NCBI GenBank assembly: GCA_018433585.1
Contig: JAHDQW010000002.1
Coordinates: 124,001 to 188,000 of the forward strand
Direction: 5' to 3'
Source of the DNA: Candidatus Praeruminimicrobium purgamenti
GTDB lineage: Bacteria; Elusimicrobiota; Endomicrobiia; Endomicrobiales; Endomicrobiaceae
Length of the DNA: 64,000 nucleotides
This document shows positions 1 to 64,000 of the stretch, piece after piece. Within the stretch, counting starts at the first letter, position 1. Each line of letters starts with the position of its first letter. The notes under the pieces are model-generated. The model saw only the letters and a list, made by a program, of their open reading frames with translations, was not told where the DNA came from and searched no databases. The translations under genes were made by a program, and so were the position numbers.

Positions 1-30
1 CGCAAATAATATAAACAAAAAATGTTTTTA

Positions 31-1305
31 TCATTTTGATCCGTTATCTGAAATATTTCCAAAATAATTATTAATTAAAATTTCAGCCAGTCTTTTTGCA
101 ATAAGGTCATGACCTGCGGCATTAGGATGAAAAGAATCAAGTTTCGGATTAACAAATAAATAACCGCCTTTATATTCTTTAAAATCTTTTGCGGAATCAC
201 ACAAAGGAATCTGTCTTTCGGCGGCAACTTTTCTCATAACGTCATTATATTTCAAAGAAACTGCAGCACAGTCAAAAATTTCATAATTTTTTGCTTTTTC
301 AAACATCTCGTCGGATAATTTTGAATTATGCTCCATATCGGCTATTAAGCCCAAATAATAATAAACCTTAGGAGAATATTCGTCAATATAAAGCAATCTG
401 TCCAGAATTCTTTTTGCTCTTTTATAATTTTTGTTTTGAATTTCATTTTTAGCTTCTTCCAAAGAAACCTGCATATATTTTTTTTCGGAATCTTTAAGGG
501 CTCTTTTTACAGGCAAATTAACAGGCATAACGATAAAAATAATTTTAATATTATTTTTTTGAGCCGTATCAGCAAAAAGATTTAAATTATTTTCATACTC
601 ATCTATTGAAACTCTTCTGTTCTCATTATAAATATTTATATTGCAGTTTCCGTAATATTTTGCCCTGTTTGATTTAATCTTAACGGAAATATCGTTTATA
701 AACCTTATAAGATTTGTTTGATCGATAAAATTGTATATTGAAACAGTAAAATTTGACAAAGGCTTAAGCATGCTGTCTCTTTTCATACAGCTTCTGAAAA
801 ATCTGTATTTATCAACATCATTAATCACATAAGAAACGGTTATTATGTCAGGATTTAAACTAAGTACGGTTTTATCCAATAATTTTAACCCCTGATAAGA
901 AGAATATCCTATTTCTCCTGCGTTTATGCTTTCAACTTCAATTTTTTGATTTTTTAATTCTTTTTCTATAACGGACGGGTATGTATCTTCATCTTCTACT
1001 CCCCAGCCGAAAGTCGGAGAAGCTCCCAAAGATACAATTCTGATTTTTTTCTTAGGCGTTATTTCTTTATTGCGGAAACCTAAAGAATTTGTTTTTACGT
1101 TTTTGTTTTGGAATTCAGTGTCAAGATTCGGCTTTTGTTTCCAAATCAAAACGCTGTCTTGTTCTATAATTCTTAATATATCTGATAAGCGGTTATAATG
1201 TTTCGGATAAAACAAGAACAACAGCAGTTCAGAAAACATTAAAAAAATTAAAGCTATAATCAATGACACATATATCAACTGAAAAGGTTTGAAATCATTT
1301 TTCAT
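31..1305 (-). CDS. SGNH/GDSL-type hydrolase with N-terminal membrane anchor
   Basis: A 424-residue protein with one hydrophobic segment at about residues 10-33, so probably anchored in the inner membrane with the rest outside the cytoplasm. SGNH blocks are visible: GASPTFGWG at about 94-102 (block I, with GAS in place of the usual GDS but the serine kept), NAGEIGYSSYQG (block II), a YVINDVD segment with the block III Asn, and DSFHPNAAGH near the C-terminus giving the Asp-His pair. A helical TPR-like stretch sits at about 285-345. Family members are esterases or acyl-transfer enzymes acting on glycans or lipids; the substrate cannot be told. It stands alone, divergent from the next gene. Confidence 0.8.
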   Translation of the reverse strand: MKNDFKPFQLIYVSLIIALIFLMFSELLLFLFYPKHYNRLSDILRIIEQDSVLIWKQKPNLDTEFQNKNVKTNSLGFRNKEITPKKKIRIVSLGASPTFGWGVEDEDTYPSVIEKELKNQKIEVESINAGEIGYSSYQGLKLLDKTVLSLNPDIITVSYVINDVDKYRFFRSCMKRDSMLKPLSNFTVSIYNFIDQTNLIRFINDISVKIKSNRAKYYGNCNINIYNENRRVSIDEYENNLNLFADTAQKNNIKIIFIVMPVNLPVKRALKDSEKKYMQVSLEEAKNEIQNKNYKRAKRILDRLLYIDEYSPKVYYYLGLIADMEHNSKLSDEMFEKAKNYEIFDCAAVSLKYNDVMRKVAAERQIPLCDSAKDFKEYKGGYLFVNPKLDSFHPNAAGHDLIAKRLAEILINNYFGNISDNGSK

Positions 1306-1436
1306 TTTTTAAATTATATCATAAATATTCAAAATGATGAACTCTCTTAATTTATTTTTTATATTTTTTACTTATGTTGTGGATTTATTTTAATTTATAT
1401 AGAATTAAATTTATATTAAAAGCATGCGGAGGTTTT

Positions 1437-1874
1437 ATGAATAAGGCTGAGATTTACAAATTTATAACAAACAACCCTGTTTTTTTCCTTGCCACAATAG
1501 AAAATGACAAACCGCGCTGCAGAGGAATGTTTCTTTACAAAGCAGATGAACAATCAGGAATTATTTTTCACACAGGCTCAAACAAGGATGTTTTTAAACA
1601 AATTTCAAAAAACAATAATGTTGAAATGTGCTTTAACGATTTTAAAACAGGAAAACAAATAAGAGTTTCAGGGAAACTTGAAGAATTGAAAGATACAAAA
1701 TTGAAAGAGGAAATAAGCTCTCATCCGACAAGAGCGTTTTTGAAACCTTGGAAAGAAGCTGTTCCTCTTGATGTTTTTTACTCAAATTTTAAAGTTTTTT
1801 CTTTGAAAAACGGAAAAGCTCTTATATGGACTATGGAAACGAATTTTGCCCCTAAAGAAGAAATATCTTTATAA
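1437..1874 (+). CDS. Pyridoxamine 5'-phosphate oxidase-like flavin-binding protein
   Basis: A 145-residue single-domain split-barrel protein. The N-terminal pattern (helix, then FFLATIENDKPRCRGMF) and the later IIFHTGSNKDVF are typical of PNPOx-like FMN-binding proteins, which act as flavin reductases or oxidoreductases of unknown substrate. The reading frame is open back to 1374, but GGAGG at 1428-1432 lies just before the ATG at 1437, so that start is preferred. It heads a three-gene plus-strand group with 14-nt gaps, followed by a cysteine-rich protein and an NADPH-dependent FMN reductase. A shared redox role is inferred. Confidence 0.82.
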   Translation: MNKAEIYKFITNNPVFFLATIENDKPRCRGMFLYKADEQSGIIFHTGSNKDVFKQISKNNNVEMCFNDFKTGKQIRVSGKLEELKDTKLKEEISSHPTRAFLKPWKEAVPLDVFYSNFKVFSLKNGKALIWTMETNFAPKEEISL

Positions 1875-1888
1875 GATAAGGATTAAAA

Positions 1889-2155
1889 ATGTTTGAATCA
1901 AGATGCGGAGTACGATGCAATATCTGCACGAGAAAAGAACAGGTCAACTGTAAAGGATGTCTGAATATGTACATCCCTTTTTGGGGCGGAAAATGCGGCG
2001 TTAAAAGCTGTTGTGAAGAAAAGCAATTGAACCACTGCGGATTATGCACGGATTTTCCGTGCGAAATGTTAAGCAATATGGGCAAAGATAAAGGCTTTGA
2101 TCCAAAACCTAAAATAGAACAATGCAAAAAATGGCGTGATGAAACTTTTAAATAA
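1889..2155 (+). CDS. Small cysteine-rich DUF3795-like protein
   Basis: An 88-residue protein with many cysteines in CxxC-like pairs (CGVRCNICTR, NCKGC, SCCEEKQLNHCGLC, FPC). This matches the DUF3795 style of small metal- or Fe-S-binding proteins of unknown function. It sits 14 nt after the PNPOx-like gene and 14 nt before the FMN reductase gene, so it is probably co-transcribed. A metal-binding role is likely from cysteine spacing; the biochemical function is unknown. Confidence 0.75.
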   Translation: MFESRCGVRCNICTRKEQVNCKGCLNMYIPFWGGKCGVKSCCEEKQLNHCGLCTDFPCEMLSNMGKDKGFDPKPKIEQCKKWRDETFK

Positions 2156-2169
2156 AAGGAGAATCTGTT

Positions 2170-2721
2170 ATGGAAGCAAAAAAAATTGCAGTTATTATAG
2201 GAAGCCTGCGTCAAGAATCATTTAACAGAAAAACGGCAAACGCACTTATAAAGACAGCTCCCGCATCGCTTAAACTTGAAATTCTTGAAATAAAAGACCT
2301 CTCTCTTTACAATGAAGACATTGAAAACGATCCTCCATCTTCATGGGAAACTTTCCGTAACAACCTGAAAACTTTTGACGGAGTTATTTTTGTCACTCCT
2401 GAATATAACCGTTCAACTCCCGCAGTTATTAAAAATGCTATAGACATAGCTTCTAGACCATACGGACAAAGCGCATGGGACGGAAAACCCGGAGCTGTAA
2501 TCAGCGTATCGCAGGGCAATATCGGCGGATTCGGAGCAAACCATCATTTAAGACAATCTCTCGTCTTTTTAAACGTTCCTGTAATGCAGCAGCCTGAAGC
2601 TTATATAGGGAATGTTGCAGGATTATTTGATGCCGAAGGCAATCTGATAAATGATTCAACTAAGATTTTTTTGAAAAAATTTCTTGATACTTTTTCACAG
2701 TGGGTTTACAAAAATTCTTAA
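2170..2721 (+). CDS. NADPH-dependent FMN reductase (flavodoxin-like)
   Basis: A 183-residue flavodoxin-fold oxidoreductase. The FMN phosphate-binding loop GSLRQESFNRK follows the first strand, and VTPEYNRSTPAVIKNAID is the diagnostic second motif of the NADPH-dependent FMN reductase/ChrR-like family. Such cytosolic enzymes reduce FMN, quinones, azo compounds or metals with NAD(P)H. An AAAAGGAGA ribosome site precedes the ATG. It is the last gene of the 1437-2721 group; the small RNA unit at 2733 starts just after it with its own promoter. Confidence 0.88.
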   Translation: MEAKKIAVIIGSLRQESFNRKTANALIKTAPASLKLEILEIKDLSLYNEDIENDPPSSWETFRNNLKTFDGVIFVTPEYNRSTPAVIKNAIDIASRPYGQSAWDGKPGAVISVSQGNIGGFGANHHLRQSLVFLNVPVMQQPEAYIGNVAGLFDAEGNLINDSTKIFLKKFLDTFSQWVYKNS

Positions 2722-2732
2722 AAACAAAACTG

Positions 2733-2761
2733 TTGACATTTATCAAAACTCAGGCTATATT
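2733..2761 (+). promoter_or_regulatory. Sigma-70-type promoter of small RNA copy 1
   Basis: A perfect -35 TTGACA (2733-2738) and -10 TATATT (2756-2761) are separated by 17 nt. Initiation is expected near 2768, where the conserved GCTTCC of the RNA begins. The same arrangement occurs before the other three copies. Confidence 0.8.
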
Positions 2762-2767
2762 ATAAAT

Positions 2768-2871
2768 GCTTCCGGCAGACTTGGGACGTCATCTTAAAAA
2801 AGATGAAAAAAAGAAAGAGATAAATGAAAAAAAATGTTTATCCCTCCCGAACTGCAGGGAGTGTTTTTTTT
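2768..2871 (+). ncRNA. Small structured RNA, repeat family copy 1
   Basis: A ~104-nt predicted transcript ending in a run of eight T. Pairing seen by eye: CTTCC (2769-2773) with GGGAG (2857-2861), then GCAG with CTGC, then TTGGGA with TCCCGA. This composite stem encloses two hairpins: CATCTT-AAAA-AAGATG, and GATAAA...TTTATC with an A-rich loop. Compared with the other copies the basal stem differs, but changes preserve pairing (GGAAG becomes GGGAG by G-U; GG:CC becomes GCAG:CTGC). No open reading frame of note is inside. Not recognised as a named RNA family. Confidence 0.7.
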
Positions 2872-2886
2872 GACATACTTTTAATT

Positions 2887-3021
2887 TTATTGTTTATTGC
2901 GCTTATCTGCGCCTTTTGATATCTTAAAGCTTGTAAGTTTTTTCGAAAATAAATTTTTAGTTATTGAAAATGTCTGTTTTATCTGTTTTGTAAGGTTTCT
3001 GTACGATGATTTTTTGATCAT
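2887..3021 (-). CDS. Small basic protein coupled to the TSUP gene
   Basis: A 44-codon frame starting MIKKSSYRNLTKQ, lysine-rich and without membrane segments. Its ATG (3021-3019) overlaps the TGA of the TSUP transporter gene in an ATGA junction, an arrangement typical of translational coupling; that is the main support that it is a gene. No family is recognised. It could be a fortuitous frame. It converges with small RNA copy 1. Confidence 0.35.
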   Translation of the reverse strand: MIKKSSYRNLTKQIKQTFSITKNLFSKKLTSFKISKGADKRNKQ

Positions 3022-3926
3022 AATTTATGCCTGTTTGTATATTCCTTAAATAAATTTATTGAAACAAACAATAAAACAGCAATAGCAATCATAAGATATC
3101 TGCTGAACATTATGTATCCGAAGATATTTAAAAGAGTATTTGTCAGAACAATCAAAGTTACCACGGCAAAACTTTTGTTTATATACTTAGAGTAACCGTT
3201 TTTTACAATAATATTATGAACTCTTATGCCTAGAGGAAAACCTATTATGCCTCCGAAAGCAATAACCAAAGATAATCCCAATATTTTATAATCAGGCGTC
3301 CCGCCTGAAAAAGCATAAAACATACCGCCTGTAAAAGTTGCGATAAAAAGCAAAATTCTCACGGCTTTTGAAGTAATATTTTCAGGTATTTTAAAGTAAT
3401 TTATAAGAGCCGGTCTGAAAAATAACGCTCCGCCTATCCCCAAAACAGAACTGAATATTCCTGTTACTGCGCCTACAAAAAAAGCCGTCATTGAATGTTT
3501 ATTTGTAACTGAAGGAATGTTTTCTTCATTTTCATTAGCTTCTCCAAAAAGAACTATAACGGCAAGAAAAATCATAAATACGCAAAAAGTAATAAGCAAC
3601 GGCAAAGACCCGAATCTTACATAAAAAAATTTATTTATAAATTTACCGCTGAAAGCGAATAAAAACACGCCTGCCGCCAAAGGAATAACAAGCTTTGAGG
3701 CAATGCCGCCTTTACTCCAATCAAGAGAATGAAAATCTTTCCTGATTGAAGGCAATATTGACGGCACTATCTGTAAAAGGCCTACGCCTACGGCTTCATT
3801 CGGAGTAAAACCGAAAATAAGCATTGTAGGAACTATCAACCATCCGCAGCCTACACCCCAGTATCCTCCGGAAAACATTCCGACAAAACCTATTAAAGGT
3901 AAAACAAAGAAAAGATAAGTATCCAT
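3018..3926 (-). CDS. TSUP (TauE/SafE) family membrane transporter
   Basis: A 302-residue membrane protein with about eight hydrophobic segments in two related halves. The N-terminal GFVGMFSGGYWGVGCGWLIVP and the second-half FVGAVTGIFSSVLGIGGALFFRP are the glycine-rich repeats of the TauE/SafE/TSUP family, which exports sulfite, organosulfonates or other small anions. The substrate cannot be predicted. It stands alone apart from the overlapping small frame at its 3' end. Confidence 0.85.
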   Translation of the reverse strand: MDTYLFFVLPLIGFVGMFSGGYWGVGCGWLIVPTMLIFGFTPNEAVGVGLLQIVPSILPSIRKDFHSLDWSKGGIASKLVIPLAAGVFLFAFSGKFINKFFYVRFGSLPLLITFCVFMIFLAVIVLFGEANENEENIPSVTNKHSMTAFFVGAVTGIFSSVLGIGGALFFRPALINYFKIPENITSKAVRILLFIATFTGGMFYAFSGGTPDYKILGLSLVIAFGGIIGFPLGIRVHNIIVKNGYSKYINKSFAVVTLIVLTNTLLNIFGYIMFSRYLMIAIAVLLFVSINLFKEYTNRHKL

Positions 3927-3991
3927 ATTCCATATTTTATAAAAATATTAACGATAATTTAATACATAGCAAAACTTTGACTAAAAAGTCC

Positions 3992-4020
3992 TTGACAGTT
4001 TACAATCTATAGACTATATT
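3992..4020 (+). promoter_or_regulatory. Promoter of small RNA copy 2
   Basis: -35 TTGACA (3992-3997) and -10 TATATT (4015-4020) with a 17-nt spacer. The RNA is expected to begin near 4027. Confidence 0.8.
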
Positions 4021-4026
4021 AATATT

Positions 4027-4131
4027 GCTTCCGAGGTATTGGGACATCTTGAAAAAGATGAAAAAAGCAGGTCAGAGATAGATTAAAAAAACATTTATCT
4101 CTTATCCCAAAACCGAAGGAAGTGTTTTTTT
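4027..4131 (+). ncRNA. Small structured RNA, repeat family copy 2
   Basis: A ~105-nt unit of the same family. CTTCC (4028-4032) pairs with GGAAG (4118-4122), and TTGGGA pairs with TCCCAA. Inside are the GAAA-tetraloop hairpin CATCTT-GAAA-AAGATG and a second hairpin AGAGATA...TATCTCT whose loop differs completely from copy 3. It ends in seven T (4125-4131) three bases before the stop codon of the convergent RhuM-Fic gene, so the terminator may also serve that side. Confidence 0.72.
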
Positions 4132-4133
4132 GT

Positions 4134-5108
4134 TTATATAAGCAAATTTGATATTATTTTAACAATAGTTTCTTTTTCCTGAGGCTTGCTTGTAGCTATC
4201 ATAAGAGTCAAAGCGACAAGAGCATTATCATCTATCCTTCTCAGTCCGCTTTTATCAAAAAGGATGTTGTTATTCTGCAAATACAGCACAAAAACAGAAG
4301 CGGCAATTCTTTTATTACCGTCAACAAAACAATGGTTTTTTGTTATAAGATAAAGTATATTTGCAGCCTTTTCTTCAACAGTCGAATAAAGCTCTTTACC
4401 GTCAAAAGTCTGGTATATATCTTTTAATACTGATTTGAAACTGTCTTTATACTCTCTTCCAACAAGAGACGACTCTCTGAATTCCGATTGTATAACAGCA
4501 ATGATTTCCTCTGCATTTTCATAAGTAATTTTAAAAATTTCTTTTTTTTTGCCTTTAGGAACCTCTAAATTCTGATGATCGTACCTGTCCAAAATATCGA
4601 GAGCTTTGGAATATCTGCCTATAACCTGCAAAATTCCTTTAGCTTCTTCCGAAACCAAATTTGAAGTTTTAATATTTGAAGCCAGCATATTTATTGTTTT
4701 CTGAAGCTCAAGATATTTTCTTTCAACTTCTTTGATTCTCTGCTTATTTATGGTATATCCGTCAACAAGATGTTTTCTTAATATATTTGTCGCCCAGATT
4801 CTAAATTGGGTCCCCTGTATTGAATTAACCCTGTATCCAACGGAAATAATAACATCCAGATTATAAAATGATACCGGCTTATCAGATTTTGCAATGTGCA
4901 TTTTTTGCACATTGCTTTCTTTTAATAATTCTCTTGTATTAAAAATATTATTGATATGCTTTGTAATAACAGTTCTGTCTACATTAAACAAATATGATAT
5001 TTGTAATTGCGTAAGCCAAATTGTGTCATCAGATATTTTTACTTCTAACTTTGCCTGTCCGCTTTTAGTTTGGTAAATTACTATCTTGCCGGTTTCGTTT
5101 AATTCCAT
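4134..5108 (-). CDS. RhuM-Fic/Doc fusion protein
   Basis: A 324-residue protein with an N-terminal RhuM (virulence protein) region, recognisable by IWLTQLQISYLFNVDR and VISVGYRVNSIQGTQFRIWA, and a C-terminal Fic/Doc domain. The active-site motif is HCFVDGNKRIAA (about residues 256-267). It has the catalytic His and the Doc-like GNKR in place of the Fic GNGR, which in Doc toxins goes with kinase activity on EF-Tu rather than AMP transfer. RhuM-Fic proteins are usually found in mobile or defence regions. No antidote gene is adjacent; the RhuM part may hold activity in check (inference). Confidence 0.85.
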   Translation of the reverse strand: MELNETGKIVIYQTKSGQAKLEVKISDDTIWLTQLQISYLFNVDRTVITKHINNIFNTRELLKESNVQKMHIAKSDKPVSFYNLDVIISVGYRVNSIQGTQFRIWATNILRKHLVDGYTINKQRIKEVERKYLELQKTINMLASNIKTSNLVSEEAKGILQVIGRYSKALDILDRYDHQNLEVPKGKKKEIFKITYENAEEIIAVIQSEFRESSLVGREYKDSFKSVLKDIYQTFDGKELYSTVEEKAANILYLITKNHCFVDGNKRIAASVFVLYLQNNNILFDKSGLRRIDDNALVALTLMIATSKPQEKETIVKIISNLLI

Positions 5109-5278
5109 TTTGCCCTCACATATTTTATTTTTTTCGATATTACACCATACATATGTATTATTTTAAATAATATTATTAAAAACTTATAAAATTTTGCCTG
5201 ACAGCCAAGGTAGACATAAAATATCTATGGCACAGACATATTTTCACACGTAAAATAGTTCTATAATTAAAAAAACTA

Positions 5279-5306
5279 TTGACATCTTGATACTATAGGC
5301 TATAAT
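5279..5306 (+). promoter_or_regulatory. Promoter of small RNA copy 3
   Basis: -35 TTGACA (5279-5284) and a consensus -10 TATAAT (5301-5306) with a 16-nt spacer. The RNA is expected to start near 5313. Confidence 0.8.
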
Positions 5307-5312
5307 ATGAAT

Positions 5313-5416
5313 GCTTCCAAAGGAATTGGGACATCTTGAAAAAGATGAAAAAAGAAACAAAGAGATAAATCAACCAAATCTTTTATCTCACTCCCAAAAC
5401 CGAAGGAAGTTTTTTT
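5313..5416 (+). ncRNA. Small structured RNA, repeat family copy 3
   Basis: A ~104-nt unit nearly identical to copy 4, from the promoter to the terminator. CTTCC (5314-5318) pairs with GGAAG (5405-5409), TTGGGA with TCCCAA. The enclosed hairpins are CATCTT-GAAA-AAGATG and GAGATAAA...TTTATCTC. A run of seven T (5410-5416) follows. The near-identity with copy 4, 6 kb away, points to recent duplication or gene conversion. Confidence 0.74.
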
Positions 5417-5464
5417 GCCTTTAATCCCTTTTTCACATACTATCAACAATATAAAAATAAAAAA

Positions 5465-5487
5465 AACCTTATCAAATTGATAAGGTT
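5465..5487 (-). terminator. Rho-independent terminator of the zeta-like operon
   Basis: A 9-bp inverted repeat, AACCTTATC/GATAAGGTT with a 5-nt loop, followed on the minus strand by a T-rich run. It lies about 30 nt after the stop of the 54-residue gene. Confidence 0.7.
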
Positions 5488-5518
5488 CAAAATTATAAAT
5501 ATTAAATGATTTTAAAAA

Positions 5519-5683
5519 TCATTTAAACGGAGACTTTTCTGTTATTTCCCCATTTGGCAATTGATAAAATATCTTTCCTTTCATAGAATAAACATTAGGA
5601 ATACCTTTTTGAGTATTCTTTTTCTGAGCTTTATGCACTGCGCGAGAACCTACTTTTGTAATATAAACTGCTAAATCAGTCAT
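5519..5683 (-). CDS. 54-residue partner protein of the zeta-like kinase
   Basis: A small basic protein starting MTDLAVYITKVGSRAVHKAQ and containing PNVYSMKGKIFYQLPNGEI. It begins six bases after the stop of the zeta-like gene and shares its terminator, so the two are almost surely one operon. Small proteins of this look are, to my recollection, found beside zeta-like kinases in several bacteria. A role as antidote or partner is inference. GAGG upstream of the ATG serves as a ribosome site. Confidence 0.62.
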   Translation of the reverse strand: MTDLAVYITKVGSRAVHKAQKKNTQKGIPNVYSMKGKIFYQLPNGEITEKSPFK

Positions 5684-5689
5684 ATTGTG

Positions 5690-6274
5690 TTAATCCTCAG
5701 TTTCTTTAAATAAAGTATATAAACTTTCATTTAAAATTGCAATATCTTTTTCCAATTCTTTTTGTGCAACTAGTATGTAATTTTCATTCCCATTATAATA
5801 TATAAACCAAACATCCGACATGTCTTTGTATATATCCCAAAATTTTTTTTTGCTTCTAAAATATCTTCGTATTACATCTTCATCCGGAATAAAATGCCCT
5901 CCGTTTTGAACTCTTGTTTTAATCCTTTCAATGCAAACTTGAGGATTATCGACAAAAGTATAAACCAAAATAATAGAGTATCCTAAACATTTAGCTTTTT
6001 TAAAAGTGTCAATATATGTATTGCCGGATAAAGTAGTTTCAATTGCAAAAGATATGCCTGCTTCAAAATTATTATTTATTCTGCGGTTAAATTCTTTTCC
6101 TGCCGATATGCGAACTTTCGATATATCAGAAGGGTTCATCTCTTTTGCAATATCATCAGCATTTATGTAATCAAATGTTTCCGTTTCTAAAAATCCTTCG
6201 GCTATGGTACTTTTCCCGCTGCCATTAGCACCTGCTAAAACTAAAAAACTTTTTTTGTTCCCTAAAATATTCAT
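5690..6274 (-). CDS. Zeta-toxin-like P-loop kinase
   Basis: A 194-residue protein with Walker A GANGSGKST at about residues 15-23 and the zeta signature YINADDIAKEMNP shortly after. The middle (FAIETTLSGNTYIDTF, then YTFVDNPQVCIERIKTRVQNGGHF) matches the COG4185/zeta family. Zeta toxins phosphorylate UDP-N-acetylglucosamine precursors of peptidoglycan. The family also contains non-toxic kinases, so toxicity is not shown. No epsilon-type antitoxin lies upstream; instead a 54-residue gene follows in the same operon. Confidence 0.82.
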   Translation of the reverse strand: MNILGNKKSFLVLAGANGSGKSTIAEGFLETETFDYINADDIAKEMNPSDISKVRISAGKEFNRRINNNFEAGISFAIETTLSGNTYIDTFKKAKCLGYSIILVYTFVDNPQVCIERIKTRVQNGGHFIPDEDVIRRYFRSKKKFWDIYKDMSDVWFIYYNGNENYILVAQKELEKDIAILNESLYTLFKETED

Positions 6275-6413
6275 ATTATTATTATATATTTTTATGACTT
6301 AAAAATGAATTATTTTTAGTGTAAACTTAATTTTTTTGTTTTTAATATCAAAATTCACTAATTAATGAGTGTTTTAATTATTTAAAATTTGTAAGGTGTT
6401 TTTTGAATCATAG

Positions 6414-6620
6414 TTAATAATAACCATTTTTACATATAGGGCAACTATGTCCATTGTGAGTCTTTTTTAATCTAACAAGTTTTTGATTTTGATCATGACA
6501 AGCTGTACAAAAATGACCTTCTTTAACACCATCTTTATATTCCAATAAAAACCGTTCTCATAAGATATAGAATACTTTGTGCTTAATTTATTTTCAAAAA
6601 TTTTAGCAGCACAAATGTTT
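6414..6620 (-). pseudogene. Frameshifted remnant of a zinc-ribbon protein
   Basis: On the minus strand one frame reads ENGFYW (about 6545-6562). After a shift of frame it continues YKDGVKEGHFCTACHDQ and ends HSCPICKNGYY, with a stop at 6414-6416. Two CxxC pairs (CTAC, CPIC) form a zinc ribbon like that at the end of small phage- and plasmid-type proteins in which ENG-Y-W precedes the ribbon. No intact frame joins the parts and no start is visible, so I read it as decayed. Confidence 0.55.
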
Positions 6621-6641
6621 TATATTTGTTAGATTGTCCTC

Positions 6642-6800
6642 AAAAAAGACCCACCGCAGAATATATTCCTTTATATTTTTACTGCCATCACTGAACTTAA
6701 AAATTTCTAACATCATAATGTAACGAATTTTTCTTCAAACAAACAAATGATTAAAAATTTGTCTATTTTAAATTTTCACACATAAAATAGTACTATAATT
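6642..6800. repeat. Nested stem-loop repeat, copy A
   Basis: Shares a long diverged match with 11671-11815: GACCCACCGCAGA, then ATATTCCTTTATATTTTT, then CTGCC...CTGAACTT, then CTTCAAACAAACA. The inner stem (6699-6707 with 6725-6732, one mismatch) closes a 17-nt loop containing CATAATG, the same loop length as copies B and C. The outer stem is weak here (ATCA/TGAT). The right end, TTTTCACACATAAAATAGT, also occurs just upstream of small RNA copy 3 (5240-5260). Confidence 0.6.
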
Positions 6801-6892
6801 TAAAAAAACGGCACTTATATACTTGATGCCACAAGGTTTAAAAAAATAGTTATAATTTGTGTTATATGGTAAATATAATGGAGGAGGAATTT

Positions 6893-7162
6893 ATGATAGA
6901 AATAGAAAAACTAAACATGGTAAAAGATGATATAGACGGAGCATATATTATAGATGGTGGTAAATGCTTTGTAGATGAAAATAAAAGAATTTGCGAAAAT
7001 TTTTGGACAGATATATTCAAGACATCTATGGAACATGTATATCCGAAATCAGAGCATTTGCTCTATGAAATACGTTATGTAATAAAAGCTATTTTAAAAG
7101 CACAAGGCTACTGGTGGCGAGTAAGAGGCGACGCTATTAATATTCCGCTCACTATACAGTAA
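6893..7162 (+). CDS. Hypothetical protein, 89 residues
   Basis: An unrecognised small acidic protein (MIEIEKLNMVKDDIDGAY...). The frame is open from 6857, but GGAGGAGG at 6880-6887 precedes the ATG at 6893, making that the likely start. There is no signal peptide or membrane segment; aromatic residues cluster near the end (GYWWRVRG). Its 3' end overlaps the last bases of the convergent GIY-YIG gene by 11 bp. An upstream TATAAT-like box lies at 6851-6856. Function unknown. Confidence 0.6.
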   Translation: MIEIEKLNMVKDDIDGAYIIDGGKCFVDENKRICENFWTDIFKTSMEHVYPKSEHLLYEIRYVIKAILKAQGYWWRVRGDAINIPLTIQ

Positions 7163-7550
7163 AAGATTCAAAAATTTTCTTCCCTGAAACAGTTATTTCA
7201 GTAGATGGACAGTTCAGATGATCTTTCAAATTTTCATTACATGGCGGTTTAAAATGATAAATCAAAGCAGCTTCAGCCCTTTCCTCGTCATCTACATCGG
7301 CAAAAAATAAGTACAGTTGTTCACCATCAAGCAAAGAGTTGAGGCAATCTTGGTATTTATGATGTGATGTACTAAAACGATTAGAAATATCTTTAGATTT
7401 GCCTATATAGAGCATTTCTCTTAAGGAACATTTGCCAGGCACTGTAGGTTTTCCTGTATAGACCACATATACTCCACCACATTGATGTTTTTCAGTTGGC
7501 AACCATTCCGTAATATAATAACCATCAAAATCCAAATTTATTGTTACCAT
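7152..7550 (-). CDS. GIY-YIG nuclease-superfamily protein
   Basis: A 132-residue protein with a GIY-YIG-like core: GVYVVYTG (about 26-33) as the first strand pair, MLYIGKSKDISNRF as the YIG strand with the helical Arg, and EAALIYHFKPPCNENL with the metal-binding Glu and the final Asn. These are the expected catalytic positions of a GIY-YIG endonuclease. A standalone small member could be a homing-type, restriction or repair nuclease. A strong AAAGGAG precedes the ATG. It is the first minus-strand gene after the plus-strand 89-residue gene. Confidence 0.78.
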   Translation of the reverse strand: MVTINLDFDGYYITEWLPTEKHQCGGVYVVYTGKPTVPGKCSLREMLYIGKSKDISNRFSTSHHKYQDCLNSLLDGEQLYLFFADVDDEERAEAALIYHFKPPCNENLKDHLNCPSTEITVSGKKIFESFTV

Positions 7551-7652
7551 TTTAAACTCCTTTTACTAAAGTTAATAATAGCATTTAACAAATTTATATC
7601 TGATAAATCAACACCAGAATTATTAAAAAGATAGATATTCTATTGGTATTTC

Positions 7653-7859
7653 TTATGCTTTATCTTTAGGATTTTCGACAACTGCCCATATTAAAGCCCC
7701 TACCCAACCTACAAGAGTCCAACCAAAAAATAAACATAGCAAGAAAATAGCAAGAGTATTCTTAATTCCTCTGCTTGTTGCAACAAACCATGGAATAAAC
7801 ATGACTATAAGTAAAAGCATTCCAACACCGAATAAAACGCCAGTTGTATAATTATCCAT
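7653..7859 (-). CDS. Superinfection immunity-like membrane protein
   Basis: A 68-residue protein with two hydrophobic segments and the family pattern PWFVATSRGIKNT...FFGWTLVGWVGALIWAVVE, matching the Imm superinfection immunity family named after T4 Imm. In phage T4 the protein blocks DNA entry of a second phage. Homologues are common in bacterial chromosomes and their role there is less clear. The ribosome site GGAG is followed by the ATG. It lies in a run of minus-strand small genes. Confidence 0.8.
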   Translation of the reverse strand: MDNYTTGVLFGVGMLLLIVMFIPWFVATSRGIKNTLAIFLLCLFFGWTLVGWVGALIWAVVENPKDKA

Positions 7860-7920
7860 ATTACTACTCCTTTATTTTTATGTCTTATCCTAAAGAGCTT
7901 TACGAGTTATTTTTAGCTTA

Positions 7921-8379
7921 TTATAATTTGTCGGATTTAAGATAATTATTCTCTATTTGTATTTCGGTATATAGTACATTATTTTGGTAGATTCGGCATA
8001 TAATATTAGAATTTTTTATTTTAGCCCAACTATAGCTATAAATAATAAGAGGATATAATATAATCTGTCGTGATATGCCAGCATCTAATGGCTCAAACCA
8101 TTCACTTTTATTGCCTATTTCCACTCCTTTTTTATTGTCTATAAATACAGCTTTTATACTCAAGTCATTCGAAAATGTTTCATTTGATATATTTTTGATT
8201 TTCATGATAACTGCAGGGAGTGTACCTCCATAATTATCATAAAAACCAGTTTTGTATTCAACAAGTTTTAATTTACTGTTATTCCCATTGTCTATAGCAT
8301 CTTCCATAACATTTAAATCACATCCGCTAACAAATATACTGATAAGAAAAAATACAATAATACAAATATTTTTTTTCAT
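7921..8379 (-). CDS. Lipoprotein of unknown function
   Basis: A 152-residue protein with a signal peptide (MKKNICIIVFFLISIFVSGC) ending in a lipobox, with lipidation expected on the Cys at about residue 20. The mature part is a compact beta-rich domain (AVIMKIKNISNETFSNDL), resembling FxLYD/DUF-type periplasmic domains, but no family is certain. Its start overlaps the stop of the upstream 80-residue gene by 4 bp (8376-8379), so the two are translated together. Confidence 0.68.
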   Translation of the reverse strand: MKKNICIIVFFLISIFVSGCDLNVMEDAIDNGNNSKLKLVEYKTGFYDNYGGTLPAVIMKIKNISNETFSNDLSIKAVFIDNKKGVEIGNKSEWFEPLDAGISRQIILYPLIIYSYSWAKIKNSNIICRIYQNNVLYTEIQIENNYLKSDKL

Positions 8380-8618
8380 TTTTTCCTTCCTTTTTCTTTC
8401 TCAAGTTTTTCAAGAATTTTCCTTATTTTATCTTTAACATCAGTCCTAACAATATCTATTCCTAAATGCCTTTCTACCTCTGCCTTAATCGTACTTTCCG
8501 CCGTTTCTCTCTCTATGGCAATCGACCCCATCATTTTGCCATTTGCAACATAATCTTCAGCCCACTTCCACAAATTTGGATACAGCTCCTTCGTAATTTC
8601 AATGCCTCTCCATTCCAT
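8376..8618 (-). CDS. Hypothetical protein, 80 residues
   Basis: A small, charged, helical protein (MEWRGIEITKELYPNLW... ending EKLEKEKGRKK) with no membrane segment. AAAGGAG precedes the ATG. It overlaps the lipoprotein gene by 4 bp and lies 69 nt downstream of the T-run of the candidate structured RNA at 8687-8849, which could be its leader. A DNA-binding or antitoxin-like role cannot be supported from sequence alone. Confidence 0.6.
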   Translation of the reverse strand: MEWRGIEITKELYPNLWKWAEDYVANGKMMGSIAIERETAESTIKAEVERHLGIDIVRTDVKDKIRKILEKLEKEKGRKK

Positions 8619-8686
8619 GTTTTTCTCCTTTAACCCTCTTGGGTTATACTGAGATTTAACTGCTATTTGACTCCAACTTCTACAAA

Positions 8687-8849
8687 TAAAAAAGACGGCG
8701 ATTTTTAGGCTACTAGAATAACCCGTATAATCGCCGCCATATCCTGTATCCGAAGATACAGGAATAAAGCAAACGATTACTTGTGGTTTCTAGTATGCCC
8801 TCAGACTGTTATCTGACAAGCAAAACGCAGTCTTTCTCTGCGTTCCCAA
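8687..8849 (-). ncRNA. Candidate structured RNA with UUCG hairpin and terminator
   Basis: A 345-nt gap between genes holds a minus-strand series of inverted repeats: CGCAG/CTGCG (8826-8842), TCAGA/TCTGA (8801-8816), an 8-bp hairpin capped by UUCG (CCTGTATC-TTCG-GATACAGG, 8743-8762), and GGCGATT/AATCGCC (8697-8735) followed by six T (8688-8693). In addition ACTAGAA (about 8789-8795) can pair with TTCTAGT, which lies in the loop of the last hairpin, giving a pseudoknot or a switch between two states. A possible promoter, TTGTAG-N16-TAGATT, lies just upstream (about 8855-8883). It may be an independent RNA or a leader of the gene at 8618. Confidence 0.55.
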
Positions 8850-8963
8850 CAAATAATCTATTAAGTTTTAAATACACTACAACTACTGTTTTTATTATAT
8901 AAAAGTAAAAACAACAATACAATTATGTACTGTTGTTTTATCTATGAAAATAATTTGGCTAAA

Positions 8964-9251
8964 TTACTTAAGCCAATTTTGTTTTTTGTTTTTGTTTTTC
9001 TTTATCCATTCCCAAACGCTTTCATAAAGCCATCCAGTATAATTTTTATCAAGAGAAATCTCAGTTATAAAAAACAAGTTGTCATTTGCTATTGTTTTCA
9101 TTCTTATTTGCCAAATTTCTTTTTCTTTAAAACTTTTAACAATAAAAACATTAGGCATAATTTGCACCCAATCTATTGCCAAATCAAGCTTCTTTTTTAA
9201 AGCTTCTGTATCTATTGGTTTTACGATATTTAATGTAATCAAATAAAACAT
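8964..9251 (-). CDS. SinR/Cas2-like ferredoxin-fold small protein
   Basis: A 95-residue protein, MFYLITLNIVKPIDTEALKK, then VFIVKSFKEKEIWQIRMK, then FFITEISL, then WLYESVWEWIK. The pattern of an initial strand, a helix, a middle strand with Val-Lys, a helix and a final strand, then WL, resembles the short SinR-family proteins of the VapD/Cas2-like ferredoxin fold, seen in phage and mobile regions. This is a fold-level guess. Its start immediately follows the stop of the upstream membrane-protein gene (no gap), so the two are co-translated. Confidence 0.5.
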   Translation of the reverse strand: MFYLITLNIVKPIDTEALKKKLDLAIDWVQIMPNVFIVKSFKEKEIWQIRMKTIANDNLFFITEISLDKNYTGWLYESVWEWIKKNKNKKQNWLK

Positions 9252-9695
9252 TTAAGCATCCTCTTTTTCTTCAACTTCAATGTCTTGTACTGTCAATGTT
9301 TTACTATTGTTTCCAGTCATTTCAAGTTTTATATTTTCAATCTCATTAGTATTTTTAGAGAATACTGCGAGATATTGTTTTTCTAGCTGATATTTTTCTG
9401 TTTGTAATCTATCTGGGTCTTTGAATGCAAAAATAGAGTATAACACTATATAAATCAAAAATATAAAAGCGAAAAAAACTATCCCAACATATACTAAAAA
9501 GTCTTTATTAGAAACAATACCCAGTATAATGAAAATTATACTGGCTGAAATAACAAAAAAAGAAAAATGTAATAACCCATCCATTACATTTTTTCTTTCA
9601 ATTTTCCCTGAACCACAAGAAAAAGCACCTAATTTCCAAAATGACATTATTTTCTCTTTTATTTTATTTGTAAGTTTCTTAAAAAATGTTATCAT
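9252..9695 (-). CDS. Two-pass membrane protein of unknown function
   Basis: A 147-residue protein with two hydrophobic segments at about residues 45-90 (FFVISASIIFIILGIV and VYVGIVFFAFIFLIYIVLYSIFAF), a short basic N-terminus and an acidic C-terminal tail. The layout (two membrane helices and a cytosolic tail beside a small ferredoxin-fold protein) is reminiscent of accessory membrane proteins in phage-defence or conflict loci, but no family is recognised. Confidence 0.6.
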   Translation of the reverse strand: MITFFKKLTNKIKEKIMSFWKLGAFSCGSGKIERKNVMDGLLHFSFFVISASIIFIILGIVSNKDFLVYVGIVFFAFIFLIYIVLYSIFAFKDPDRLQTEKYQLEKQYLAVFSKNTNEIENIKLEMTGNNSKTLTVQDIEVEEKEDA

Positions 9696-9752
9696 ATTAT
9701 TCTCTTGAAATCAATTTTTTGTATCAATAATATATAACACTTTTTATAATGC

Positions 9753-9968
9753 TTAAGACTGCTCCGAACCGCCAGACTTATAAGAAGTTCCCTTAATACT
9801 CTTTTTCTCTTTCTTGTTTTTTGTCCTTAAAAGTAACTGTGCCAATTCATCCATTTCCATATTTACTTTCAATGGTTTTTCATTAGTTTTCTTTTTTGTA
9901 TCGTTTGCCCGCTTGTCTATTTCCTTTATCTTTTTAACAGATATTCCACCTATTGTTTTTTTTACCAT
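9753..9968 (-). CDS. Hypothetical lysine-rich protein, 71 residues
   Basis: A very basic, low-complexity protein (MVKKTIGGISVKKIKEIDKRANDTKKK...). GAGG is 4 nt before the ATG. It begins only 7 nt after the stop of the IS1595-type transposase gene and could be read through from it. No domain recognised. It may be a passenger of the insertion sequence or an unrelated gene truncated by it. Confidence 0.5.
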   Translation of the reverse strand: MVKKTIGGISVKKIKEIDKRANDTKKKTNEKPLKVNMEMDELAQLLLRTKNKKEKKSIKGTSYKSGGSEQS

Positions 9969-9975
9969 ATTTCCT

Positions 9976-10890
9976 CTATGATATTGCTTGCTTATACAGC
10001 AAACGTGTATTGTCTATATCGCTTAATAATGCCGATATTCTAGTATACTCATCCATATCCCTTGTATTCATACGAAAGCAAAACATATTAGCATATTTTT
10101 GCAAATGTTTGGCAGACAAAAATATATGTATGCCGTTTATCATGCGTTTTAAATGAGAAAATATACATTCTATTCTGTTTGTAGTATCATCTTCAAATAC
10201 ATATTGCCTTGCAGAATGATTTACTATACGGCGTTCACGACCATTCAATGCACCTTTGTATATAGCAGATTCATCAGTATTAACTATCGCCTTTTGAGAG
10301 ATATGCTGTTCAATATGTGGTGCAATACAAGATTTGTTTATCTTTCTAAATTTTTTCAATACAACTTTACCGCTACGCTGTATCATACCCAAAACTGCTG
10401 TTTTATCGCCTCTAACTTTATCATAAGACAATGTTTTCTTATTCTTATGTTTATTAGTTTCTTTGCCACCTATATATGTTTCATCAACTTCAACCGTTCC
10501 ATCAAGTTTAATAGATTCTGTATCAATAATATTAGAAATGCGTTGTATGATAAACCATGCCGATTTTTGCGTTATACCGATGTCTTTTGCTAATTGTAAT
10601 GAAGATATGCCTTTTTTATGAGATGTAAGTAAAAAAATAGCCATAAGCCATTTTTGGTATTTAATAGGAGAGTCTCCCATAAATGTATTTGTCCTAACAG
10701 AAAAATCTTTACCACAATGACCACAACGGAATATACCTCGTTTCGTTTTATATATAGGTTTACTGGATTGTTCATTATTGCAATGTGGACAAACTATATT
10801 ACCATTCCAACGTTGTTTTACAAAATAATCACGACACTTTTCTTCTGTATCATATTCTTTCATTAAGTCAAATAGACTCTTAAATTTCAT
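9976..10890 (-). CDS. IS1595-family (ISXO2-like) transposase
   Basis: A 304-residue transposase. The N-terminal zinc ribbon has CPHC and CGHC pairs (VCPHCNNEQ, FRCGHCGKDF), and the DDE-type core starts at VEVDETYIGGKE, with NTDESAIY as the second Asp and NRIECIFSHLKR as the C-terminal catalytic position. This is the ISXO2/IS1595 layout. The frame continues upstream to 11007, but AAGGAATTC before the ATG at 10890 fits the real start. No clear left terminal repeat is found next to the stop, so the element may be decayed or may carry the downstream genes. Confidence 0.85.
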   Translation of the reverse strand: MKFKSLFDLMKEYDTEEKCRDYFVKQRWNGNIVCPHCNNEQSSKPIYKTKRGIFRCGHCGKDFSVRTNTFMGDSPIKYQKWLMAIFLLTSHKKGISSLQLAKDIGITQKSAWFIIQRISNIIDTESIKLDGTVEVDETYIGGKETNKHKNKKTLSYDKVRGDKTAVLGMIQRSGKVVLKKFRKINKSCIAPHIEQHISQKAIVNTDESAIYKGALNGRERRIVNHSARQYVFEDDTTNRIECIFSHLKRMINGIHIFLSAKHLQKYANMFCFRMNTRDMDEYTRISALLSDIDNTRLLYKQAIS

Positions 10891-11014
10891 AATGAATTCC
10901 TTTTTTATTTTAACTTTGTTATTTTTAACGAACGACGAGAAAAGTCTGGGCAACAACAAATCTTTTTCATACCATTTAGCCTTGCGTTGCGGGCATTGCC
11001 AATTCACTACTTTT

Positions 11015-11020
11015 TATACT
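11015..11020 (+). promoter_or_regulatory. Possible -10 box before structured leader
   Basis: TATACT about 10 nt before the outer stem that begins at 11030. No good -35 is present at the usual distance (TTGCCA is too close), so support is weak. Confidence 0.3.
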
Positions 11021-11029
11021 AACATTATG

Positions 11030-11140
11030 TTTGTGGGGCAGTCATAGCATAAGTTGCAAATTATGTTATGGCGATGTAGAAGTGATAGACCGTGATAATG
11101 GCAGACTTCTTTAAGATAATTACTGCCATAGCCCCACAAA
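11030..11140 (+). promoter_or_regulatory. Highly structured leader/inverted-repeat element
   Basis: A perfect 10-bp inverted repeat, TTTGTGGGGC (11030-11039) and GCCCCACAAA (11131-11140), encloses two further hairpins. One is CATAGCATAA/TTATGTTATG (11043-11070, 8-nt loop); the other is AGAAGT/ACTTCT (11078-11110). The element ends 13 nt before the start codon of a hydrophobic 30-residue peptide. It could be the folded 5' leader of that mRNA, or the ends of a small (about 110 bp) mobile element; the geometry supports either. Confidence 0.55.
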
Positions 11141-11153
11141 ATAGGTGACATCG

Positions 11154-11246
11154 ATGAGAGATTTTTTCATCGCTGTTTTAGCAAGCTTAACAGCTAGTTT
11201 TATTTGGTTTTTCATTTTATGCTTGTTAAGACTTATCCGAATGTAA
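11154..11246 (+). CDS. Hydrophobic 30-residue peptide, type I toxin-like
   Basis: A short frame starting MRDFFIAVLASLTASFIW and ending RLIRM*. It has one membrane-spanning segment, an acidic residue near the N-terminus and a basic C-terminus, the usual make-up of Fst/Ldr/holin-like type I toxins. AGGTGA (11142-11147) is a plausible ribosome site. A GC-rich terminator follows 9 nt after the stop, and a consensus promoter facing it on the other strand lies at 11361-11389. Toxicity and antisense control are inferences from architecture. Confidence 0.5.
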   Translation: MRDFFIAVLASLTASFIWFFILCLLRLIRM

Positions 11247-11254
11247 TACAGTTT

Positions 11255-11282
11255 GGCGGTATCTGCAAAAACCGCCTTTTTA
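11255..11282 (+). terminator. Rho-independent terminator after the small peptide gene
   Basis: The 6-bp stem GGCGGT/ACCGCC with a 10-nt loop is followed by TTTTTATT. It lies 8 nt after the stop of the 30-codon frame. Confidence 0.75.
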
Positions 11283-11360
11283 TTGCCTTACCATCTACTA
11301 TATAACATTTTTTATTACTGTTAAAGAACTTTTCTTTCTATTCATCCTTATTCTGAATTA

Positions 11361-11389
11361 ATTATAACAATTTTATTCTGTGGTGTCAA
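11361..11389 (-). promoter_or_regulatory. Promoter facing the toxin-like peptide gene
   Basis: On the minus strand, TTGACA (11389-11384) and TATAAT (11366-11361) are separated by exactly 17 nt, a consensus sigma-70 promoter. Transcription would start near 11354 and run antisense through the terminator and the peptide frame, as expected for a type I antitoxin RNA. A related sequence (TTATATACTTGATGCCACA) is at about 6811-6831 on the plus strand. Confidence 0.65.
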
Positions 11390-11412
11390 GTATATAATTG
11401 CCAAAAAAACTA

Positions 11413-11440
11413 TTGACATCCTGATACTATAGGCTATACT
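11413..11440 (+). promoter_or_regulatory. Promoter of small RNA copy 4
   Basis: -35 TTGACA (11413-11418) and -10 TATACT (11435-11440) with a 16-nt spacer, the same layout as copy 3. Confidence 0.78.
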
Positions 11441-11446
11441 ATGAAT

Positions 11447-11553
11447 GCTTCCAAAGGAATTGGGACATCTTGAAAAAGATGAAAAAAGAAACAAAGAGAT
11501 AAATCAACCAAATCTTTTATCTCACTCCCAAAACCGAAGGAAGTGTTTTTTTT
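11447..11553 (+). ncRNA. Small structured RNA, repeat family copy 4
   Basis: Almost identical to copy 3 from the promoter to the GGAAG arm. CTTCC (11448-11452) pairs with GGAAG (11539-11543), TTGGGA with TCCCAA, enclosing CATCTT-GAAA-AAGATG and GAGATAAA...TTTATCTC. It ends in a run of nine T (11545-11553). It lies about 60 nt after the toxin-facing promoter, on the opposite strand. Confidence 0.74.
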
Positions 11554-11638
11554 ATGCAAAGATTTTAATTTTCTATTCAAACTCAAAACGGCAATTTTTT
11601 GCAAACAGCAAAAAATGCGGGTAGTTGACCCGCTGCAA

Positions 11639-11669
11639 GTTACTTTTTATCACGAGTCTAAAAAGTAAC
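11639..11669. repeat. Palindrome GTTACTTTTT/AAAAAGTAAC
   Basis: A 10-bp perfect inverted repeat with an 11-nt spacer, immediately before repeat copy B. A half-copy (AGTTACTTTTTATC) occurs at about 12482. Probably a non-coding REP-like element. Confidence 0.5.
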
Positions 11670-11670
11670 C

Positions 11671-11815
11671 AAAAAGACCCACCGCAGAGTATATTCCTTT
11701 ATATTTTTTACTGCCATTGCTGAACTTATCATTTCCTTAAAACATAATGAAACGGAAATGACTTCAAACAAACAGCAATTAAAAATTTATCTATTTAAAA
11801 TTTTTACAGTAGAAA
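11671..11815. repeat. Nested stem-loop repeat, copy B
   Basis: The best-preserved copy. The outer stem ATTGCTG (11716-11722) pairs with CAGCAAT (11773-11779). The inner stem TCATTTCC (11729-11736) pairs with GGAAATGA (11754-11761) around a 17-nt loop containing CATAATG. Flanks (GACCCACCGCAGA, ATATTCCTTTATATTTTT, CTTCAAACAAACA) match copy A. Strand of activity is unknown. Confidence 0.65.
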
Positions 11816-11917
11816 ATATTGCAGTCATGGCATACTCTAATGCGGTAACTAACGAAAAAATATCTTATTCAATTAATCAATAGGAATGTTTTTTAATTTG
11901 AAGTTTAAAATTTTTTG

Positions 11918-12412
11918 CTATAAATTTTTATCAAAGACAAAATCATCCATTACAAACCCGTTGCCGATATCTGTTTTCTGTTCACGGACAATTTCAAAAC
12001 ATTCGGCTTTGTAAACTTCTATAGCGTGAGTGTTGTTGCGGTTTACGTTAAGCCAAATGCTTTTTAAATTTCTTTTTTCTGCAAATTCTTCAATAAAGTC
12101 AAACGTCCTGCTTGCAATCTTTTTTCCCCTGCTTTGTTTTGATATGTAAAGTTTGCTTAAAAAGAGCTTTCCGCCGGTTTCCTGCAGTCCGGTATATCCG
12201 ACAATTTCATCCCCGTCACAGATAAAAAAATATTCATATCCTTTTTTCTCAATGACATTTTTCAGCGCCTCAAAAGACTGAAACTTTTCAAGCATATAGT
12301 TAATTTGTTCAACTGTTAAAATACCGGAAAAGGCTTCGTGCCAGATTTTATCTGCGAGAACTGCAAGTTTTTGGATATCAGAATCATTATTAATTTTTAT
12401 AAAATTAATCAT
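11918..12412 (-). CDS. GNAT family N-acetyltransferase
   Basis: A 164-residue single GNAT domain. GYTGLQETGGKLFLSKLYISKQSRGKKIASR contains the core beta-strand 4 and the acetyl-CoA pyrophosphate loop (Q-SRGKKIA), and NNTHAIEVYKAECFE is the C-terminal helix motif with the conserved Asn and Tyr. These enzymes transfer acetyl groups from acetyl-CoA to small amines or protein N-termini; the substrate is unknown. It stands alone between repeat-rich gaps. Confidence 0.85.
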   Translation of the reverse strand: MINFIKINNDSDIQKLAVLADKIWHEAFSGILTVEQINYMLEKFQSFEALKNVIEKKGYEYFFICDGDEIVGYTGLQETGGKLFLSKLYISKQSRGKKIASRTFDFIEEFAEKRNLKSIWLNVNRNNTHAIEVYKAECFEIVREQKTDIGNGFVMDDFVFDKNL

Positions 12413-12818
12413 ATAAATATTATATTAAATTTATAAGGGATTTGATATTATGGATTTTGGGATAAATAAGACTTTTGACCTATGACCAGTTACTTTTTAT
12501 CTTCAAACTTCAAAAGCGTTTCTTCTTTTAATCTTCATTTTATGTTTTTTTTGTTTTTTCTTTTTTCCATGCTGAGCTATTCATTCAAATATTTTCTGCC
12601 GGCTCTGAACTTTTTATTTTCTTACGGCATAATGAAATGAAAATAAATTCACACATGCAGAGCCTAACAATTAATAATATAAATTGTTACAAAAAATATT
12701 TTTCATTCATAGACAGCTCTAAGGCATTTTCAAAAAGAAAAAACTGTAGGATTTAAAAACAAATGAATTAGAAAAGTATGATACCCATTGCAAATTAAAA
12801 AAACTTCATTAGAACAAA
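12413..12818. other. Non-coding AT-rich gap with degenerate repeats
   Basis: About 400 nt without a convincing gene. It contains the half-palindrome near 12482, a stretch of T-rich sequence, and repeat copy C at 12585-12664. No clear promoter seen. Confidence 0.5.
12585..12664. repeat. Nested stem-loop repeat, copy C
   Basis: The primary sequence is diverged but the fold is kept. The outer stem GGCTCTG (12601-12607) pairs with CAGAGCC (12658-12664). The inner stem TTTATTTTC (12613-12621) pairs with GAAAATAAA (12639-12647) around a 17-nt loop with CATAATGAAA. The stem bases differ from copy B by compensatory changes, and the loop core is the same. Confidence 0.62.
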
Positions 12819-15800
12819 CTATTTTTGTTTATATGTTGCGTTAGAATTTATTTGTTCTATAGTCGTTTTTATTTCATTCCATAGATTAATCTGATTTTCA
12901 AACAGATCTAAAAAAGTTCCTTTATCTGTAAAAGGACTTTCCTGAAATATAGAAAAATCATTTAATAAGCCATTATGTACAAAATGATTTATAATTTGAT
13001 TAACGAAATATATTTGTCTTGTATCAAGATTTTGTTTGTCTATAAATTTTGAGAATGCTTCTTTTGCTGCCTGCATATCAAGCCCTACTATAGATCTTAC
13101 CAGTTCTCCTAAAGGCATATCTTTAAATTTTTCTTGGTAGTCTTCTTTTGTTCCTAAGTCATGCCACAGTATTTTTTCAAGTTCTTGTATATCTTGCTTA
13201 GTTAAAGATTTGTTATATTTTATTTTCATGATAGAGGGATTATCTTCATGTTGCTTTATATAAAAGGCTACTTTTTTCTCATAATTTTCAAGTTCAGTTG
13301 AAGTATAATCAGGTTCATTTTGATTCATTTCAATAATTGTTTCTGTAAAATCAGTGTCATAGGTTTTTTGTTCTCTCTTTTCTATGTATTTCATTAAATT
13401 TCTTAAATTTATTCTTATATGTTCAAATTCTTTAATTTCCTTAATTTTATCTATATAACCAGGCAATATCAATTTTTCTATCAAATCTTTTTGTTTTATA
13501 ACATCGGGAATAGTTCCGTATTCCATAAGAGCTTTTGTTTTTTTTAATAAATCTTTTTTCATTTTTGCAGAATTCTTATCAACGATATATGCCAACTCCA
13601 AACCGTACATTAAAGCGTCAAATCTTAAAGCTGTAAATTCATCTGTTTCCGGTTCTATTAAAGGAGCAATATGTTCTTCCATCGATAAAATATCTTGATA
13701 AGTTAATACTTTATAGTTATTTTTTTTAGAAAATTTATCAATAAATTTAATGTGTTGTACAACTGCAAAGTTTTTCCTGTTTAATTTAGAAATTTTCTCT
13801 AATAATTCATCAATCAAATTATTTCTGAATTCAATCAAAAATTCTGTTTGATATTTGAAATTTTGAAGTTTAAAAATAATATTGGTTTTTAAATTAAATA
13901 GTTGTTCCTGAATAGTTATTGAGCTGGTTGCATCTTTGTCATTTTTATTTATACGGAAAAATTCAAAATTTGAACAAAAATCAAAAATGTAAAATTCTTT
14001 TTTATCATTACCATCAATAAGCCCTTCGCATAATCTTGTACCTCTTCCGATCATTTGCCAAAATTTAGATATACTCAAAACTTTTTTAAAAAAGACAAGA
14101 TTAAGTATTTCGGGAATATCTATGCCGGTATCAAGCATATCCACAGATATTGCAATTTGAGGCAATTTGCTAGCAGTAGAAAAGTCATCAATCAAGCTTT
14201 GCGAATAGTTTGTGTAATTATCTATAACTCTGCAAAAATGTTGTGGATAATGAGAGTATTGTTTGTTCCATACTTTTAGTATTTTTTCAGCATGTAGATG
14301 GCTTTTTGCAAAAATAATAGTTTTGCCTATTTTATTCCCGTATTCTACTTTTAAACCGGTTGTCAATAACAGATGCAAAACTTTCTTTATTGTATCTTCG
14401 TTAAAAATTTTTGTATTTATTTCAGATGGGCTTATTGATTTTGGTATTTCATACTCTTCTTTTTCAAAAAGCTCTTCATATTGTTGCTTATCTTTTTCTG
14501 AAAGTTCATCATAAAATATACCATTTTCAACTAAATTCAGTTTAGTTTCAATGGAATTATATCCTACTAAATATCCGTCTTCAACAGCTTTTTTTAATTC
14601 ATAAGCATAAGTTGGGACTTCATCTTCAAGTTCAAAGATATTATAAGTATTTTTATCAATTTCATTTTTGGGAGTAGCCGTAAGTCCTATAAGCATTGCA
14701 TCAAAATAATTAAAAATATCTTTATATTTGTTGTAAATGCTCCTGTGAGCTTCGTCTATAATAATCAAATCAAAGTGTCCACAACTGTATAATTTTTTAT
14801 TTTCTTCATCCTTTGTATCATCAATACAATTGATCATTGTTTGATAAGTTGAAAATACGCCTCTGGCATTATAGTTGTCTTTTTCATCCACCAAATTTGT
14901 TACTGAAAGATCCGGCATTAAATTATGAAAAGCTCTTTTTGCCTGCGTAACAAGACTGTTTCTGTCTGCCAAAAATAGAAAATTTTTAATCCATCCGTTT
15001 TGCATAAGAACATCAGTCAGAGATATAACGGTTCTTGTTTTCCCGCTTCCGGTAGCCATAACAAGTAATGCTTTTCTTTTATTATTTTTATCAAAAGATT
15101 CACATACGTTTTTAATAGCTTCTTTCTGATAATATCGTCCTGATATGTGATCATTTATTGTTATATTTGTAAGTTTAGATTTTGAATTCATTTTATTGAA
15201 TTCTTTTTCAAGATCTCTTTTGCTGTATATCGCTGATACTCGTCGTTCAGGATAACCATTTTCTGTATCTATCCAAATTCTAGTATCATATCCGTTTGTC
15301 AAAAATATTATAGGTCTTTGTCCAAACCTTCGTTCTAAATCATCGGCATACAATTTAGCTTGTTGTCTGCCTTTTTCAACATCTACGCTTGTTTTTTTTG
15401 CTTCAATAACTGCCAAAGGTTTTCCGTCGTCTCCAAATAAAACATAATCGGCAAAACCTGTTCCTGCTTTGTTTGGCATTTTTTCTATTGGATATTCATT
15501 CATCCAATTTTTATTGAGTTCCCAGCCGACATCAGTAAGCATAACATCGATATATGCTTTTCTTGTTGAGGCTTCAGTATGAGATATTGGTTCTTCGTTG
15601 TATTTATTTTCTCGCGCTGCTCTTCTTTCTGTCATTTGTGAAACTTGATTTTTGTTAAGTTGGTATAAATCTTTAAGCTCAAATCCCTCTTGCATAGAAA
15701 GAGATATCTTCTCCGTATGATTTATTAACAATTCAGGATTAAAAGCAGTTTGTTGGTATTTTGCCCCGTAATGGAAATAGATAAAATTCATAAAGACATG

Positions 15801-16142
15801 TAAATTTTCAAGAGCAAGCATTGCCTGATCTTTACTTATGTTTTTTGGAGAGTGATTAGCATTATTGCCGAGCAAACGAATGTAATCTAATTTTCTATAG
15901 AGAGAATTACCAACAAGCTTTTTAAAGTCATCTGTATTTATTAAAGATATAAGTTTATCTTGATATGGTACATTAATATCTTTGTCTACGGAATATACCC
16001 ATTTAACTGCAAATTCCATTGCTCTTCTGCAGGCAACGACTGATGAAACAATATCAATATTAAAAATTCTCTCTGCAGATATTGCGGTATCTGCAAAAGT
16101 CTCAAATTGTTTATCTTGTTTTAAAAAGTCAAAGTTTGTCAT
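12819..16142 (-). CDS. hsdR: Type I restriction enzyme, HsdR subunit
   Basis: About 1,107 residues. The N-terminus is a DUF4145-like helical domain (residues 1-130). A PD-(D/E)XK nuclease motif follows, VIEAKK near 246, with the upstream Asp in GFADYVLF. The helicase motor has Walker A GSGKT near 366, DEAH near 462, GLTATP, and QMIGRGTRL as motif VI. The C-terminal third is helical and binds the methylase complex. It cuts DNA lacking the HsdM mark after translocation. The frame is open to a TTG at 16175; ATG at 16142 is preferred. It is the last gene of the island transcribed from about 22.3 kb. Confidence 0.93.
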   Translation of the reverse strand: MTNFDFLKQDKQFETFADTAISAERIFNIDIVSSVVACRRAMEFAVKWVYSVDKDINVPYQDKLISLINTDDFKKLVGNSLYRKLDYIRLLGNNANHSPKNISKDQAMLALENLHVFMNFIYFHYGAKYQQTAFNPELLINHTEKISLSMQEGFELKDLYQLNKNQVSQMTERRAARENKYNEEPISHTEASTRKAYIDVMLTDVGWELNKNWMNEYPIEKMPNKAGTGFADYVLFGDDGKPLAVIEAKKTSVDVEKGRQQAKLYADDLERRFGQRPIIFLTNGYDTRIWIDTENGYPERRVSAIYSKRDLEKEFNKMNSKSKLTNITINDHISGRYYQKEAIKNVCESFDKNNKRKALLVMATGSGKTRTVISLTDVLMQNGWIKNFLFLADRNSLVTQAKRAFHNLMPDLSVTNLVDEKDNYNARGVFSTYQTMINCIDDTKDEENKKLYSCGHFDLIIIDEAHRSIYNKYKDIFNYFDAMLIGLTATPKNEIDKNTYNIFELEDEVPTYAYELKKAVEDGYLVGYNSIETKLNLVENGIFYDELSEKDKQQYEELFEKEEYEIPKSISPSEINTKIFNEDTIKKVLHLLLTTGLKVEYGNKIGKTIIFAKSHLHAEKILKVWNKQYSHYPQHFCRVIDNYTNYSQSLIDDFSTASKLPQIAISVDMLDTGIDIPEILNLVFFKKVLSISKFWQMIGRGTRLCEGLIDGNDKKEFYIFDFCSNFEFFRINKNDKDATSSITIQEQLFNLKTNIIFKLQNFKYQTEFLIEFRNNLIDELLEKISKLNRKNFAVVQHIKFIDKFSKKNNYKVLTYQDILSMEEHIAPLIEPETDEFTALRFDALMYGLELAYIVDKNSAKMKKDLLKKTKALMEYGTIPDVIKQKDLIEKLILPGYIDKIKEIKEFEHIRINLRNLMKYIEKREQKTYDTDFTETIIEMNQNEPDYTSTELENYEKKVAFYIKQHEDNPSIMKIKYNKSLTKQDIQELEKILWHDLGTKEDYQEKFKDMPLGELVRSIVGLDMQAAKEAFSKFIDKQNLDTRQIYFVNQIINHFVHNGLLNDFSIFQESPFTDKGTFLDLFENQINLWNEIKTTIEQINSNATYKQK

Positions 16143-16183
16143 GAATAATTTCTTGATAATATTTAATTTATACAAATAAAGAA

Positions 16184-16558
16184 TTAATCTCTAATATACA
16201 TAAAAGACTGTGGTGCCGTATTAAAGCCATAATCTGATAAATTTTTTGGTTTTTTAAAAATGGCTACTTCTCCTAATTCATATGCATATGCTATATCTTT
16301 TCCCTTAAAATATTCGTCAAAATCTTTTCTTCTAATTCCAGCCCATTGTTTTACAAGTCCCCATAATGTTGATGGTTTATTTGAAATTATAGACTTAACA
16401 GATGCTTTTCCTACAATTTTTTGTACAGGAAATGAAGAATATATAATTATTGTATTTATATCATTTTTTGCGATGGTTCTTCTAAACTCATACCGTTTAT
16501 TTCCATCAATTATCTGTTGAGCATATTTTGGTTTTATTGAAAGCAATATTGTATTCAT
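16184..16558 (-). CDS. ASCH-domain (PUA-like) protein
   Basis: A 124-residue protein with the ASCH signature: an N-terminal LLSIKPKYAQQIIDGNKRYEFRR, where the GxKxxExRR pattern is diagnostic, then IIIYSSFPVQKIVGKASV. ASCH domains belong to the PUA/EVE fold and bind RNA or modified bases; some are ribonucleases or act in translation control. It lies between hsdR and the PIN-GNAT fusion gene (17 nt gap) in the same orientation, so it probably works with the fusion protein. Confidence 0.85.
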   Translation of the reverse strand: MNTILLSIKPKYAQQIIDGNKRYEFRRTIAKNDINTIIIYSSFPVQKIVGKASVKSIISNKPSTLWGLVKQWAGIRRKDFDEYFKGKDIAYAYELGEVAIFKKPKNLSDYGFNTAPQSFMYIRD

Positions 16559-16575
16559 ATATATTTTTTTTACTC

Positions 16576-18096
16576 CTAAGAAAATTTAATATCTGTATTA
16601 GAATCTCTTAAAATTTTATCAAATTGTTCATCGCTTATGCGAGTAAATGGTCTAGGTCCATTTGGATATTGAATAATTTCTTTATCCCAAAGATAATCCA
16701 ATGTTAATCGTTTAGATAAACTTTTCACAAAAATGAATTTCAATATTTTAAGATTATATCTGTTCCTATCCCAAAAAGCATTAAGTTCTGTATTTGTAAA
16801 AACAGTTCTATTTTGGCAATTATTTAAATACTCATTTTTATCACGGAAATTACTGATAATTTTATCTACAATTCCGATCGTCGTTATTACTGAAGAATAT
16901 CTCTTATTTGTATTGCTTTCACCCATACGATAAAATAAAATTATATCGCCATCATGAATATTATTTTCAGAAGCCCAAGAAATATATACTTTTTGTAATG
17001 CATATCTATGAGGTATTTTGCTTAAAAAATCAATTTTATTTTCAGTGTTTAATTTAGAATCAGGCAATAACGTAGTATGATATTGGTGTGAAATCGGCAG
17101 AATAAATTTCTGGTTATTGTATAAAATATTTGGAAAATTTTCTTTTATAGATTTATTTGTATAGTATGTATTCATATCTTTTACAAATACTGCTTCGTTT
17201 CCATTCTGTGTTTTTTTTATCCCATATCTATAAAATCCCCATTTTTTTAATAAATCTACTAAAACCTCTAATTCTGTTCTGTTTTCAAATAATGTTACAT
17301 ATATTTCATCGACTTTATATTGAATAGCATTATCAAAAATAATTTTTATAAATCGTTCGCCTAAACGAAAACCTGTAGATTCTACTTTAAATGTCCCAAC
17401 TTTCAATCTTTTTTTATTTGTAAAAACAGGTTCAATGTTAGAATAATTCTCGTTTTTATCTTCTGTTTTTAAATAAAGGAAACCTAGAATGTTTTGTTTA
17501 TCATCTTTACAGATATAGGCTTCTTCACTTGATTTTGACTTAAACCACTCATTAAATTCTTTGTAGTCTCTTCTAAATGTATCAAAAAAATTTGAATTTA
17601 TATCTACATGTCCAAAATATGTTGTTTCAACAGATAACATCTTATATTTAATTAACGCCGGATTTTCTGCTGTTACTTTTAGCAAAAACTGATTAATTGA
17701 AAAAACTTTATTTTCTATTTTTAACAATTTTGCTTTATTTATTAACCTTTTATCTTCCGTTATAAATATATTTACCGTTCCGCAATACACTTCAAATAAT
17801 AAACATGTATCTATTCGATCATTTTCAGTTTTATCATATTCAGATAATTTATTTAAAAAATCTTTATCTGGTGAAATTAAAGTTTTAAGTTCTTCATAAG
17901 ATTGTAATTTTACGTCAAGTATCTCTTGAGTTTCACTATGTTCATATTTTTTTATTTCTTTGATGGTTAAAGGATGTATTAATTTAGAATATTTTAATTT
18001 ATCCAGCCAGTAAAACAAATGTCCGATACTTTCATTAGATACTCTATTGTTTTCTCTATGTATGATAATATTTGTATCAAGCAATGCTTTTGTCAT
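16576..18096 (-). CDS. PIN-GNAT-EVE/ASCH-like fusion protein
   Basis: About 506 residues in three parts. Residues 1-140 are a PIN nuclease: ALLDTNIII with the first Asp, a Glu in IKEIKKYE, ENDRIDTCLL, and FITEDKRLINKA with the last Asp. Residues about 190-300 look like a GNAT domain (KVGTFKVESTGFRLGERFIK, then a WGFYRYG end). Residues about 340-505 resemble an EVE/ASCH PUA-like fold (KVYISWASENNIHDGDIILFYR, TTIGIVDKI). The combination suggests a nuclease effector with acetyl-CoA and nucleic-acid sensing. ATG at 18096 has GGA upstream; a TTG at 18114 would overlap the upstream stop. The function is not known. Confidence 0.7.
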   Translation of the reverse strand: MTKALLDTNIIIHRENNRVSNESIGHLFYWLDKLKYSKLIHPLTIKEIKKYEHSETQEILDVKLQSYEELKTLISPDKDFLNKLSEYDKTENDRIDTCLLFEVYCGTVNIFITEDKRLINKAKLLKIENKVFSINQFLLKVTAENPALIKYKMLSVETTYFGHVDINSNFFDTFRRDYKEFNEWFKSKSSEEAYICKDDKQNILGFLYLKTEDKNENYSNIEPVFTNKKRLKVGTFKVESTGFRLGERFIKIIFDNAIQYKVDEIYVTLFENRTELEVLVDLLKKWGFYRYGIKKTQNGNEAVFVKDMNTYYTNKSIKENFPNILYNNQKFILPISHQYHTTLLPDSKLNTENKIDFLSKIPHRYALQKVYISWASENNIHDGDIILFYRMGESNTNKRYSSVITTIGIVDKIISNFRDKNEYLNNCQNRTVFTNTELNAFWDRNRYNLKILKFIFVKSLSKRLTLDYLWDKEIIQYPNGPRPFTRISDEQFDKILRDSNTDIKFS

Positions 18097-18110
18097 ATTC
18101 ATTCCATTAA

Positions 18111-18758
18111 TCAAAAATATTTTTCAAAATTATTTAGAAACAATTCTAGCACTGGATTTCTAATATAAAGTATACAATTTCTAGAGATATCTCTCGTTAT
18201 ATAATAAGCAGTATCATTTTTATCCTTACAATTTAGACATAAACAAAAATCAATATTTTTATATTTATCTAAATCTCTATTATATTTTTCATATCCCTTT
18301 ATTTCCTTATCATAATTGATTCCAAAATGCCTACAAACTGTTTGTTGTTGTGATTTTGTAGAGTAGCAAAAAATACCAACTAGTATGTTAGATTTTTTTG
18401 AGGAATGAGTTTTTATCTTAAATGCTGTTTGATTTAACTTTTGAAATTCTGAAGATTTAGTGCAACTTTTGATTTCCATAAACATTAAAGTATCATTCAG
18501 TCTATATAATTTTTCTGTTCCCATTTGAGCATCTTTAATCAACCAAATAAAATCACATTCTGAACTTTGCCAATGTTTATCATATAATATACCACTTGAG
18601 AGTTTTAAATCTGGATATATCTTGTGTATCACATTTTTTATAAATTCTTCTCGTAACTTGCCTTTTGTTACTTTATGAGAAATTAAATCAGAAAGTTCAA
18701 ATTGTAATTTTAATAATCTCTGAAAATATAAATTTATTTGTTCTTTTATATCAGCCAT
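18111..18758 (-). CDS. DUF6602-like protein, probable PD-(D/E)XK nuclease fold
   Basis: About 215 residues. The N-terminus is a helix with HKVTKGKLREEFIKNVI, followed by LSSGILYDKHWQSSECDFIWLI and LMFMEIKSC. The spacing of Glu, ECD and MEIKS matches the E-(D)-ExK active site of PD-(D/E)XK nucleases and the DUF6602 family often found beside restriction systems. The ATG at 18758 overlaps the end of hsdS by 8 bp, so the two are coupled. A sensor or nuclease role is inferred. Confidence 0.65.
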   Translation of the reverse strand: MADIKEQINLYFQRLLKLQFELSDLISHKVTKGKLREEFIKNVIHKIYPDLKLSSGILYDKHWQSSECDFIWLIKDAQMGTEKLYRLNDTLMFMEIKSCTKSSEFQKLNQTAFKIKTHSSKKSNILVGIFCYSTKSQQQTVCRHFGINYDKEIKGYEKYNRDLDKYKNIDFCLCLNCKDKNDTAYYITRDISRNCILYIRNPVLELFLNNFEKYF

Positions 18759-19899
18759 TAGTATTCTCAAAATATTTTTGCATTAAGGATTTATATAGTA
18801 ATTCAAGTTTTTTAAGAGATTTATTAACTAATAATTTTTGTTTTTCTATTTCTTCAACAAATTCTGAAAATTTATTTTGTAATTGTATTGGTGGCAAGTA
18901 TGTTTTTATATTTTCAACTATTGGTTTTGAGATTTCTTTAAAAGTTGCACCACGTCCTAAATCAATAATATTTTGTTTTTTATTTTTTAATAAATAATAA
19001 ATGAAAATAGAATTTGCAACTTTGGTATCCAATATTAAATTTTTAAAACCTTGATTACAATACATTTCTGTCCCCGCAATTGCCAATTTACCTATAGGAG
19101 CCCTAGAAGAGAGTAAAATAGTTCCTTTTGGTAAAATGTTAAGAGAACAACTTTTTGCTCCTAAGGGAGTTATTTTTCTTTGAGTGTCATAAATTATAAA
19201 TGAATTATTTTCCATTTCCGCAGGAGTAATCCATTTTAATGTTCCATCCCAAAATATAGGATTATTTGTATTAGGAGTAGAACCAGATATTACCATTGCA
19301 TAATCTTTAATTTTTCTTATATTGAAATTTTTTGGATTTGTTAGAGGGTCTCCAAACATATCAACGAATTTACTTTTAATTAACAAATCTAATTTTTCAA
19401 GTTGTTGTTTCCGTAAATCAATTAAATTATTTACTTTATCTAAAGTATTAGCAATTTTTTTTTGAATATTTAAATCAGGCAAAGGGATTAAAATTGTGCT
19501 TAGAGATTCTTTATTAATAGCTTTAAATGTACTGCCTGTTCCTTTTGAAAGCAAATCGCTATATTTTGATTTTAAAACATAATATAAATATTTAAAATTT
19601 GTATTTTCTTTAGGTGTTAAAGCTGTTAATCCTCTACCTATACAACAAGTGCTATCAGCAATATTTAGAGCTCCTATAGGAGCTCTAACAGATAATAAAA
19701 TATCATTTTTATGCGCTATTTTAGTTGGTTTATTACAATAGTATTTTGGAATTGGATTTATATTACCAAAATCAGCATTCCCCTGATAAAAAGGAAGTCC
19801 ATCTTGATTTTGATTATAACTTGAAGAAACAGGAGATTGTCCCATATTCAAAGAACAGGTATCTATTAAATTCATCTTTCTATGATTATTACTTTTCAT
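18751..19899 (-). CDS. hsdS: Type I restriction-modification specificity subunit HsdS
   Basis: 382 residues with two target-recognition domains, each followed by a helical spacer. The first ends ILIPLPDLNIQKKIANTLDKV and the second IKTYLPPIQLQNKFSEFVEEI, both typical HsdS conserved regions. Matching half-motifs, LLSVRAPIGALNIA and LLSSRAPIGKLAIA, occur in each TRD. It sets the bipartite DNA sequence recognised by the HsdM and HsdR complexes. AAGGAT lies upstream of the ATG. An unknown gene lies between it and hsdM. Confidence 0.93.
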   Translation of the reverse strand: MKSNNHRKMNLIDTCSLNMGQSPVSSSYNQNQDGLPFYQGNADFGNINPIPKYYCNKPTKIAHKNDILLSVRAPIGALNIADSTCCIGRGLTALTPKENTNFKYLYYVLKSKYSDLLSKGTGSTFKAINKESLSTILIPLPDLNIQKKIANTLDKVNNLIDLRKQQLEKLDLLIKSKFVDMFGDPLTNPKNFNIRKIKDYAMVISGSTPNTNNPIFWDGTLKWITPAEMENNSFIIYDTQRKITPLGAKSCSLNILPKGTILLSSRAPIGKLAIAGTEMYCNQGFKNLILDTKVANSIFIYYLLKNKKQNIIDLGRGATFKEISKPIVENIKTYLPPIQLQNKFSEFVEEIEKQKLLVNKSLKKLELLYKSLMQKYFENTNG

Positions 19900-19916
19900 T
19901 TTATAGATCCTTGTAA

Positions 19917-20657
19917 TTAAATAAGTGGAAGATTAATAAAAGTTGCACAAGTATTATATATTTTTTTCAATGCTTCTAAAGTACCAACAAGTTTAATAGC
20001 TTTATCTCCAGAATTAGAAATAGTGCAAATTATACTTTGTATGGTTCTTCTTAATTTATTGAAAGCTTTATTTTTTTGTTCTGGTGTAGATTCTGCTGAT
20101 AATTCATCTAATGAATCTTCAACTTCTTTTAAGTCATTATCATCTATTCCTTCAATTGTTTTACATTCTTTACGGAATTTGGCAAAAATATCTTGTAATT
20201 CTATTATGTTACTAATTGATAAATTTTGAGATTGAGATTGACTTTGAGTTTGTTGATTATTTATGGTTATTATATTTTTTGGCTGAGACTGTTTTTTTTC
20301 TAATTCAATAAAATCTTTATCATATTCATCAGAATATAGAAGATAATTTGTAAAATCATTCCCTTTATCAAATACTAATATTCGATCAGGGGCTAATACA
20401 ACAACACCAGCAGATGATAAAGATTCTTTTCCATAGACATTACTTTTTTGTTCGCTATGGACTATTTTTATATGCGTAATCTCATCTCTGCTTTTTATAC
20501 GTGTTCCAGATATAACAAATTCTTTATTGCGTCTGTAAGGTTTAACAATTTCAGTATTTAATCTTTCAAAAGACATATCTAAACTTTCAATGCCCCATCT
20601 ATTTTTATCTGTCAAAATCTGACAATGCCAATATCCAACATTCGGTATTTTTGCCAT
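19917..20657 (-). CDS. Unrecognised protein embedded between hsdM and hsdS
   Basis: 246 residues. The N-terminal part (about 1-125) is beta-rich and starts MAKIPNVGYWHCQILTDKNR. A glutamine/serine-rich linker (NNQQTQSQSQSQ, about 132-143) joins it to a helical, acidic C-terminal domain ending in a hydrophobic stretch (YNTCATFINLPLI). Two domains with a flexible linker suggest a sensor joined to an effector or membrane-acting tail, as in several defence proteins, but no family is recognised. GGAG precedes the ATG. It is 13 nt after hsdM and 17 nt before hsdS. Confidence 0.6.
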   Translation of the reverse strand: MAKIPNVGYWHCQILTDKNRWGIESLDMSFERLNTEIVKPYRRNKEFVISGTRIKSRDEITHIKIVHSEQKSNVYGKESLSSAGVVVLAPDRILVFDKGNDFTNYLLYSDEYDKDFIELEKKQSQPKNIITINNQQTQSQSQSQNLSISNIIELQDIFAKFRKECKTIEGIDDNDLKEVEDSLDELSAESTPEQKNKAFNKLRRTIQSIICTISNSGDKAIKLVGTLEALKKIYNTCATFINLPLI

Positions 20658-20670
20658 CTTATGTCTCCGC

Positions 20671-22125
20671 TTATATTATTTTTTTAAATTCTTTTATTCC
20701 TTTTGAAATTTGAGTTTCAATATTTTCTATTTCTTTTAAAATTACTTTGGGAGCAGGATACTTTTCTGCAGCATATTCAATTTTTTTGTATTTGTTAATT
20801 GAAAGGTCATAATCATTATCTATTATTTCTTTTTTAGGAACAAAAAATGACTTATCTGTCCTTTTTCTTTTGTCTTCTAATTGTAAATTATGGAATCTTG
20901 AAATAATATCAGGAATATCGTTATCTTTTATTTCATCTCGTTTATCATCTAAAGTGTAACCGTCTGCCTGCATATCATAAAACCAAACTTTGTCCGTTCC
21001 GCCGTGTCCTGTTTTTGTAAATATTAAAACAGCTGTGGATACACCAGCATAAGGTTTAAAAACACCAGACGGCATAGAAATAACTGCCTCAAGTCTGTTG
21101 TTATCAATTATCTCTTTTCTGATAGATTTATGAGCATTAGAAGAACCAAATAATACTCCGTCCGGAACAATTGATGCACATCTACCGCCAGTTTTCAACA
21201 TTCTTAAAAATAAAACTAAAAATAATAATTCTGTTTTTTTAGTTTTTGCAATTTTTAAAATATCTGTAGATACTGTATCATAGTCCAAACTGCCTTTAAA
21301 AGGCGGATTTGCTAAAATAACATTAAATTTATTTGTATCAGTGTTTTTATCCGACAGACTGTCTTTATAAAAAATATTCGGATTTTCTATGCCGTGAGTC
21401 ATCATATTCATAGCGCCGATTCTTAACATTGTCCTGTCCATATCATAACCATAAAACATATCGTTGTTATAATGTTTTTTATTTTCTTTGTTATGAAATA
21501 TTTTTTCAAAATATTTTTCTTTTAAATATTCGCCTGCCGATACTAAAAATCCGCTTGTTCCGCATGAAGGGTCGCAAATGATATCTGTCGGCTTTGGAGC
21601 AATAAGTTCTACCATCATACGGATAATATGCCTTGGCGTTCTGAACTGCCCGTTTGTTCCGGAATTAGAGAGTTTTGATAAAAGATATTCGTATATATCG
21701 CCTTTTGAGTCTTTATTTTGCCATTCAATATCATCCATAGCCGTAATAATTTTTTCAAGTAACTGCGGTGTAGGTATTTTAAATATGGCGTCGCTCATAT
21801 ATTTTGCATAAGTACTGTTTTTGTCTGAATGTAAATTTTTTATAAACGGAAAAACTTTTTCTTGAACGATTTGATACATTTTATTAGCAGGTAAATCTCT
21901 AAATACTGACCATTTATATTGCTGTTGGTCTTTAGAGAACATAGATTCATACTTTGTTTTAAGAATGGTGCTTTCTTTTTGTCTTGTTTTATCTAAGGTG
22001 TCCAAATCTTTAATAAAAATAAGATATGTTATTTGTTCTATAACATCAAGAGGATTTGTAATACCACCTGTCCAAAACATTTCCCAAAGCTTATCAATCC
22101 TATTTTTAAATTCCCCTGTTACCAT
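20671..22125 (-). CDS. hsdM: Type I restriction-modification DNA methyltransferase HsdM
   Basis: 484 residues. The N-terminal HsdM helical bundle (NPLDVIEQITYLIFIKDLD) is followed by the N6-adenine methyltransferase domain with AdoMet motif I DPSCGTSGFLV (about 185) and catalytic NPPF (about 273). It methylates adenine in the HsdS-specified site to protect host DNA. It is the first large gene of the island, in the order hsdM, unknown, hsdS, DUF6602-like, PIN-GNAT fusion, ASCH, hsdR. Confidence 0.94.
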   Translation of the reverse strand: MVTGEFKNRIDKLWEMFWTGGITNPLDVIEQITYLIFIKDLDTLDKTRQKESTILKTKYESMFSKDQQQYKWSVFRDLPANKMYQIVQEKVFPFIKNLHSDKNSTYAKYMSDAIFKIPTPQLLEKIITAMDDIEWQNKDSKGDIYEYLLSKLSNSGTNGQFRTPRHIIRMMVELIAPKPTDIICDPSCGTSGFLVSAGEYLKEKYFEKIFHNKENKKHYNNDMFYGYDMDRTMLRIGAMNMMTHGIENPNIFYKDSLSDKNTDTNKFNVILANPPFKGSLDYDTVSTDILKIAKTKKTELLFLVLFLRMLKTGGRCASIVPDGVLFGSSNAHKSIRKEIIDNNRLEAVISMPSGVFKPYAGVSTAVLIFTKTGHGGTDKVWFYDMQADGYTLDDKRDEIKDNDIPDIISRFHNLQLEDKRKRTDKSFFVPKKEIIDNDYDLSINKYKKIEYAAEKYPAPKVILKEIENIETQISKGIKEFKKII

Positions 22126-22136
22126 TCTATAATCCT

Positions 22137-22235
22137 TTATGTTAAATATTTAAATAATTTTTTGTTTTGATTTTTTATATTGAGAGATATTTCATTGATT
22201 TTTATTCTTGCTTTAGCTTCGGTGCTATTAGTCAT
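22137..22235 (-). pseudogene. Short frame resembling the start of an HsdR/helicase protein
   Basis: A 32-codon frame beginning MTNSTEAKARIKINEI. The TEAKARIKIN phrase resembles N-termini of HsdR-like proteins (commonly continuing with a Leu-rich helix and GW). After that the match stops and the sequence becomes Lys/Asn-rich. It lies 11 nt before hsdM and inside the transcript. I read it as a possible relic of an earlier hsdR 5' end, or a very small gene. Confidence 0.35.
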
Positions 22236-22284
22236 TAATAAAACCCATTTATTTATAAAAAGATTTGATGATTTATTATATATG

Positions 22285-22313
22285 ATTTTAGCACAAAATT
22301 CATTTAATATCAA
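22285..22313 (-). promoter_or_regulatory. Probable promoter of the restriction-modification island
   Basis: On the minus strand TTGATA (22313-22308) and TAAAAT (22290-22285) are separated by 17 nt. Transcription would start near 22278 and read the short frame, hsdM and the genes after it. Confidence 0.55.
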
Positions 22314-22493
22314 ATTCATTTTGAGGATAAAACACATACAAAATATTAACGATTTTTACTATGATATTTTGATAAAAACATTATAGAGAAAAAACATATT
22401 CCCTTTATCTTTGAACCATAATAATTAAACAAATTCAATAGCATTAATATACAGTTTCTACAAAATAAACAGTTATGGAAAATCAAAAAACTC

Positions 22494-22522
22494 TTGACTT
22501 AATGATAATTATAATATACAAT
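22494..22522 (+). promoter_or_regulatory. Probable promoter of the HTH regulator gene
   Basis: TTGACT (22494-22499) and TACAAT (22517-22522), 17-nt spacer, about 40 nt before the ATG at 22562. Several overlapping TATAAT-like boxes are nearby. Confidence 0.5.
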
Positions 22523-22561
22523 AAATAATATAGAGAATAATATAATATTCATTATAAAATT

Positions 22562-22891
22562 ATGAAAAGAAAAATAATATTGCCGGTTCAAGCAAATAAA
22601 GCTCTTGTAAAGCTTGGCGAAAACATCAAAGAAGCCAGAATAAAACGCAGAATATCTACCGTTTTACTGGCTGAAAAGACAGGTTTCTCAAGGGTTACCC
22701 TTGCCAAGATAGAAAAAGGCAATCCTTACGTCTCTATAGGGGCTTATGCTGAGATTATTTTTATATTAGGAATGACTGACAAGCTTTATAACTTATTAGA
22801 CCCTTCTTCTGACAGAGAAGGCAATATCCTTGAAAAAGCGCGGTATCCTAAAAGAATACGATACAAGAAGAACGAAGGACAGCTCTTTTAA
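22562..22891 (+). CDS. XRE-family HTH regulator, HipB-like
   Basis: 109 residues with a single Cro/C1-type helix-turn-helix: LGENIKEARIKRRISTVLLAEKTGFSRVTLAKIEKG, where the recognition helix is SRVTLAKIE. The length and the N-terminal extension before the HTH resemble HipB-type antitoxins, which normally precede a hipA kinase gene. Here the next gene is a GNAT enzyme instead, so it is an orphan. It may repress its own promoter or the divergent restriction island (inference). Confidence 0.82.
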   Translation: MKRKIILPVQANKALVKLGENIKEARIKRRISTVLLAEKTGFSRVTLAKIEKGNPYVSIGAYAEIIFILGMTDKLYNLLDPSSDREGNILEKARYPKRIRYKKNEGQLF

Positions 22892-22970
22892 ATTATATAA
22901 AGGTTGATTTATAACAGACTTGTTGATATAATATACAGCCGATATATTTTAAGAGAGAGTTTTTGTTAAC

Positions 22971-23429
22971 ATGCACACAGTAGAAGAAGTAATTTTCGGT
23001 TCTAACCGTTATGAAAAAACCGTTCATCTCAGAGATGAAGTTATGAGAAAGCCGCTCGGGCTTTCGATTAAAAACGACGATTTATCCTTTGAAAAAGAAG
23101 CTACCGTGCTTGCAGTTTTTGATAATGACCAAATACTCGGCACGGGAATATTAGTTTTTGAAGACGAATCTACTGCCAAAGTTTGTTTTTTATGCGTTAA
23201 GCCGGACTTGCAGAAATCAGGAATAGGACGCGCAATTATCAATGACATTGAAAAACGTTCTTTACAGAACGGCATTAAAAAGATATATCTTGAATCGCGT
23301 TTAACGGCAATGAATTTTTATAAAAAACTCGGTTATACAGAATACGGAGAAATCCAAATGATGAAGATTGCTCCGGTACAGCACATTAAAATGGAAAAGA
23401 TATTATCTCTTCAAACAGCGCAAAGCTGA
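22971..23429 (+). CDS. GNAT family N-acetyltransferase (ElaA/YjcF-like)
   Basis: 152 residues. The early HLRDEVMRKPLGL and DNDQILGTGIL match the ElaA/YjcF type of GNAT domain. FLCVKPDLQKSGIGRAIINDIEK carries the acetyl-CoA loop (Q-SGIGRA), and AMNFYKKLGYTEYGE is the final motif. Substrate unknown. A purine-rich GAGAGAG precedes the ATG. It follows the HTH gene by 79 nt, and the two could be one unit. Confidence 0.85.
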   Translation: MHTVEEVIFGSNRYEKTVHLRDEVMRKPLGLSIKNDDLSFEKEATVLAVFDNDQILGTGILVFEDESTAKVCFLCVKPDLQKSGIGRAIINDIEKRSLQNGIKKIYLESRLTAMNFYKKLGYTEYGEIQMMKIAPVQHIKMEKILSLQTAQS

Positions 23430-23466
23430 TATTTAATAAAAACCCGCAAATTTACAAAATTCTTAC

Positions 23467-23522
23467 AAAACCTTTAAGCTTTAAAGCAATCTGATTTCAT
23501 ATTATTCAGACTGAAGGTTTTT
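23467..23522 (+). terminator. Possible terminator after the GNAT gene
   Basis: AAAACCTT pairs with AAGGTTTT, with an inner TCTGA/TCAGA hairpin, followed by T-rich sequence. It faces the next terminator of the minus-strand operon. Confidence 0.4.
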
Positions 23523-23535
23523 ACTATAAATAAAA

Positions 23536-23578
23536 AAATTTCAGCTTAACGTACAAAACGTACATTAGGCTGAAATTT
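23536..23578 (-). terminator. Terminator of the hydrogenase operon
   Basis: A long inverted repeat, AAATTTCAGC...GCTGAAATTT with inner GTAC pairing, followed on the minus strand by a run of seven T. It lies 19 nt after the last hydrogenase gene. The stem may work in both directions. Confidence 0.75.
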
Positions 23579-23597
23579 ATGAATTTATAAAAAAAGT

Positions 23598-23948
23598 TTA
23601 CAGTTTAACTACCAGTTTGCTCTTATCGCCGGTTGCCAGTTCAAACTCATTTGTATTCTTTAATGCTCCGAATTTACATGAAATAACGCACTGGCTGCAG
23701 AATATGCATCTGTCTAGATGAAGAGTGGCTTCAAACTGTTTATCGGCTATTTTAGTGATAAAAATAGCTTTGGCAGGGCAGTTTCTGACGCACATATTGC
23801 ACCCTACGCACTTTTCTTTTATGTATGCAACTTTGCCGTTGTAATGTTTATGTATTTCTCTTTTTTTAAAAGGATATGACGAAGTAGCAGGCTTTTTAAA
23901 AAGCGAGCTGATAGTTTCTGCCAACATTTTGCCGAGTTTTTTGCTCAT
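23598..23948 (-). CDS. Complex I-like hydrogenase, ferredoxin subunit (NuoI-like)
   Basis: 116 residues. Two [4Fe-4S] motifs: CVGCNMCVRNCP and CIFCSQCVISC. This is the relay subunit that passes electrons from ferredoxin to the small subunit, like NuoI/HycF/EchF. It is the last gene of the eleven-gene operon and overlaps the NuoH-like gene by 4 bp. Confidence 0.88.
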   Translation of the reverse strand: MSKKLGKMLAETISSLFKKPATSSYPFKKREIHKHYNGKVAYIKEKCVGCNMCVRNCPAKAIFITKIADKQFEATLHLDRCIFCSQCVISCKFGALKNTNEFELATGDKSKLVVKL

Positions 23949-24886
23949 TTTAACACCGCTGCCTTTATAATAACGTTTATTAATATCTGCACCAACGCTA
24001 TAGGCGCAAGATATTTCCAGCAGAAGCTTAACATCTGGTCGGTTCTTAATCTTGCGAAAATAGTTCTTATTACCGCAAGCAAGAAGATTATAAACGTTAC
24101 TTTTATTATGTAAATTATAAAATTAAAAATAAAGAAACTTCCGTAACCGAAAGGAAGAAATACTGCAGCTACAAGAGAAGCTCCGGCTATCGTCTGCATA
24201 TTCATGGCAAGCCTGAAATAAGCGAACAAAGGACCTGTATATTCTGTAAAAGAACCTGCGACTATTTCAGTTTCGGCTTCAGGAATATCAAAAGGAACTT
24301 TTTCAAGTTTCCCCTGCAAAGTCACAATTGCAACGGCAAAAGCTATAAAGTTTACAAGCCACAAACTGCCGCCGGCATTATAAAAATTAATCACTTCTGT
24401 AAATGACCATGAACTTGCAAGAATAGTAGGTGCAAGAACAGCCATAAACAAAGGAACTTCATAAGAAAAAAGCTGCGTTAAAACTCTCATAGAACCTATA
24501 AGAGCATACTGAGATCTTGAATACCAGCCTGCCAAACTGTACGTTAACGTAGGTATTGTAAGCATATATAAAACAAATATAATGTCTCCGTTAAAAGACA
24601 TTATAGATTCTTTACGCCATAAAGGAATATATAAGTAAGCTATTATTACGGAGCTGCAGGCAACCAAAGGCAAAGCTTTGAAAATTTTTCTGTCCGCATT
24701 TTTAGGAATAATAAGCTCTTTTGCCAAAAGTTTAATAAAGTCGGCGACAGGCTGAAACCAAGGAGGCCCCATTCTGTTCTGCATTTTTGCATAAACTTTT
24801 CTGTCGAAATATTCTCCTATCATAGATAAAACAACCAAGAATAATATTCCGGGAAAAACTAAAATTTTTAATAGCAATAAAATCAT
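23945..24886 (-). CDS. Complex I-like hydrogenase, membrane anchor subunit (NuoH-like)
   Basis: 313 residues with about eight membrane helices. QNRMGPPWFQPVADFIKLLAKE is the conserved NuoH/EchB/HycD loop that contacts the large subunit, and EIVAGSFTEYTGPLFAYF is the acidic loop near the ion pathway. It anchors the peripheral arm and links redox chemistry to ion movement. It is separated by 1 nt from the large-subunit gene. Confidence 0.9.
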   Translation of the reverse strand: MILLLLKILVFPGILFLVVLSMIGEYFDRKVYAKMQNRMGPPWFQPVADFIKLLAKELIIPKNADRKIFKALPLVACSSVIIAYLYIPLWRKESIMSFNGDIIFVLYMLTIPTLTYSLAGWYSRSQYALIGSMRVLTQLFSYEVPLFMAVLAPTILASSWSFTEVINFYNAGGSLWLVNFIAFAVAIVTLQGKLEKVPFDIPEAETEIVAGSFTEYTGPLFAYFRLAMNMQTIAGASLVAAVFLPFGYGSFFIFNFIIYIIKVTFIIFLLAVIRTIFARLRTDQMLSFCWKYLAPIALVQILINVIIKAAVLK

Positions 24887-24887
24887 G

Positions 24888-26108
24888 TTATTTATCCAAC
24901 TTTTTCAGTTTAGTAAAATCCACGCCTCTGTTTTTCTTATACCAGTCAATAGAAAACTCTCTTAACGTTTTCCAGTCCATTCTGTCTTCTTTTGCCGTTG
25001 AAACATTGTTAACGGCGACAATCATTCTGTCTGTGCATGAAAAACAAGGGTCTATTGCGGCTATGACTATAGGAACGTCCGCAAGATAACCGTCTTCCAG
25101 CATCTTTGCGACAGACTGAACGTTTGCAAGCGTAGGAGCTCTTAATTTGACTCTTTCAGGCTTATCCGTTCCGTTAGATTTAACGAAATGAATATCTTCG
25201 CCTCTAGGAGCCTCGTATCTGCTTACCGCTTCTCCGGCAGGAATAAGTCTCGGAGCAACTACCGACAACGGCCCCTGAGGAAGCTTTTTTAGTAATTGTC
25301 TTATTATTGAATATGACTGCATTAATTCTTTAACTCTGACGACTGCTCTTCCGTAAACGTCGCAATGATCGTCCGTAATAACTTCAAAATCAACTTCGCC
25401 GTAAGCAGCATAAGGATCGTCTTTTCTGATATCTCTTTTTATGCCTGATGCTCTTCCGGTAGGTCCGACTGCGCCGTATTTTAACGCATCTTCATGCGAA
25501 ATATATCCGACTTTTGAAAGCCTTTCTATCAAAGTAACTTCTTCCGTAGCCACCTGAACGTAATATTTTGTTCTTTCTTCCAAAATGTCAACGGCTTTTA
25601 ATATCTGGTCTTTCTCTTCTTCGGAGACATCTTTTCTTACTCCGCCGATAACGTTAACCGCGTAATTAACTCTGTTGCCGGTAAGAAGCGCAAGAAGATC
25701 CATAACTATTTCTCTGTCTCTCCACGAATACATAAGAAGAGTGTCAAAACCTATTTCATGAGCCGCAACGCCGAGCCATAAAAGATGGCTGTGTATTCTT
25801 TCCAATTCTCCGATTAAAGACCTTATATAAGCGGCTCTTGGAGGAATTTTAAGATTTGCGAGCTCTTCTATCGCCTGTATAAAACACGTTGAATGAGAAT
25901 GCGAACAGATGCCGCAGACTCTTTCAACCAAATAAACGCTTTGCAAAAATGTTCTTTCTTCACAAGCTTTTTCTATACCTCTGTGATTGTAACCGACTTT
26001 AACCAAAATATCGGCTACTCTTTCCCCTTTAAGAGTTACGTCAAAGCTTGCCGGTTCTTTAAGAGCCGGATGTTGAGGACCTATAGGAATGACAACTTTT
26101 TTACTCAT
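24888..26108 (-). CDS. Group 4 [NiFe]-hydrogenase large subunit (NuoD-like)
   Basis: 406 residues. All four Ni-binding cysteines are present: ERVCGICSHSHS (about 63-66) near the N-terminus and DPCFSCTDR (about 363-366) near the C-terminus. True NuoD proteins lack these, so this is a hydrogenase rather than complex I. The sequence continues about 40 residues after the second CxxC without the His-terminated peptide cleaved in other groups, as in Ech-like and Mbh-like forms. The expected reaction is H2 formation from ferredoxin, or the reverse, coupled to ion transport. It overlaps the NuoC-like gene by 8 bp. Confidence 0.92.
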   Translation of the reverse strand: MSKKVVIPIGPQHPALKEPASFDVTLKGERVADILVKVGYNHRGIEKACEERTFLQSVYLVERVCGICSHSHSTCFIQAIEELANLKIPPRAAYIRSLIGELERIHSHLLWLGVAAHEIGFDTLLMYSWRDREIVMDLLALLTGNRVNYAVNVIGGVRKDVSEEEKDQILKAVDILEERTKYYVQVATEEVTLIERLSKVGYISHEDALKYGAVGPTGRASGIKRDIRKDDPYAAYGEVDFEVITDDHCDVYGRAVVRVKELMQSYSIIRQLLKKLPQGPLSVVAPRLIPAGEAVSRYEAPRGEDIHFVKSNGTDKPERVKLRAPTLANVQSVAKMLEDGYLADVPIVIAAIDPCFSCTDRMIVAVNNVSTAKEDRMDWKTLREFSIDWYKKNRGVDFTKLKKLDK

Positions 26109-26604
26109 TTTTACCGCCGTCTGTCTCTTTTTCTGTTTTTTTGTCCAACATTGAAATATTCCAGTCTTTTCTCAAAGGATACTGTCCCTTAGGCCAATTG
26201 TCAGGCAAAGGGTATCTTCTCCCTTGTATAAGACCCGTAACATTTATTCCAAGCAAATCTTCAAGTTCTCTTTCCGAAAGTTCGGCAGCCGGAAACAAAT
26301 CCGTTATTGTCGGAACTGACGGATTTTCTCTTTCTGCGTTAACTTTTATGCTTAGCACGACTCCGTCTTCGCTGGACATATGATAAATAACCTGAAATTT
26401 GTCTTTCAAATCTAAGCCTGAAATTGTTGAAAGAATTGAAAAGCCTTCTTTTAAAACAAAACTTTCAAAACTTTCCCTGAAATATTTAGGATCAACCTCA
26501 ACCCAGACTCTTCTTTCTCTCTGGGCGGAGACATCCAATATATAAGACGAATACGTTTCTTTAAGCTTTTGCGCTATTTCATTTGCCGTTTTCATTTTTT
26601 TCAT
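26101..26604 (-). CDS. Complex I-like hydrogenase, NuoC-like subunit
   Basis: 167 residues. The 30-kDa-subunit fold is recognised by FQVIYHMSS, the acidic ITDLFPAAELSERELEDLLGI segment and YPLPDNWPKGQYPLRKDW, which is the family signature. It is a structural subunit of the peripheral arm. It overlaps the genes on both sides (26 bp with the small-subunit gene and 8 bp with the large-subunit gene), as is usual in tightly coupled operons. Confidence 0.87.
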   Translation of the reverse strand: MKKMKTANEIAQKLKETYSSYILDVSAQRERRVWVEVDPKYFRESFESFVLKEGFSILSTISGLDLKDKFQVIYHMSSEDGVVLSIKVNAERENPSVPTITDLFPAAELSERELEDLLGINVTGLIQGRRYPLPDNWPKGQYPLRKDWNISMLDKKTEKETDGGKNE

Positions 26605-27049
26605 CCGCTTGTTTTAATGAATCTTCGTATGATTTCAAGAGTTTTACAACTCCGTCTATAATCGCATCAGGACTTGCCGGACACCCCGGAATATACATAG
26701 AAACAGGAACCGCCTGGTCAACGCCGGAAACAACGCTGTAACAGCCGTCGATTGCTCCGCCGGAACATGCGCAGGCTCCTATCGCAATTACAAATTTAGG
26801 TTCAGGCATCTGTTCATATATTCTTACAAGTCTGTCTTTTAACTGTCTTGTTACCGGACCGGAACAAAGCAAAACGTCCGCATGTCTCGGTGTTCCCCTC
26901 AAAATAGAGCCGAATCTTTCGATGTCGTAAGTAGGAGTAAGAGCCGCAACAACTTCAATGTCGCAGCCGTTGCAGGCGCCGGCGTTAAAATGTATTACCC
27001 AAGGAGATTTTAATCTTGCCCAATTAATAACTTTATCGATTATTTTCAT
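26579..27049 (-). CDS. [NiFe]-hydrogenase small subunit (NuoB-like)
   Basis: 156 residues with the proximal [4Fe-4S] cluster ligands GACNGCDIE (two Cys), ACACSGG and PGCPASPD. The CNGCD form is that of group 4 hydrogenases; complex I NuoB has adjacent cysteines instead. It sits at the interface with the large subunit. It overlaps the NuoA-like gene by 4 bp. Confidence 0.9.
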   Translation of the reverse strand: MKIIDKVINWARLKSPWVIHFNAGACNGCDIEVVAALTPTYDIERFGSILRGTPRHADVLLCSGPVTRQLKDRLVRIYEQMPEPKFVIAIGACACSGGAIDGCYSVVSGVDQAVPVSMYIPGCPASPDAIIDGVVKLLKSYEDSLKQADEKNENGK

Positions 27050-27393
27050 TTTTCGTCCCTAAATAAAATCGGAATACTGACAAAAGATATTATTAAAAAC
27101 AATAAAACTATCAAAAGACTTCCGTCAATATGTATAGGAAGAGTAGCTATAAGCAAAACGACTACGTGCATAATCGTAAAGAAAAAAGCAAAAGGAAAAA
27201 ACTGGCTGTAGTTAGGTTTTCTTCTTTCTTCTATAGGTTCTTCGCCGCAGGCATAACTTTTTAATTTTCCTTCAGTATCGGCAACTGAACTTTTATAGGA
27301 AAGTCTGCCGAGCAAAAAGAAAATTATCAATATTACCAGAGATACGAGAACAAATATTACAGGAGGTAATGAAACAAATTTTACGATATCCAT
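27046..27393 (-). CDS. Complex I-like hydrogenase, NuoA-like subunit
   Basis: 115 residues with three membrane helices. The loop KLKSYACGEEPIEER resembles the Cys-containing NuoA loop (YECG), which in complex I lies near the quinone cavity. FFPFAFFFTIMHVVVLLI is the second helix. NuoA-like subunits are absent from Ech but present in complex I-like hydrogenases, so this supports a complex intermediate between Mbh/Ech and complex I. Confidence 0.85.
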   Translation of the reverse strand: MDIVKFVSLPPVIFVLVSLVILIIFFLLGRLSYKSSVADTEGKLKSYACGEEPIEERRKPNYSQFFPFAFFFTIMHVVVLLIATLPIHIDGSLLIVLLFLIISFVSIPILFRDEK

Positions 27394-27394
27394 T

Positions 27395-27715
27395 TTATCC
27401 CTTTAAATTTCTTATATTTCTTGTGTCTAACGAATCATGTTTTTTTACTATATTAAAAATAAGCCCCGCAGAAATAGTAAGAATGACTACTTCAACAACA
27501 ATCATTATAATAATAAATGACTGGGCCATTTCCGGTCTTCCGTTAAAATACCCGCACGAAGCAAGCAAAAGCGTTACGCCTTTTGTCATTATTTCTATAC
27601 CGATTATAGTCGCTATTATGTTTCTGGTAGTCATAATGGCATATATTCCGACTAAAAACAATACCGGAGTGGCTATAATGTACAGTTTAAAAAGCAATAT
27701 ATTTTCTACGCTCAT
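27395..27715 (-). CDS. Complex I-like hydrogenase, NuoK/MnhC-like subunit
   Basis: 106 residues with three membrane helices. IGIEIMTKGVTLLLAS carries the conserved Glu of the first NuoK/MrpC helix motif, and IIIMIVVEVVILTISAGL the second membrane Glu. These residues form part of the E-channel for ion translocation. One nt separates it from the NuoA-like gene. Confidence 0.87.
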   Translation of the reverse strand: MSVENILLFKLYIIATPVLFLVGIYAIMTTRNIIATIIGIEIMTKGVTLLLASCGYFNGRPEMAQSFIIIMIVVEVVILTISAGLIFNIVKKHDSLDTRNIRNLKG

Positions 27716-28227
27716 TTTTTATCCTTATTTTTATCTTTTTTAAACAAAACGACAACTGCAAACAAACCAGTTAAAAGAATAAGCGCCTGTCCTATCAAAT
27801 CGACATGTCTTAAATTCCAAATATTGTCTCTTGTGTCTATTGATTCCTGAACATTCTGCATCAACGGAACAAAAGTTATATTTTTACTGTCCAGCATATA
27901 CAGTGAAAAACCGCATACCAATACCAAAAGAACAAGTAAAACCATTTTTTTCATCATTGAAACAGAGTTTACTTTTCTTTGTTTTTCGTCAGGAGGAAGA
28001 GTAAGGCTGATAACGCTGATGAAAATAACAGTTATAAGTCCTGAACAAACGGACAATTCAAATATACCCGCCAGAGGACATGACAAAAGGAATAATGATA
28101 TAGAAACCAGCATACTTACTATACCTAAAATAATAGCTCCTCTTATTACTCTTGCATAAGAAACTGCAAAAATCGAAGATATTATTATAAGCGCCAACAA
28201 GATAATGTGAATATAAATACTGTCCAA
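27712..28227 (-). CDS. Complex I-like hydrogenase, NuoJ/MbhD-like subunit
   Basis: 171 residues with five membrane helices. The ELSVCSGLITVIFISVISLT segment resembles the third-helix region of NuoJ and the related MbhD-type subunits, where a pi-bulge is found in complex I. Its end overlaps the NuoK-like gene by 4 bp. Weak similarity is normal for this subunit; position supports the call. Confidence 0.78.
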   Translation of the reverse strand: MDSIYIHIILLALIIISSIFAVSYARVIRGAIILGIVSMLVSISLFLLSCPLAGIFELSVCSGLITVIFISVISLTLPPDEKQRKVNSVSMMKKMVLLVLLVLVCGFSLYMLDSKNITFVPLMQNVQESIDTRDNIWNLRHVDLIGQALILLTGLFAVVVLFKKDKNKDKK

Positions 28228-28236
28228 GATATCTCC

Positions 28237-29661
28237 TTAAAAAGATACTGCCGAATTTATCAAACCGTTTAAAACAAACGGGAACAACAAACCGACGACA
28301 ACCGTAATAGCACACAACAAAATAGAAACGAAAGTTATCGCAAGCGGAGCTTCTTTAACATTTTCAAAACCTTCTTTTAATCTGCCGAAAAATACTTTTT
28401 TCTGCATAATTAAGAAATACGTCATAGTTAAAATGCTTGCAAGAATAGCTATAACTGCGTAAACTTTTAAATCTGCAGTCCATAATGCAAGTATTATCAT
28501 AAGCTTACTCCAAAACCCTGACAACGGAGGAATTCCTGCCGTCGACAAAAATGCAATAACCGAAGTTGTTGAAGTTACAGGCATTTTAGAAGCAAGTCCG
28601 CCCATTTCGCTCATATCGGAAACATTAACCTGTTTTTCCAAAGCGGCAGAATTTACAAACAGCAAAGATTTAAAAACAGAATGGTTAAACAAATGAAATA
28701 TAGCGGCAGCAACGCCGAAAGTAGTGCCTGCGCCGAAACCCAAAACAATATAGCCTACCTGGCTTATGCTTGAATATGCAAGCATTCTTTTAAAATTGTT
28801 TTGATTGATTGCGGCAAAAGCGCCTAATACTATAGATATTGAAGCAAAAATTAAAAGGATTGACTGTATTGCAGTGTTGAATCCGAAAACGGAATAGAAT
28901 AATCTTATGAGCGTATAAATACCCGTTGTCTTTGTAACCATACCTGCCAAATACACCGACACGGGAGCCGGAGCCGCAAGATAAGAGTCAGGAAGCCATC
29001 CGTGAAAAGGCATTACGCCTCCCTTTATAAACAAACCTACTATAAAGAGAACGACGGCAGCCGTCACCAGAGAGTTGCCTCCGTACTGCTGGTACATATT
29101 TGAAACTGTTACAAAATCCGTACCGCCGGCAACTAAAAACAGTATCGCTATAGAGCTGAGCATCATAACGGTAGCAACCGAAGACATAACAAGATATTTA
29201 AAGCTTGCTTCCAACGCATTTTTATCTTTGTTAATTGCGATTAAAATATATGAGGTCGCCGCTATAACTTCTATAAATACATAAACCGAGAATATATCTC
29301 TTACAAAAAATAAACCGTTCATTCCGGCAAGAGAAAGAAGAATTAAATTTACAAAGTTAAATTGTTTTCTGTCGGAATCTTCCATTGCGTATAAAACCAA
29401 AATTGACGCAAAGGCTACAATTGCCGACGTAAGAAGCATAAGCCTTGAAATTCCGTCGCACTGAAAATCCAGCATAAAATAACTTACAAGATTTTGCACT
29501 GCGGGACATGTCGCATTGACCGGAAGGAAAAATGAAAAAGCCTGCACTATGCAAAATAAACTTGCAATAAAAACAGCAATTTTACCCGAAATTCTATAAA
29601 ACGGTAAATTGAAAAACAACACTAAAAATAATGGTATCAAAACTGCCAATGAAAAAGACAT
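28237..29661 (-). CDS. Antiporter-like subunit (NuoN/MrpD-like)
   Basis: 474 residues with about fourteen membrane helices. FSVYVFIEVIAATSYILIA contains the conserved Glu of helix 5, IKGGVMPFHGWLPDSYLAAPAPVS the Lys and half-channel loop of helix 7, and FNHSVFKSLLF the Lys of helix 8. This is one of three ion-pump-like subunits in the operon. It belongs to the same family as the Mrp Na+/H+ antiporter subunits; whether H+ or Na+ is moved cannot be told. Confidence 0.88.
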   Translation of the reverse strand: MSFSLAVLIPLFLVLFFNLPFYRISGKIAVFIASLFCIVQAFSFFLPVNATCPAVQNLVSYFMLDFQCDGISRLMLLTSAIVAFASILVLYAMEDSDRKQFNFVNLILLSLAGMNGLFFVRDIFSVYVFIEVIAATSYILIAINKDKNALEASFKYLVMSSVATVMMLSSIAILFLVAGGTDFVTVSNMYQQYGGNSLVTAAVVLFIVGLFIKGGVMPFHGWLPDSYLAAPAPVSVYLAGMVTKTTGIYTLIRLFYSVFGFNTAIQSILLIFASISIVLGAFAAINQNNFKRMLAYSSISQVGYIVLGFGAGTTFGVAAAIFHLFNHSVFKSLLFVNSAALEKQVNVSDMSEMGGLASKMPVTSTTSVIAFLSTAGIPPLSGFWSKLMIILALWTADLKVYAVIAILASILTMTYFLIMQKKVFFGRLKEGFENVKEAPLAITFVSILLCAITVVVGLLFPFVLNGLINSAVSF

Positions 29662-29670
29662 TTTACCTGC

Positions 29671-31473
29671 CTAAAAAATTATAAAAATAAATATTATGCC
29701 TAATATTACCCACAAAAGATAAACAGATATATTTCCAGTATGGGCTTTTTTTACAGATTCCGAAACAAAATTGACGCTTCCCGGAACTGTCACATCATAA
29801 AAATAATTTAACCCTTTATCTATGTTAAACATTGCATTTGAAAATTTTGTCACGGCTTTAATAAAAATTTCGTAAGGGTCAAATTTAATATTTTCATTAA
29901 GCTTATCAATTTTTATTTTATCTAAAGCAGCGGCAATAAAACCAAGTCCGTCATTTCTTTTTTTGCACGTATACACATTGTTTATAAAAGCCAGTATAAG
30001 AACTAATACTGAAACCGATATAAGAATAACCGTAATAATAACGGAATGCTCATTTTCAACCTGCCCTATCACATTAGAAACCAGCGTATGAGGGACTTTA
30101 TTAAATATACCGAACATTAAACATGCCAACGCTGAAATAATAGTCGGTATAAACATAAATACGGGAACTTCTTTTTCCTGTATTATTTTTTCTTTAGGTT
30201 TTGAATAAAATAATTTTATGCCCCAATTTAATATTGCAACGGCAGAAAGAAGAGAGCCGATTGAAAGGCAAACGTAAAAAGCCCAGTTTACAGATAAAGC
30301 GCTTGCATATATCATTTCTTTTGAAAAGAAAGCAAAGAAAAAAGGAACTCCCGCAAAAGCAGCTCCGGCTAAAACAAAGCTCATAAACGTATAAGGCATT
30401 GTCTGTCTCAAATTGCTCTTAACTCCGGATATTTCGGTTGAACCTTCCGCTTTTTCTATATTTCCCGCCACAAAAAACAAACAGGTTTTATAAACTATGT
30501 GCGCCGTCATATGAAACAAGGCTGCAACCATGCCGAAGACGGACAAAGAAGCAACGGCGACAATCATATAACCGGCTTGTCCTATGCTTGCATAAGAAAG
30601 CATTTTTTTAAAATCTTTCTGGTAAACGGCAAACATGTTTGCAACAAGCAGAGTTATTACTCCGAATATCATTGCATATATGCTTATATCAGAACCGATT
30701 TCTATGACAAACAAATCTTTAACTATTCTTATCAAAAGGTAAATGCTTAAAACTTTTTCTACGGCGGTTACCATAAAAACCATAAACGGCAACGGAGCTT
30801 TTACGGAAGCATCAGGTATCCAGCTGTGAAAAGGCATTGCGCCGGCTTTTGCCGCCGCTCCTATAAACATCATTATAAAAGCGAATACTGCTCCCGGCTG
30901 AGATATATCTACGTTAGTCTGAGATATCATAAAAGAACCGCCGACTGCGCATATCAGCATAACTCCGAACATAAGGCAAAGATCAGCTACAGACGAGATA
31001 ATAAGAGTTTTCAAAGCAGTCCAAACAGGCTTGTCTTTGCCTGCTGCAATCATACCGAACATAGGAATCATAAGTGCTTCCCAGAAAAGAAGCAGAACTA
31101 TAAAATTATCGGTTAACAAAACGCCGTTTGCAAAAGACAGAGCCAAAAGCATAAATGCGTAAAACATAAAAGTATTTTTTTCTTTTTTCATTGAAGCTAC
31201 GGCATATACGGCTGCCAAAAGAGCCGCAGCGCCGAGAACTATCATCATGAAAGAATTTAAACCGTAATATCTGAAATATAAATCCAAACGGAATAACAAA
31301 TGGGAATTAAACAAAATTTCCCTGCCGTAAAAAAACACGGAGAAAAAGCTGTTTACGGACACTGCCGCAAGAAACATAATTATTTTGACAATATTGTACT
31401 TTGAAGGAAGAAAGTACAAAAGAACGCCTGCCAATAAAGGAATAATAATAAAAACGTTTAACAATATGTTCAT
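29671..31473 (-). CDS. Antiporter-like subunit with C-terminal extension (NuoL-like)
   Basis: 600 residues. The core pump has FWEALMIPMFGMI, AKAGAMPFHSWIPDASVKAPLP and FHMTAHIVYKTCLFF with the conserved Glu, Lys and Lys. About 120 extra residues at the end contain FDPYEIFIKA followed by an amphipathic stretch and a last membrane helix, similar to the lateral helix arm of NuoL. It is the longest of the three pump-like subunits. Confidence 0.86.
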   Translation of the reverse strand: MNILLNVFIIIPLLAGVLLYFLPSKYNIVKIIMFLAAVSVNSFFSVFFYGREILFNSHLLFRLDLYFRYYGLNSFMMIVLGAAALLAAVYAVASMKKEKNTFMFYAFMLLALSFANGVLLTDNFIVLLLFWEALMIPMFGMIAAGKDKPVWTALKTLIISSVADLCLMFGVMLICAVGGSFMISQTNVDISQPGAVFAFIMMFIGAAAKAGAMPFHSWIPDASVKAPLPFMVFMVTAVEKVLSIYLLIRIVKDLFVIEIGSDISIYAMIFGVITLLVANMFAVYQKDFKKMLSYASIGQAGYMIVAVASLSVFGMVAALFHMTAHIVYKTCLFFVAGNIEKAEGSTEISGVKSNLRQTMPYTFMSFVLAGAAFAGVPFFFAFFSKEMIYASALSVNWAFYVCLSIGSLLSAVAILNWGIKLFYSKPKEKIIQEKEVPVFMFIPTIISALACLMFGIFNKVPHTLVSNVIGQVENEHSVIITVILISVSVLVLILAFINNVYTCKKRNDGLGFIAAALDKIKIDKLNENIKFDPYEIFIKAVTKFSNAMFNIDKGLNYFYDVTVPGSVNFVSESVKKAHTGNISVYLLWVILGIIFIFIIF

Positions 31474-31475
31474 AA

Positions 31476-32930
31476 TTAAATAGTTATCATCTGGTTTGCA
31501 GCTAAATTGGCAATTGTAAAGATATCACCGAAAAACAAACCAAATCCTAAAGACAAAACAGCCAAAATTATTACGCTGAACACCATAGGAGAAAATACTT
31601 TCTCTTTAGGCAGTAATTTAAAGTCGCCTCTTTCTTCACCGAGGAAAATCTTTGTAAAGAGCCTTACTATATAAAGAACAGTAAAAGCCGCGCATATTAT
31701 GAAAGCAAAACCGGTAAATACGTTGCCGTCCATAACGCTGCCTATTATAACCAAAAATTTACTAAAAAACCCCGCAAAAGGAGGAATGCCCATAACAGAC
31801 AAAGCGCAGCACGCAAAAGCTACCGCCGTAAAAGGCATATATTTCAAAAGTCCGCCCATTTTATCCAAATCTTTCGTATGTACTTTATGTTCTATAATAC
31901 CGGCGCACAAAAACAAACCTGCTTTTGCCAGACCGTGTATCAATATAAAAAGCATTGCTCCGGCAAAAGCGACTTTCCCGCCGGAAACGAATCCAAGAAA
32001 AATAAAAGCAAGCTGGCTTATCGTCGAGAAAGCTATTACTCTTTTAATGTCTTTTTCAACGAAAGCGATACCGCCTGAAACAAAAGCGCTTACGGCTATT
32101 ACAACCAATATTGCAGTTCTTAAAGAATCAGAAGGTATTATAACGAAACTGAAAAGCCTTCCGTACACATAAACGCCGATTTTAACAAGCACCGCGGCAT
32201 GAAGCAATGCCGTAACAGGCGAAGGAGCTATACCTGCATCTGCAAGCCATGAATGCAAAGGAAAAGTCGCCGATTTTGTAAAAATACCTATTAATATAAA
32301 TATTATTGCAAGATCAACAATTCCGCCCGTAATACCTGCATTGGCTATAATGTCCAAATCAAAGGAACCGGCAGTTTCTGCTATTATCAAGAAACCGACA
32401 AGCATAAACAAAGCGCCTGCAGCCGTTAACAAGAAAGCTTTATTGGCTCTTCTTACATACTCTTTTTCTCTGAAAAAGCCTATAAGTCTCCAGGAAGCAA
32501 GAGCCGTCATTTCCCAGAATATGTAAATAAATATTAAGTTTGCCGAGAAAATTATTCCCATCATGGAACCTAAAAACAGAACCACAATAAAATAATATTC
32601 GTTTTGATTTTCGTAATGTTTAATATACTCGAAAGAATAAATCAATATAACCGTGCTTACCAAAACGGAAGCCAAAGCGGTAAAAGTTGCAAATATATCA
32701 GCCTGTAAAATAAAATTTATGCCTAAAGGAAATTCAAAAACGTATTTAACAGTATTGCCGGATATAACTTCAGGAAGTAAAATACATAAAAAAACCATTG
32801 GAACAAGCATCAGCAGCAAAGCGGCAAAATTTCTAATTGAAACAGAAAATTTTGCTACCGCCGGCAATGTTGTTGACAAAAGTACTGGAACAAGAACTAT
32901 AAGCAGTAATAAAATATCATAAGACATCAA
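31476..32930 (-). CDS. Antiporter-like subunit, first gene of the hydrogenase operon (NuoL/MnhA-like)
   Basis: 484 residues with about fourteen membrane helices. IYIFWEMTALASWRLIGF (Glu of helix 5), TKSATFPLHSWLADAGIAPSPVTALLHAA (Lys of helix 7 and the family signature) and HGLAKAGLFLCAG are present. It lacks the lateral-helix extension. As the promoter-proximal gene it follows the promoter at 32973-33001. Confidence 0.87.
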   Translation of the reverse strand: MMSYDILLLLIVLVPVLLSTTLPAVAKFSVSIRNFAALLLMLVPMVFLCILLPEVISGNTVKYVFEFPLGINFILQADIFATFTALASVLVSTVILIYSFEYIKHYENQNEYYFIVVLFLGSMMGIIFSANLIFIYIFWEMTALASWRLIGFFREKEYVRRANKAFLLTAAGALFMLVGFLIIAETAGSFDLDIIANAGITGGIVDLAIIFILIGIFTKSATFPLHSWLADAGIAPSPVTALLHAAVLVKIGVYVYGRLFSFVIIPSDSLRTAILVVIAVSAFVSGGIAFVEKDIKRVIAFSTISQLAFIFLGFVSGGKVAFAGAMLFILIHGLAKAGLFLCAGIIEHKVHTKDLDKMGGLLKYMPFTAVAFACCALSVMGIPPFAGFFSKFLVIIGSVMDGNVFTGFAFIICAAFTVLYIVRLFTKIFLGEERGDFKLLPKEKVFSPMVFSVIILAVLSLGFGLFFGDIFTIANLAANQMITI

Positions 32931-32972
32931 GATAACCTGATTAAGTCTAAATTTTTAAAAAATTGCTCGCTT

Positions 32973-33001
32973 AGTATAGAGAATTTTAAAATATTTGTCA
33001 A
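32973..33001 (-). promoter_or_regulatory. Promoter of the hydrogenase operon
   Basis: On the minus strand TTGACA (33001-32996) and TATACT (32978-32973) with a 17-nt spacer, about 40 nt before the first ATG. Eleven genes follow with overlaps or gaps of at most 12 nt. Confidence 0.75.
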
Positions 33002-33083
33002 ATTCGGCAAAAACATTTTTTTATTTTCAAAATTCAAATATTTTAATTACAAATCAAACTGTTTTTTTTGGCGCTTTTTTGAA

Positions 33084-33884
33084 TTAAACCGCAATAATCG
33101 TGATTCCTGCTTCTTTAGCCTGTCTGACAACGTCTTCTTTATCTAAAACCAAAGTAGCGCCGGCTTCCACAATCATTGCCCTTATTTTATTTTCTTGTAA
33201 AATCGTAACGGTCTTTGTGCCTATAACAGGCACGTCAAACCTGAAATCCTGGTTAGGTTTTGCAACTTTTACTGCAATTGCATTTTCTCCGCCGAGGTGG
33301 TAAGCTCTTTTAATACACTCGTCGGTACCTTCTATAGATTCCACGGCAAGAACAGATTTATCCTTTACGACAACCGTCTGCCCTATATCAAAACCTGCAA
33401 TTCCTTTTGCTATTTTAAAACCGAATTCGGCGTCTTTATTTTCTTCCGAGCTGAGTTTTTTACCCGCTATAAGACCTTTTTCCGCAAGCAAATGCTTTAA
33501 ATATAAATGCGACGGCAAAAAATTTATCCCGTCTTTTTCAAATTCTTTTACGACTGAACCGAGAATTGTATCGGTTTTTTTATTCAGCAGAGAGCCCATT
33601 AATTTTATCGCCCTGAAATCCATACTGATTGCAGAATATATTTTTGCATGTTTAACCTGCCCGACCATCACGGCGGTAGTTACATTCTTTTCTTTAAAAG
33701 TGTCTATTATCTTTTGCAGTTTGCCGACTGAAAGCCAGACGGTCTCATCAGAAACTTTTTCGATATCGCGGTCTGCTTCTTCTTTTAAAGCCACCGTAAT
33801 AACCTTATCGCCTTGTTTTCTTATTTCTTCGGCGACAAGAAAAGGGAATCTGCCGTTACCGGCAATTAAACCTATATTATTCAT
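33084..33884 (-). CDS. lpxI: UDP-2,3-diacylglucosamine pyrophosphatase LpxI
   Basis: 266 residues, the usual LpxI (DUF1009) length. LIAGNGRFPFLVAEE at the N-terminus and VMVGQVKHAKIY are family hallmarks, with ESIEGTDECIKRA and KPNQDFRFDVPVIG in the C-terminal domain. It cleaves UDP-2,3-diacyl-glucosamine to lipid X and UMP in lipid A synthesis, replacing LpxH. It lies 1 nt after lpxA and ends the operon. Confidence 0.93.
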   Translation of the reverse strand: MNNIGLIAGNGRFPFLVAEEIRKQGDKVITVALKEEADRDIEKVSDETVWLSVGKLQKIIDTFKEKNVTTAVMVGQVKHAKIYSAISMDFRAIKLMGSLLNKKTDTILGSVVKEFEKDGINFLPSHLYLKHLLAEKGLIAGKKLSSEENKDAEFGFKIAKGIAGFDIGQTVVVKDKSVLAVESIEGTDECIKRAYHLGGENAIAVKVAKPNQDFRFDVPVIGTKTVTILQENKIRAMIVEAGATLVLDKEDVVRQAKEAGITIIAV

Positions 33885-33885
33885 A

Positions 33886-34653
33886 TTATCTGTGTCTGCA
33901 AATTCCTCTTTGAGATTTCTTAATAAATGTAATTATTTCGTTTACAGGAGCACAATCTTTCATTTCTTCAAGTTTTAAAAGCGCCTGTTCCAACGGCAGT
34001 TTTGACATAAACAAAACTCTGTAAGCATGCTTTATATTTTCAATATCTTCTATAGGCATTTGTCTTCTTTTAAGTCCGACCAAATTAAGGCCCGCAAGCC
34101 TTGCTCTGTCGCCTTGAGCCTGCGCATAAGGAATTACGTCCATAGAAACCATTGCTCCGCCGCCGATCATCGCATTTCTGCCTATTCTTGTAAATTGGTG
34201 AACGGCCACCAAACCGCCTATTACGACGTTGTCTTCTATTTCGACATGCCCCGCCGCAGCGCAGCAGTTGGCAATAATTACATTGTTTCCGACTATGCAG
34301 TCATGCGCGATATGGCTTGATGTCATAAGAAGACAATTTTTGCCTACAACCGTCTGTCCGTGAGCTACAGTACCCCTGTTAACGGTAGCGTATTCTCTTA
34401 TTACAGTTCCGTCGCCTATTATTACTTTTGTTTTTTCTCCGGCATATTTTAAATCCTGCGGAGCGGTACCTACGGCGCTGTGGCTGAAAATTTTACAGTT
34501 TTTGCCTATCTCGGCGCATTCTACGACCGCATGAGAAAAGACTACTGTGCCGTCGCCTATTGAAACATTTTCGCCGATTACCGCATAAGGACCTATTTCT
34601 ACGTCTCTACCTATTACGGCAGATTTGTCTATAATTGCTGTTTGATGTATCAT
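33886..34653 (-). CDS. lpxA: UDP-N-acetylglucosamine acyltransferase LpxA
   Basis: 255 residues. Left-handed beta-helix hexapeptide repeats (IGRDVEIGPYAVIGENVSIG) fill the N-terminal two thirds; SSHIAHDCIVGNN holds the catalytic His, and VVIGGLVAVHQFTRIG is the LpxA signature. It adds the first 3-hydroxyacyl chain to UDP-GlcNAc in lipid A synthesis. It is between lpxC-fabZ and lpxI. Confidence 0.95.
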   Translation of the reverse strand: MIHQTAIIDKSAVIGRDVEIGPYAVIGENVSIGDGTVVFSHAVVECAEIGKNCKIFSHSAVGTAPQDLKYAGEKTKVIIGDGTVIREYATVNRGTVAHGQTVVGKNCLLMTSSHIAHDCIVGNNVIIANCCAAAGHVEIEDNVVIGGLVAVHQFTRIGRNAMIGGGAMVSMDVIPYAQAQGDRARLAGLNLVGLKRRQMPIEDIENIKHAYRVLFMSKLPLEQALLKLEEMKDCAPVNEIITFIKKSQRGICRHR

Positions 34654-34655
34654 TC

Positions 34656-35993
34656 TTATGCCTCTCTATCAACTATAATAAACATAAATTCAGCTTCTGA
34701 AACAAGCTTACCGTCGACATAAGCTTCGCCTTTCACTTTTCCTTTTCTTCCGCTGTCTCTTATAACTTCAACTTTCATTTCCAAAAGATCCCCGGGAATA
34801 ACAGTCTTTCTGAATTTTACATTGTCTATCGCCATAAAATAAGCCAGACAATTTTTCATTTCTGATCTTGACAAAAACATTATACAAGACGTCTGCGCCA
34901 TGGCTTCAACTATTAAAACGCCGGGCATTATAGGCTGTCCCGGAAAATGTCCCTGGAAAAAAGGCTCGTTTCCGCTTACGCATTTATAACCTATTGCTTT
35001 TTTAGGATCGCTTGTAAGTTTGACTCTGTCAATCATTAAAATCGGATACCTGTGAGGTATAATTCTTTGTATTTCGGCGCTGTTAATAATCTTTTCTTCC
35101 GTATTTTGCATTTGCGTGTCCACTGTACCCTCCGAGATTTTTCCTTCAGTTTCCAAAACAGCTTTACTTACGAATTCTTTTATAAAGCTTACATTGCTTT
35201 TATGTCCCGGCTTTTCAGCAACTATTTTTGCTTTTATTGATTTTCCGGCCAATGCCAAATCGCCTATTAAATCTAAAATTTTATGTCTTACGAACTCGTT
35301 TTCATATCTTAAAGGCTCTTTGTTATATATTTCGTTAGGACCTATTACTATTGCATTTTCAAGGCTTCCGCCTCTTGCAAGACCGTTTGCCTGCAAAGCT
35401 TCTATCTCGTAATCAAAACAAAATGTTCTGGCAGGCGCAATATCTTTTAAAAAAGTTTCTTTTGTTATGACAAACGCAGCCTGCTGGTGAGATAAAAAAG
35501 GATGTTCAAAACCTATTGTGCAGTCTATTTCGAAATTGTCGCTCGGATATGCGGTAATTTTTGTTTTCCCTTCAGAAAAAGAAATCGGCTCTTTTATAAC
35601 ATAAATTTCTTTAAAAGCGTCAAGTTCTTTTATTCCCGCGTCTATTATCCGCTCGGCAAGCAACTTTGCGCTCCCGTCGGTTATAGGAGGCTCGTTGTTA
35701 TCTATTTCTATTGCAAGATTGTCAATTCCCAAAGCAGAACAGGCTGAAAGGATATGTTCTATCGTATGGACTTTTGCATCGCCTTTTTCTATTGTCGTTC
35801 CTCTTACGGCAGTACCTGCCGACAAACTGTTCCAATCCGCTTTAATATCAGGCTTTCCCGGCAGATCAACTCTGATAAAATGTATTCCAGTATTTGCGCC
35901 GGAAGGTTTAAATATCATCTTGCTTCTGTTGCCTGTATGCAGTCCTATTCCTTCAAATACTATTTCTTTGCTTATTGTCGTCTGTTTGCTCAT
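34656..35993 (-). CDS. LpxC-FabZ bifunctional fusion
   Basis: 445 residues joining two enzymes. Residues 1-280 are LpxC, UDP-3-O-acyl-GlcNAc deacetylase, with zinc ligands in HTIEHILSA and in the [13 protein letters not shown] region. Residues 305-445 are FabZ, 3-hydroxyacyl-ACP dehydratase, with [14 protein letters not shown] (catalytic His), [20 protein letters not shown] (Glu) and the hot-dog fold. The two compete for the same 3-hydroxyacyl precursors in E. coli, so fusion fixes their ratio. Such fusions are known in Bacteroidetes and some other Gram-negatives. Confidence 0.94.
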
Positions 35994-37027
35994 AAAACCT
36001 TTTTTTCCTCTTTATTTTTAATTAATGATTTTATCTGGTCATATATTTCAGGCAGTTTTTTCATTACAGCCTGAGTCTCCAAATGTTTTCTGTATGCCTG
36101 AACAGGATAGCCTGCAAGAACCTGATTATCTTTTAAGTCTGAAGTTATGCCGCTTTTTGCGCCTATTGTTATGTTGTTTCCTATTTTTATGTGTCCTACA
36201 ATGCCGACCTGACCGCCTATCGTGACATTATCACCTATTTTTGTAGAACCGGCAATGCCGACCTGGGAAACTATCATCGTATTTTTGCCGATATGAACGT
36301 TATGAGCAACCATTACAAGATTGTCTATTTTTGTATTGTCGCCTATAAAAGTTTTTCCTATTGCAGCTCTGTCAACAGTTGTATTTGCTCCGATTTCGAC
36401 GTTGTTTCCTATTTCGACATGCCCTATTTGAGGAATTTTATAAATTTCTTTTCCCGTATTGACAAAACCAAAACCGTCTCCGCCTATAACTACTCCAGGG
36501 TGAATTATGCAGTTGTCCCCTATTTTTGTTTTTTCTCTTATCGTCACGTTAGGATAAATAAGACAATTCTTTCCTATCGACACATCATTGCCGATATAAG
36601 AATTTGCCAAAATTTTTGTATTGTCTCCTATATTTGATCTCTCTTCAATTACGGCATTGTGCCCTACAGTAATGCCTTTTCCGAGAACGGCATCCTCTGC
36701 AATTGAAGCTTTAGGGCTTATTCCGGGTTTTATCGCCGCCAGTCTTTCGTTATCCAAAAGCGTAAGTATTTTTGCAAATGCCAGCTGAGGGTTGTCAACA
36801 AGAATTAAATTTTTATTTTTATATTCTTCATAAGGCATATTTGCAGGAAAAAGCACGGCTTCGGCTTTTGTGTCTTTCATAAAATGAGCATATTTTTTAT
36901 TGCCTAAAAAAGACAATTCTCCTTCGCCTGCGTCTTCCAAACTGTTAACGCCTTCAATTACAGCTTCTTCATTTCCAAAAACACTGCCTTTGACAATTTC
37001 ATTTATCTGCTTTAACGTTAATTTCAT
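35990..37027 (-). CDS. lpxD: UDP-3-O-acylglucosamine N-acyltransferase LpxD
   Basis: 345 residues. An N-terminal uridine-binding domain ([13 protein letters not shown]) is followed by many hexapeptide repeats and [12 protein letters not shown] with the catalytic His, then [13 protein letters not shown] and a C-terminal helix. It adds the second acyl chain in lipid A synthesis. It overlaps lpxC-fabZ by 4 bp and follows bamA by 8 nt. Confidence 0.95.
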
Positions 37028-37035
37028 AGAAACCT

Positions 37036-39363
37036 CTAAAAAACATTTCCTATTGTAAAATAGAACTGTTGTAATTCTTCGCCCGGTTTATGATTTAATC
37101 CGTAGCCCCAGTCAAGTCTTAACGGGAATACAGGAGTTGCAAATCTTATGCCGAAACCTACTCCGGATTTTAAATAATATTCATTGTTGTCGGAATTATC
37201 CGTTCCGAACCTGTAGTTGATATTTTCGATATTTTTCCATGTTCCGCCTATATCGTAGAAAAATGCGCCCTGTAAAATAGTTTTTCTGTTTTCCTGAACT
37301 ATAGGGAACTTATACTCTATATTAGCTACAGACATAAACTTTCCGCCTTCATAAGGACCGACTTCAGTTCTGTACTTATAACCTCTTATAGTATCCGCTC
37401 CGCCGACATAATATTTTTCATACAAAGGAACATCCGTAGAGTTTCCGTAACTTTCTATCCAGCCTGCCGTAACATTTACGGACAAGACAAATTTCCAAAA
37501 AGTAGGGAAGAACCATGTTCCTTTAAGAGAATTTCTTACATAATTTACGTTACCGCCGAACGGACCGCCTGCGACGTTAACGCCGTAAGAATACTTTACT
37601 CCTCTTGAAGCATCAAATATATAATCTCTGGTATCATAAGTTATCTGCGCGCGCACGCTTGAAGTCCTGTCTTTTGCAAGGTCAGGGTCATTAAGAATAG
37701 ACTGTCTGAGTTCTTCGGACTCTATATCAAAAATTCTTACATGTTCATAAGTGTATCCGAAAAGAAGAGACGTATTTTCAGAAATTCTAGGGCTTAATGT
37801 GACAGATCCTCCGATTCTTCCTTCTCTGTAAGCATCGCTTACCGTACCGTAATCTCTTAATCTTTCTATATTAAATAAAGAAAGTCCGAGACTTGTAGGT
37901 TTGCCGAGAAACCACGGTTCCGTCCAGTCAATTTCATAATTATGTCTTCTTGCGCCGAACTCCCACAATAAATTAAGTTTTTGCGCCCTTCCGAACAGGT
38001 TCATATGCTGCAGCTGTACTGAACCGACGAACTGGTCAACTGAGGAATAACCGACTCCGGCCGTTATCATTGCCGGTTTCCCTTCTGTTATCGCAAAAGC
38101 AAGATTCATTACATCAGGCGTATTTGTAGGGATTATATTAGGTTCGGCAGCATCTATAAAACCTAAATTGTAAATTTTTTCCATGCTTCTTCTTACTTTT
38201 CCTGATGAGAAAACATCGCCCGGTTTAAGAAGAATTTCTCTTCTTATCGTCTGGTCTTTTGTACTGACCAATCCGTCAATAAGTACATCTCCGACATAAA
38301 CGATATTGTTTTCCTGTATTCTGTAAACTACATCTACTATCCCGTCATCTTTAGGAAGTTCAACTTCTATTCCGTTTTCCTTATCGGAAATAACTTCCGG
38401 CCTTGATTTCTTAAAATCAGGCATTATATTAGAATGGAGATAACCTCTGTTTGAATAATCATCATAAGTTTTATTTAATACTTCAACAATTCTTTCCTGA
38501 CTGAAGATGTCGTTCTTTTTTATAGTTGAATGCTTAATAAGCTCATCGGATGTAATAACATAGTTGCCGTCAAAAGATATATTGCCTATTTTATATTTAG
38601 GACCTTCGTGAACAGTCACTTTAATGAACATTTTAGTTCTTTCTTTATCGTAAGTTATTACAGGTTCGTCTATACTGAAATCCATAAAACCGTTGTTTTT
38701 GTAAAATTTTGTTATTTCCTGCATATCGGCTTTTAAAGTTTCTTCTTTAAAAACTTTTTTTCTCTTTGTTTTTGCCAATTTTTGTATTTTTTTCGGTTTA
38801 AAATTAACGCAGCCTTCAACAGAAAAATCGCCTATTAATATTTTATTGTTTTCGGTAATCAAAAAAGTTATGCTCATCGTATTTGTATCGGCATCCGTGG
38901 TAGGATAAACTTCCATCTGGCAGTCGGCATAGCCTTTGTCTTTATAAAGGGTAAGGATTTTCCTTTTTGATTCTTCAAGATCTACAAAATTATAAAAACT
39001 CTTTTCTTTCAGCGTTGCTTCGCCTTTTAACTTTCCGGATGAAAATTGTTTATTGCCTTTAAATATTATTTTCTTTATATAAGGTTTTTCAACAACCGAA
39101 AATTTAACTGTCTGCGCATTTCTGTCAACGGACAACTCGGCGTTGTCGAAGTATCCCAAAGATAAAATTATTCTTAAATCTTCTTTTGCTATCGAAGGAT
39201 TGTAAAGTTTGCCTTTCTTTGTGCTTATTTCTGATTTAACCGATTTTAATTTAACATTTTTTATGCCGTCAAAAACAACATTTTTAATCTTAAAAGAATT
39301 TGAATCTGCAAACAAAGCCGATGCCGTAAAAACAAAAAGCATGACAAACATTAATTTTTTCAT
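37036..39363 (-). CDS. bamA: Outer-membrane protein assembly factor BamA
   Basis: 775 residues. A signal peptide ([19 protein letters not shown]) precedes five POTRA-like repeats and a 16-stranded beta-barrel. The barrel holds the VRGY-type loop as [12 protein letters not shown] and ends on an aromatic residue (FYFTIGNVF), as the Bam signal requires. It inserts beta-barrel proteins into the outer membrane. As first gene of the operon with the lipid A genes it links outer membrane protein and lipopolysaccharide supply. Confidence 0.95.
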
Positions 39364-39401
39364 AATAATACTCTCTTTTTAGTGTGACTGTATATCTGAT
39401 A

Positions 39402-39430
39402 ATTGTATTAAAAAACTATTTATAAATCAA
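39402..39430 (-). promoter_or_regulatory. Promoter of the bamA-lpx operon
   Basis: TTGATT (39430-39425) and TACAAT (39407-39402) on the minus strand with a 17-nt spacer, about 40 nt before the bamA ATG. Confidence 0.6.
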
Positions 39431-39504
39431 CGTAAAACTTTAATATAAAAAATGCGCCGAAGATTATATAAATACATTAAAACACAACTTCCTGATATTA
39501 TTGT

Positions 39505-39545
39505 AAAAGCAGACAGATGTTTTTATAAAAAATCTGTCTGCTTTT
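39505..39545 (-). terminator. Terminator after rpoD
   Basis: A 14-bp perfect inverted repeat, AAAAGCAGACAGAT/ATCTGTCTGCTTTT, 13 nt after the rpoD stop. T-runs on both sides could serve both directions. Confidence 0.8.
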
Positions 39546-39557
39546 ATCGGTTTTATT

Positions 39558-41273
39558 TTAATTTAAGTATTCTTTTAAAGATTTGCATCTGCTAGGATGT
39601 CTTAACTTTCTTACCGCTTTCGCTTCTATCTGTCTTACTCTTTCTCTTGTTACTCCGAACTTTTTGCCTACTTCTTCAAGAGTGGAAGGATATCCTATTC
39701 CTATGCCGTATCTAAGCCTTATTATTTCCGACTCTCTCGGAGTCAGAGTGTTAAGAACTTTTTCCAGCTCAAGCTGCAGCCTGTACTGCTGCGTTTTCAT
39801 TACAGGATTAGGACTGTTCTGATCTTCTATAAAATCTTCCAGTTTTGAATCTTCCTCTTCTCCGACAGGAGTTGCAAGAGAAACGGGTTCCTGCATCATT
39901 TTCAATATCTTTCTGACTCTGTCCGTAGACATTTTCAAAAATTTACCGTATTCTTCCGTGCTTGGCTCTCTTCCCTGATCCTGCTGGAATTTTTTCTTCA
40001 ATTTTGTCAATTTTGAAATAAGTTCTTTCATGTGGACAGGAATTCTTATGGTTCTTGCCTGATCGGCTATAGCTCTGTTTATAGACTGTCTTATCCACCA
40101 TGTGGCATATGTAGAGAACTTAAAGCCTCTTTTCCATTCAAATTTTTCAACGGCTTTGGAAAGGCCCAAGTTTCCTTCCTGGATTAAATCAGACAATTCA
40201 AGATTGCTGATTCCGACATGTTTTTTTGCGATAGAAACAACAAGCCTGAAGTTTGCTTCTATCAATTTCATTTTATCTCTGTGGATTACTTCTTCCAATT
40301 CTCTTATTTTTCTGTCTGTTTCGATTAATTCTTTAGGAGAAATAGTAAATCCTTCTTTTATATTAGTCTGTTTTGCCAAAAGATTTTGTATATATTCAAT
40401 ACTTTCAGCCATATTTGCGGCGACAAAACCGCCTGACATTTTCTTAAAAGCCGCAGGCGTTATTTTCCCTGTTGAAAACTGTTTATATAATGTCTGTATT
40501 TTTACGACAGGCATTTTATACTTTCTTTCTATTTTATCAAGTTCGAGAGTTATTTCGTTAAGCTTGTTTGCCGTAGTTTTTATTTTATTAATAAGCCTCT
40601 TTATCTTATCCTGGTTAAGATTCAATCCTATAATTAAAGAAATTATTTCAGCTCTTACAACCTGTATTTTTTCCGTCTGTTTTTCTTTTTCTTTATCGGA
40701 TAACCCTTTTTCTTTCAGTTTCTGCTCGATTTTTTCAATATTTTTTTCCAGATGCCCTATCTTTTGAACAGTCTGCTTAACTTTTATTCTCATATTTTTA
40801 AGCTGCGTCGAAGATTTTCTTCCTCTAGGCATCAATTCCTTAGGAGTCATTTCTTCCTGTTCAATAAGAGTATCCCAGTTTTTGATTTCTTTAATTATCA
40901 AAGGAGATTCTAAAACTATATGGGTAAGTTTTTTTTCGTTTTCTTTGACGTTTTTTGCAAGTTCGACTTCAACATTTCTTTCAAGCAAAGGAACTTTAGC
41001 CATTTCAGTCAAATACATTCTGACCGGATTGATTTCGTCGTCTTCATGATTTTTAACAACAATATCCGACGTTTCCGCAGTATTCTTGATTTTCTTTGAA
41101 GCGTTTTTGTCGACAACCTTTATTCCCAATTCCGCAAACTGCACAAAAAGAGCGTCAATTTTGTCAGACGTCATGTCTTTTTCGGCAATTTTTTTATTTA
41201 TCTCGTCATAAGTAATGTATCCCTGCTTTTTGCCGACTAAAATCAAATCTTTAAACAATTCTTTTTTTGCCAT
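39558..41273 (-). CDS. rpoD: RNA polymerase primary sigma factor RpoD
   Basis: 571 residues. Region 1.1 (about 1-60) and region 1.2 ([20 protein letters not shown]) are followed by a non-conserved insert of about 200 residues rich in Lys. Regions 2.1-2.4 follow ([38 protein letters not shown]), then region 3 and region 4.2 ([20 protein letters not shown]). The region 2.4 and 4.2 residues predict TATAAT and TTGACA recognition, which agrees with the promoters seen here. Confidence 0.97.
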
Positions 41274-43025
41274 TTATTTCTTCCCCGAACCCTTTATTTG
41301 TGCTGTCAATAAGCCGTATTCTTTAATTTTGGCAGGATCTGCTGCAACTTTTCCTTCCATCATAAGAAGTACTTCTTTTTCAAGAGTCTTTCTTCTTTTA
41401 TTTAATCTGCGTATTTCTATATCATTGCATAATATGTTAAAACATTCCTCAGACGACTGGTCCTCGGCCGCACCTTCCATAGCCAGCTTGGAAAACCATT
41501 CGGCTTTTTTTGAATCAAGTTTAGACAATATGCCTGCAACGGTAATATCTTTCTTATTCAAAAGAATGTTATGTATTTCCATACAATTGCTTAACGTAAA
41601 GAAATCGCTCTTTATTTTAAAAACATACTGTCTGTTTTTTATATCCAAAAGAAATCTTATAAGCTGCTCTTCCAAAGAATATCTTTTTTTATCGTCTTTA
41701 ATTTTATCAAACAAATTTTCTTTTACCGAATAAGAATTTCCCAGCGTTTTTCTTTTAAATTCCTGCCAAACTATTTCTTCATCCAAATTAAAAGACTGGG
41801 CAATGTTATTTATATAGTCTCTTTGTATAACATTATTCTTATTTTTTGCAACAAAATCCAAAAGAGCCGATACCGCAGCCGCTTTTCCGTGAGAAGTTTT
41901 AACGTCTGATTTTTTTTCTTCTCTGTCTATCATAAACTTTATAGGCGTTTTTGCGTTCTTCTCAAGCAGCTTATAAAAACTGTCCCTGCCGTTTGCCAAC
42001 AAATATTCGTCTGAATCGACTCCTTCCGGTAAAGACGACGTTTTTACGGCTATATCGTTTTCGGCGCAAATTTCCAAAGCTCTCTGAGTAGCATTTCTTC
42101 CCGCATCGTCCGAATCAAAAAGCAACACCGTGTTTTCGGAATATCTGTCGATAAGTTTTGCCTGCTGCTGCGTAAAAGACGTTCCAAGAGGAGCTACAGC
42201 TCCTGAAACGCCGTACTGCTGCGACAAAACAACATCCATATATCCTTCAACTACTACTATAGATTTATCTTTTCTTATATCCGGCAAAGCCTGAAATAAG
42301 CCGTACAAATTAGACGACTTTGAATACACAATTGTTTCAGGCGTATTCAAATACTTAACTTTGCCGTCAGTTAAAGTTCTGCCTCCAAATGCGACTATTC
42401 TTCCCTGAACGTCAAAAATAGGAAAAACAAGTCTTTCTGACATATATTCAAAAACAGTGCCGGAATCCGTCTTTGTAACAACTCCGGCTTTTGCAAGTAC
42501 TTCGTAAGCATAGCCTTTTTTTTGCGCAGATTCAAGTATTTTCCCTTTCGGAGCATATCCTATAAGAAATTTTTTAACGCTTTCTGCCGTTATGCCTCTC
42601 TGTTTTGCATACGCTCTGGCATAAGAAGCAGCGCTGCTTTCAAGGAAACATCTGTTATAAAACTTTGCCGCAGTTTCCAGTATTTCAAACAACTTCGTTT
42701 TTTCTGAAACGGAAATTTTTTCATTTGCAGTTTCAGTAATTGTTATTCCGCTTTTCTGGGCAAGTTTTTTTACCGCTTCAATCCACGAAATATTTTCAAT
42801 CAGCATAACGAACTTAAAAACATCGCCGGCTGCGCCGCAGCCGAAACATCTGAATATTCCTTTTTCAGGACTCACTACAAAAGACGGCGTCTTTTCGCTG
42901 TGAAACGGGCAGCAGCATTTCCAGTTTCTGCCTGCTTTCTTCAAGTCAGGAACATAGTCTCTTACTATAGAAACTATGTCTGACGACGTTCTTACCTGTT
43001 CTATAACCTGATCAGAAATAGACAT
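41274..43025 (-). CDS. dnaG: DNA primase DnaG
   Basis: 583 residues. The N-terminal zinc finger (CCPFHSEKTPSF...FRCFGCGAAGDVFKF) reads DNA, the TOPRIM catalytic core has VVEGYMDVVLSQQYG and LLFDSDDAGRNA, and the C-terminal helical part binds the DnaB helicase. It makes RNA primers for replication. It sits directly before rpoD (no gap) in the classical macromolecular-synthesis order. Confidence 0.96.
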   Translation of the reverse strand: MSISDQVIEQVRTSSDIVSIVRDYVPDLKKAGRNWKCCCPFHSEKTPSFVVSPEKGIFRCFGCGAAGDVFKFVMLIENISWIEAVKKLAQKSGITITETANEKISVSEKTKLFEILETAAKFYNRCFLESSAASYARAYAKQRGITAESVKKFLIGYAPKGKILESAQKKGYAYEVLAKAGVVTKTDSGTVFEYMSERLVFPIFDVQGRIVAFGGRTLTDGKVKYLNTPETIVYSKSSNLYGLFQALPDIRKDKSIVVVEGYMDVVLSQQYGVSGAVAPLGTSFTQQQAKLIDRYSENTVLLFDSDDAGRNATQRALEICAENDIAVKTSSLPEGVDSDEYLLANGRDSFYKLLEKNAKTPIKFMIDREEKKSDVKTSHGKAAAVSALLDFVAKNKNNVIQRDYINNIAQSFNLDEEIVWQEFKRKTLGNSYSVKENLFDKIKDDKKRYSLEEQLIRFLLDIKNRQYVFKIKSDFFTLSNCMEIHNILLNKKDITVAGILSKLDSKKAEWFSKLAMEGAAEDQSSEECFNILCNDIEIRRLNKRRKTLEKEVLLMMEGKVAADPAKIKEYGLLTAQIKGSGKK

Positions 43026-43028
43026 TGT

Positions 43029-43985
43029 TTATCTTCTAAACCTTCTGAACCCCGAACATTCTATAAAATCAATTTGTCCGTACTTTTTTTCCAAAGCGTC
43101 GAGCATTAAATTCATTCCGAGATTATCTGAAGAAATATGCCCCGCAATAACAACGTTTATTTTGTACTTTTCGGCTGTTTTATAATTTTTCTCGCTCATA
43201 TGCATACCGACAATAGTGCCTACTCCGGCATCTGCAAGTTTTTCAATAACTTCATGAGGACCTTCCGTTCCGCCGGTCATATCAACAAATATTTTCCCGC
43301 ATTTTGAATTTTCTCCGCCGTTCAAAATAAACGGACCGTTATAAAAAGTCGCAGCATATTTATATTCCGGAATATCTTCCAAAAATGAAATTATATCTTT
43401 CAAATATCTAGGCTGCATTTTGTTTAATTCCGTCTGCAGGTACGTAACGACATGGTTGTCTGCGACAGTATGAGAAGTCATCATAGGAATATTTAATAAT
43501 TTTGCCGCGTCAAAAACTCTTTGGTGGTTTGAACCTGCAACGCTTCTTCCAACTTCGGACACTCTTGAAGCAATAAGTTTTTCGGATATGTTTATAGGAA
43601 CGCCCTGTCCTTCAATAATTTCAGACTGCATTGCAATTACGTTATGAAAAGTAGAATAGGCTTTCCCTTCAGGATGGTGGGCCAGCACCATATCTATTTT
43701 TCTTCCTGAAAGTCTCAACTGGTTTGCAAGAAGCAATTCAGGAGTTTCGATATCTATCCCGACCATAACCGATTTTATTTCTTCTCCGCCGGTTCCGTAA
43801 ATTATTCTCGTATCATCGTACGGACTTGTCAGAGAATCAATGTCAAAATTTTTCTTTTTTTTCTCATCCGCCGAATTATATTCTTTATTTCTTTCTTCCA
43901 ATAATATGTTAACCTCTTTCTTCCCGCGAGGATCATTTTCTATTCCGTTGCTTATAAAAAAATCATACATCTGTTTTAAATTCAT
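43029..43985 (-). CDS. NIF3-family dinuclear metal-binding protein
   Basis: 318 residues. DMVLAHHPEGKAYS and the C-terminal GHISSDNLGMN carry the His and acidic ligands of the NIF3/YbgI (GTP cyclohydrolase I type 2-like) fold, which forms toroidal oligomers with two metals per site. The precise reaction is unknown. It replaces nothing in the rpsU-dnaG-rpoD cluster but lies between rpsU and dnaG, 3 nt before dnaG. Confidence 0.85.
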   Translation of the reverse strand: MNLKQMYDFFISNGIENDPRGKKEVNILLEERNKEYNSADEKKKKNFDIDSLTSPYDDTRIIYGTGGEEIKSVMVGIDIETPELLLANQLRLSGRKIDMVLAHHPEGKAYSTFHNVIAMQSEIIEGQGVPINISEKLIASRVSEVGRSVAGSNHQRVFDAAKLLNIPMMTSHTVADNHVVTYLQTELNKMQPRYLKDIISFLEDIPEYKYAATFYNGPFILNGGENSKCGKIFVDMTGGTEGPHEVIEKLADAGVGTIVGMHMSEKNYKTAEKYKINVVIAGHISSDNLGMNLMLDALEKKYGQIDFIECSGFRRFRR

Positions 43986-44008
43986 ATTCCCTCTTCAAAA
44001 TAAAAAAT

Positions 44009-44053
44009 AAAAGAGGGCACATTATAGTTATATACTATAAAACACCCTCTTTT
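44009..44053 (-). terminator. Terminator between rpsU and the NIF3 gene
   Basis: AAAAGAGGG pairs with CCCTCTTTT around a loop with an inner TATAGT/ACTATA stem, flanked by T-rich runs. It follows rpsU by about 40 nt and may act as an attenuator, as in other rpsU-dnaG-rpoD operons. Confidence 0.7.
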
Positions 44054-44090
44054 CATTTTAATAACATACAATATTTGTTTTCAATATTAC

Positions 44091-44297
44091 TTACCTTGAC
44101 CAATTATTGTCTTTCATCATTTTACGACGAATTTTTCTTTTAGCTTCAGCAAGTTTTTCTTTCTTTACAACGCTTGGAGATTTATAAAATTCTCTTTTCT
44201 TGATCTCCTGCATTATTCCGTTTCTTTCGCATTCTCTTTTAAATCTTCTTATTGCTTCTTCTATTGATTCGCCTTCTCTTACTTTAACGCTGACCAT
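44091..44297 (-). CDS. rpsU: 30S ribosomal protein bS21
   Basis: 68 residues, basic and helical: VREGESIEEAIRRFKREC is the bS21 signature, with REFYKSPSVVKKEK and a Lys/Arg-rich tail. It binds the platform of the small subunit and helps start translation. It begins the rpsU-dnaG-rpoD order, separated from the NIF3 gene by a terminator-like hairpin. Confidence 0.95.
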   Translation of the reverse strand: MVSVKVREGESIEEAIRRFKRECERNGIMQEIKKREFYKSPSVVKKEKLAEAKRKIRRKMMKDNNWSR

Positions 44298-44341
44298 TGA
44301 AATTTAACACCACCTTTTTTTAAAACTTAAAATCCGTTATT

Positions 44342-44686
44342 TTAACCCGGAGGCCATGCAAAAGTCCTGCCGCCGAGCAAATGATAATGCAAATGAGCTA
44401 CAGTCTGTCCTGCGTCAATACCGTTATTTGTCAGTAAACGATACCCTTCTTTTAAATTCATATCTTCAGCTATTTTAGAAGCGACAATCTGAATATGTCC
44501 TAAAATTTCTATATCTTCACGTTTAACAGAATCCAAACCTGAAATATGTTTTTTCGGTATAATCAAAATATGAACAGGCGCCTGAGGATTTATATCTTCA
44601 AAAGCAAAAACCATATCGTCTTCAAAGATTTTCTTTTTTACAGGTATAACGCCCTCTATAATCTTACAGAAAATACAATCGTTCAT
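44342..44686 (-). CDS. Histidine triad (HIT) nucleotide-binding protein
   Basis: 114 residues. CIFCKIIEGVIPV at the N-terminus and HLHYHLLGG near the end are the HIT/HinT signatures; the three His act in phosphoramide hydrolysis of nucleotides such as AMP-lysine. It is the usual single-domain length. It lies 44 nt before rpsU. Confidence 0.93.
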   Translation of the reverse strand: MNDCIFCKIIEGVIPVKKKIFEDDMVFAFEDINPQAPVHILIIPKKHISGLDSVKREDIEILGHIQIVASKIAEDMNLKEGYRLLTNNGIDAGQTVAHLHYHLLGGRTFAWPPG

Positions 44687-44753
44687 AGTAATCCGCTATT
44701 TATTAATAAATATTGATAATTATACTTTTTTTTCAATATAAAAACAATATCTT

Positions 44754-45260
44754 TTACTTTAAAAGCAAAACAACGACATATAAACAGACCGAAGCGTATG
44801 CTCCGGCAAGAATATCATCCAAAACAACTCCTAAAGCATTATTTATTTTTTTATCGGCATAGCTTACAGGAAAAGGTTTTGTTACGTCAAAAAGCCTAAA
44901 CAGCAAAAATCCGATTATATACACCCACCAATAATCAGCGTTGCGTTTCAACAGTTCTGCTACGGTTAAAAAAGTTACCGACTGTCCGACAAATTCGTCA
45001 ATTACGACAAACGAAGGGTCATGTTCTGTGTGCAGTAAAATTTCTTTCACAGATATTATAGAAACTATAAAGCTCAATATTATAATGGTTAAAAGACCTA
45101 ACGTGCCGAAGAAATAACAAACAATAAAAATCACCGGCAGGCTTATCAAAGACCCGAACGTTCCCGGAGCAACAGGAAAATAGCCGGCATAAAAAAGCGT
45201 CCCTGCCAAAATGGCTGTTTTTTCTCTGTTTTTTAAAAAATCAATTATTTTTTTAATCAT
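44754..45260 (-). CDS. pgpA: Phosphatidylglycerophosphatase A
   Basis: 168 residues with several membrane helices. FPVAPGTFGSL near the N-terminus and VVIDEFVGQ in the middle are PgpA signatures; the acidic residues bind Mg2+. It removes phosphate from phosphatidylglycerol phosphate to give phosphatidylglycerol. Its ATG overlaps the stop of the preceding TPR-protein gene (ATGA). Confidence 0.9.
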   Translation of the reverse strand: MIKKIIDFLKNREKTAILAGTLFYAGYFPVAPGTFGSLISLPVIFIVCYFFGTLGLLTIIILSFIVSIISVKEILLHTEHDPSFVVIDEFVGQSVTFLTVAELLKRNADYWWVYIIGFLLFRLFDVTKPFPVSYADKKINNALGVVLDDILAGAYASVCLYVVVLLLK

Positions 45261-46786
45261 ATTCTTATATCTTCCGTTCTTTGATATTTATTTGTATCTT
45301 TAAACACTTTCAGATATAAATCTTTCATTTTCAGCGCAAGCTCTTTATTTCCTTTATTTCTGTAAACTATTGCCAGATTATAATATATCATAGGATTATC
45401 GTCTCTTAAATCCAAAGCTTTTAAAAGAGCCTGTTCAGCTTTTTCCAATTCTTTCATATGTATATACAAAACTGCAAGATTAACGTAATGTTTTGAATAT
45501 TTTTTTATTTCAATAGCTCTTAAATATTTTTTTTCCGACTCTTTATACATTTTAACTTCGTCCAAAAGACCGGCTACGCAGGCATTGGTAATGTCAGAAT
45601 CAGGACTGTCAATTAAAGCATTTACCCAAAAAATCTGTTTGTTTTTAAATTTATTCTCATGAAAAAAAGACAAAGCTGCGAAAAACATTACCGCTGTTAA
45701 TATGAAGATATATAAAAAGCGCCAATTGTCAGGCTTGTAAGATTTGACCAATTCAAGCAAAATTATAAAAATTCCCACCATCGGCAGATAAATTCTGTGG
45801 TCATAAAATTGGTTGTCAGGCATAACAAAAGTAGGAAGCAAAAAAGCGATAAACCAGAGCATACCGAATAATAATATTTTTTTATCATATTGTTTTTTAG
45901 CCGTAACCGCCAGAAGAATAAATACAAAAACGACAGCCGCCGCCAGAAAATAATTAACTTCAACAGTTGAAGGAAACACCGAAAGGTTTAAAGGGAAAAA
46001 TACATTTGCAATGTATTTTGTTGCGGCAGGCAACGATTTGAAAAAAATGCCCGACATATCCGAAACCGTATAAGAATACGTCTGGTAACTCAACACAAAA
46101 CTTCTGTACAGGAAATAAAATATTCCGACAGACAGCCATCCGGAAACAAACAAAACATTTGTTTTTACCCGCTGTTTTGTAAACAATAAATACATGAAGT
46201 AAAAAAGAGGAATCATAACGGCGGTTTCTTTAGTCAGCAAAGAACAGGCATAAAGAAAAAAATGAAACGCCAAATAAGTATTTTTTTTATTATCAAAGTA
46301 TCTTATTAAAAAATAAAAAGACATTACCGCAAAAATAGTTAAAAGAGAATCGTTTCTCCCTGGAATCCATACTACAGCCTGCGTAAGCGCCGGATGGCAT
46401 GCAAAGAGAATCGACACAATAAAAACTTTTTTCTTGTCATATTTTAAAGACAAAAGCAAAAACACGGAAAATACGGCGAAAATATGCAGCATAACATTAG
46501 TTAAATGATAGCCGTACGGTTTTATTCCGTAAATATATTTTTCAATTAAAAAAGACACGTTCAGCAGAGGCCGGCAGAATTTATCCTGCCCTCTGGCAAA
46601 AACCGTGTCCGTTAAAATATTTTTTATATTTGAAAAACTGAGATATTCCTGTTTGTCCAGTATCAAGACATCGTCGTCAAGATATGTAAAATCAAAGAAC
46701 AAACTTTTACCGTATAAAGCAAAAATTACCAATACCAGCGTAACAAAAAATTTTACATTAATATTTTGAAATATTTTTTTTATCAT
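45257..46786 (-). CDS. Membrane protein with C-terminal TPR repeats (TMTC/PMT-like)
   Basis: 509 residues. About ten membrane helices in residues 1-375. FTYLDDDVLIL near the N-terminus has the acidic pair of GT-C glycosyltransferases of the O-mannosyltransferase/TMTC type, and FCRPLLNVSF follows. Residues about 395-500 form TPR repeats (YVNLAVLYIHMKELEKAEQALLKAL, IYYNLAIVYRNKGNKELAL). It probably transfers a sugar from a lipid donor to an exported protein; the target is unknown. Confidence 0.78.
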   Translation of the reverse strand: MIKKIFQNINVKFFVTLVLVIFALYGKSLFFDFTYLDDDVLILDKQEYLSFSNIKNILTDTVFARGQDKFCRPLLNVSFLIEKYIYGIKPYGYHLTNVMLHIFAVFSVFLLLSLKYDKKKVFIVSILFACHPALTQAVVWIPGRNDSLLTIFAVMSFYFLIRYFDNKKNTYLAFHFFLYACSLLTKETAVMIPLFYFMYLLFTKQRVKTNVLFVSGWLSVGIFYFLYRSFVLSYQTYSYTVSDMSGIFFKSLPAATKYIANVFFPLNLSVFPSTVEVNYFLAAAVVFVFILLAVTAKKQYDKKILLFGMLWFIAFLLPTFVMPDNQFYDHRIYLPMVGIFIILLELVKSYKPDNWRFLYIFILTAVMFFAALSFFHENKFKNKQIFWVNALIDSPDSDITNACVAGLLDEVKMYKESEKKYLRAIEIKKYSKHYVNLAVLYIHMKELEKAEQALLKALDLRDDNPMIYYNLAIVYRNKGNKELALKMKDLYLKVFKDTNKYQRTEDIRI

Positions 46787-46796
46787 ATTGAATTAA

Positions 46797-46834
46797 AAAG
46801 GCTGACAGAACGGTATATTATTCTGTCAGCCTTC
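46797..46834 (-). terminator. Terminator after serA
   Basis: An 11-bp perfect inverted repeat, GGCTGACAGAA/TTCTGTCAGCC, followed on the minus strand by TTTTTAATT. It is 15 nt after the serA stop. Confidence 0.85.
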
Positions 46835-46848
46835 AATATCATTTTTTC

Positions 46849-48426
46849 TTACAATACAACATATTTTACAATGTTTACGCCTTCAATTTTTGAAATTTTG
46901 GCAACTACATCGTTTGTAACTTCACCGTCGACTTCAACAACGGTTATAGCGTCTTTACCCTGCTGTTTTCTGCCTACGTTCATACCTGCGATATTAACCG
47001 ATGCCGACCCTATTATAGTTCCGAGACTTCCTATAACGCCCGGCTTATCAGTATTATTTATAAATATTTTATTTCCTTCAGGAACTACGTCCACGTTTAA
47101 TCCGTTTATATTCACTATTCTCTGGCTCTTATCAAGCAAAGTTCCCGATATTGAATATTCTCCTTTATCAGTCTTTACTTTGGCAACTATAAGTCCAGCA
47201 TAATCTTTGCAGTCATGAACCAAAGCTTCTTTTACTTTAATGCCTCTTTCTTTAGCTACTGAAGAAGCATTGACAAAATTTACTTTCAAATCAAGAATTT
47301 GGCCCAAAATACCTTTAAGATATGCAACTGTTAAAGAATTTGTATTAAAAGCCGCAATGTTGCCGCAGTAACTTATTTCAATTTCAGAAATGCCGCCTTC
47401 GATAATCTGTCCCTGGAAAGAAGAAATTTTTTCCGACAATTCTATATAAGGCATCATTTTTTTATATGTTTCCCAGTCAACCGTAGGAACGTTGACCGCA
47501 TTTCTTATCAAACCTTTTGTAAAGAAATCTATAACTACGCCGCTCATTTCTTCGGCAATTTTAATCTGCGCTTCTTCGGTTGATGCGGCAAGATGAGGCG
47601 TTACAACAACGTTATCAGTCTCAATTATAGTCCAGTCTAAAGGAGGTTCTTTTGCAAAAACATCAAGAGCGGCGCCTTTTACCTGTCCGGCTTTTATTGC
47701 GTCAGACAAATCTTTTTCATTAATAATAGGGCCTCTTGCGCAATTGATGATGCAGACTCCTTTTTTCATTTTGCCGATAGATTCGGCATTTATCATTCCT
47801 CTTGTCGTATCGTTAAGAGGAGAATGTATAGAAATATAATCCGCATTAGCATAAACTTCATCCAAAGTTTTAACTTCTATTCCGTAACTTGCGGCAATTT
47901 CTTTATTTGCAAAAGGATCGTAAGCAACAACTTTCATTCCGAAAGCAAGCATTCTTTTTGCAACTTCAGTTCCGATTCTTCCAAGTCCGATAAGACCTAA
48001 AGTTTTTCCCTGCATTTCGCTTCCCATAAAATTCTTTCTGTCCCATTTCTTTGACTTTAAAGATTTATATGCTTCAGGAATATTTCTTGCAAGAGACAAC
48101 ATTAAACCTATTGTATGTTCAGCCGCAGAAATTGTGTTTCCGCCGGGTATATTAGCGACAACAATACCTTTTTGCGTGGCAGCCTGCTTATCTACGTTAT
48201 CTACGCCGGTTCCTGCTCTTCCGATAAACTTCAATTTATCCGCCGCTTCAATGATTTCAGGAGTTACTTTAACTTCAGAACGGATTATAAGACCGTCATA
48301 ATCTTTTATAACTTCTTTGAATTTTTCAGGAGTAGGTTTATTGCAGACTTCAACCTTAAACTCCGGATTATTTAACAATTCTTCCAAACCTTCCTGGCTG
48401 TCATAAGTCATAAGTATTTTATACAT
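46849..48426 (-). CDS. serA: D-3-phosphoglycerate dehydrogenase SerA
   Basis: 525 residues, the long three-domain form. The NAD+ domain has GLIGLGRIGTEVAKR; FIGRAGTGVDNVD and INCARGPIINEKDL hold catalytic Arg/substrate contacts, and VTPHLAASTEEAQ the His. A middle intervening domain and a C-terminal ACT domain (FINNTDKPGVIGSLGTII) for serine feedback follow. It starts serine synthesis. The upstream class V aminotransferase may supply a partner reaction. Confidence 0.95.
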   Translation of the reverse strand: MYKILMTYDSQEGLEELLNNPEFKVEVCNKPTPEKFKEVIKDYDGLIIRSEVKVTPEIIEAADKLKFIGRAGTGVDNVDKQAATQKGIVVANIPGGNTISAAEHTIGLMLSLARNIPEAYKSLKSKKWDRKNFMGSEMQGKTLGLIGLGRIGTEVAKRMLAFGMKVVAYDPFANKEIAASYGIEVKTLDEVYANADYISIHSPLNDTTRGMINAESIGKMKKGVCIINCARGPIINEKDLSDAIKAGQVKGAALDVFAKEPPLDWTIIETDNVVVTPHLAASTEEAQIKIAEEMSGVVIDFFTKGLIRNAVNVPTVDWETYKKMMPYIELSEKISSFQGQIIEGGISEIEISYCGNIAAFNTNSLTVAYLKGILGQILDLKVNFVNASSVAKERGIKVKEALVHDCKDYAGLIVAKVKTDKGEYSISGTLLDKSQRIVNINGLNVDVVPEGNKIFINNTDKPGVIGSLGTIIGSASVNIAGMNVGRKQQGKDAITVVEVDGEVTNDVVAKISKIEGVNIVKYVVL

Positions 48427-48436
48427 TTTTTCCCTC

Positions 48437-49573
48437 TTATTTATTATTTAATAAAACTTCCTGGACTGCTGCAACTGATTTGCCCAACTCTACTTTATAC
48501 CCTAATTCTTTCAAAACCATTTCCAAACAAGAAAAACCTATAAGGATATCGGCTTTGCCTATATAACCCATATGAGCAAATCTGATAATTTTCCCTTTTA
48601 CGGCTCCCTGACCGCCGGCTATTGAAACTCCGTATTTTTCTCTGAGAAGTTTAACTATCTTCCCGCCTATTTCTTCGGGAACTTTTGCGCTTGTCACTAC
48701 ATCGCAAGGTTTTTCTGCAAAAAGTTCAAGTCCAAGAGCTTTCATACCTTCTCTTGATGCCTTTGCCAAAAGCCTGCAGTCCGCCCATACCTGCTCGATT
48801 GTATGTTCCTTTATCATTTTTATTGCTTCCTGTAAAGAAACTATCAGACTTACCGGAGGAGTAAAAGGCGTTTCATTTGTAAGCAAAGATTTTTTATATT
48901 TTTTATAATCAAAATAAAATTTAGGAAGTTTTGATTCTTCTGCCAGCTTCCACGCTTTAGCGCTCAAAGAAACAAAAGCTAATCCCGGAGCAAGCATAAA
49001 TCCTTTCTGAGAACCGCTTACCGTAACATCAACTTTCCAGTCGTCCGCATGATATTCCTGCCCGACAAGTCCTGAAATTGCGTCAACAACCAAAACGGCC
49101 GGAGTTTTTGACACAATCTCGCCTATCGCCTGTATATCGTTTACAACGCCGGTTGAAGTTTCGGTAAAAGTCGTATAGACGGCTTTTACGCCGCTGTTCG
49201 CTTTTAAAAGTTTTTCTATTTCAGAAACAGAAACGGCTTTTCCCCATTCGATGGAAATGCTGTGTACTTTAATACCGTAAGTTTCGCAGATTTTTATCCA
49301 TCTGTCGCCGAAATTTCCGGTAGATGCAACTATAACCTCATCCCCGGGAGAAAGCAAATTGACTACAGCGCTTTCCATTGCCCCGGTTCCCGACGAAGAT
49401 GTTATAAACACGTCGTTCTGTGTTCGAAAAACATACTTCAATCCCTCGGCAACATCTTTGAAAATCGAGCCGAATTCGCTTGTTCTGTGATGTATTATGG
49501 GCAAAGCTTCTTTCAGCGCAACTTCAGGAGGCACCGGAGTAGGACCGGGAGTGAGCAAATAATGCTTTTTCAT
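48437..49573 (-). CDS. Class V PLP aminotransferase (alanine-glyoxylate/serine-pyruvate type)
   Basis: About 378 residues. LLTPGPTPVPPEV at the N-terminus, SSSGTGAMESAV binding the PLP phosphate, VVDAISGLVGQ with the Asp, and SGSQKGFMLAPG with the PLP-binding Lys define the family. It exchanges amino groups among alanine, glyoxylate, serine and pyruvate or phosphohydroxypyruvate. The frame extends 3 codons upstream, but AGGAG sits directly on that ATG, so 49573 is preferred. It lies 10 nt before serA, suggesting a serine/glycine role. Confidence 0.88.
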   Translation of the reverse strand: MKKHYLLTPGPTPVPPEVALKEALPIIHHRTSEFGSIFKDVAEGLKYVFRTQNDVFITSSSGTGAMESAVVNLLSPGDEVIVASTGNFGDRWIKICETYGIKVHSISIEWGKAVSVSEIEKLLKANSGVKAVYTTFTETSTGVVNDIQAIGEIVSKTPAVLVVDAISGLVGQEYHADDWKVDVTVSGSQKGFMLAPGLAFVSLSAKAWKLAEESKLPKFYFDYKKYKKSLLTNETPFTPPVSLIVSLQEAIKMIKEHTIEQVWADCRLLAKASREGMKALGLELFAEKPCDVVTSAKVPEEIGGKIVKLLREKYGVSIAGGQGAVKGKIIRFAHMGYIGKADILIGFSCLEMVLKELGYKVELGKSVAAVQEVLLNNK

Positions 49574-49588
49574 CTCTCTCATCTCCTA

Positions 49589-51970
49589 TTATTTTTTATT
49601 TTTACTTTTTGCTTTTTTTTCAGAAAAAACAAGTTTCATAACTTCGTCCATATGTTTAACAGGAATCATTTTTATTTTTTTCTTAATGTTTTCAGGAATA
49701 TCGGCTAAATCTTTTTTATTCCCTTCAGGGAAAATGACAGTTTCGATATTTTCTCTGTAAGCAGCCAAAACCTTTTCCTTTAAGCCGCCTATAGCCAAAG
49801 CTCTTCCTCTTAAAGTTATTTCGCCTGTCATAGCTATTTTCTTTTTAACAGGAACATCCATACATACGGATGCTAACGCCGTAGCCATCGCAAGTCCCGC
49901 GCTAGGTCCGTCTTTAGGAACAGCGCCTTCAGGCACATGAACATGGAAATCTGTATCGCGGAACATTTTTTCATTTATACCGAATTTCCCGGCCGATGAT
50001 TTTACATACGTAAGCGCCGCCTGCACAGATTCTTTCATAACGTCCCCAAGCTGTCCGGTAAGATTAAGCATACCCTTGCCTTTCATCTTGTTGACTTCTA
50101 TAGTCAGTGTTTCTCCGCCGACTTCAGTCCATGCAAGTCCCGTTACAACACCGATATCGTTTTCTGATATTTTTTCTCTTTCATAATGAGGAATACCCAG
50201 ATAAGTTTCCACATTTTTATCGGTAATAGTTACAGTTTTTTTATCTTTTTCCAACGCAAGCTGTTTTGCGACTTTTCTGCAAAGATTTGCAATTTCCCTG
50301 TTCAAATTTCTTACGCCTGACTCACGAGTATAACTTGCAATGACATTTTTTATGGCATTGTCCTCTATCTGTAATTCTTCTTTCTGCAGTCCGTGGTCTT
50401 TCATCTGCTTAGGAATAAGAAAATTTTTTGTAATTGACAACTTTTCTTCGTCAGTATAACCTGAGAATCTTATAATTTCCAATCTGTCCAAAAGAGTCGT
50501 AGGTATATTGCTTAAAGTATTTGCAGTCGTTATAAACATAACGTCTGACAAATCATAATCCACATCCAAATAATGATCTCCGAAAGCGTAATTTTGTTCA
50601 GGGTCCAAAACTTCAAGCAGCGCGGAAGAAGGATCTCCTCTCCAGTCGCTTCCCATTTTGTCTATTTCATCCAATATAAAAACAGGGTTACTTGAACCGG
50701 CTTTCTTCATTGACTGAATTATTTTGCCCGGCATAGAACCTATATACGTTCTTCTGTGTCCTCTGATTTCAGCTTCATCTCTCACGCCGCCCATGGAAAT
50801 TCTTGCAAAATTTCTGCCCAAACTTCTGGCAACGGATTTTGCTATTGAAGTTTTGCCTACTCCCGGAGGTCCTATAAAGCACAATATCGGCCCTTTTATT
50901 TTTTTTACCCTGGATAAAACAGCCAAATATTCAATAACTCTTTCTTTTACTTTATCCAAACCGAAATGGTCTTCGTCCAAAATTTCTTTTGCTCTTGTCA
51001 AATCCAAATTATCTTCCGTTAATTTTTTCCAAGGCAAATCCAAAAGCCACTCTATATACGTTCTTATGACGCTTGCCTCAGGAGACATCGGCATCATTTT
51101 TTCCATTCTTGCCAATTCTTTTTCGGCAACATCTCTTGCTTCTTTGCTCATGCTGCTTTCTTTAATTTTTACTCTTAAATCGTCTATTTCTTTTGCATTG
51201 TCGTCTTTCTGTTTCAATTCTTTCTGAATCGCTTTCATCTGTTCGTTAAGATAATATTCTTTCTGGTTTTTTTCTATCTGGTTCCTTACCCTGTTTTGAA
51301 TTCTTCTTTCTATATTCAAAATTTCTATTTCAGCATTTAAAATCTGAATAATTTTATTCAGCCTCTTTAAAGGATTTGTAGATTCCAAAATAGACTGTTT
51401 TTCATTATTCTTTATTGAAATATGAGAAGCTATAGTATCCGCAAGTTTAGACGGCTCCTGTATGTTTGAAACCGATATTGATATCTCCATCGGCATTCTG
51501 GGATTCAGTTTAACATATTGTTCAAACAAAGAAATAACTCTTCTCATAACCGCTTCGACTTCCGGAGTTTTTTCTATGTTTTCATCGAATATATTTACGC
51601 CGACTTCCACGTATCCTTTATCGCTCAGTTTAAATTCCGTCCATTCCGCTCTTGATACACATTCGACTAAAACTTTTAAAGTCCCGTCAGGCATCTTCAG
51701 CATTTGCAGTACTTCGCATATTGTACCTATTTGGTAAATATCGTCAGGCGTAGGGTCTTCTATCTGAAGATTTTTCTGCGTAACTACAAATATATATCTG
51801 GAAGACGTCATTGACTCTTCCAATGCTCTTATCGATTTTTCTCTTCCTACGGCAAGAGGCAACACCATTGCAGGAAAAACAACGATGTCTCTTACAGGAA
51901 GCATCGGCAATATTTTCGGAATATCCTGCGTATTATTTTTATCATTTAAAGTCTTATCTAATTCACTCAT
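49589..51970 (-). CDS. lon: ATP-dependent protease Lon
   Basis: 793 residues. The N-terminal substrate-binding domain ([13 protein letters not shown]) and coiled coil are followed by the AAA+ module (GPPGVGKTS near 365, [10 protein letters not shown]) and the protease domain with [11 protein letters not shown] containing the catalytic Ser; the catalytic Lys follows some 40 residues later. It degrades misfolded and regulatory proteins in the cytoplasm. It overlaps clpX by 4 bp. Confidence 0.96.
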
Positions 51971-53229
51971 GCAATCTCCTCAGATTTATCTTTAAAAATA
52001 AATTTTGGTCCTGTCGTTTTATGCACCGCATTAATGTCAACTATACACTTTTTAACCGTGCCCATCTGAAATACTTCAAACATCGTTTCCATGAGAATAT
52101 CTTCAATCATAGCCCTCAACCCTCTTGCTCCGGAACCTTTTTTGATTGCAAGAGAAGCTATTTCTTTTAAAGCATCTTCCTCAAAAACCAATTCTATCCC
52201 TTCAAGTTCAAAAATCTTTTTGTACTGTTTAACCAAAGAGTTTTTCGGTTCTGTTAAAATATGAACTAAATCGTTTACCGCAAGATGCGATAATGTTGAA
52301 ATAACAGGAAGCCTTCCCACCAGTTCAGGGATTATGCCGTATTTTATCAAATCATGAGTTTCAACTTCTGAAAATATTTTATCTTTATTTTTTAATTTTT
52401 CTTCTTTTAAAATCTTTGCATTTTCAGAATTAAAGCCTATAACTTTTTTATTTAATCTTGATTCTATAATTTTTTCAAGCCCGTCAAAAGCTCCGCCGCA
52501 GATAAAAAGTATGTTAGTCGTATCCAAAGCTATAAATTCCTGCTGAGGATGTTTTCTTCCGCCCTGAGGAGGAACGTTTGCAACCGTACCTTCAATAATT
52601 TTTAAAAGAGCCTGCTGCACGCCTTCTCCAGAAACATCTCTTGTTATGGACGGCGTTTCGGACTTTCTTGAAATTTTATCTATTTCATCTATGTAAATAA
52701 TTCCTCTTTCAGCTTTTTTTACGTCAAAAGAACAATTCTGCAAAAGCCTCAGCAAGATATTTTCAACGTCTTCGCCTACATAACCGGCTTCGGTAAGAGT
52801 AGTGGCGTCTGAAATAGCAAAAGGCACGTCAAGCATTTTTGCCAAAGTCTGCGCAAGAAGAGTTTTTCCCGTTCCTGTAGGCCCTATAAGCAAAATATTT
52901 GATTTTTGCAGTTCAACATCGCTTACTACTGAAGAATTTTCTATTCTTTTATAATGATTATACACGGCAACAGACAAAACTTTTTTTGCCTGTTCCTGTC
53001 CTATTACATAATCATCAAGAACTTTTTTTATTTCTTTAGGCTTTGGAACTTTTTTTATTATGTCTTTTACTTCTTCCCGTTCCAATCTGTTTAAAATTTC
53101 ATTTGAACTTTTTATGCATTCAGAACAAACAATAGCTCCGCCGCCGCCGATAAATCTTTTCCCTTTGGATTTTAATTTACCGCAAAAAAGGCATTTTTGT
53201 TCTTTATTATTATCGTTATTTTCCGTCAT
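51967..53229 (-). CDS. clpX: ATP-dependent Clp protease ATP-binding subunit ClpX
   Basis: 420 residues. The N-terminal zinc-binding domain has [11 protein letters not shown] and IVCSECI; the AAA+ core has [23 protein letters not shown] and the pore loop GYVGEDV. IGF in VIGFNSENA is the loop that docks on ClpP. It unfolds tagged proteins for ClpP. It follows clpP by 3 nt. Confidence 0.96.
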
Positions 53230-53232
53230 ATC

Positions 53233-53841
53233 TTATTTTTTCCCCGGGAATATAATTTCATCAATGATTCCGTAATTTTTTGCTTCCTGGGCAGACATAT
53301 AGCAATTTCTTTCAGTATCCGCCAAAACTTTTTCCTTTTTCTGTCCTGTATGGTCGGCAATAATGGCTGAAAGTTTTTCTTTTGTCAAAAGAAGTTCTTT
53401 TGTTTCAATATCTATATCCGAAACAGTACCTGATAATCCTCCTCCGTAAATCAAAGGCTGATGTATCATTATTCTGGAATGCTGTAAAGCATATCTTTTC
53501 CCTTTTGTTCCTGCAGCCAGAAGAACCGCTCCGAAAGACATAGCCATTCCCATACAAATAGTAGTAATCGGACTTTTTATATACTGCATGGTATCATATA
53601 CCGCCAAACCGGCCGTAACCATTCCGCCGGGACAATTGATATAAAGATTAATATCTTTTGTATTATCTTCGGCGTCAAGAAACAAAAGCTGCGCTATAAG
53701 AGCATTTGCCGAATCGGTAGTAACAGATCCTTCCTGTCCCCCGACAAAAACGACTCTGTCTTTTAAAAGTCTTGAATATATATCGTAAGCTACAGAACTG
53801 TTTCCGTTTTTATCTATAACAGTAGGTATAAAATTTGGCAT
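53233..53841 (-). CDS. clpP: ATP-dependent Clp protease proteolytic subunit ClpP
   Basis: 202 residues. [14 protein letters not shown] carries the catalytic Ser and [10 protein letters not shown] the catalytic His, with the Asp in IDIETKEL. Forms a barrel of two rings of seven for ClpX. It follows the trigger factor gene by 12 nt. Confidence 0.96.
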
Positions 53842-53853
53842 TTTTCCTCTTTA

Positions 53854-55176
53854 CTATTTGCTTTCTTTTACAGGCATATCTTTTTCGGTTTTTGTTACTT
53901 TTGCATTACCGATGATAAAATCAAATATTTTTTTCTCTTTCAAAGACGCAGAAATATTGTCTTTATACTCTTTAAAATATTTTTCAACTTCTTCTTTTCT
54001 CGAAGAATTAGATTCCAAAACTTTCTGCTTTTCGGCTTCTATTTCCTGTTCGGTAACATCAAGTTTTTCTTCGCTGTATATAGAGTTAAGAATATAAGAC
54101 AATCTTACGTTTTTGTTTGCTTCTTCAGTATATTTATCTTTTGCAATTTCGGCTTGCTTTGCTATAAAAGCGTCATCGGCACCCTGATTTTTCATATAAT
54201 CAGACATTCTTTTTATCAAATACTCTTTCTGGCTTGCCACTATTGAATCAGGAACATCAAATTTATTTTTTTCCAACAAATGTTCTATTATCTGTCTTTC
54301 AACTTCCGATTCCTGTCTTTTCTTCTCTTCATGTTCTATTGATTCTTTTACTTTTGTTTTCAAATCTTCAAGACTTTCAAGACCCATATCTTTTGCAAAA
54401 TCATCATTTAATTCAGGAAGCTGTTTTTCTTTTACCTCTATTATTGAAGTCTTAAAAATAACTTTCTTACCGGCCAAAATTTTGTTAGGATAATCAGCAG
54501 GATATTCAATTTCAACATCCTTAGTATCTCCTTTTTTTGCATTTACAAGAGCGTCTTTGAAACCTTTCAAAGTATTATCAGCGCCCAAATCGAGCATGTG
54601 ATCTTTCGCCTTAATATTTTCAATTGCAGCTCCGTCGCAAAAGCCTTCATAATTAACTATGACAAAACTGTCTTTTTTTACTGTTTCGTCTTTTGAAACT
54701 ATAAGCTGTGCATTTCTGTCAAGCATAGTCTTTATGCTTTCGTTAACATTCGCATCACATACTTTAAACTCTTCTCTTTTTATTTCTATACCTTTATAAT
54801 CCTTTGCTTTTACTTCAGGCTGGCATTCAGCTTTGAAAACATATTTCAACGGCTGTCCGAAATCATAGTCAACGCTGTTTATTACAGGAATATCTATAGG
54901 AGCGAAATTTTCCTTTTCCAATGCAGAAAAAACTGTCTTCTTTATTACTTCTTCAATGAGCTTTTCTCTTGCAGCTTCGGAATAAGTCTGCTTTACCATT
55001 TCCATAGGAACTTTACCGGCTCTGAATCCTGCAATTTTAGCAGTTGCCTGTATTGACTGGTACACATTAGATAATTCTATATCCGTCTGTGCCGGAGCGA
55101 CTTCAACTTCCATAACAATCGCGCACGGTTTTTTTTCTACTACTTTTGACTGAAATTCATACTTCGATACACTCAT
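53854..55176 (-). CDS. tig: Trigger factor
   Basis: 440 residues from MSVSKYEFQSK. The ribosome-binding loop is present as GFRAGKVPMEMV, close to the usual GFRxGKxP. The FKBP-like middle domain (VIVNYEGFCDGAAIE) and the helical C-terminal arms follow. It is the first chaperone to meet new chains. The frame runs upstream through the tRNA-Leu gene, so the long version is not real; GAGGG before the ATG at 55176 decides the start. Confidence 0.94.
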   Translation of the reverse strand: MSVSKYEFQSKVVEKKPCAIVMEVEVAPAQTDIELSNVYQSIQATAKIAGFRAGKVPMEMVKQTYSEAAREKLIEEVIKKTVFSALEKENFAPIDIPVINSVDYDFGQPLKYVFKAECQPEVKAKDYKGIEIKREEFKVCDANVNESIKTMLDRNAQLIVSKDETVKKDSFVIVNYEGFCDGAAIENIKAKDHMLDLGADNTLKGFKDALVNAKKGDTKDVEIEYPADYPNKILAGKKVIFKTSIIEVKEKQLPELNDDFAKDMGLESLEDLKTKVKESIEHEEKKRQESEVERQIIEHLLEKNKFDVPDSIVASQKEYLIKRMSDYMKNQGADDAFIAKQAEIAKDKYTEEANKNVRLSYILNSIYSEEKLDVTEQEIEAEKQKVLESNSSRKEEVEKYFKEYKDNISASLKEKKIFDFIIGNAKVTKTEKDMPVKESK

Positions 55177-55224
55177 ATTACCCTCTTTATATTTTATTTC
55201 TGCTTTTTTTAAAATAAAGAAATC

Positions 55225-55306
55225 TGCGGATAGAGGGACTTGAACCCCCACACCTTCCGGTATACGGTCCTAAGCCGTACGCGTCTGCCAATTCCGCCAT
55301 ATCCGC
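55225..55306 (-). tRNA. tRNA-Leu (anticodon UAG)
   Basis: A full cloverleaf can be drawn on the minus strand. The acceptor stem GCGGATA pairs with TATCCGC, discriminator A. The anticodon loop CTTAGGA lies in the stem TACGG/CCGTA, giving UAG. There is a class II variable arm, and the T-loop GTTCAAGTC. The 3' CCA is not encoded. It lies 48 nt before tig and probably shares its promoter. Confidence 0.95.
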
Positions 55307-55326
55307 AATAACTTTTATATCCGATT

Positions 55327-55356
55327 ATTTTATCATTTATGCAGCTTTTAAGTCAA
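55327..55356 (-). promoter_or_regulatory. Promoter of the tRNA-Leu/tig-clpP-clpX-lon cluster
   Basis: TTGACT (55356-55351) and TAAAAT (55332-55327) on the minus strand with an 18-nt spacer, about 20 nt before the tRNA. Confidence 0.55.
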
Positions 55357-55376
55357 TTTGAAAAGTCTTGTGTTTT

Positions 55377-56252
55377 TTAAAGAGAAAAGAAGCGTTTTGC
55401 CGCCGTTATATCTTCCGCAATAGCTTTTTTTAAATTTCCTAGACTTGTAAATTTTTTTTCAGCCCTTATATTTTTATGAATGGAGACCTTTATGTCTTTT
55501 TCTTTCCATACGCCGGAAAAATCCAACAAATGTATTTCAACCGACAAATCGTGTTTTTTTAATTTTATGCTAGGCCTCAAACCTATGTTTAAAACGCCTG
55601 GATAAATACGTCCGTTTTTATCAGACGCAGAACATATAAAAACACCTTTCGGAAGAATTTTTTCTTTGTTAACTTTGATGTTTATTGTAGGGAATCCTAT
55701 AGTTCTGCCTATTTTGTTGCCGGATACTTTTTTACCGTTTATTTCAAATACCCTGCCAAGCATCTTGTTAGCCAGGGATATGTCGTTTTTTTGTATTAAA
55801 CTTCTTATTTTTGATGAAGATACCGTTTCTTTTCCAAACTTTACCGGTTTTATTATATCCAAGCAAATATTATTTTCTGCCGATTTTGTCTTCAACCATG
55901 CAATATTTCCTGTCCTGTCCCTGCCGAAAGTACAGTCATACCCGACAACTATATGCTTTACATTAAGCTGTTTAAGCAAAATTTCATAGAAAAAATCTTC
56001 AGCCGTCATTGAAATTATTTGCCTGTCTGAAGGAAGCAGTAAAATTTCGTCTATGCTAAAAGAAGACAAAATATCTGTTTTTTCGTCAGGCAGAGTTAAA
56101 AGCCCGTTCACTTTTTTTATAGGTTTTTCAAAAGATATCACAATGCTTTTAAAACGCTTTTCTTCAGCGACTTCAATGACTCTGTCTATTATAGCTCTAT
56201 GACCTTTATGAATTCCGTCAAAAGTGCCGATAGTAATTACCGATTTTTTCAT
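55377..56252 (-). CDS. ribF: Bifunctional riboflavin kinase/FAD synthetase RibF
   Basis: 291 residues. The N-terminal nucleotidyltransferase domain has TIGTFDGIHKGHRAI (HxGH) and SSSKIRSLIQ; the C-terminal kinase domain has GRTIGFPTINIKV and VEIHLLDF. It makes FMN then FAD from riboflavin. It lies 9 nt after ychF. Confidence 0.94.
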   Translation of the reverse strand: MKKSVITIGTFDGIHKGHRAIIDRVIEVAEEKRFKSIVISFEKPIKKVNGLLTLPDEKTDILSSFSIDEILLLPSDRQIISMTAEDFFYEILLKQLNVKHIVVGYDCTFGRDRTGNIAWLKTKSAENNICLDIIKPVKFGKETVSSSKIRSLIQKNDISLANKMLGRVFEINGKKVSGNKIGRTIGFPTINIKVNKEKILPKGVFICSASDKNGRIYPGVLNIGLRPSIKLKKHDLSVEIHLLDFSGVWKEKDIKVSIHKNIRAEKKFTSLGNLKKAIAEDITAAKRFFSL

Positions 56253-56261
56253 ATCCGCACT

Positions 56262-57359
56262 CTATTTTGACACGTTGAATTTAAATTCAATAATATCGCC
56301 GTCTTTAACGACATAATCTTTACCTTCGCTTCTTAAAAGACCGGATTCTTTTACTGCTTTTTCGCTGCCAAGCCTGAATATATCATCATATGTCATTACT
56401 TCCGCTCTTATAAATCCCCTTTCAAAATCAGTATGTATTACTCCGGCAGCCTGTGGAGCTAAAAAACCTTTTTTTATAGTCCACGCTCTTGTTTCATCCT
56501 GTCCTGCCGTTAAATATGTAATAAGCCCCAGCAAATTATAACTTGATTTTACCAAACGGTTAAGACCAGGTTCTTCAAGCCCAAGATCTGACAAAAAAGT
56601 TTTTTGGTCCGACTCAGACAGTTCAGATAATTCAGCTTCTATCTTTGCGCATATCGGAATAGCCTGGGCATTTTCACTTTTTGCTCTTTCTTCAACTAAA
56701 ACCGTAAATTTATTCGACATCTGAGGCAAATCATTCTCCGAGACATTGCACGCATATAAGACCGGTTTTGCCGTAATCAAAAAGAAATTTTTTAACAACT
56801 CTTTCTCTTCTTCTGAAACCTCAAGAGTTCTTACGGGTTTTCCTGCTTCCAAATGAATTTTTATCTTTTCAGCCAAATCTTTTTCCTGCAGAGCCGTTTT
56901 GCTTCTTGACTTTGCGTCCCGTTGAGCTTTCTCAAGTTTTTTATTTACGGCATCCAAATCAGCAAGCATTAATTCAGTATCGATAATATCTATATCCCTT
57001 AAAGGGTCAACGCCTCCGGTAACATGAGTTATATCAGGGTTTTCATAACATCTTACCACATGAATAATTGCAGACGTTTCTCTTATATGCGCCAAAAACT
57101 GATTGCCCAGCCCTTCGCCTTTCGAAGCCCCTTTAACCAACCCGGCAATATCCACAAATTCTATCATGGCAGGAACTTTTTTCTTTGACGAATATAATTT
57201 TTCCAAAAAATCCAATCTTTTATCAGGAACGGCAACAACTCCTACATTAGGATCTATCGTACAAAAAGGATAATTTGCACACTCTGCTCCTGCTTTTGTA
57301 ATAGCGTTAAACAACGTTGATTTGCCTACGTTAGGAAGACCTACTATGCCAAGTTTCAT
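56262..57359 (-). CDS. ychF: Redox-regulated ATPase YchF
   Basis: About 365 residues. The Obg-family G-domain has [13 protein letters not shown] (G1), [21 protein letters not shown] (G3), and a specificity loop that favours ATP, then a coiled coil and the C-terminal TGS domain ([23 protein letters not shown]). It binds ribosomes and acts in stress. ATG at 57359 is the usual start; four extra codons upstream are possible. Confidence 0.95.
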
Positions 57360-57425
57360 AAAAAAATCCATCCCGTGTTATTAAATGATTGTTCATTATA
57401 CAAATTAAAAACAAATTTTTAAATT

Positions 57426-60400
57426 TTATGCCGCCGACAATATGTTTCTTACGCTTTCAACATTTATATTTATTGATTTTTCCAAAACGGCGTTATCAAT
57501 TAAATCCGATACAGGCAATATTCCTATTTCGCCGTTATCAACCCTGCTGAAGACTGAAAGATTAGCGTTAAACTTTTTCATAACTACAGGGTCGGAATTT
57601 ATTCTTTCAATAAGAAGAGAAATTATCCGCCCGTCTTTTATTAAACTGCCGTATTTTCCGTCAACAATAAACACGCTTCTGCCTTCATCTGCTTTTTTCA
57701 AATATACGGATATCGCCTCATCCGTATTTTCAGGGTTAGCAATATTTACGAAAACTTCGGACTCCGCAGAAACATCCCCGCTTACAACGGTTATAAGCTG
57801 CTTTAAATCCGGTTTAACAAAAGCTTTTTTATCTTTGCCGTTTTTCTTTGAAGACGTGTCAAAAGTCGTTATGGCTCTTCTCTGAAGTATATATATATTA
57901 CCGTCTTTTATGCCGAATTCGACATCTATAGGATATCCCGAGTCTTTTTCAAGAATTCTTATGATTTCGGTCAGTCTTTTAACTGTTTCGGCATTTAACG
58001 CCCTTGCTTTGACTCCCTGTTTAACCGCTTCTTTTGCCGTTCCGTCTTCCGTAGGAACTATTTTGAATTGTTTATCGGCTACAGAATACTCTATAATCTC
58101 TCCGTTATTTATATCTACATTTATCGTGTCAGGAGTCAGAGCTCCGGAAACAAGGCCCTCTCCCAAACCGTAAACGACTTCTATCGTTTCATTTCCGTAT
58201 TTATTTCTGCTGAAAACAACTCCTGCTTTTTCAACATTTACCATTTCCTGAATCAAAACAGCAGGCTTTACTACCTGACCGCTTTTTATCATATAACTTA
58301 TACATCTTTCCGAAAAGAATGATTTCCAGCATTCTTTTATATTTTCATAAACATTTTCAGCGCTGACATTCAGTTTCGTTTCGCCCATACCGGCAAAGGC
58401 GTTGCTTGATCCGTCTTCCCCGACTCCTGAAGACCTTACTGAATATTTAACTCCTGATACTGCAAATTCAGAGATTTTATTTTTTAAGAAATTCTCAAAT
58501 TCGAGTCTTGAAGGAGACACGTCTTTCTCATCAATAAGATTTAATATTTTTTCGGCTATTGCAGCCGCAGCTGCATTATCTTTATCTTTTACGGCTTTTT
58601 CAAAATCTTTAAGGATCTTCGAATCGCCGTCCCTGCCGACCAAATTAAACAATAACTCCAAGACATCTATGCTTACGCCCATACCTTCGGGAACATAAAC
58701 GCCCTTTTCATCCTTCAAAAGCCTGTACATTTTTGCAAGTTCGGTCGTTTTTGACCCGAATTTGTTTACATCCTCTTCATGTATCCCGTCAAAAGTGGTA
58801 ATTTCCTTATTAACTCCTACAACTTCGTCTTTCATTAAATAACCTTTCGTTTTAATATCCAAAAGAGCCAGCAGTTGTTTAAGTTCTCTGCTCATTGATT
58901 TCAAATCGGCTCTCTCTTCGCTTTCAGGAACAAAGAAATCATAAACGGTAGCCGTATTAATAATATTTATTATTTTTCTTATGTCATTTATGCCTAGCTT
59001 TTCTTTTTCAAGATACATTCTTGCATCAGATATAAGCAGATTAAGATAAATATAAAGCCTGTCTTTGATTTCTTTTTCAAGAGACAAAATCTCTTCTTTT
59101 AACTTTTCCAAATCGTCTATTTTCTCGGTTGTCTTTATCAATTCAAATTTTTTGCTTAACATTTCAATAATACCGTAAGCGATATTTACGTTATCTATCG
59201 ATTTTACATTTTCCATTCCCTCTGTTATATTTCTTATTTTATCCTGTATATATCCCTGGTTTAATTCCTTAATTTTAGCTCTTACAGATTCAGGCATTTC
59301 GTTGCTGAATAAAGCAAAAAGAACCTGTTTTAAATTAGAATTCCCGATAGACTGAAAATAGATATATTCGACAAGTCTTCTTATATCTTTATTGTCTTCA
59401 TTTTTCTTCATAAAGTCAATTATCAAACGTTCATCGTTCTTTCTTATGCATTCCTGCAGTTCATCAAGCAGTTTTGTATCTATATCGTTAAATAAAAGAA
59501 CCGTGCCTGTTTCACCGTTCATAAGAACTCTGAAACCTTCTTTTAAAAGCAGATTTTTTGCTTTTATCTTTTGCAGTTGGAATCCGTTTACGGTTTCTAT
59601 ATCGCCTTCCGAAAGAAAATATTGTATTTCGGCTTCATTATCAACCCATGCAGCGCCGTTTACTACGACAGACGGCTTTTTAAATTCTCTTGTAGTAATC
59701 GCCGCATGACTTAAAATTCCGCCGCCGGTGGTAATTATTCCTTTGGAAGTTTTTATTGCTTCAACATCGTCAGGAGTAGTGTAAGGAACAACCAAAATGT
59801 TATCTTCCTTTACATTCTTTCTGTCAAAAGTAATATTACCGGCCACGTATATCCCGTTTCCGTCAGACGTTGACGTACAGCGGACTTCAGGGCTGTCTAT
59901 AGACTGAATTTTACGTTCCAGAAGGTTTTTTATCATCTGTCTTTCCCGTGTCCCGACCCATTCCTGATTTGAAATATCGTATCCTTCTCCAGACAACAGA
60001 GATATTAATTCATCGCTGGTAAGCTTCCTGTGTCCGTTATCAGTAACAAGCTCTACCATCGCATATTTCATTCTTCTTGTATAAGGGTTCATTACTCCCT
60101 TTACAAATAATTTATCTCCGTTTACCAGTTTCATCACGCCCGTAACAGCTATAAGACTGCCGACATATCCCAGCGTTCTGTAAGAGAATTCATATCTGTT
60201 GAGAAGATTTACTATTCTGCTTTGTTTTGAAGTTTCTGAAATATTATTGCTTATGTCAGTCATTATTGAAGGCATAATGTCGTAATTTTCATTCTTTCTG
60301 AGTTTTCCGTTCTCATCAATAATAATTCTTCCTTCAATATAAGCCCTTTCTATCGTTTTGTTGAAATATTTATCAATTTTAGGCTGCTCTATATTGTAAC

Positions 60401-63400
60401 CTTTTTCCCTTGAAGGAATCTTTTCCAATCCGAGATAAGACAATACGGAATTATAAAACTGAACCATATTACCTCTAGGTTTTTCTATTCTTTTGGTCAT
60501 ATTCTGACCTTTTTCACCGAAACAGTCTGTAGGAGTAGGCGCATATCCGACCCATATTTCACCGTCCATAAATTTTTCGACAAGATTATCAAAAGTCTGC
60601 AAATAAGAATTATAGCTGTATTGATCGTATAATTCTCCCAAATCCCAGTCAAGCATATTTGAATATTTAAACAGCAAAATAACTTTTGACGCCACATCAA
60701 CCATATCAGTAGTATCATTAAGCCCGTAGTCTTTATTCAAAACAGCCTTTAAACCGCATACTCCGGAACTGCTTCCGTAATCGACTTTCATATCAGCTTC
60801 GACATTAAAACCGAATTTTTCAAGTATAGTTTTAAAATATCTTACTCTTTCGGCATTACCGGTATTTCTTCCGCCTTCATGATAATATATCGTTATGCCT
60901 CTGTCACTGTCGCCGAAGTTCATAAATACATCGACGCTGTGAACGAACAATCTGGTAGTCCAGACGAGAATATCGTCTTTGCACATAAAATCTTCTATTT
61001 TATATCTGCCGCTTCCTCCGACAGGATCCGGAAGTTTTTTTGTAGCAAGAGTTGATATTAAACTGACAATATCCTTGTTTATTTTATTGTCTGACAAATC
61101 ATAAGCAAGAATAGACGTATTATCCTGCGTAGCCGTTATTGTCTTTATATGTCTGTTTGCAACGCCTACGTCACCTATGCTTTTTTTGAAATCATATATT
61201 GAAGTCTGGTGAACGGCGTTGATAAGAGTGTGTATTTCTTTTATCTCGCCAATTGTATCAAAATCCCATTTTGAAATTACTGTCTGTTTTCTGATTGAAT
61301 CTTCATTGATTTTTTCCATTGAAGACAATATATTTTCCAAAGCATGCTGCGCCTGTCTGCCGTGAATTTCATCGATTTTTATAAATCCGTCTATCATTTT
61401 TTTAAGACAGTCAACGATATTGTTAAAATCCTTCTCAGACATAGACTGGTTCAAATTTTCGAACATTCCCAGAGCAAGAACATTGTAATTAAGTATTTCC
61501 TGAAGAGTATCAAATCTCTCAACAAGTTTCCTGACGTTTTCGTCAGACATATTTGTTTCTCCGTCAGTTTTTAAATAAACCGGAGGTTTTTGGACTATTT
61601 CGGCGCCGTTTAAGACTTCGTCCGGAAGATACTTAATAAGCGAAGTAAATTCATAAACGTCTTTAGCGTCAGCCCTTGAATATCTTGAACTGCCGAATAT
61701 ATTTGATATATAAGCTTCTGCAGGCTTAAGGAATGAAGAAATTCCAAGAGCTTTTATACTTTCGTTTATTTTTTCTGAATCTAAAATTTTGCCGTCGTTA
61801 ATTCTGCTGTACAACGAAGATGAAGCCAAAGCAGCCAAAGCAAAAACAGCCTTTTTTCTTTCCTCTGCGCTTAAGGCTGTATTTCCTGCCGTCGCATATA
61901 ATTTTTTTATTACGCCTAAAACTATTTTTGCGCCGTTGTCTCCGCTTTCATACAGATTTCCGTATGTTCTTACAATATTAAGATTATCAGTTAGCGCTGC
62001 AAACATATCGACTAATTTATCCGAATATATTATATCCGAATCTTTATAAGGAACCTGGCATACAACATTTGCCAATTTATTTTTCTTTACGGCGTTAAAT
62101 AAAATACCGAATGTTTTATCTGAAAGATTTATTCCTTCTACACTCTCATACTGATTTGTATTAAATAAGAATCTGTAAACCGACATATTTCTAGGAGAAG
62201 CTTCAGATAAACGAGTGAAAATATCAAGACAGACTCTTTCTCTTTCAGCATATTCTTTTTTCTCTCCGGAATCTTTTTTAACCGGTTCATAAATATTTAG
62301 AGCTATTTTAGACAGATATTCAACCGCAAGACCGTTAGTTTCAGACCTGTCGATATTATCTGTTTTTTCGGCTGCAAAAAGCAGGAACGAGATTATCCGG
62401 TCAAAAGCTTTCATATTGCGGGTTATATTATATGATTCAAGCGCAATTTTATTTATTTTTGTAAGAATATTTTTATCAAGAGCTTCATTTTTTGCGGTAA
62501 TCTGTTCGCAAAGAGATAAAATACCGTCCAATATCAAAGTCCTTTCTTCTGCGCTTAACGAGGTGTTTAATGCAAGATCATTCATAGCTGAATTAAGCTG
62601 ATACTCAAGAAGAGGAAGAGTAGAAACATTTATTTTATCCGACAGAAAATAAAATTCTTTCAAATATGAATCCATCTTTTCGGCGGCATCGGAATCTGAT
62701 AATTTCATTTTTTTGAATTTTTCGATTACGCTGTCCAGCAATTCTTTCAGTTCCGGATCCGCTCCCGGCTCAGAAACTGTAATATAATAAGATTTCAGAC
62801 CTTCATACTTATATTCAGACAAAGCATCTTTGATTGAATACGGAATATTTTTATAACTGACAATATTTCTTTGCTGCAAAAATCTTATTATGTCTGTTGC
62901 TTTACTGCGGCTGATTGGATAAATCTGTTTAATCATATCGCCGCAAACTCTTATAATATCCAAATATTCATTTTCTTGTTCAACAGGAAGCAGATTTAAA
63001 ATATAATTCAAAACAGATTCGTCCGTTCCTCTTAAATTTACAAAAGGAATAAACGGCATAATATACTGCATCAAATAATTTCTATAAATCCTTGACGAGT
63101 TTGAAGAGTCTTCTTTTATAATGTCAAATAAGATATTAATCTGATCACTTATCATTTCATATCTGTCAAATGCGTTTTCAGGAAGATTTGAAAGAATATT
63201 TTTTACTTTAATTATCGTTTCAAGATTTCTGTCTCTTGTTATGCCGTTTAAGTCGGATATCAATTTATCGACAAGTTTCTGATCTATTTCTTTTTTTTCT
63301 TCTTTTATACCGGAAAAAGATTCGTTTACGGTCAATGTCGTTATAGGTCTTCTTTGCAGTATATACACTTCATTATTGCCGTCTATTGCAAACTCTATGT

Positions 63401-64000
63401 CCACAGGATAACCTGAATTTTTTTCAAGTTCAAAAGCTGCAGAAGATAACCTTCTTATCATTGATTCGTCTATAACTCTTTCTATCTGTTCGTCCCTGGT
63501 CAATCTTATCTGGGCAGTTCCTCCGCCTTTTATTTCAGTAATCTTTTTCATATTATCAAGAGCTCTCAGATAAGTTATCTTATTGTCTTTCAGACTTAAA
63601 GTTATATGGTCCGGATTTATTCTTCCAGATACAAGCCCCTCTCCCAGTCCCCATACCACTTCTTCTGTCAAATTACCGTTTTCGTCTCTTGTAAAAATTA
63701 CTCCGGCTTTTGCGACAGAAGGAACCATTTCCTGAATCAAAACAGCCGGCATGACTATATGTCTGCTGTCTGTCATATAATCTATGCTTCGATATGAATA
63801 AAAAGATTCCCATGACTTTTTTATGTTTTTATATATATCTGTAAAATTAACGTTCAGCGATGTTTCTCCCATACCGGCAAAAGCGTATGACGTCCCGTCC
63901 TCACCTACTCCGGAAGACCTGACAGCATACATCTTCCCTTCAACAGCAAGCGATTTGACATAATTTTCCAGTTTTTCGCTGTCATTGGTTTGAATTATAT
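57426..64000 (-). CDS. Giant protein with two PPDK/PEP-synthase ATP-binding domains and a swivelling His domain (5' end outside)
   Basis: Open to the window end: codons upstream of the ATG at 63932 read KLENYVKSLAVEGK, similar to the stretch before the second domain, so more than 2,190 residues. Domain 1 (nt 63930-63330) has YAVRSSGVGEDGTSYAF, VLIQEMV and VVWGLGEGLVSG, like the PEP synthase/PPDK ATP-binding domain. A long middle part without a recognised fold follows. The swivelling domain (nt about 59790-59580) has TGGGILSHAAITTRE with the phosphocarrier His. Domain 2 (nt 58480-57850) repeats domain 1 (YSVRSSGVGEDGSSNAF). No PEP-binding TIM barrel is seen, so it may be a rifampin-phosphotransferase-like or new dikinase. 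Confidence 0.75.
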   Translation of the reverse strand, partial: IIQTNDSEKLENYVKSLAVEGKMYAVRSSGVGEDGTSYAFAGMGETSLNVNFTDIYKNIKKSWESFYSYRSIDYMTDSRHIVMPAVLIQEMVPSVAKAGVIFTRDENGNLTEEVVWGLGEGLVSGRINPDHITLSLKDNKITYLRALDNMKKITEIKGGGTAQIRLTRDEQIERVIDESMIRRLSSAAFELEKNSGYPVDIEFAIDGNNEVYILQRRPITTLTVNESFSGIKEEKKEIDQKLVDKLISDLNGITRDRNLETIIKVKNILSNLPENAFDRYEMISDQINILFDIIKEDSSNSSRIYRNYLMQYIMPFIPFVNLRGTDESVLNYILNLLPVEQENEYLDIIRVCGDMIKQIYPISRSKATDIIRFLQQRNIVSYKNIPYSIKDALSEYKYEGLKSYYITVSEPGADPELKELLDSVIEKFKKMKLSDSDAAEKMDSYLKEFYFLSDKINVSTLPLLEYQLNSAMNDLALNTSLSAEERTLILDGILSLCEQITAKNEALDKNILTKINKIALESYNITRNMKAFDRIISFLLFAAEKTDNIDRSETNGLAVEYLSKIALNIYEPVKKDSGEKKEYAERERVCLDIFTRLSEASPRNMSVYRFLFNTNQYESVEGINLSDKTFGILFNAVKKNKLANVVCQVPYKDSDIIYSDKLVDMFAALTDNLNIVRTYGNLYESGDNGAKIVLGVIKKLYATAGNTALSAEERKKAVFALAALASSSLYSRINDGKILDSEKINESIKALGISSFLKPAEAYISNIFGSSRYSRADAKDVYEFTSLIKYLPDEVLNGAEIVQKPPVYLKTDGETNMSDENVRKLVERFDTLQEILNYNVLALGMFENLNQSMSEKDFNNIVDCLKKMIDGFIKIDEIHGRQAQHALENILSSMEKINEDSIRKQTVISKWDFDTIGEIKEIHTLINAVHQTSIYDFKKSIGDVGVANRHIKTITATQDNTSILAYDLSDNKINKDIVSLISTLATKKLPDPVGGSGRYKIEDFMCKDDILVWTTRLFVHSVDVFMNFGDSDRGITIYYHEGGRNTGNAERVRYFKTILEKFGFNVEADMKVDYGSSSGVCGLKAVLNKDYGLNDTTDMVDVASKVILLFKYSNMLDWDLGELYDQYSYNSYLQTFDNLVEKFMDGEIWVGYAPTPTDCFGEKGQNMTKRIEKPRGNMVQFYNSVLSYLGLEKIPSREKGYNIEQPKIDKYFNKTIERAYIEGRIIIDENGKLRKNENYDIMPSIMTDISNNISETSKQSRIVNLLNRYEFSYRTLGYVGSLIAVTGVMKLVNGDKLFVKGVMNPYTRRMKYAMVELVTDNGHRKLTSDELISLLSGEGYDISNQEWVGTRERQMIKNLLERKIQSIDSPEVRCTSTSDGNGIYVAGNITFDRKNVKEDNILVVPYTTPDDVEAIKTSKGIITTGGGILSHAAITTREFKKPSVVVNGAAWVDNEAEIQYFLSEGDIETVNGFQLQKIKAKNLLLKEGFRVLMNGETGTVLLFNDIDTKLLDELQECIRKNDERLIIDFMKKNEDNKDIRRLVEYIYFQSIGNSNLKQVLFALFSNEMPESVRAKIKELNQGYIQDKIRNITEGMENVKSIDNVNIAYGIIEMLSKKFELIKTTEKIDDLEKLKEEILSLEKEIKDRLYIYLNLLISDARMYLEKEKLGINDIRKIINIINTATVYDFFVPESEERADLKSMSRELKQLLALLDIKTKGYLMKDEVVGVNKEITTFDGIHEEDVNKFGSKTTELAKMYRLLKDEKGVYVPEGMGVSIDVLELLFNLVGRDGDSKILKDFEKAVKDKDNAAAAAIAEKILNLIDEKDVSPSRLEFENFLKNKISEFAVSGVKYSVRSSGVGEDGSSNAFAGMGETKLNVSAENVYENIKECWKSFFSERCISYMIKSGQVVKPAVLIQEMVNVEKAGVVFSRNKYGNETIEVVYGLGEGLVSGALTPDTINVDINNGEIIEYSVADKQFKIVPTEDGTAKEAVKQGVKARALNAETVKRLTEIIRILEKDSGYPIDVEFGIKDGNIYILQRRAITTFDTSSKKNGKDKKAFVKPDLKQLITVVSGDVSAESEVFVNIANPENTDEAISVYLKKADEGRSVFIVDGKYGSLIKDGRIISLLIERINSDPVVMKKFNANLSVFSRVDNGEIGILPVSDLIDNAVLEKSININVESVRNILSAA

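What the first reader, a model, noticed from the sequence alone, without database searches (positions are those of the whole stretch)
57426..64000. Giant PPDK-like protein with duplicated ATP-binding domains and one His domain
Two copies of the same ATP-grasp-type domain (YxVRSSGVGEDGxS...AGMGET; VLIQEMV; GLGEGLVSG) flank a long region with a single swivelling phospho-His domain (GGGILSHAA). No PEP/pyruvate TIM barrel is visible, and about 1,100 residues in the middle have no recognised fold. The upstream sequence hints that the pattern continues beyond the window. Two kinase domains per carrier domain could mean a multi-step phosphotransfer or a repeat-built giant enzyme.
Basis: partly seen in the sequence, partly recalled or inferred. 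Interest (0 to 1): 0.6.

Follow-up and report, generated by a model that had tools for sequence, protein, structure and literature searches.

The report
Exported giant double-dikinase protein
The window holds the tail half of a 4,694-residue protein, from a little-studied Endomicrobiaceae bacterium, that carries two complete ATP-driven phosphate-transfer engines behind an export signal and belongs to a large family of giant proteins sharing the same start and the same last few residues but carrying different enzymes in between.

Summary
The in-window observation is right, but "two kinases, one His domain" is a window-edge effect. The full gene (window 57426 to 71510) encodes 4,694 aa: signal-peptide-like start, a "QDLHxH" domain with the TIKI/ChaN residue pattern, a CPBP (Rce1-like) membrane domain, then two diverged copies (37% identity over 1,307 columns) of one unit: X domain, phospho-His swivel domain, helical linker, ATP-grasp. 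The ratio is 2:2. There is no PEP/pyruvate barrel. The catalytic His is present in 26/26 His-domain copies aligned and the ATP-grasp motifs are kept, so the first half-reaction looks intact. The X domain has no Pfam or PDB relative, yet N, H, H, R and G are invariant in 25/25 sequences; it is the likely phosphate-acceptor site (inferred). The same unit sits behind a signal peptide, without the QDLH head, in another Elusimicrobiota family. The QDLH head begins many giant proteins (59 of 248 genomes). All 18 stop-ended members examined in this order end in a conserved tail, L(S/A/G/M)(A/S)A. Searching the own genome for that tail found only giant ORFs, four of them new. Substrate, topology and role are unproven.

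The parts
57426..64000 (-). 3' part of the giant gene; the full CDS runs to about 71510 (outside the window; L005:1426-15510, protein P0001, 4,694 aa)
63309..64000 (-). ATP-grasp (PPDK_N) of unit 1, aa 2410-2734, cut by the window edge; its X (1607-2058) and His (2072-2179) domains lie outside the window
61656..63233 (-). region between the units, aa 2760-3285, mostly faster-evolving, no known domain
59871..61313 (-). X domain of unit 2, aa 3400-3880, candidate acceptor/second active site; invariant N3431, H3434, H3524, R3555, G3784
59541..59873 (-). phospho-His swivel domain (PEP-utilisers) of unit 2, aa 3880-3990, catalytic His 3935 (codon 59706-59708) in GGGILSHAAITTRE
58941..59543 (-). helical linker of unit 2, aa 3990-4190, between the His and ATP-grasp domains
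57816..58943 (-). ATP-grasp (PPDK_N) of unit 2, aa 4190-4565, with K4254, R4359, E4531, Q4543, R4545 kept
57426..57452 (-). family-wide C-terminal tail VRNILSAA and stop codon

Best explanation
The gene encodes an exported, membrane-associated giant with two complete dikinase units. In each unit the ATP-grasp domain transfers a phosphate from ATP to its own swivel His (ATP to AMP + Pi + His~P; the intact machinery is shown, the reaction is inferred from the families). The His domain then swings to the preceding X domain and phosphorylates a substrate bound there (inferred from position and the invariant N/H/H/R; substrate unknown). Chemically it works like rifampin phosphotransferase or PEP synthase with a new acceptor domain and another domain order. 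The Sec-type signal and the QDLH and CPBP domains place the units beyond the cytoplasmic membrane or in a delivered product (inferred). It is one member of an Elusimicrobiota family whose members keep both ends (signal peptide + QDLH head; L-x-A/S-A tail) and swap the enzymes between them. The conserved ends most likely serve a common export, processing or sorting route (inferred).
For: Domain hits and order; the two units are homologous over 1,307 columns; catalytic His 26/26 and ATP-grasp motifs kept; weak model of His-linker-ATP-grasp still matches RPH and PEPS best (E 1.5e-10); purifying selection against G001, pN 0.19, pS 0.69; X invariants in 25/25; signal-peptide-like starts; the same unit behind a signal peptide without QDLH head in family f21 of the phylum; CPBP motif residues invariant in nine copies, all nine matching PF02517 weakly; head in 59 of 248 genomes; tail in 18/18 members, and a tail search that found four new giants, two with readable heads.
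Against: No ATP is expected outside the cytoplasm. No signal-peptide or topology predictor was available; the CPBP loop charge fits the positive-inside rule badly if the units are outside. Structure models are poor, so X as acceptor rests on conservation and position only. Substrate unknown. No expression data.
Confidence: 0.55

Rival explanations
1. A membrane-anchored enzyme facing the cytoplasm: the N-terminal hydrophobic stretch and the CPBP domain act as anchors and the dikinase units modify a lipid or envelope precursor from inside, with easy access to ATP.
For: Needs ATP; payloads of the family are cytosol-type enzymes; Lys-rich loop in CPBP would prefer the inside.
Against: Signal-peptide-like starts in all members with a readable N-terminus and in the separate single-unit proteins that have no CPBP domain; an apparently even number of CPBP helices would not bring the units back inside.
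Confidence: 0.22
2. A multi-effector protein delivered into other cells (prey, competitor or host), where ATP is available; comparable in logic to MARTX toxins, which are giant, multi-domain, exported and can carry a TIKI-family effector domain.
For: Export signals with ATP- or nucleotide-using payloads; TIKI-like residue pattern in the head; payload swapping between paralogues; giants in related phyla have been linked to predation.
Against: No translocation, RTX or autoprocessing cysteine-protease domain found by Pfam; orthologue kept at one chromosomal place next to ychF in several genera, unlike fast-swapping toxins; no immunity partner recognised.
Confidence: 0.18
3. A structural or scaffold giant in which the dikinase units are inactive relics.
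For: Giants of related phyla are often proposed to be surface or adhesive proteins (PMC10066038).
Against: The catalytic residues are among the best conserved positions in the units.
Confidence: 0.05
4. An ordinary PEP synthase or PPDK, or an assembly artefact.
For: NCBIfam and PDB name the ATP-grasp part PEP synthase.
Against: All NCBIfam scores are far below the curated cut-offs; no barrel in the full protein; a separate PPDK exists; same architecture in independent genomes.
Confidence: 0.01

Closest known systems
Rifampin phosphotransferase (RPH; PDB 5HV1, 5FBS)
   Same: ATP-grasp plus phospho-His swivel domain with a non-barrel acceptor domain; best PDB sequence and fold match
   Different: RPH is a single set of three domains without export signal; here the order is X-His-linker-ATP-grasp, twice, in a giant, and X is not similar to the RIF-binding domain by profile search
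PEP synthase / pyruvate phosphate dikinase
   Same: Homologous ATP-grasp and His domains
   Different: No PEP/pyruvate barrel; domain order differs; own genome has a separate PPDK
Plant glucan, water dikinase (GWD)
   Same: His domain placed before a C-terminal ATP-grasp (from memory, not tested)
   Different: GWD has starch-binding modules and is plastidial (from memory); no such module found here
TIKI / ChaN / erythromycin esterase superfamily (QDLH head)
   Same: Invariant D-x-H, Glu at H+28, Arg, His, like the E-x-H, E(+28), R, H of RRSP
   Different: First acidic residue is Asp, large insertions; no Pfam match to a TIKI family and hhalign with thin templates not significant
Giant proteins known to be enriched in Elusimicrobiota and Omnitrophota (PMC11573180, PMC10066038, PMC12057145)
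   Same: Very long, poorly annotated ORFs in the same or sister phyla
   Different: No shared head, tail or dikinase unit is described in the passages read of those three papers; only searched passages were read

Membership tests
PEP synthase / PPDK | PPDK_N ATP-grasp domain | tested here: met
   PF01326 E 9.7e-100, 2 stretches
PEP synthase / PPDK | phospho-His swivel domain with catalytic His | tested here: met
   PF00391 E 4.7e-28, 2 stretches; His 26/26
PEP synthase / PPDK | C-terminal PEP/pyruvate TIM barrel | tested here: not met
   no barrel domain in the full protein
PEP synthase / PPDK | order ATP-grasp, His, barrel | tested here: not met
   order is X, His, linker, ATP-grasp
Rifampin phosphotransferase | equivalog-level similarity | tested here: not met
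   NF041857 297 bits against cut-off 999
Rifampin phosphotransferase | RIF-binding domain | tested here: not met
   X profile finds no RPH chain in PDB
Rifampin phosphotransferase | ATP to AMP + Pi + phosphorylated substrate via phospho-His | not testable with these tools
   needs biochemistry
Glucan, water dikinase | His domain before C-terminal ATP-grasp | tested here: met
   order; the GWD order itself is from memory
Glucan, water dikinase | starch-binding modules | tested here: not met
   no such Pfam domain in the full protein
CPBP / Rce1-like intramembrane protease | EExxxR, FxxxH, HxxxN motifs | tested here: met
   invariant in nine copies
CPBP / Rce1-like intramembrane protease | PF02517 above gathering score | tested here: inconclusive
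   9/9 match, best 1.3e-5; own copy 18.1 bits against 22.4, G007 copy 26 bits
TIKI superfamily (head) | 2His/2Glu-type residues with H to E spacing of 28 | tested here: met
   D-x-H, E(+28), R, H invariant in 11/11; E+28 in 6 of 7 own paralogues, the seventh off by one
TIKI superfamily (head) | profile or fold similarity | tested here: inconclusive
MARTX toxin | RTX repeats, cysteine-protease autoprocessing domain | tested here: not met
   no such Pfam domain in the full protein
Head-and-tail giant family (defined here) | signal peptide + QDLH head and L(S/A/G/M)(A/S)A tail | tested here: met
   both ends present in P0001

The most novel reading that the evidence does not exclude
Elusimicrobiota possess an undescribed two-ended export or processing system for giant proteins: a signal peptide plus TIKI-like head at the N-terminus and a short L-x-A/S-A tail at the C-terminus mark many giants per genome, whose interchangeable payloads include ATP-dependent dikinases that work outside the producing cell's cytoplasm.
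Probability: 0.35. Interest if true: 0.88.

Novelty: new variant of a known kind. Interest (0 to 1): 0.7.

Why it matters
Known PPDK/PEPS/RPH-type dikinases are, to my knowledge, intracellular three-domain enzymes. A signal-peptide-bearing, duplicated form with an unknown acceptor domain points to new substrates and raises the question of where its ATP comes from. The shared head and tail define a sequence family that takes up a sizeable part of this genome (at least 11 members, roughly 90 kb or 5%) and make the largely undescribed giant proteins of Elusimicrobiota recognisable by two short signatures, so their localisation and processing can be tested directly.

Tried and rejected
AlphaFold on X+His and His+linker+ATP-grasp: low confidence because the permitted alignments held only three sequences; PDB Foldseek of the first gave nothing at E <= 0.001, of the second only RPH/PEPS. 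Profile searches of head, X and CPBP against PDB: no significant hit. Head against ChaN and TraB by hhalign: not significant. X and head in viral contigs, and a piece of unit 2 (X, His, linker) in plasmids and phages: none. Genome-contig scan: only one locus, so taxonomy rests on that record title. ssrA-degron reading of the tail: the own tmRNA tag ends MPIAA, similar only in its AA end, so left open. Paper searches for GWD domain order found nothing. Assembly artefact and ordinary PEP synthase were considered and rejected (see rivals).

Full report
OBSERVATION. The window's minus-strand ORF 57426..63998 runs off the window end. The window lies at G000:C12:124001-188000. Fetching the contig gave a 4,708-codon ORF from a TTG; with the ATG that begins a signal-peptide-like sequence the protein is 4,694 aa, window 57426 to 71510. 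Pfam finds PPDK_N twice (9.7e-100) and PEP-utilisers twice (4.7e-28) and nothing else above cut-off. So the 'two kinases, one His' pattern is created by the window edge.

ANATOMY. Comparing the two halves gives one long repeat, aa 1489-2734 against 3285-4558, 36.6% identity over 1,307 alignment columns. With homologues the protein reads: signal-peptide-like N-terminus; 'QDLHxH' head (37-560); a middle part (560-850); CPBP-like membrane domain (850-1010); a further region (1010-1490); unit 1: X 1607-2058, His 2072-2179, linker 2181-2379, ATP-grasp 2410-2734; a region between the units, 2760-3285; unit 2: X 3400-3880, His 3880-3990, linker 3990-4190, ATP-grasp 4190-4565; C-terminal part and tail. 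Related giants carry one or two such units in the stretches read; G007 has two CPBP domains, one before each unit.

ACTIVITY SIGNS. The catalytic His is present in 26/26 aligned His domains, and the GxK, VRSS, DxE and QxR motifs of the ATP-grasp are kept in nearly all copies; both units align with E. coli PpsA at these places. In rifampin phosphotransferase Lys22 and Arg117 are needed for activity (PMC4844700; equivalence inferred, not tested). Against the related genome G001, pN is 0.19 and pS 0.69 over 4,173 codons; synonymous sites are near saturation, so the ratio of about 0.1 is approximate. X2, His2 and ATP-grasp 2 are among the best conserved parts (77-80% identity). The X domain has no Pfam or PDB relative, but across 25 sequences, including a distant family, N3431, H3434, H3524, R3555 and G3784 never change. 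That looks like an active or binding site; I infer the second half-reaction there. A normal PPDK is encoded separately.

EXPORT. Members with a readable N-terminus start with Lys/Arg residues, a hydrophobic stretch and usually an AxA-like site (judged by eye and hydropathy, no predictor). In another family of the phylum (f21), single-unit proteins of 1,771-2,104 aa have X-His-spacer-ATP-grasp behind a signal peptide, and the head and CPBP models do not match them. Two architectures keeping a signal peptide support export. The CPBP domain seems to have four helices, which would leave the units on the same side as the head, but its charged loop fits the positive-inside rule badly. An ATP-using enzyme outside the cytoplasm is the main unsolved point; a cytoplasm-facing anchor or delivery into other cells remain rivals.

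HEAD FAMILY. A profile of the head finds it in 59 of 248 Elusimicrobiota genomes, with 39, 14 and 23 match segments in three fully scored distant genomes, some of them pieces of one ORF, in ORFs from a few hundred to over 12,000 aa. Its invariant D-x-H, Glu at H+28, Arg and His match the catalytic pattern reported for the TIKI-family endopeptidase RRSP (PMC6254334); profile comparison did not confirm it. Payloads in the own genome include RamC-like, HD, NUDIX, weak SecA-like and dikinase domains; elsewhere LMW-phosphatase, lipase and LPD3.

TAIL. All 18 stop-ended family members examined (some with N-termini beyond their contig or fetched stretch) end in a short conserved sequence such as VRNILSAA, IKGILAAA, MKAMLAAA or IKTMLMSA. 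Of 57 other own-genome ORFs, one ends in AA, and it is the end of another giant, over 6,000 aa. A DNA pattern for the tail hits the own genome 16 times (8 for the reversed control): 8 hits end long ORFs, the other 8 lie in open frames of 6-47 aa. Four of the 8 were not known to me as complete giants before; the two with a readable N-terminus carry signal peptide and QDLH, the other two run off a contig end (the N-terminus of one of the two had been seen). This independently supports the head-and-tail family. In three distant genomes all 10 family ORFs read to their end finish in Ala, 6 of them in -QA. Own-genome members found sum to about 30,000 aa, roughly 5% of 1.86 Mb (my sum; some are incomplete).

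NEIGHBOURS. ychF lies downstream in five other genomes checked (G001, G007, G010, G013, G019), with ribF after it in four (G001, G007, G010, G019); a 186-aa membrane protein with relatives in three (G007, G010, G019) lies directly upstream. So the locus is old and vertically inherited within the family.

LITERATURE. Giant proteins in Elusimicrobiota and Omnitrophota are documented (PMC11573180, PMC10066038, PMC12057145), with roles in adhesion or predation proposed for relatives. In the passages I read, none describes this unit, head or tail; bioRxiv and most subscription papers were not searchable, so 'undescribed' means undescribed in what I could search.

Noticed in passing
window 57426-57452 and the ends of giants in G000 C7, C8, C13 and in 9 other genomes: Conserved C-terminal tail L(S/A/G/M)(A/S)A on giants with different payloads; the own-genome tmRNA tag ends MPIAA.
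   Followed up: partly
L005:15545-16102 (just upstream of the gene, outside the window): A 186-aa membrane protein directly upstream, conserved at 29-36% identity in G007, G010 and G019; a possible partner.
   Followed up: partly
L127:2-13797: Two single-unit exported dikinase genes side by side in G141.
   Followed up: no
L096:2-18037 (G000 contig C8 start): A giant of over 6,000 aa with near-identical repeats (FVNKTNKTAEDYG) at the contig edge, ending in the family tail.
   Followed up: no
L033:12620-13941: ychF in the G001 MAG is split into two ORFs, probably a sequencing or assembly frameshift.
   Followed up: no
window 12819-22125: Looks like a type I restriction-modification locus (helicase/nuclease-like, specificity and methylase ORFs; by eye).
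   Followed up: no
window 23945-32930: Looks like a complex I/membrane-hydrogenase-like operon (by eye).
   Followed up: no
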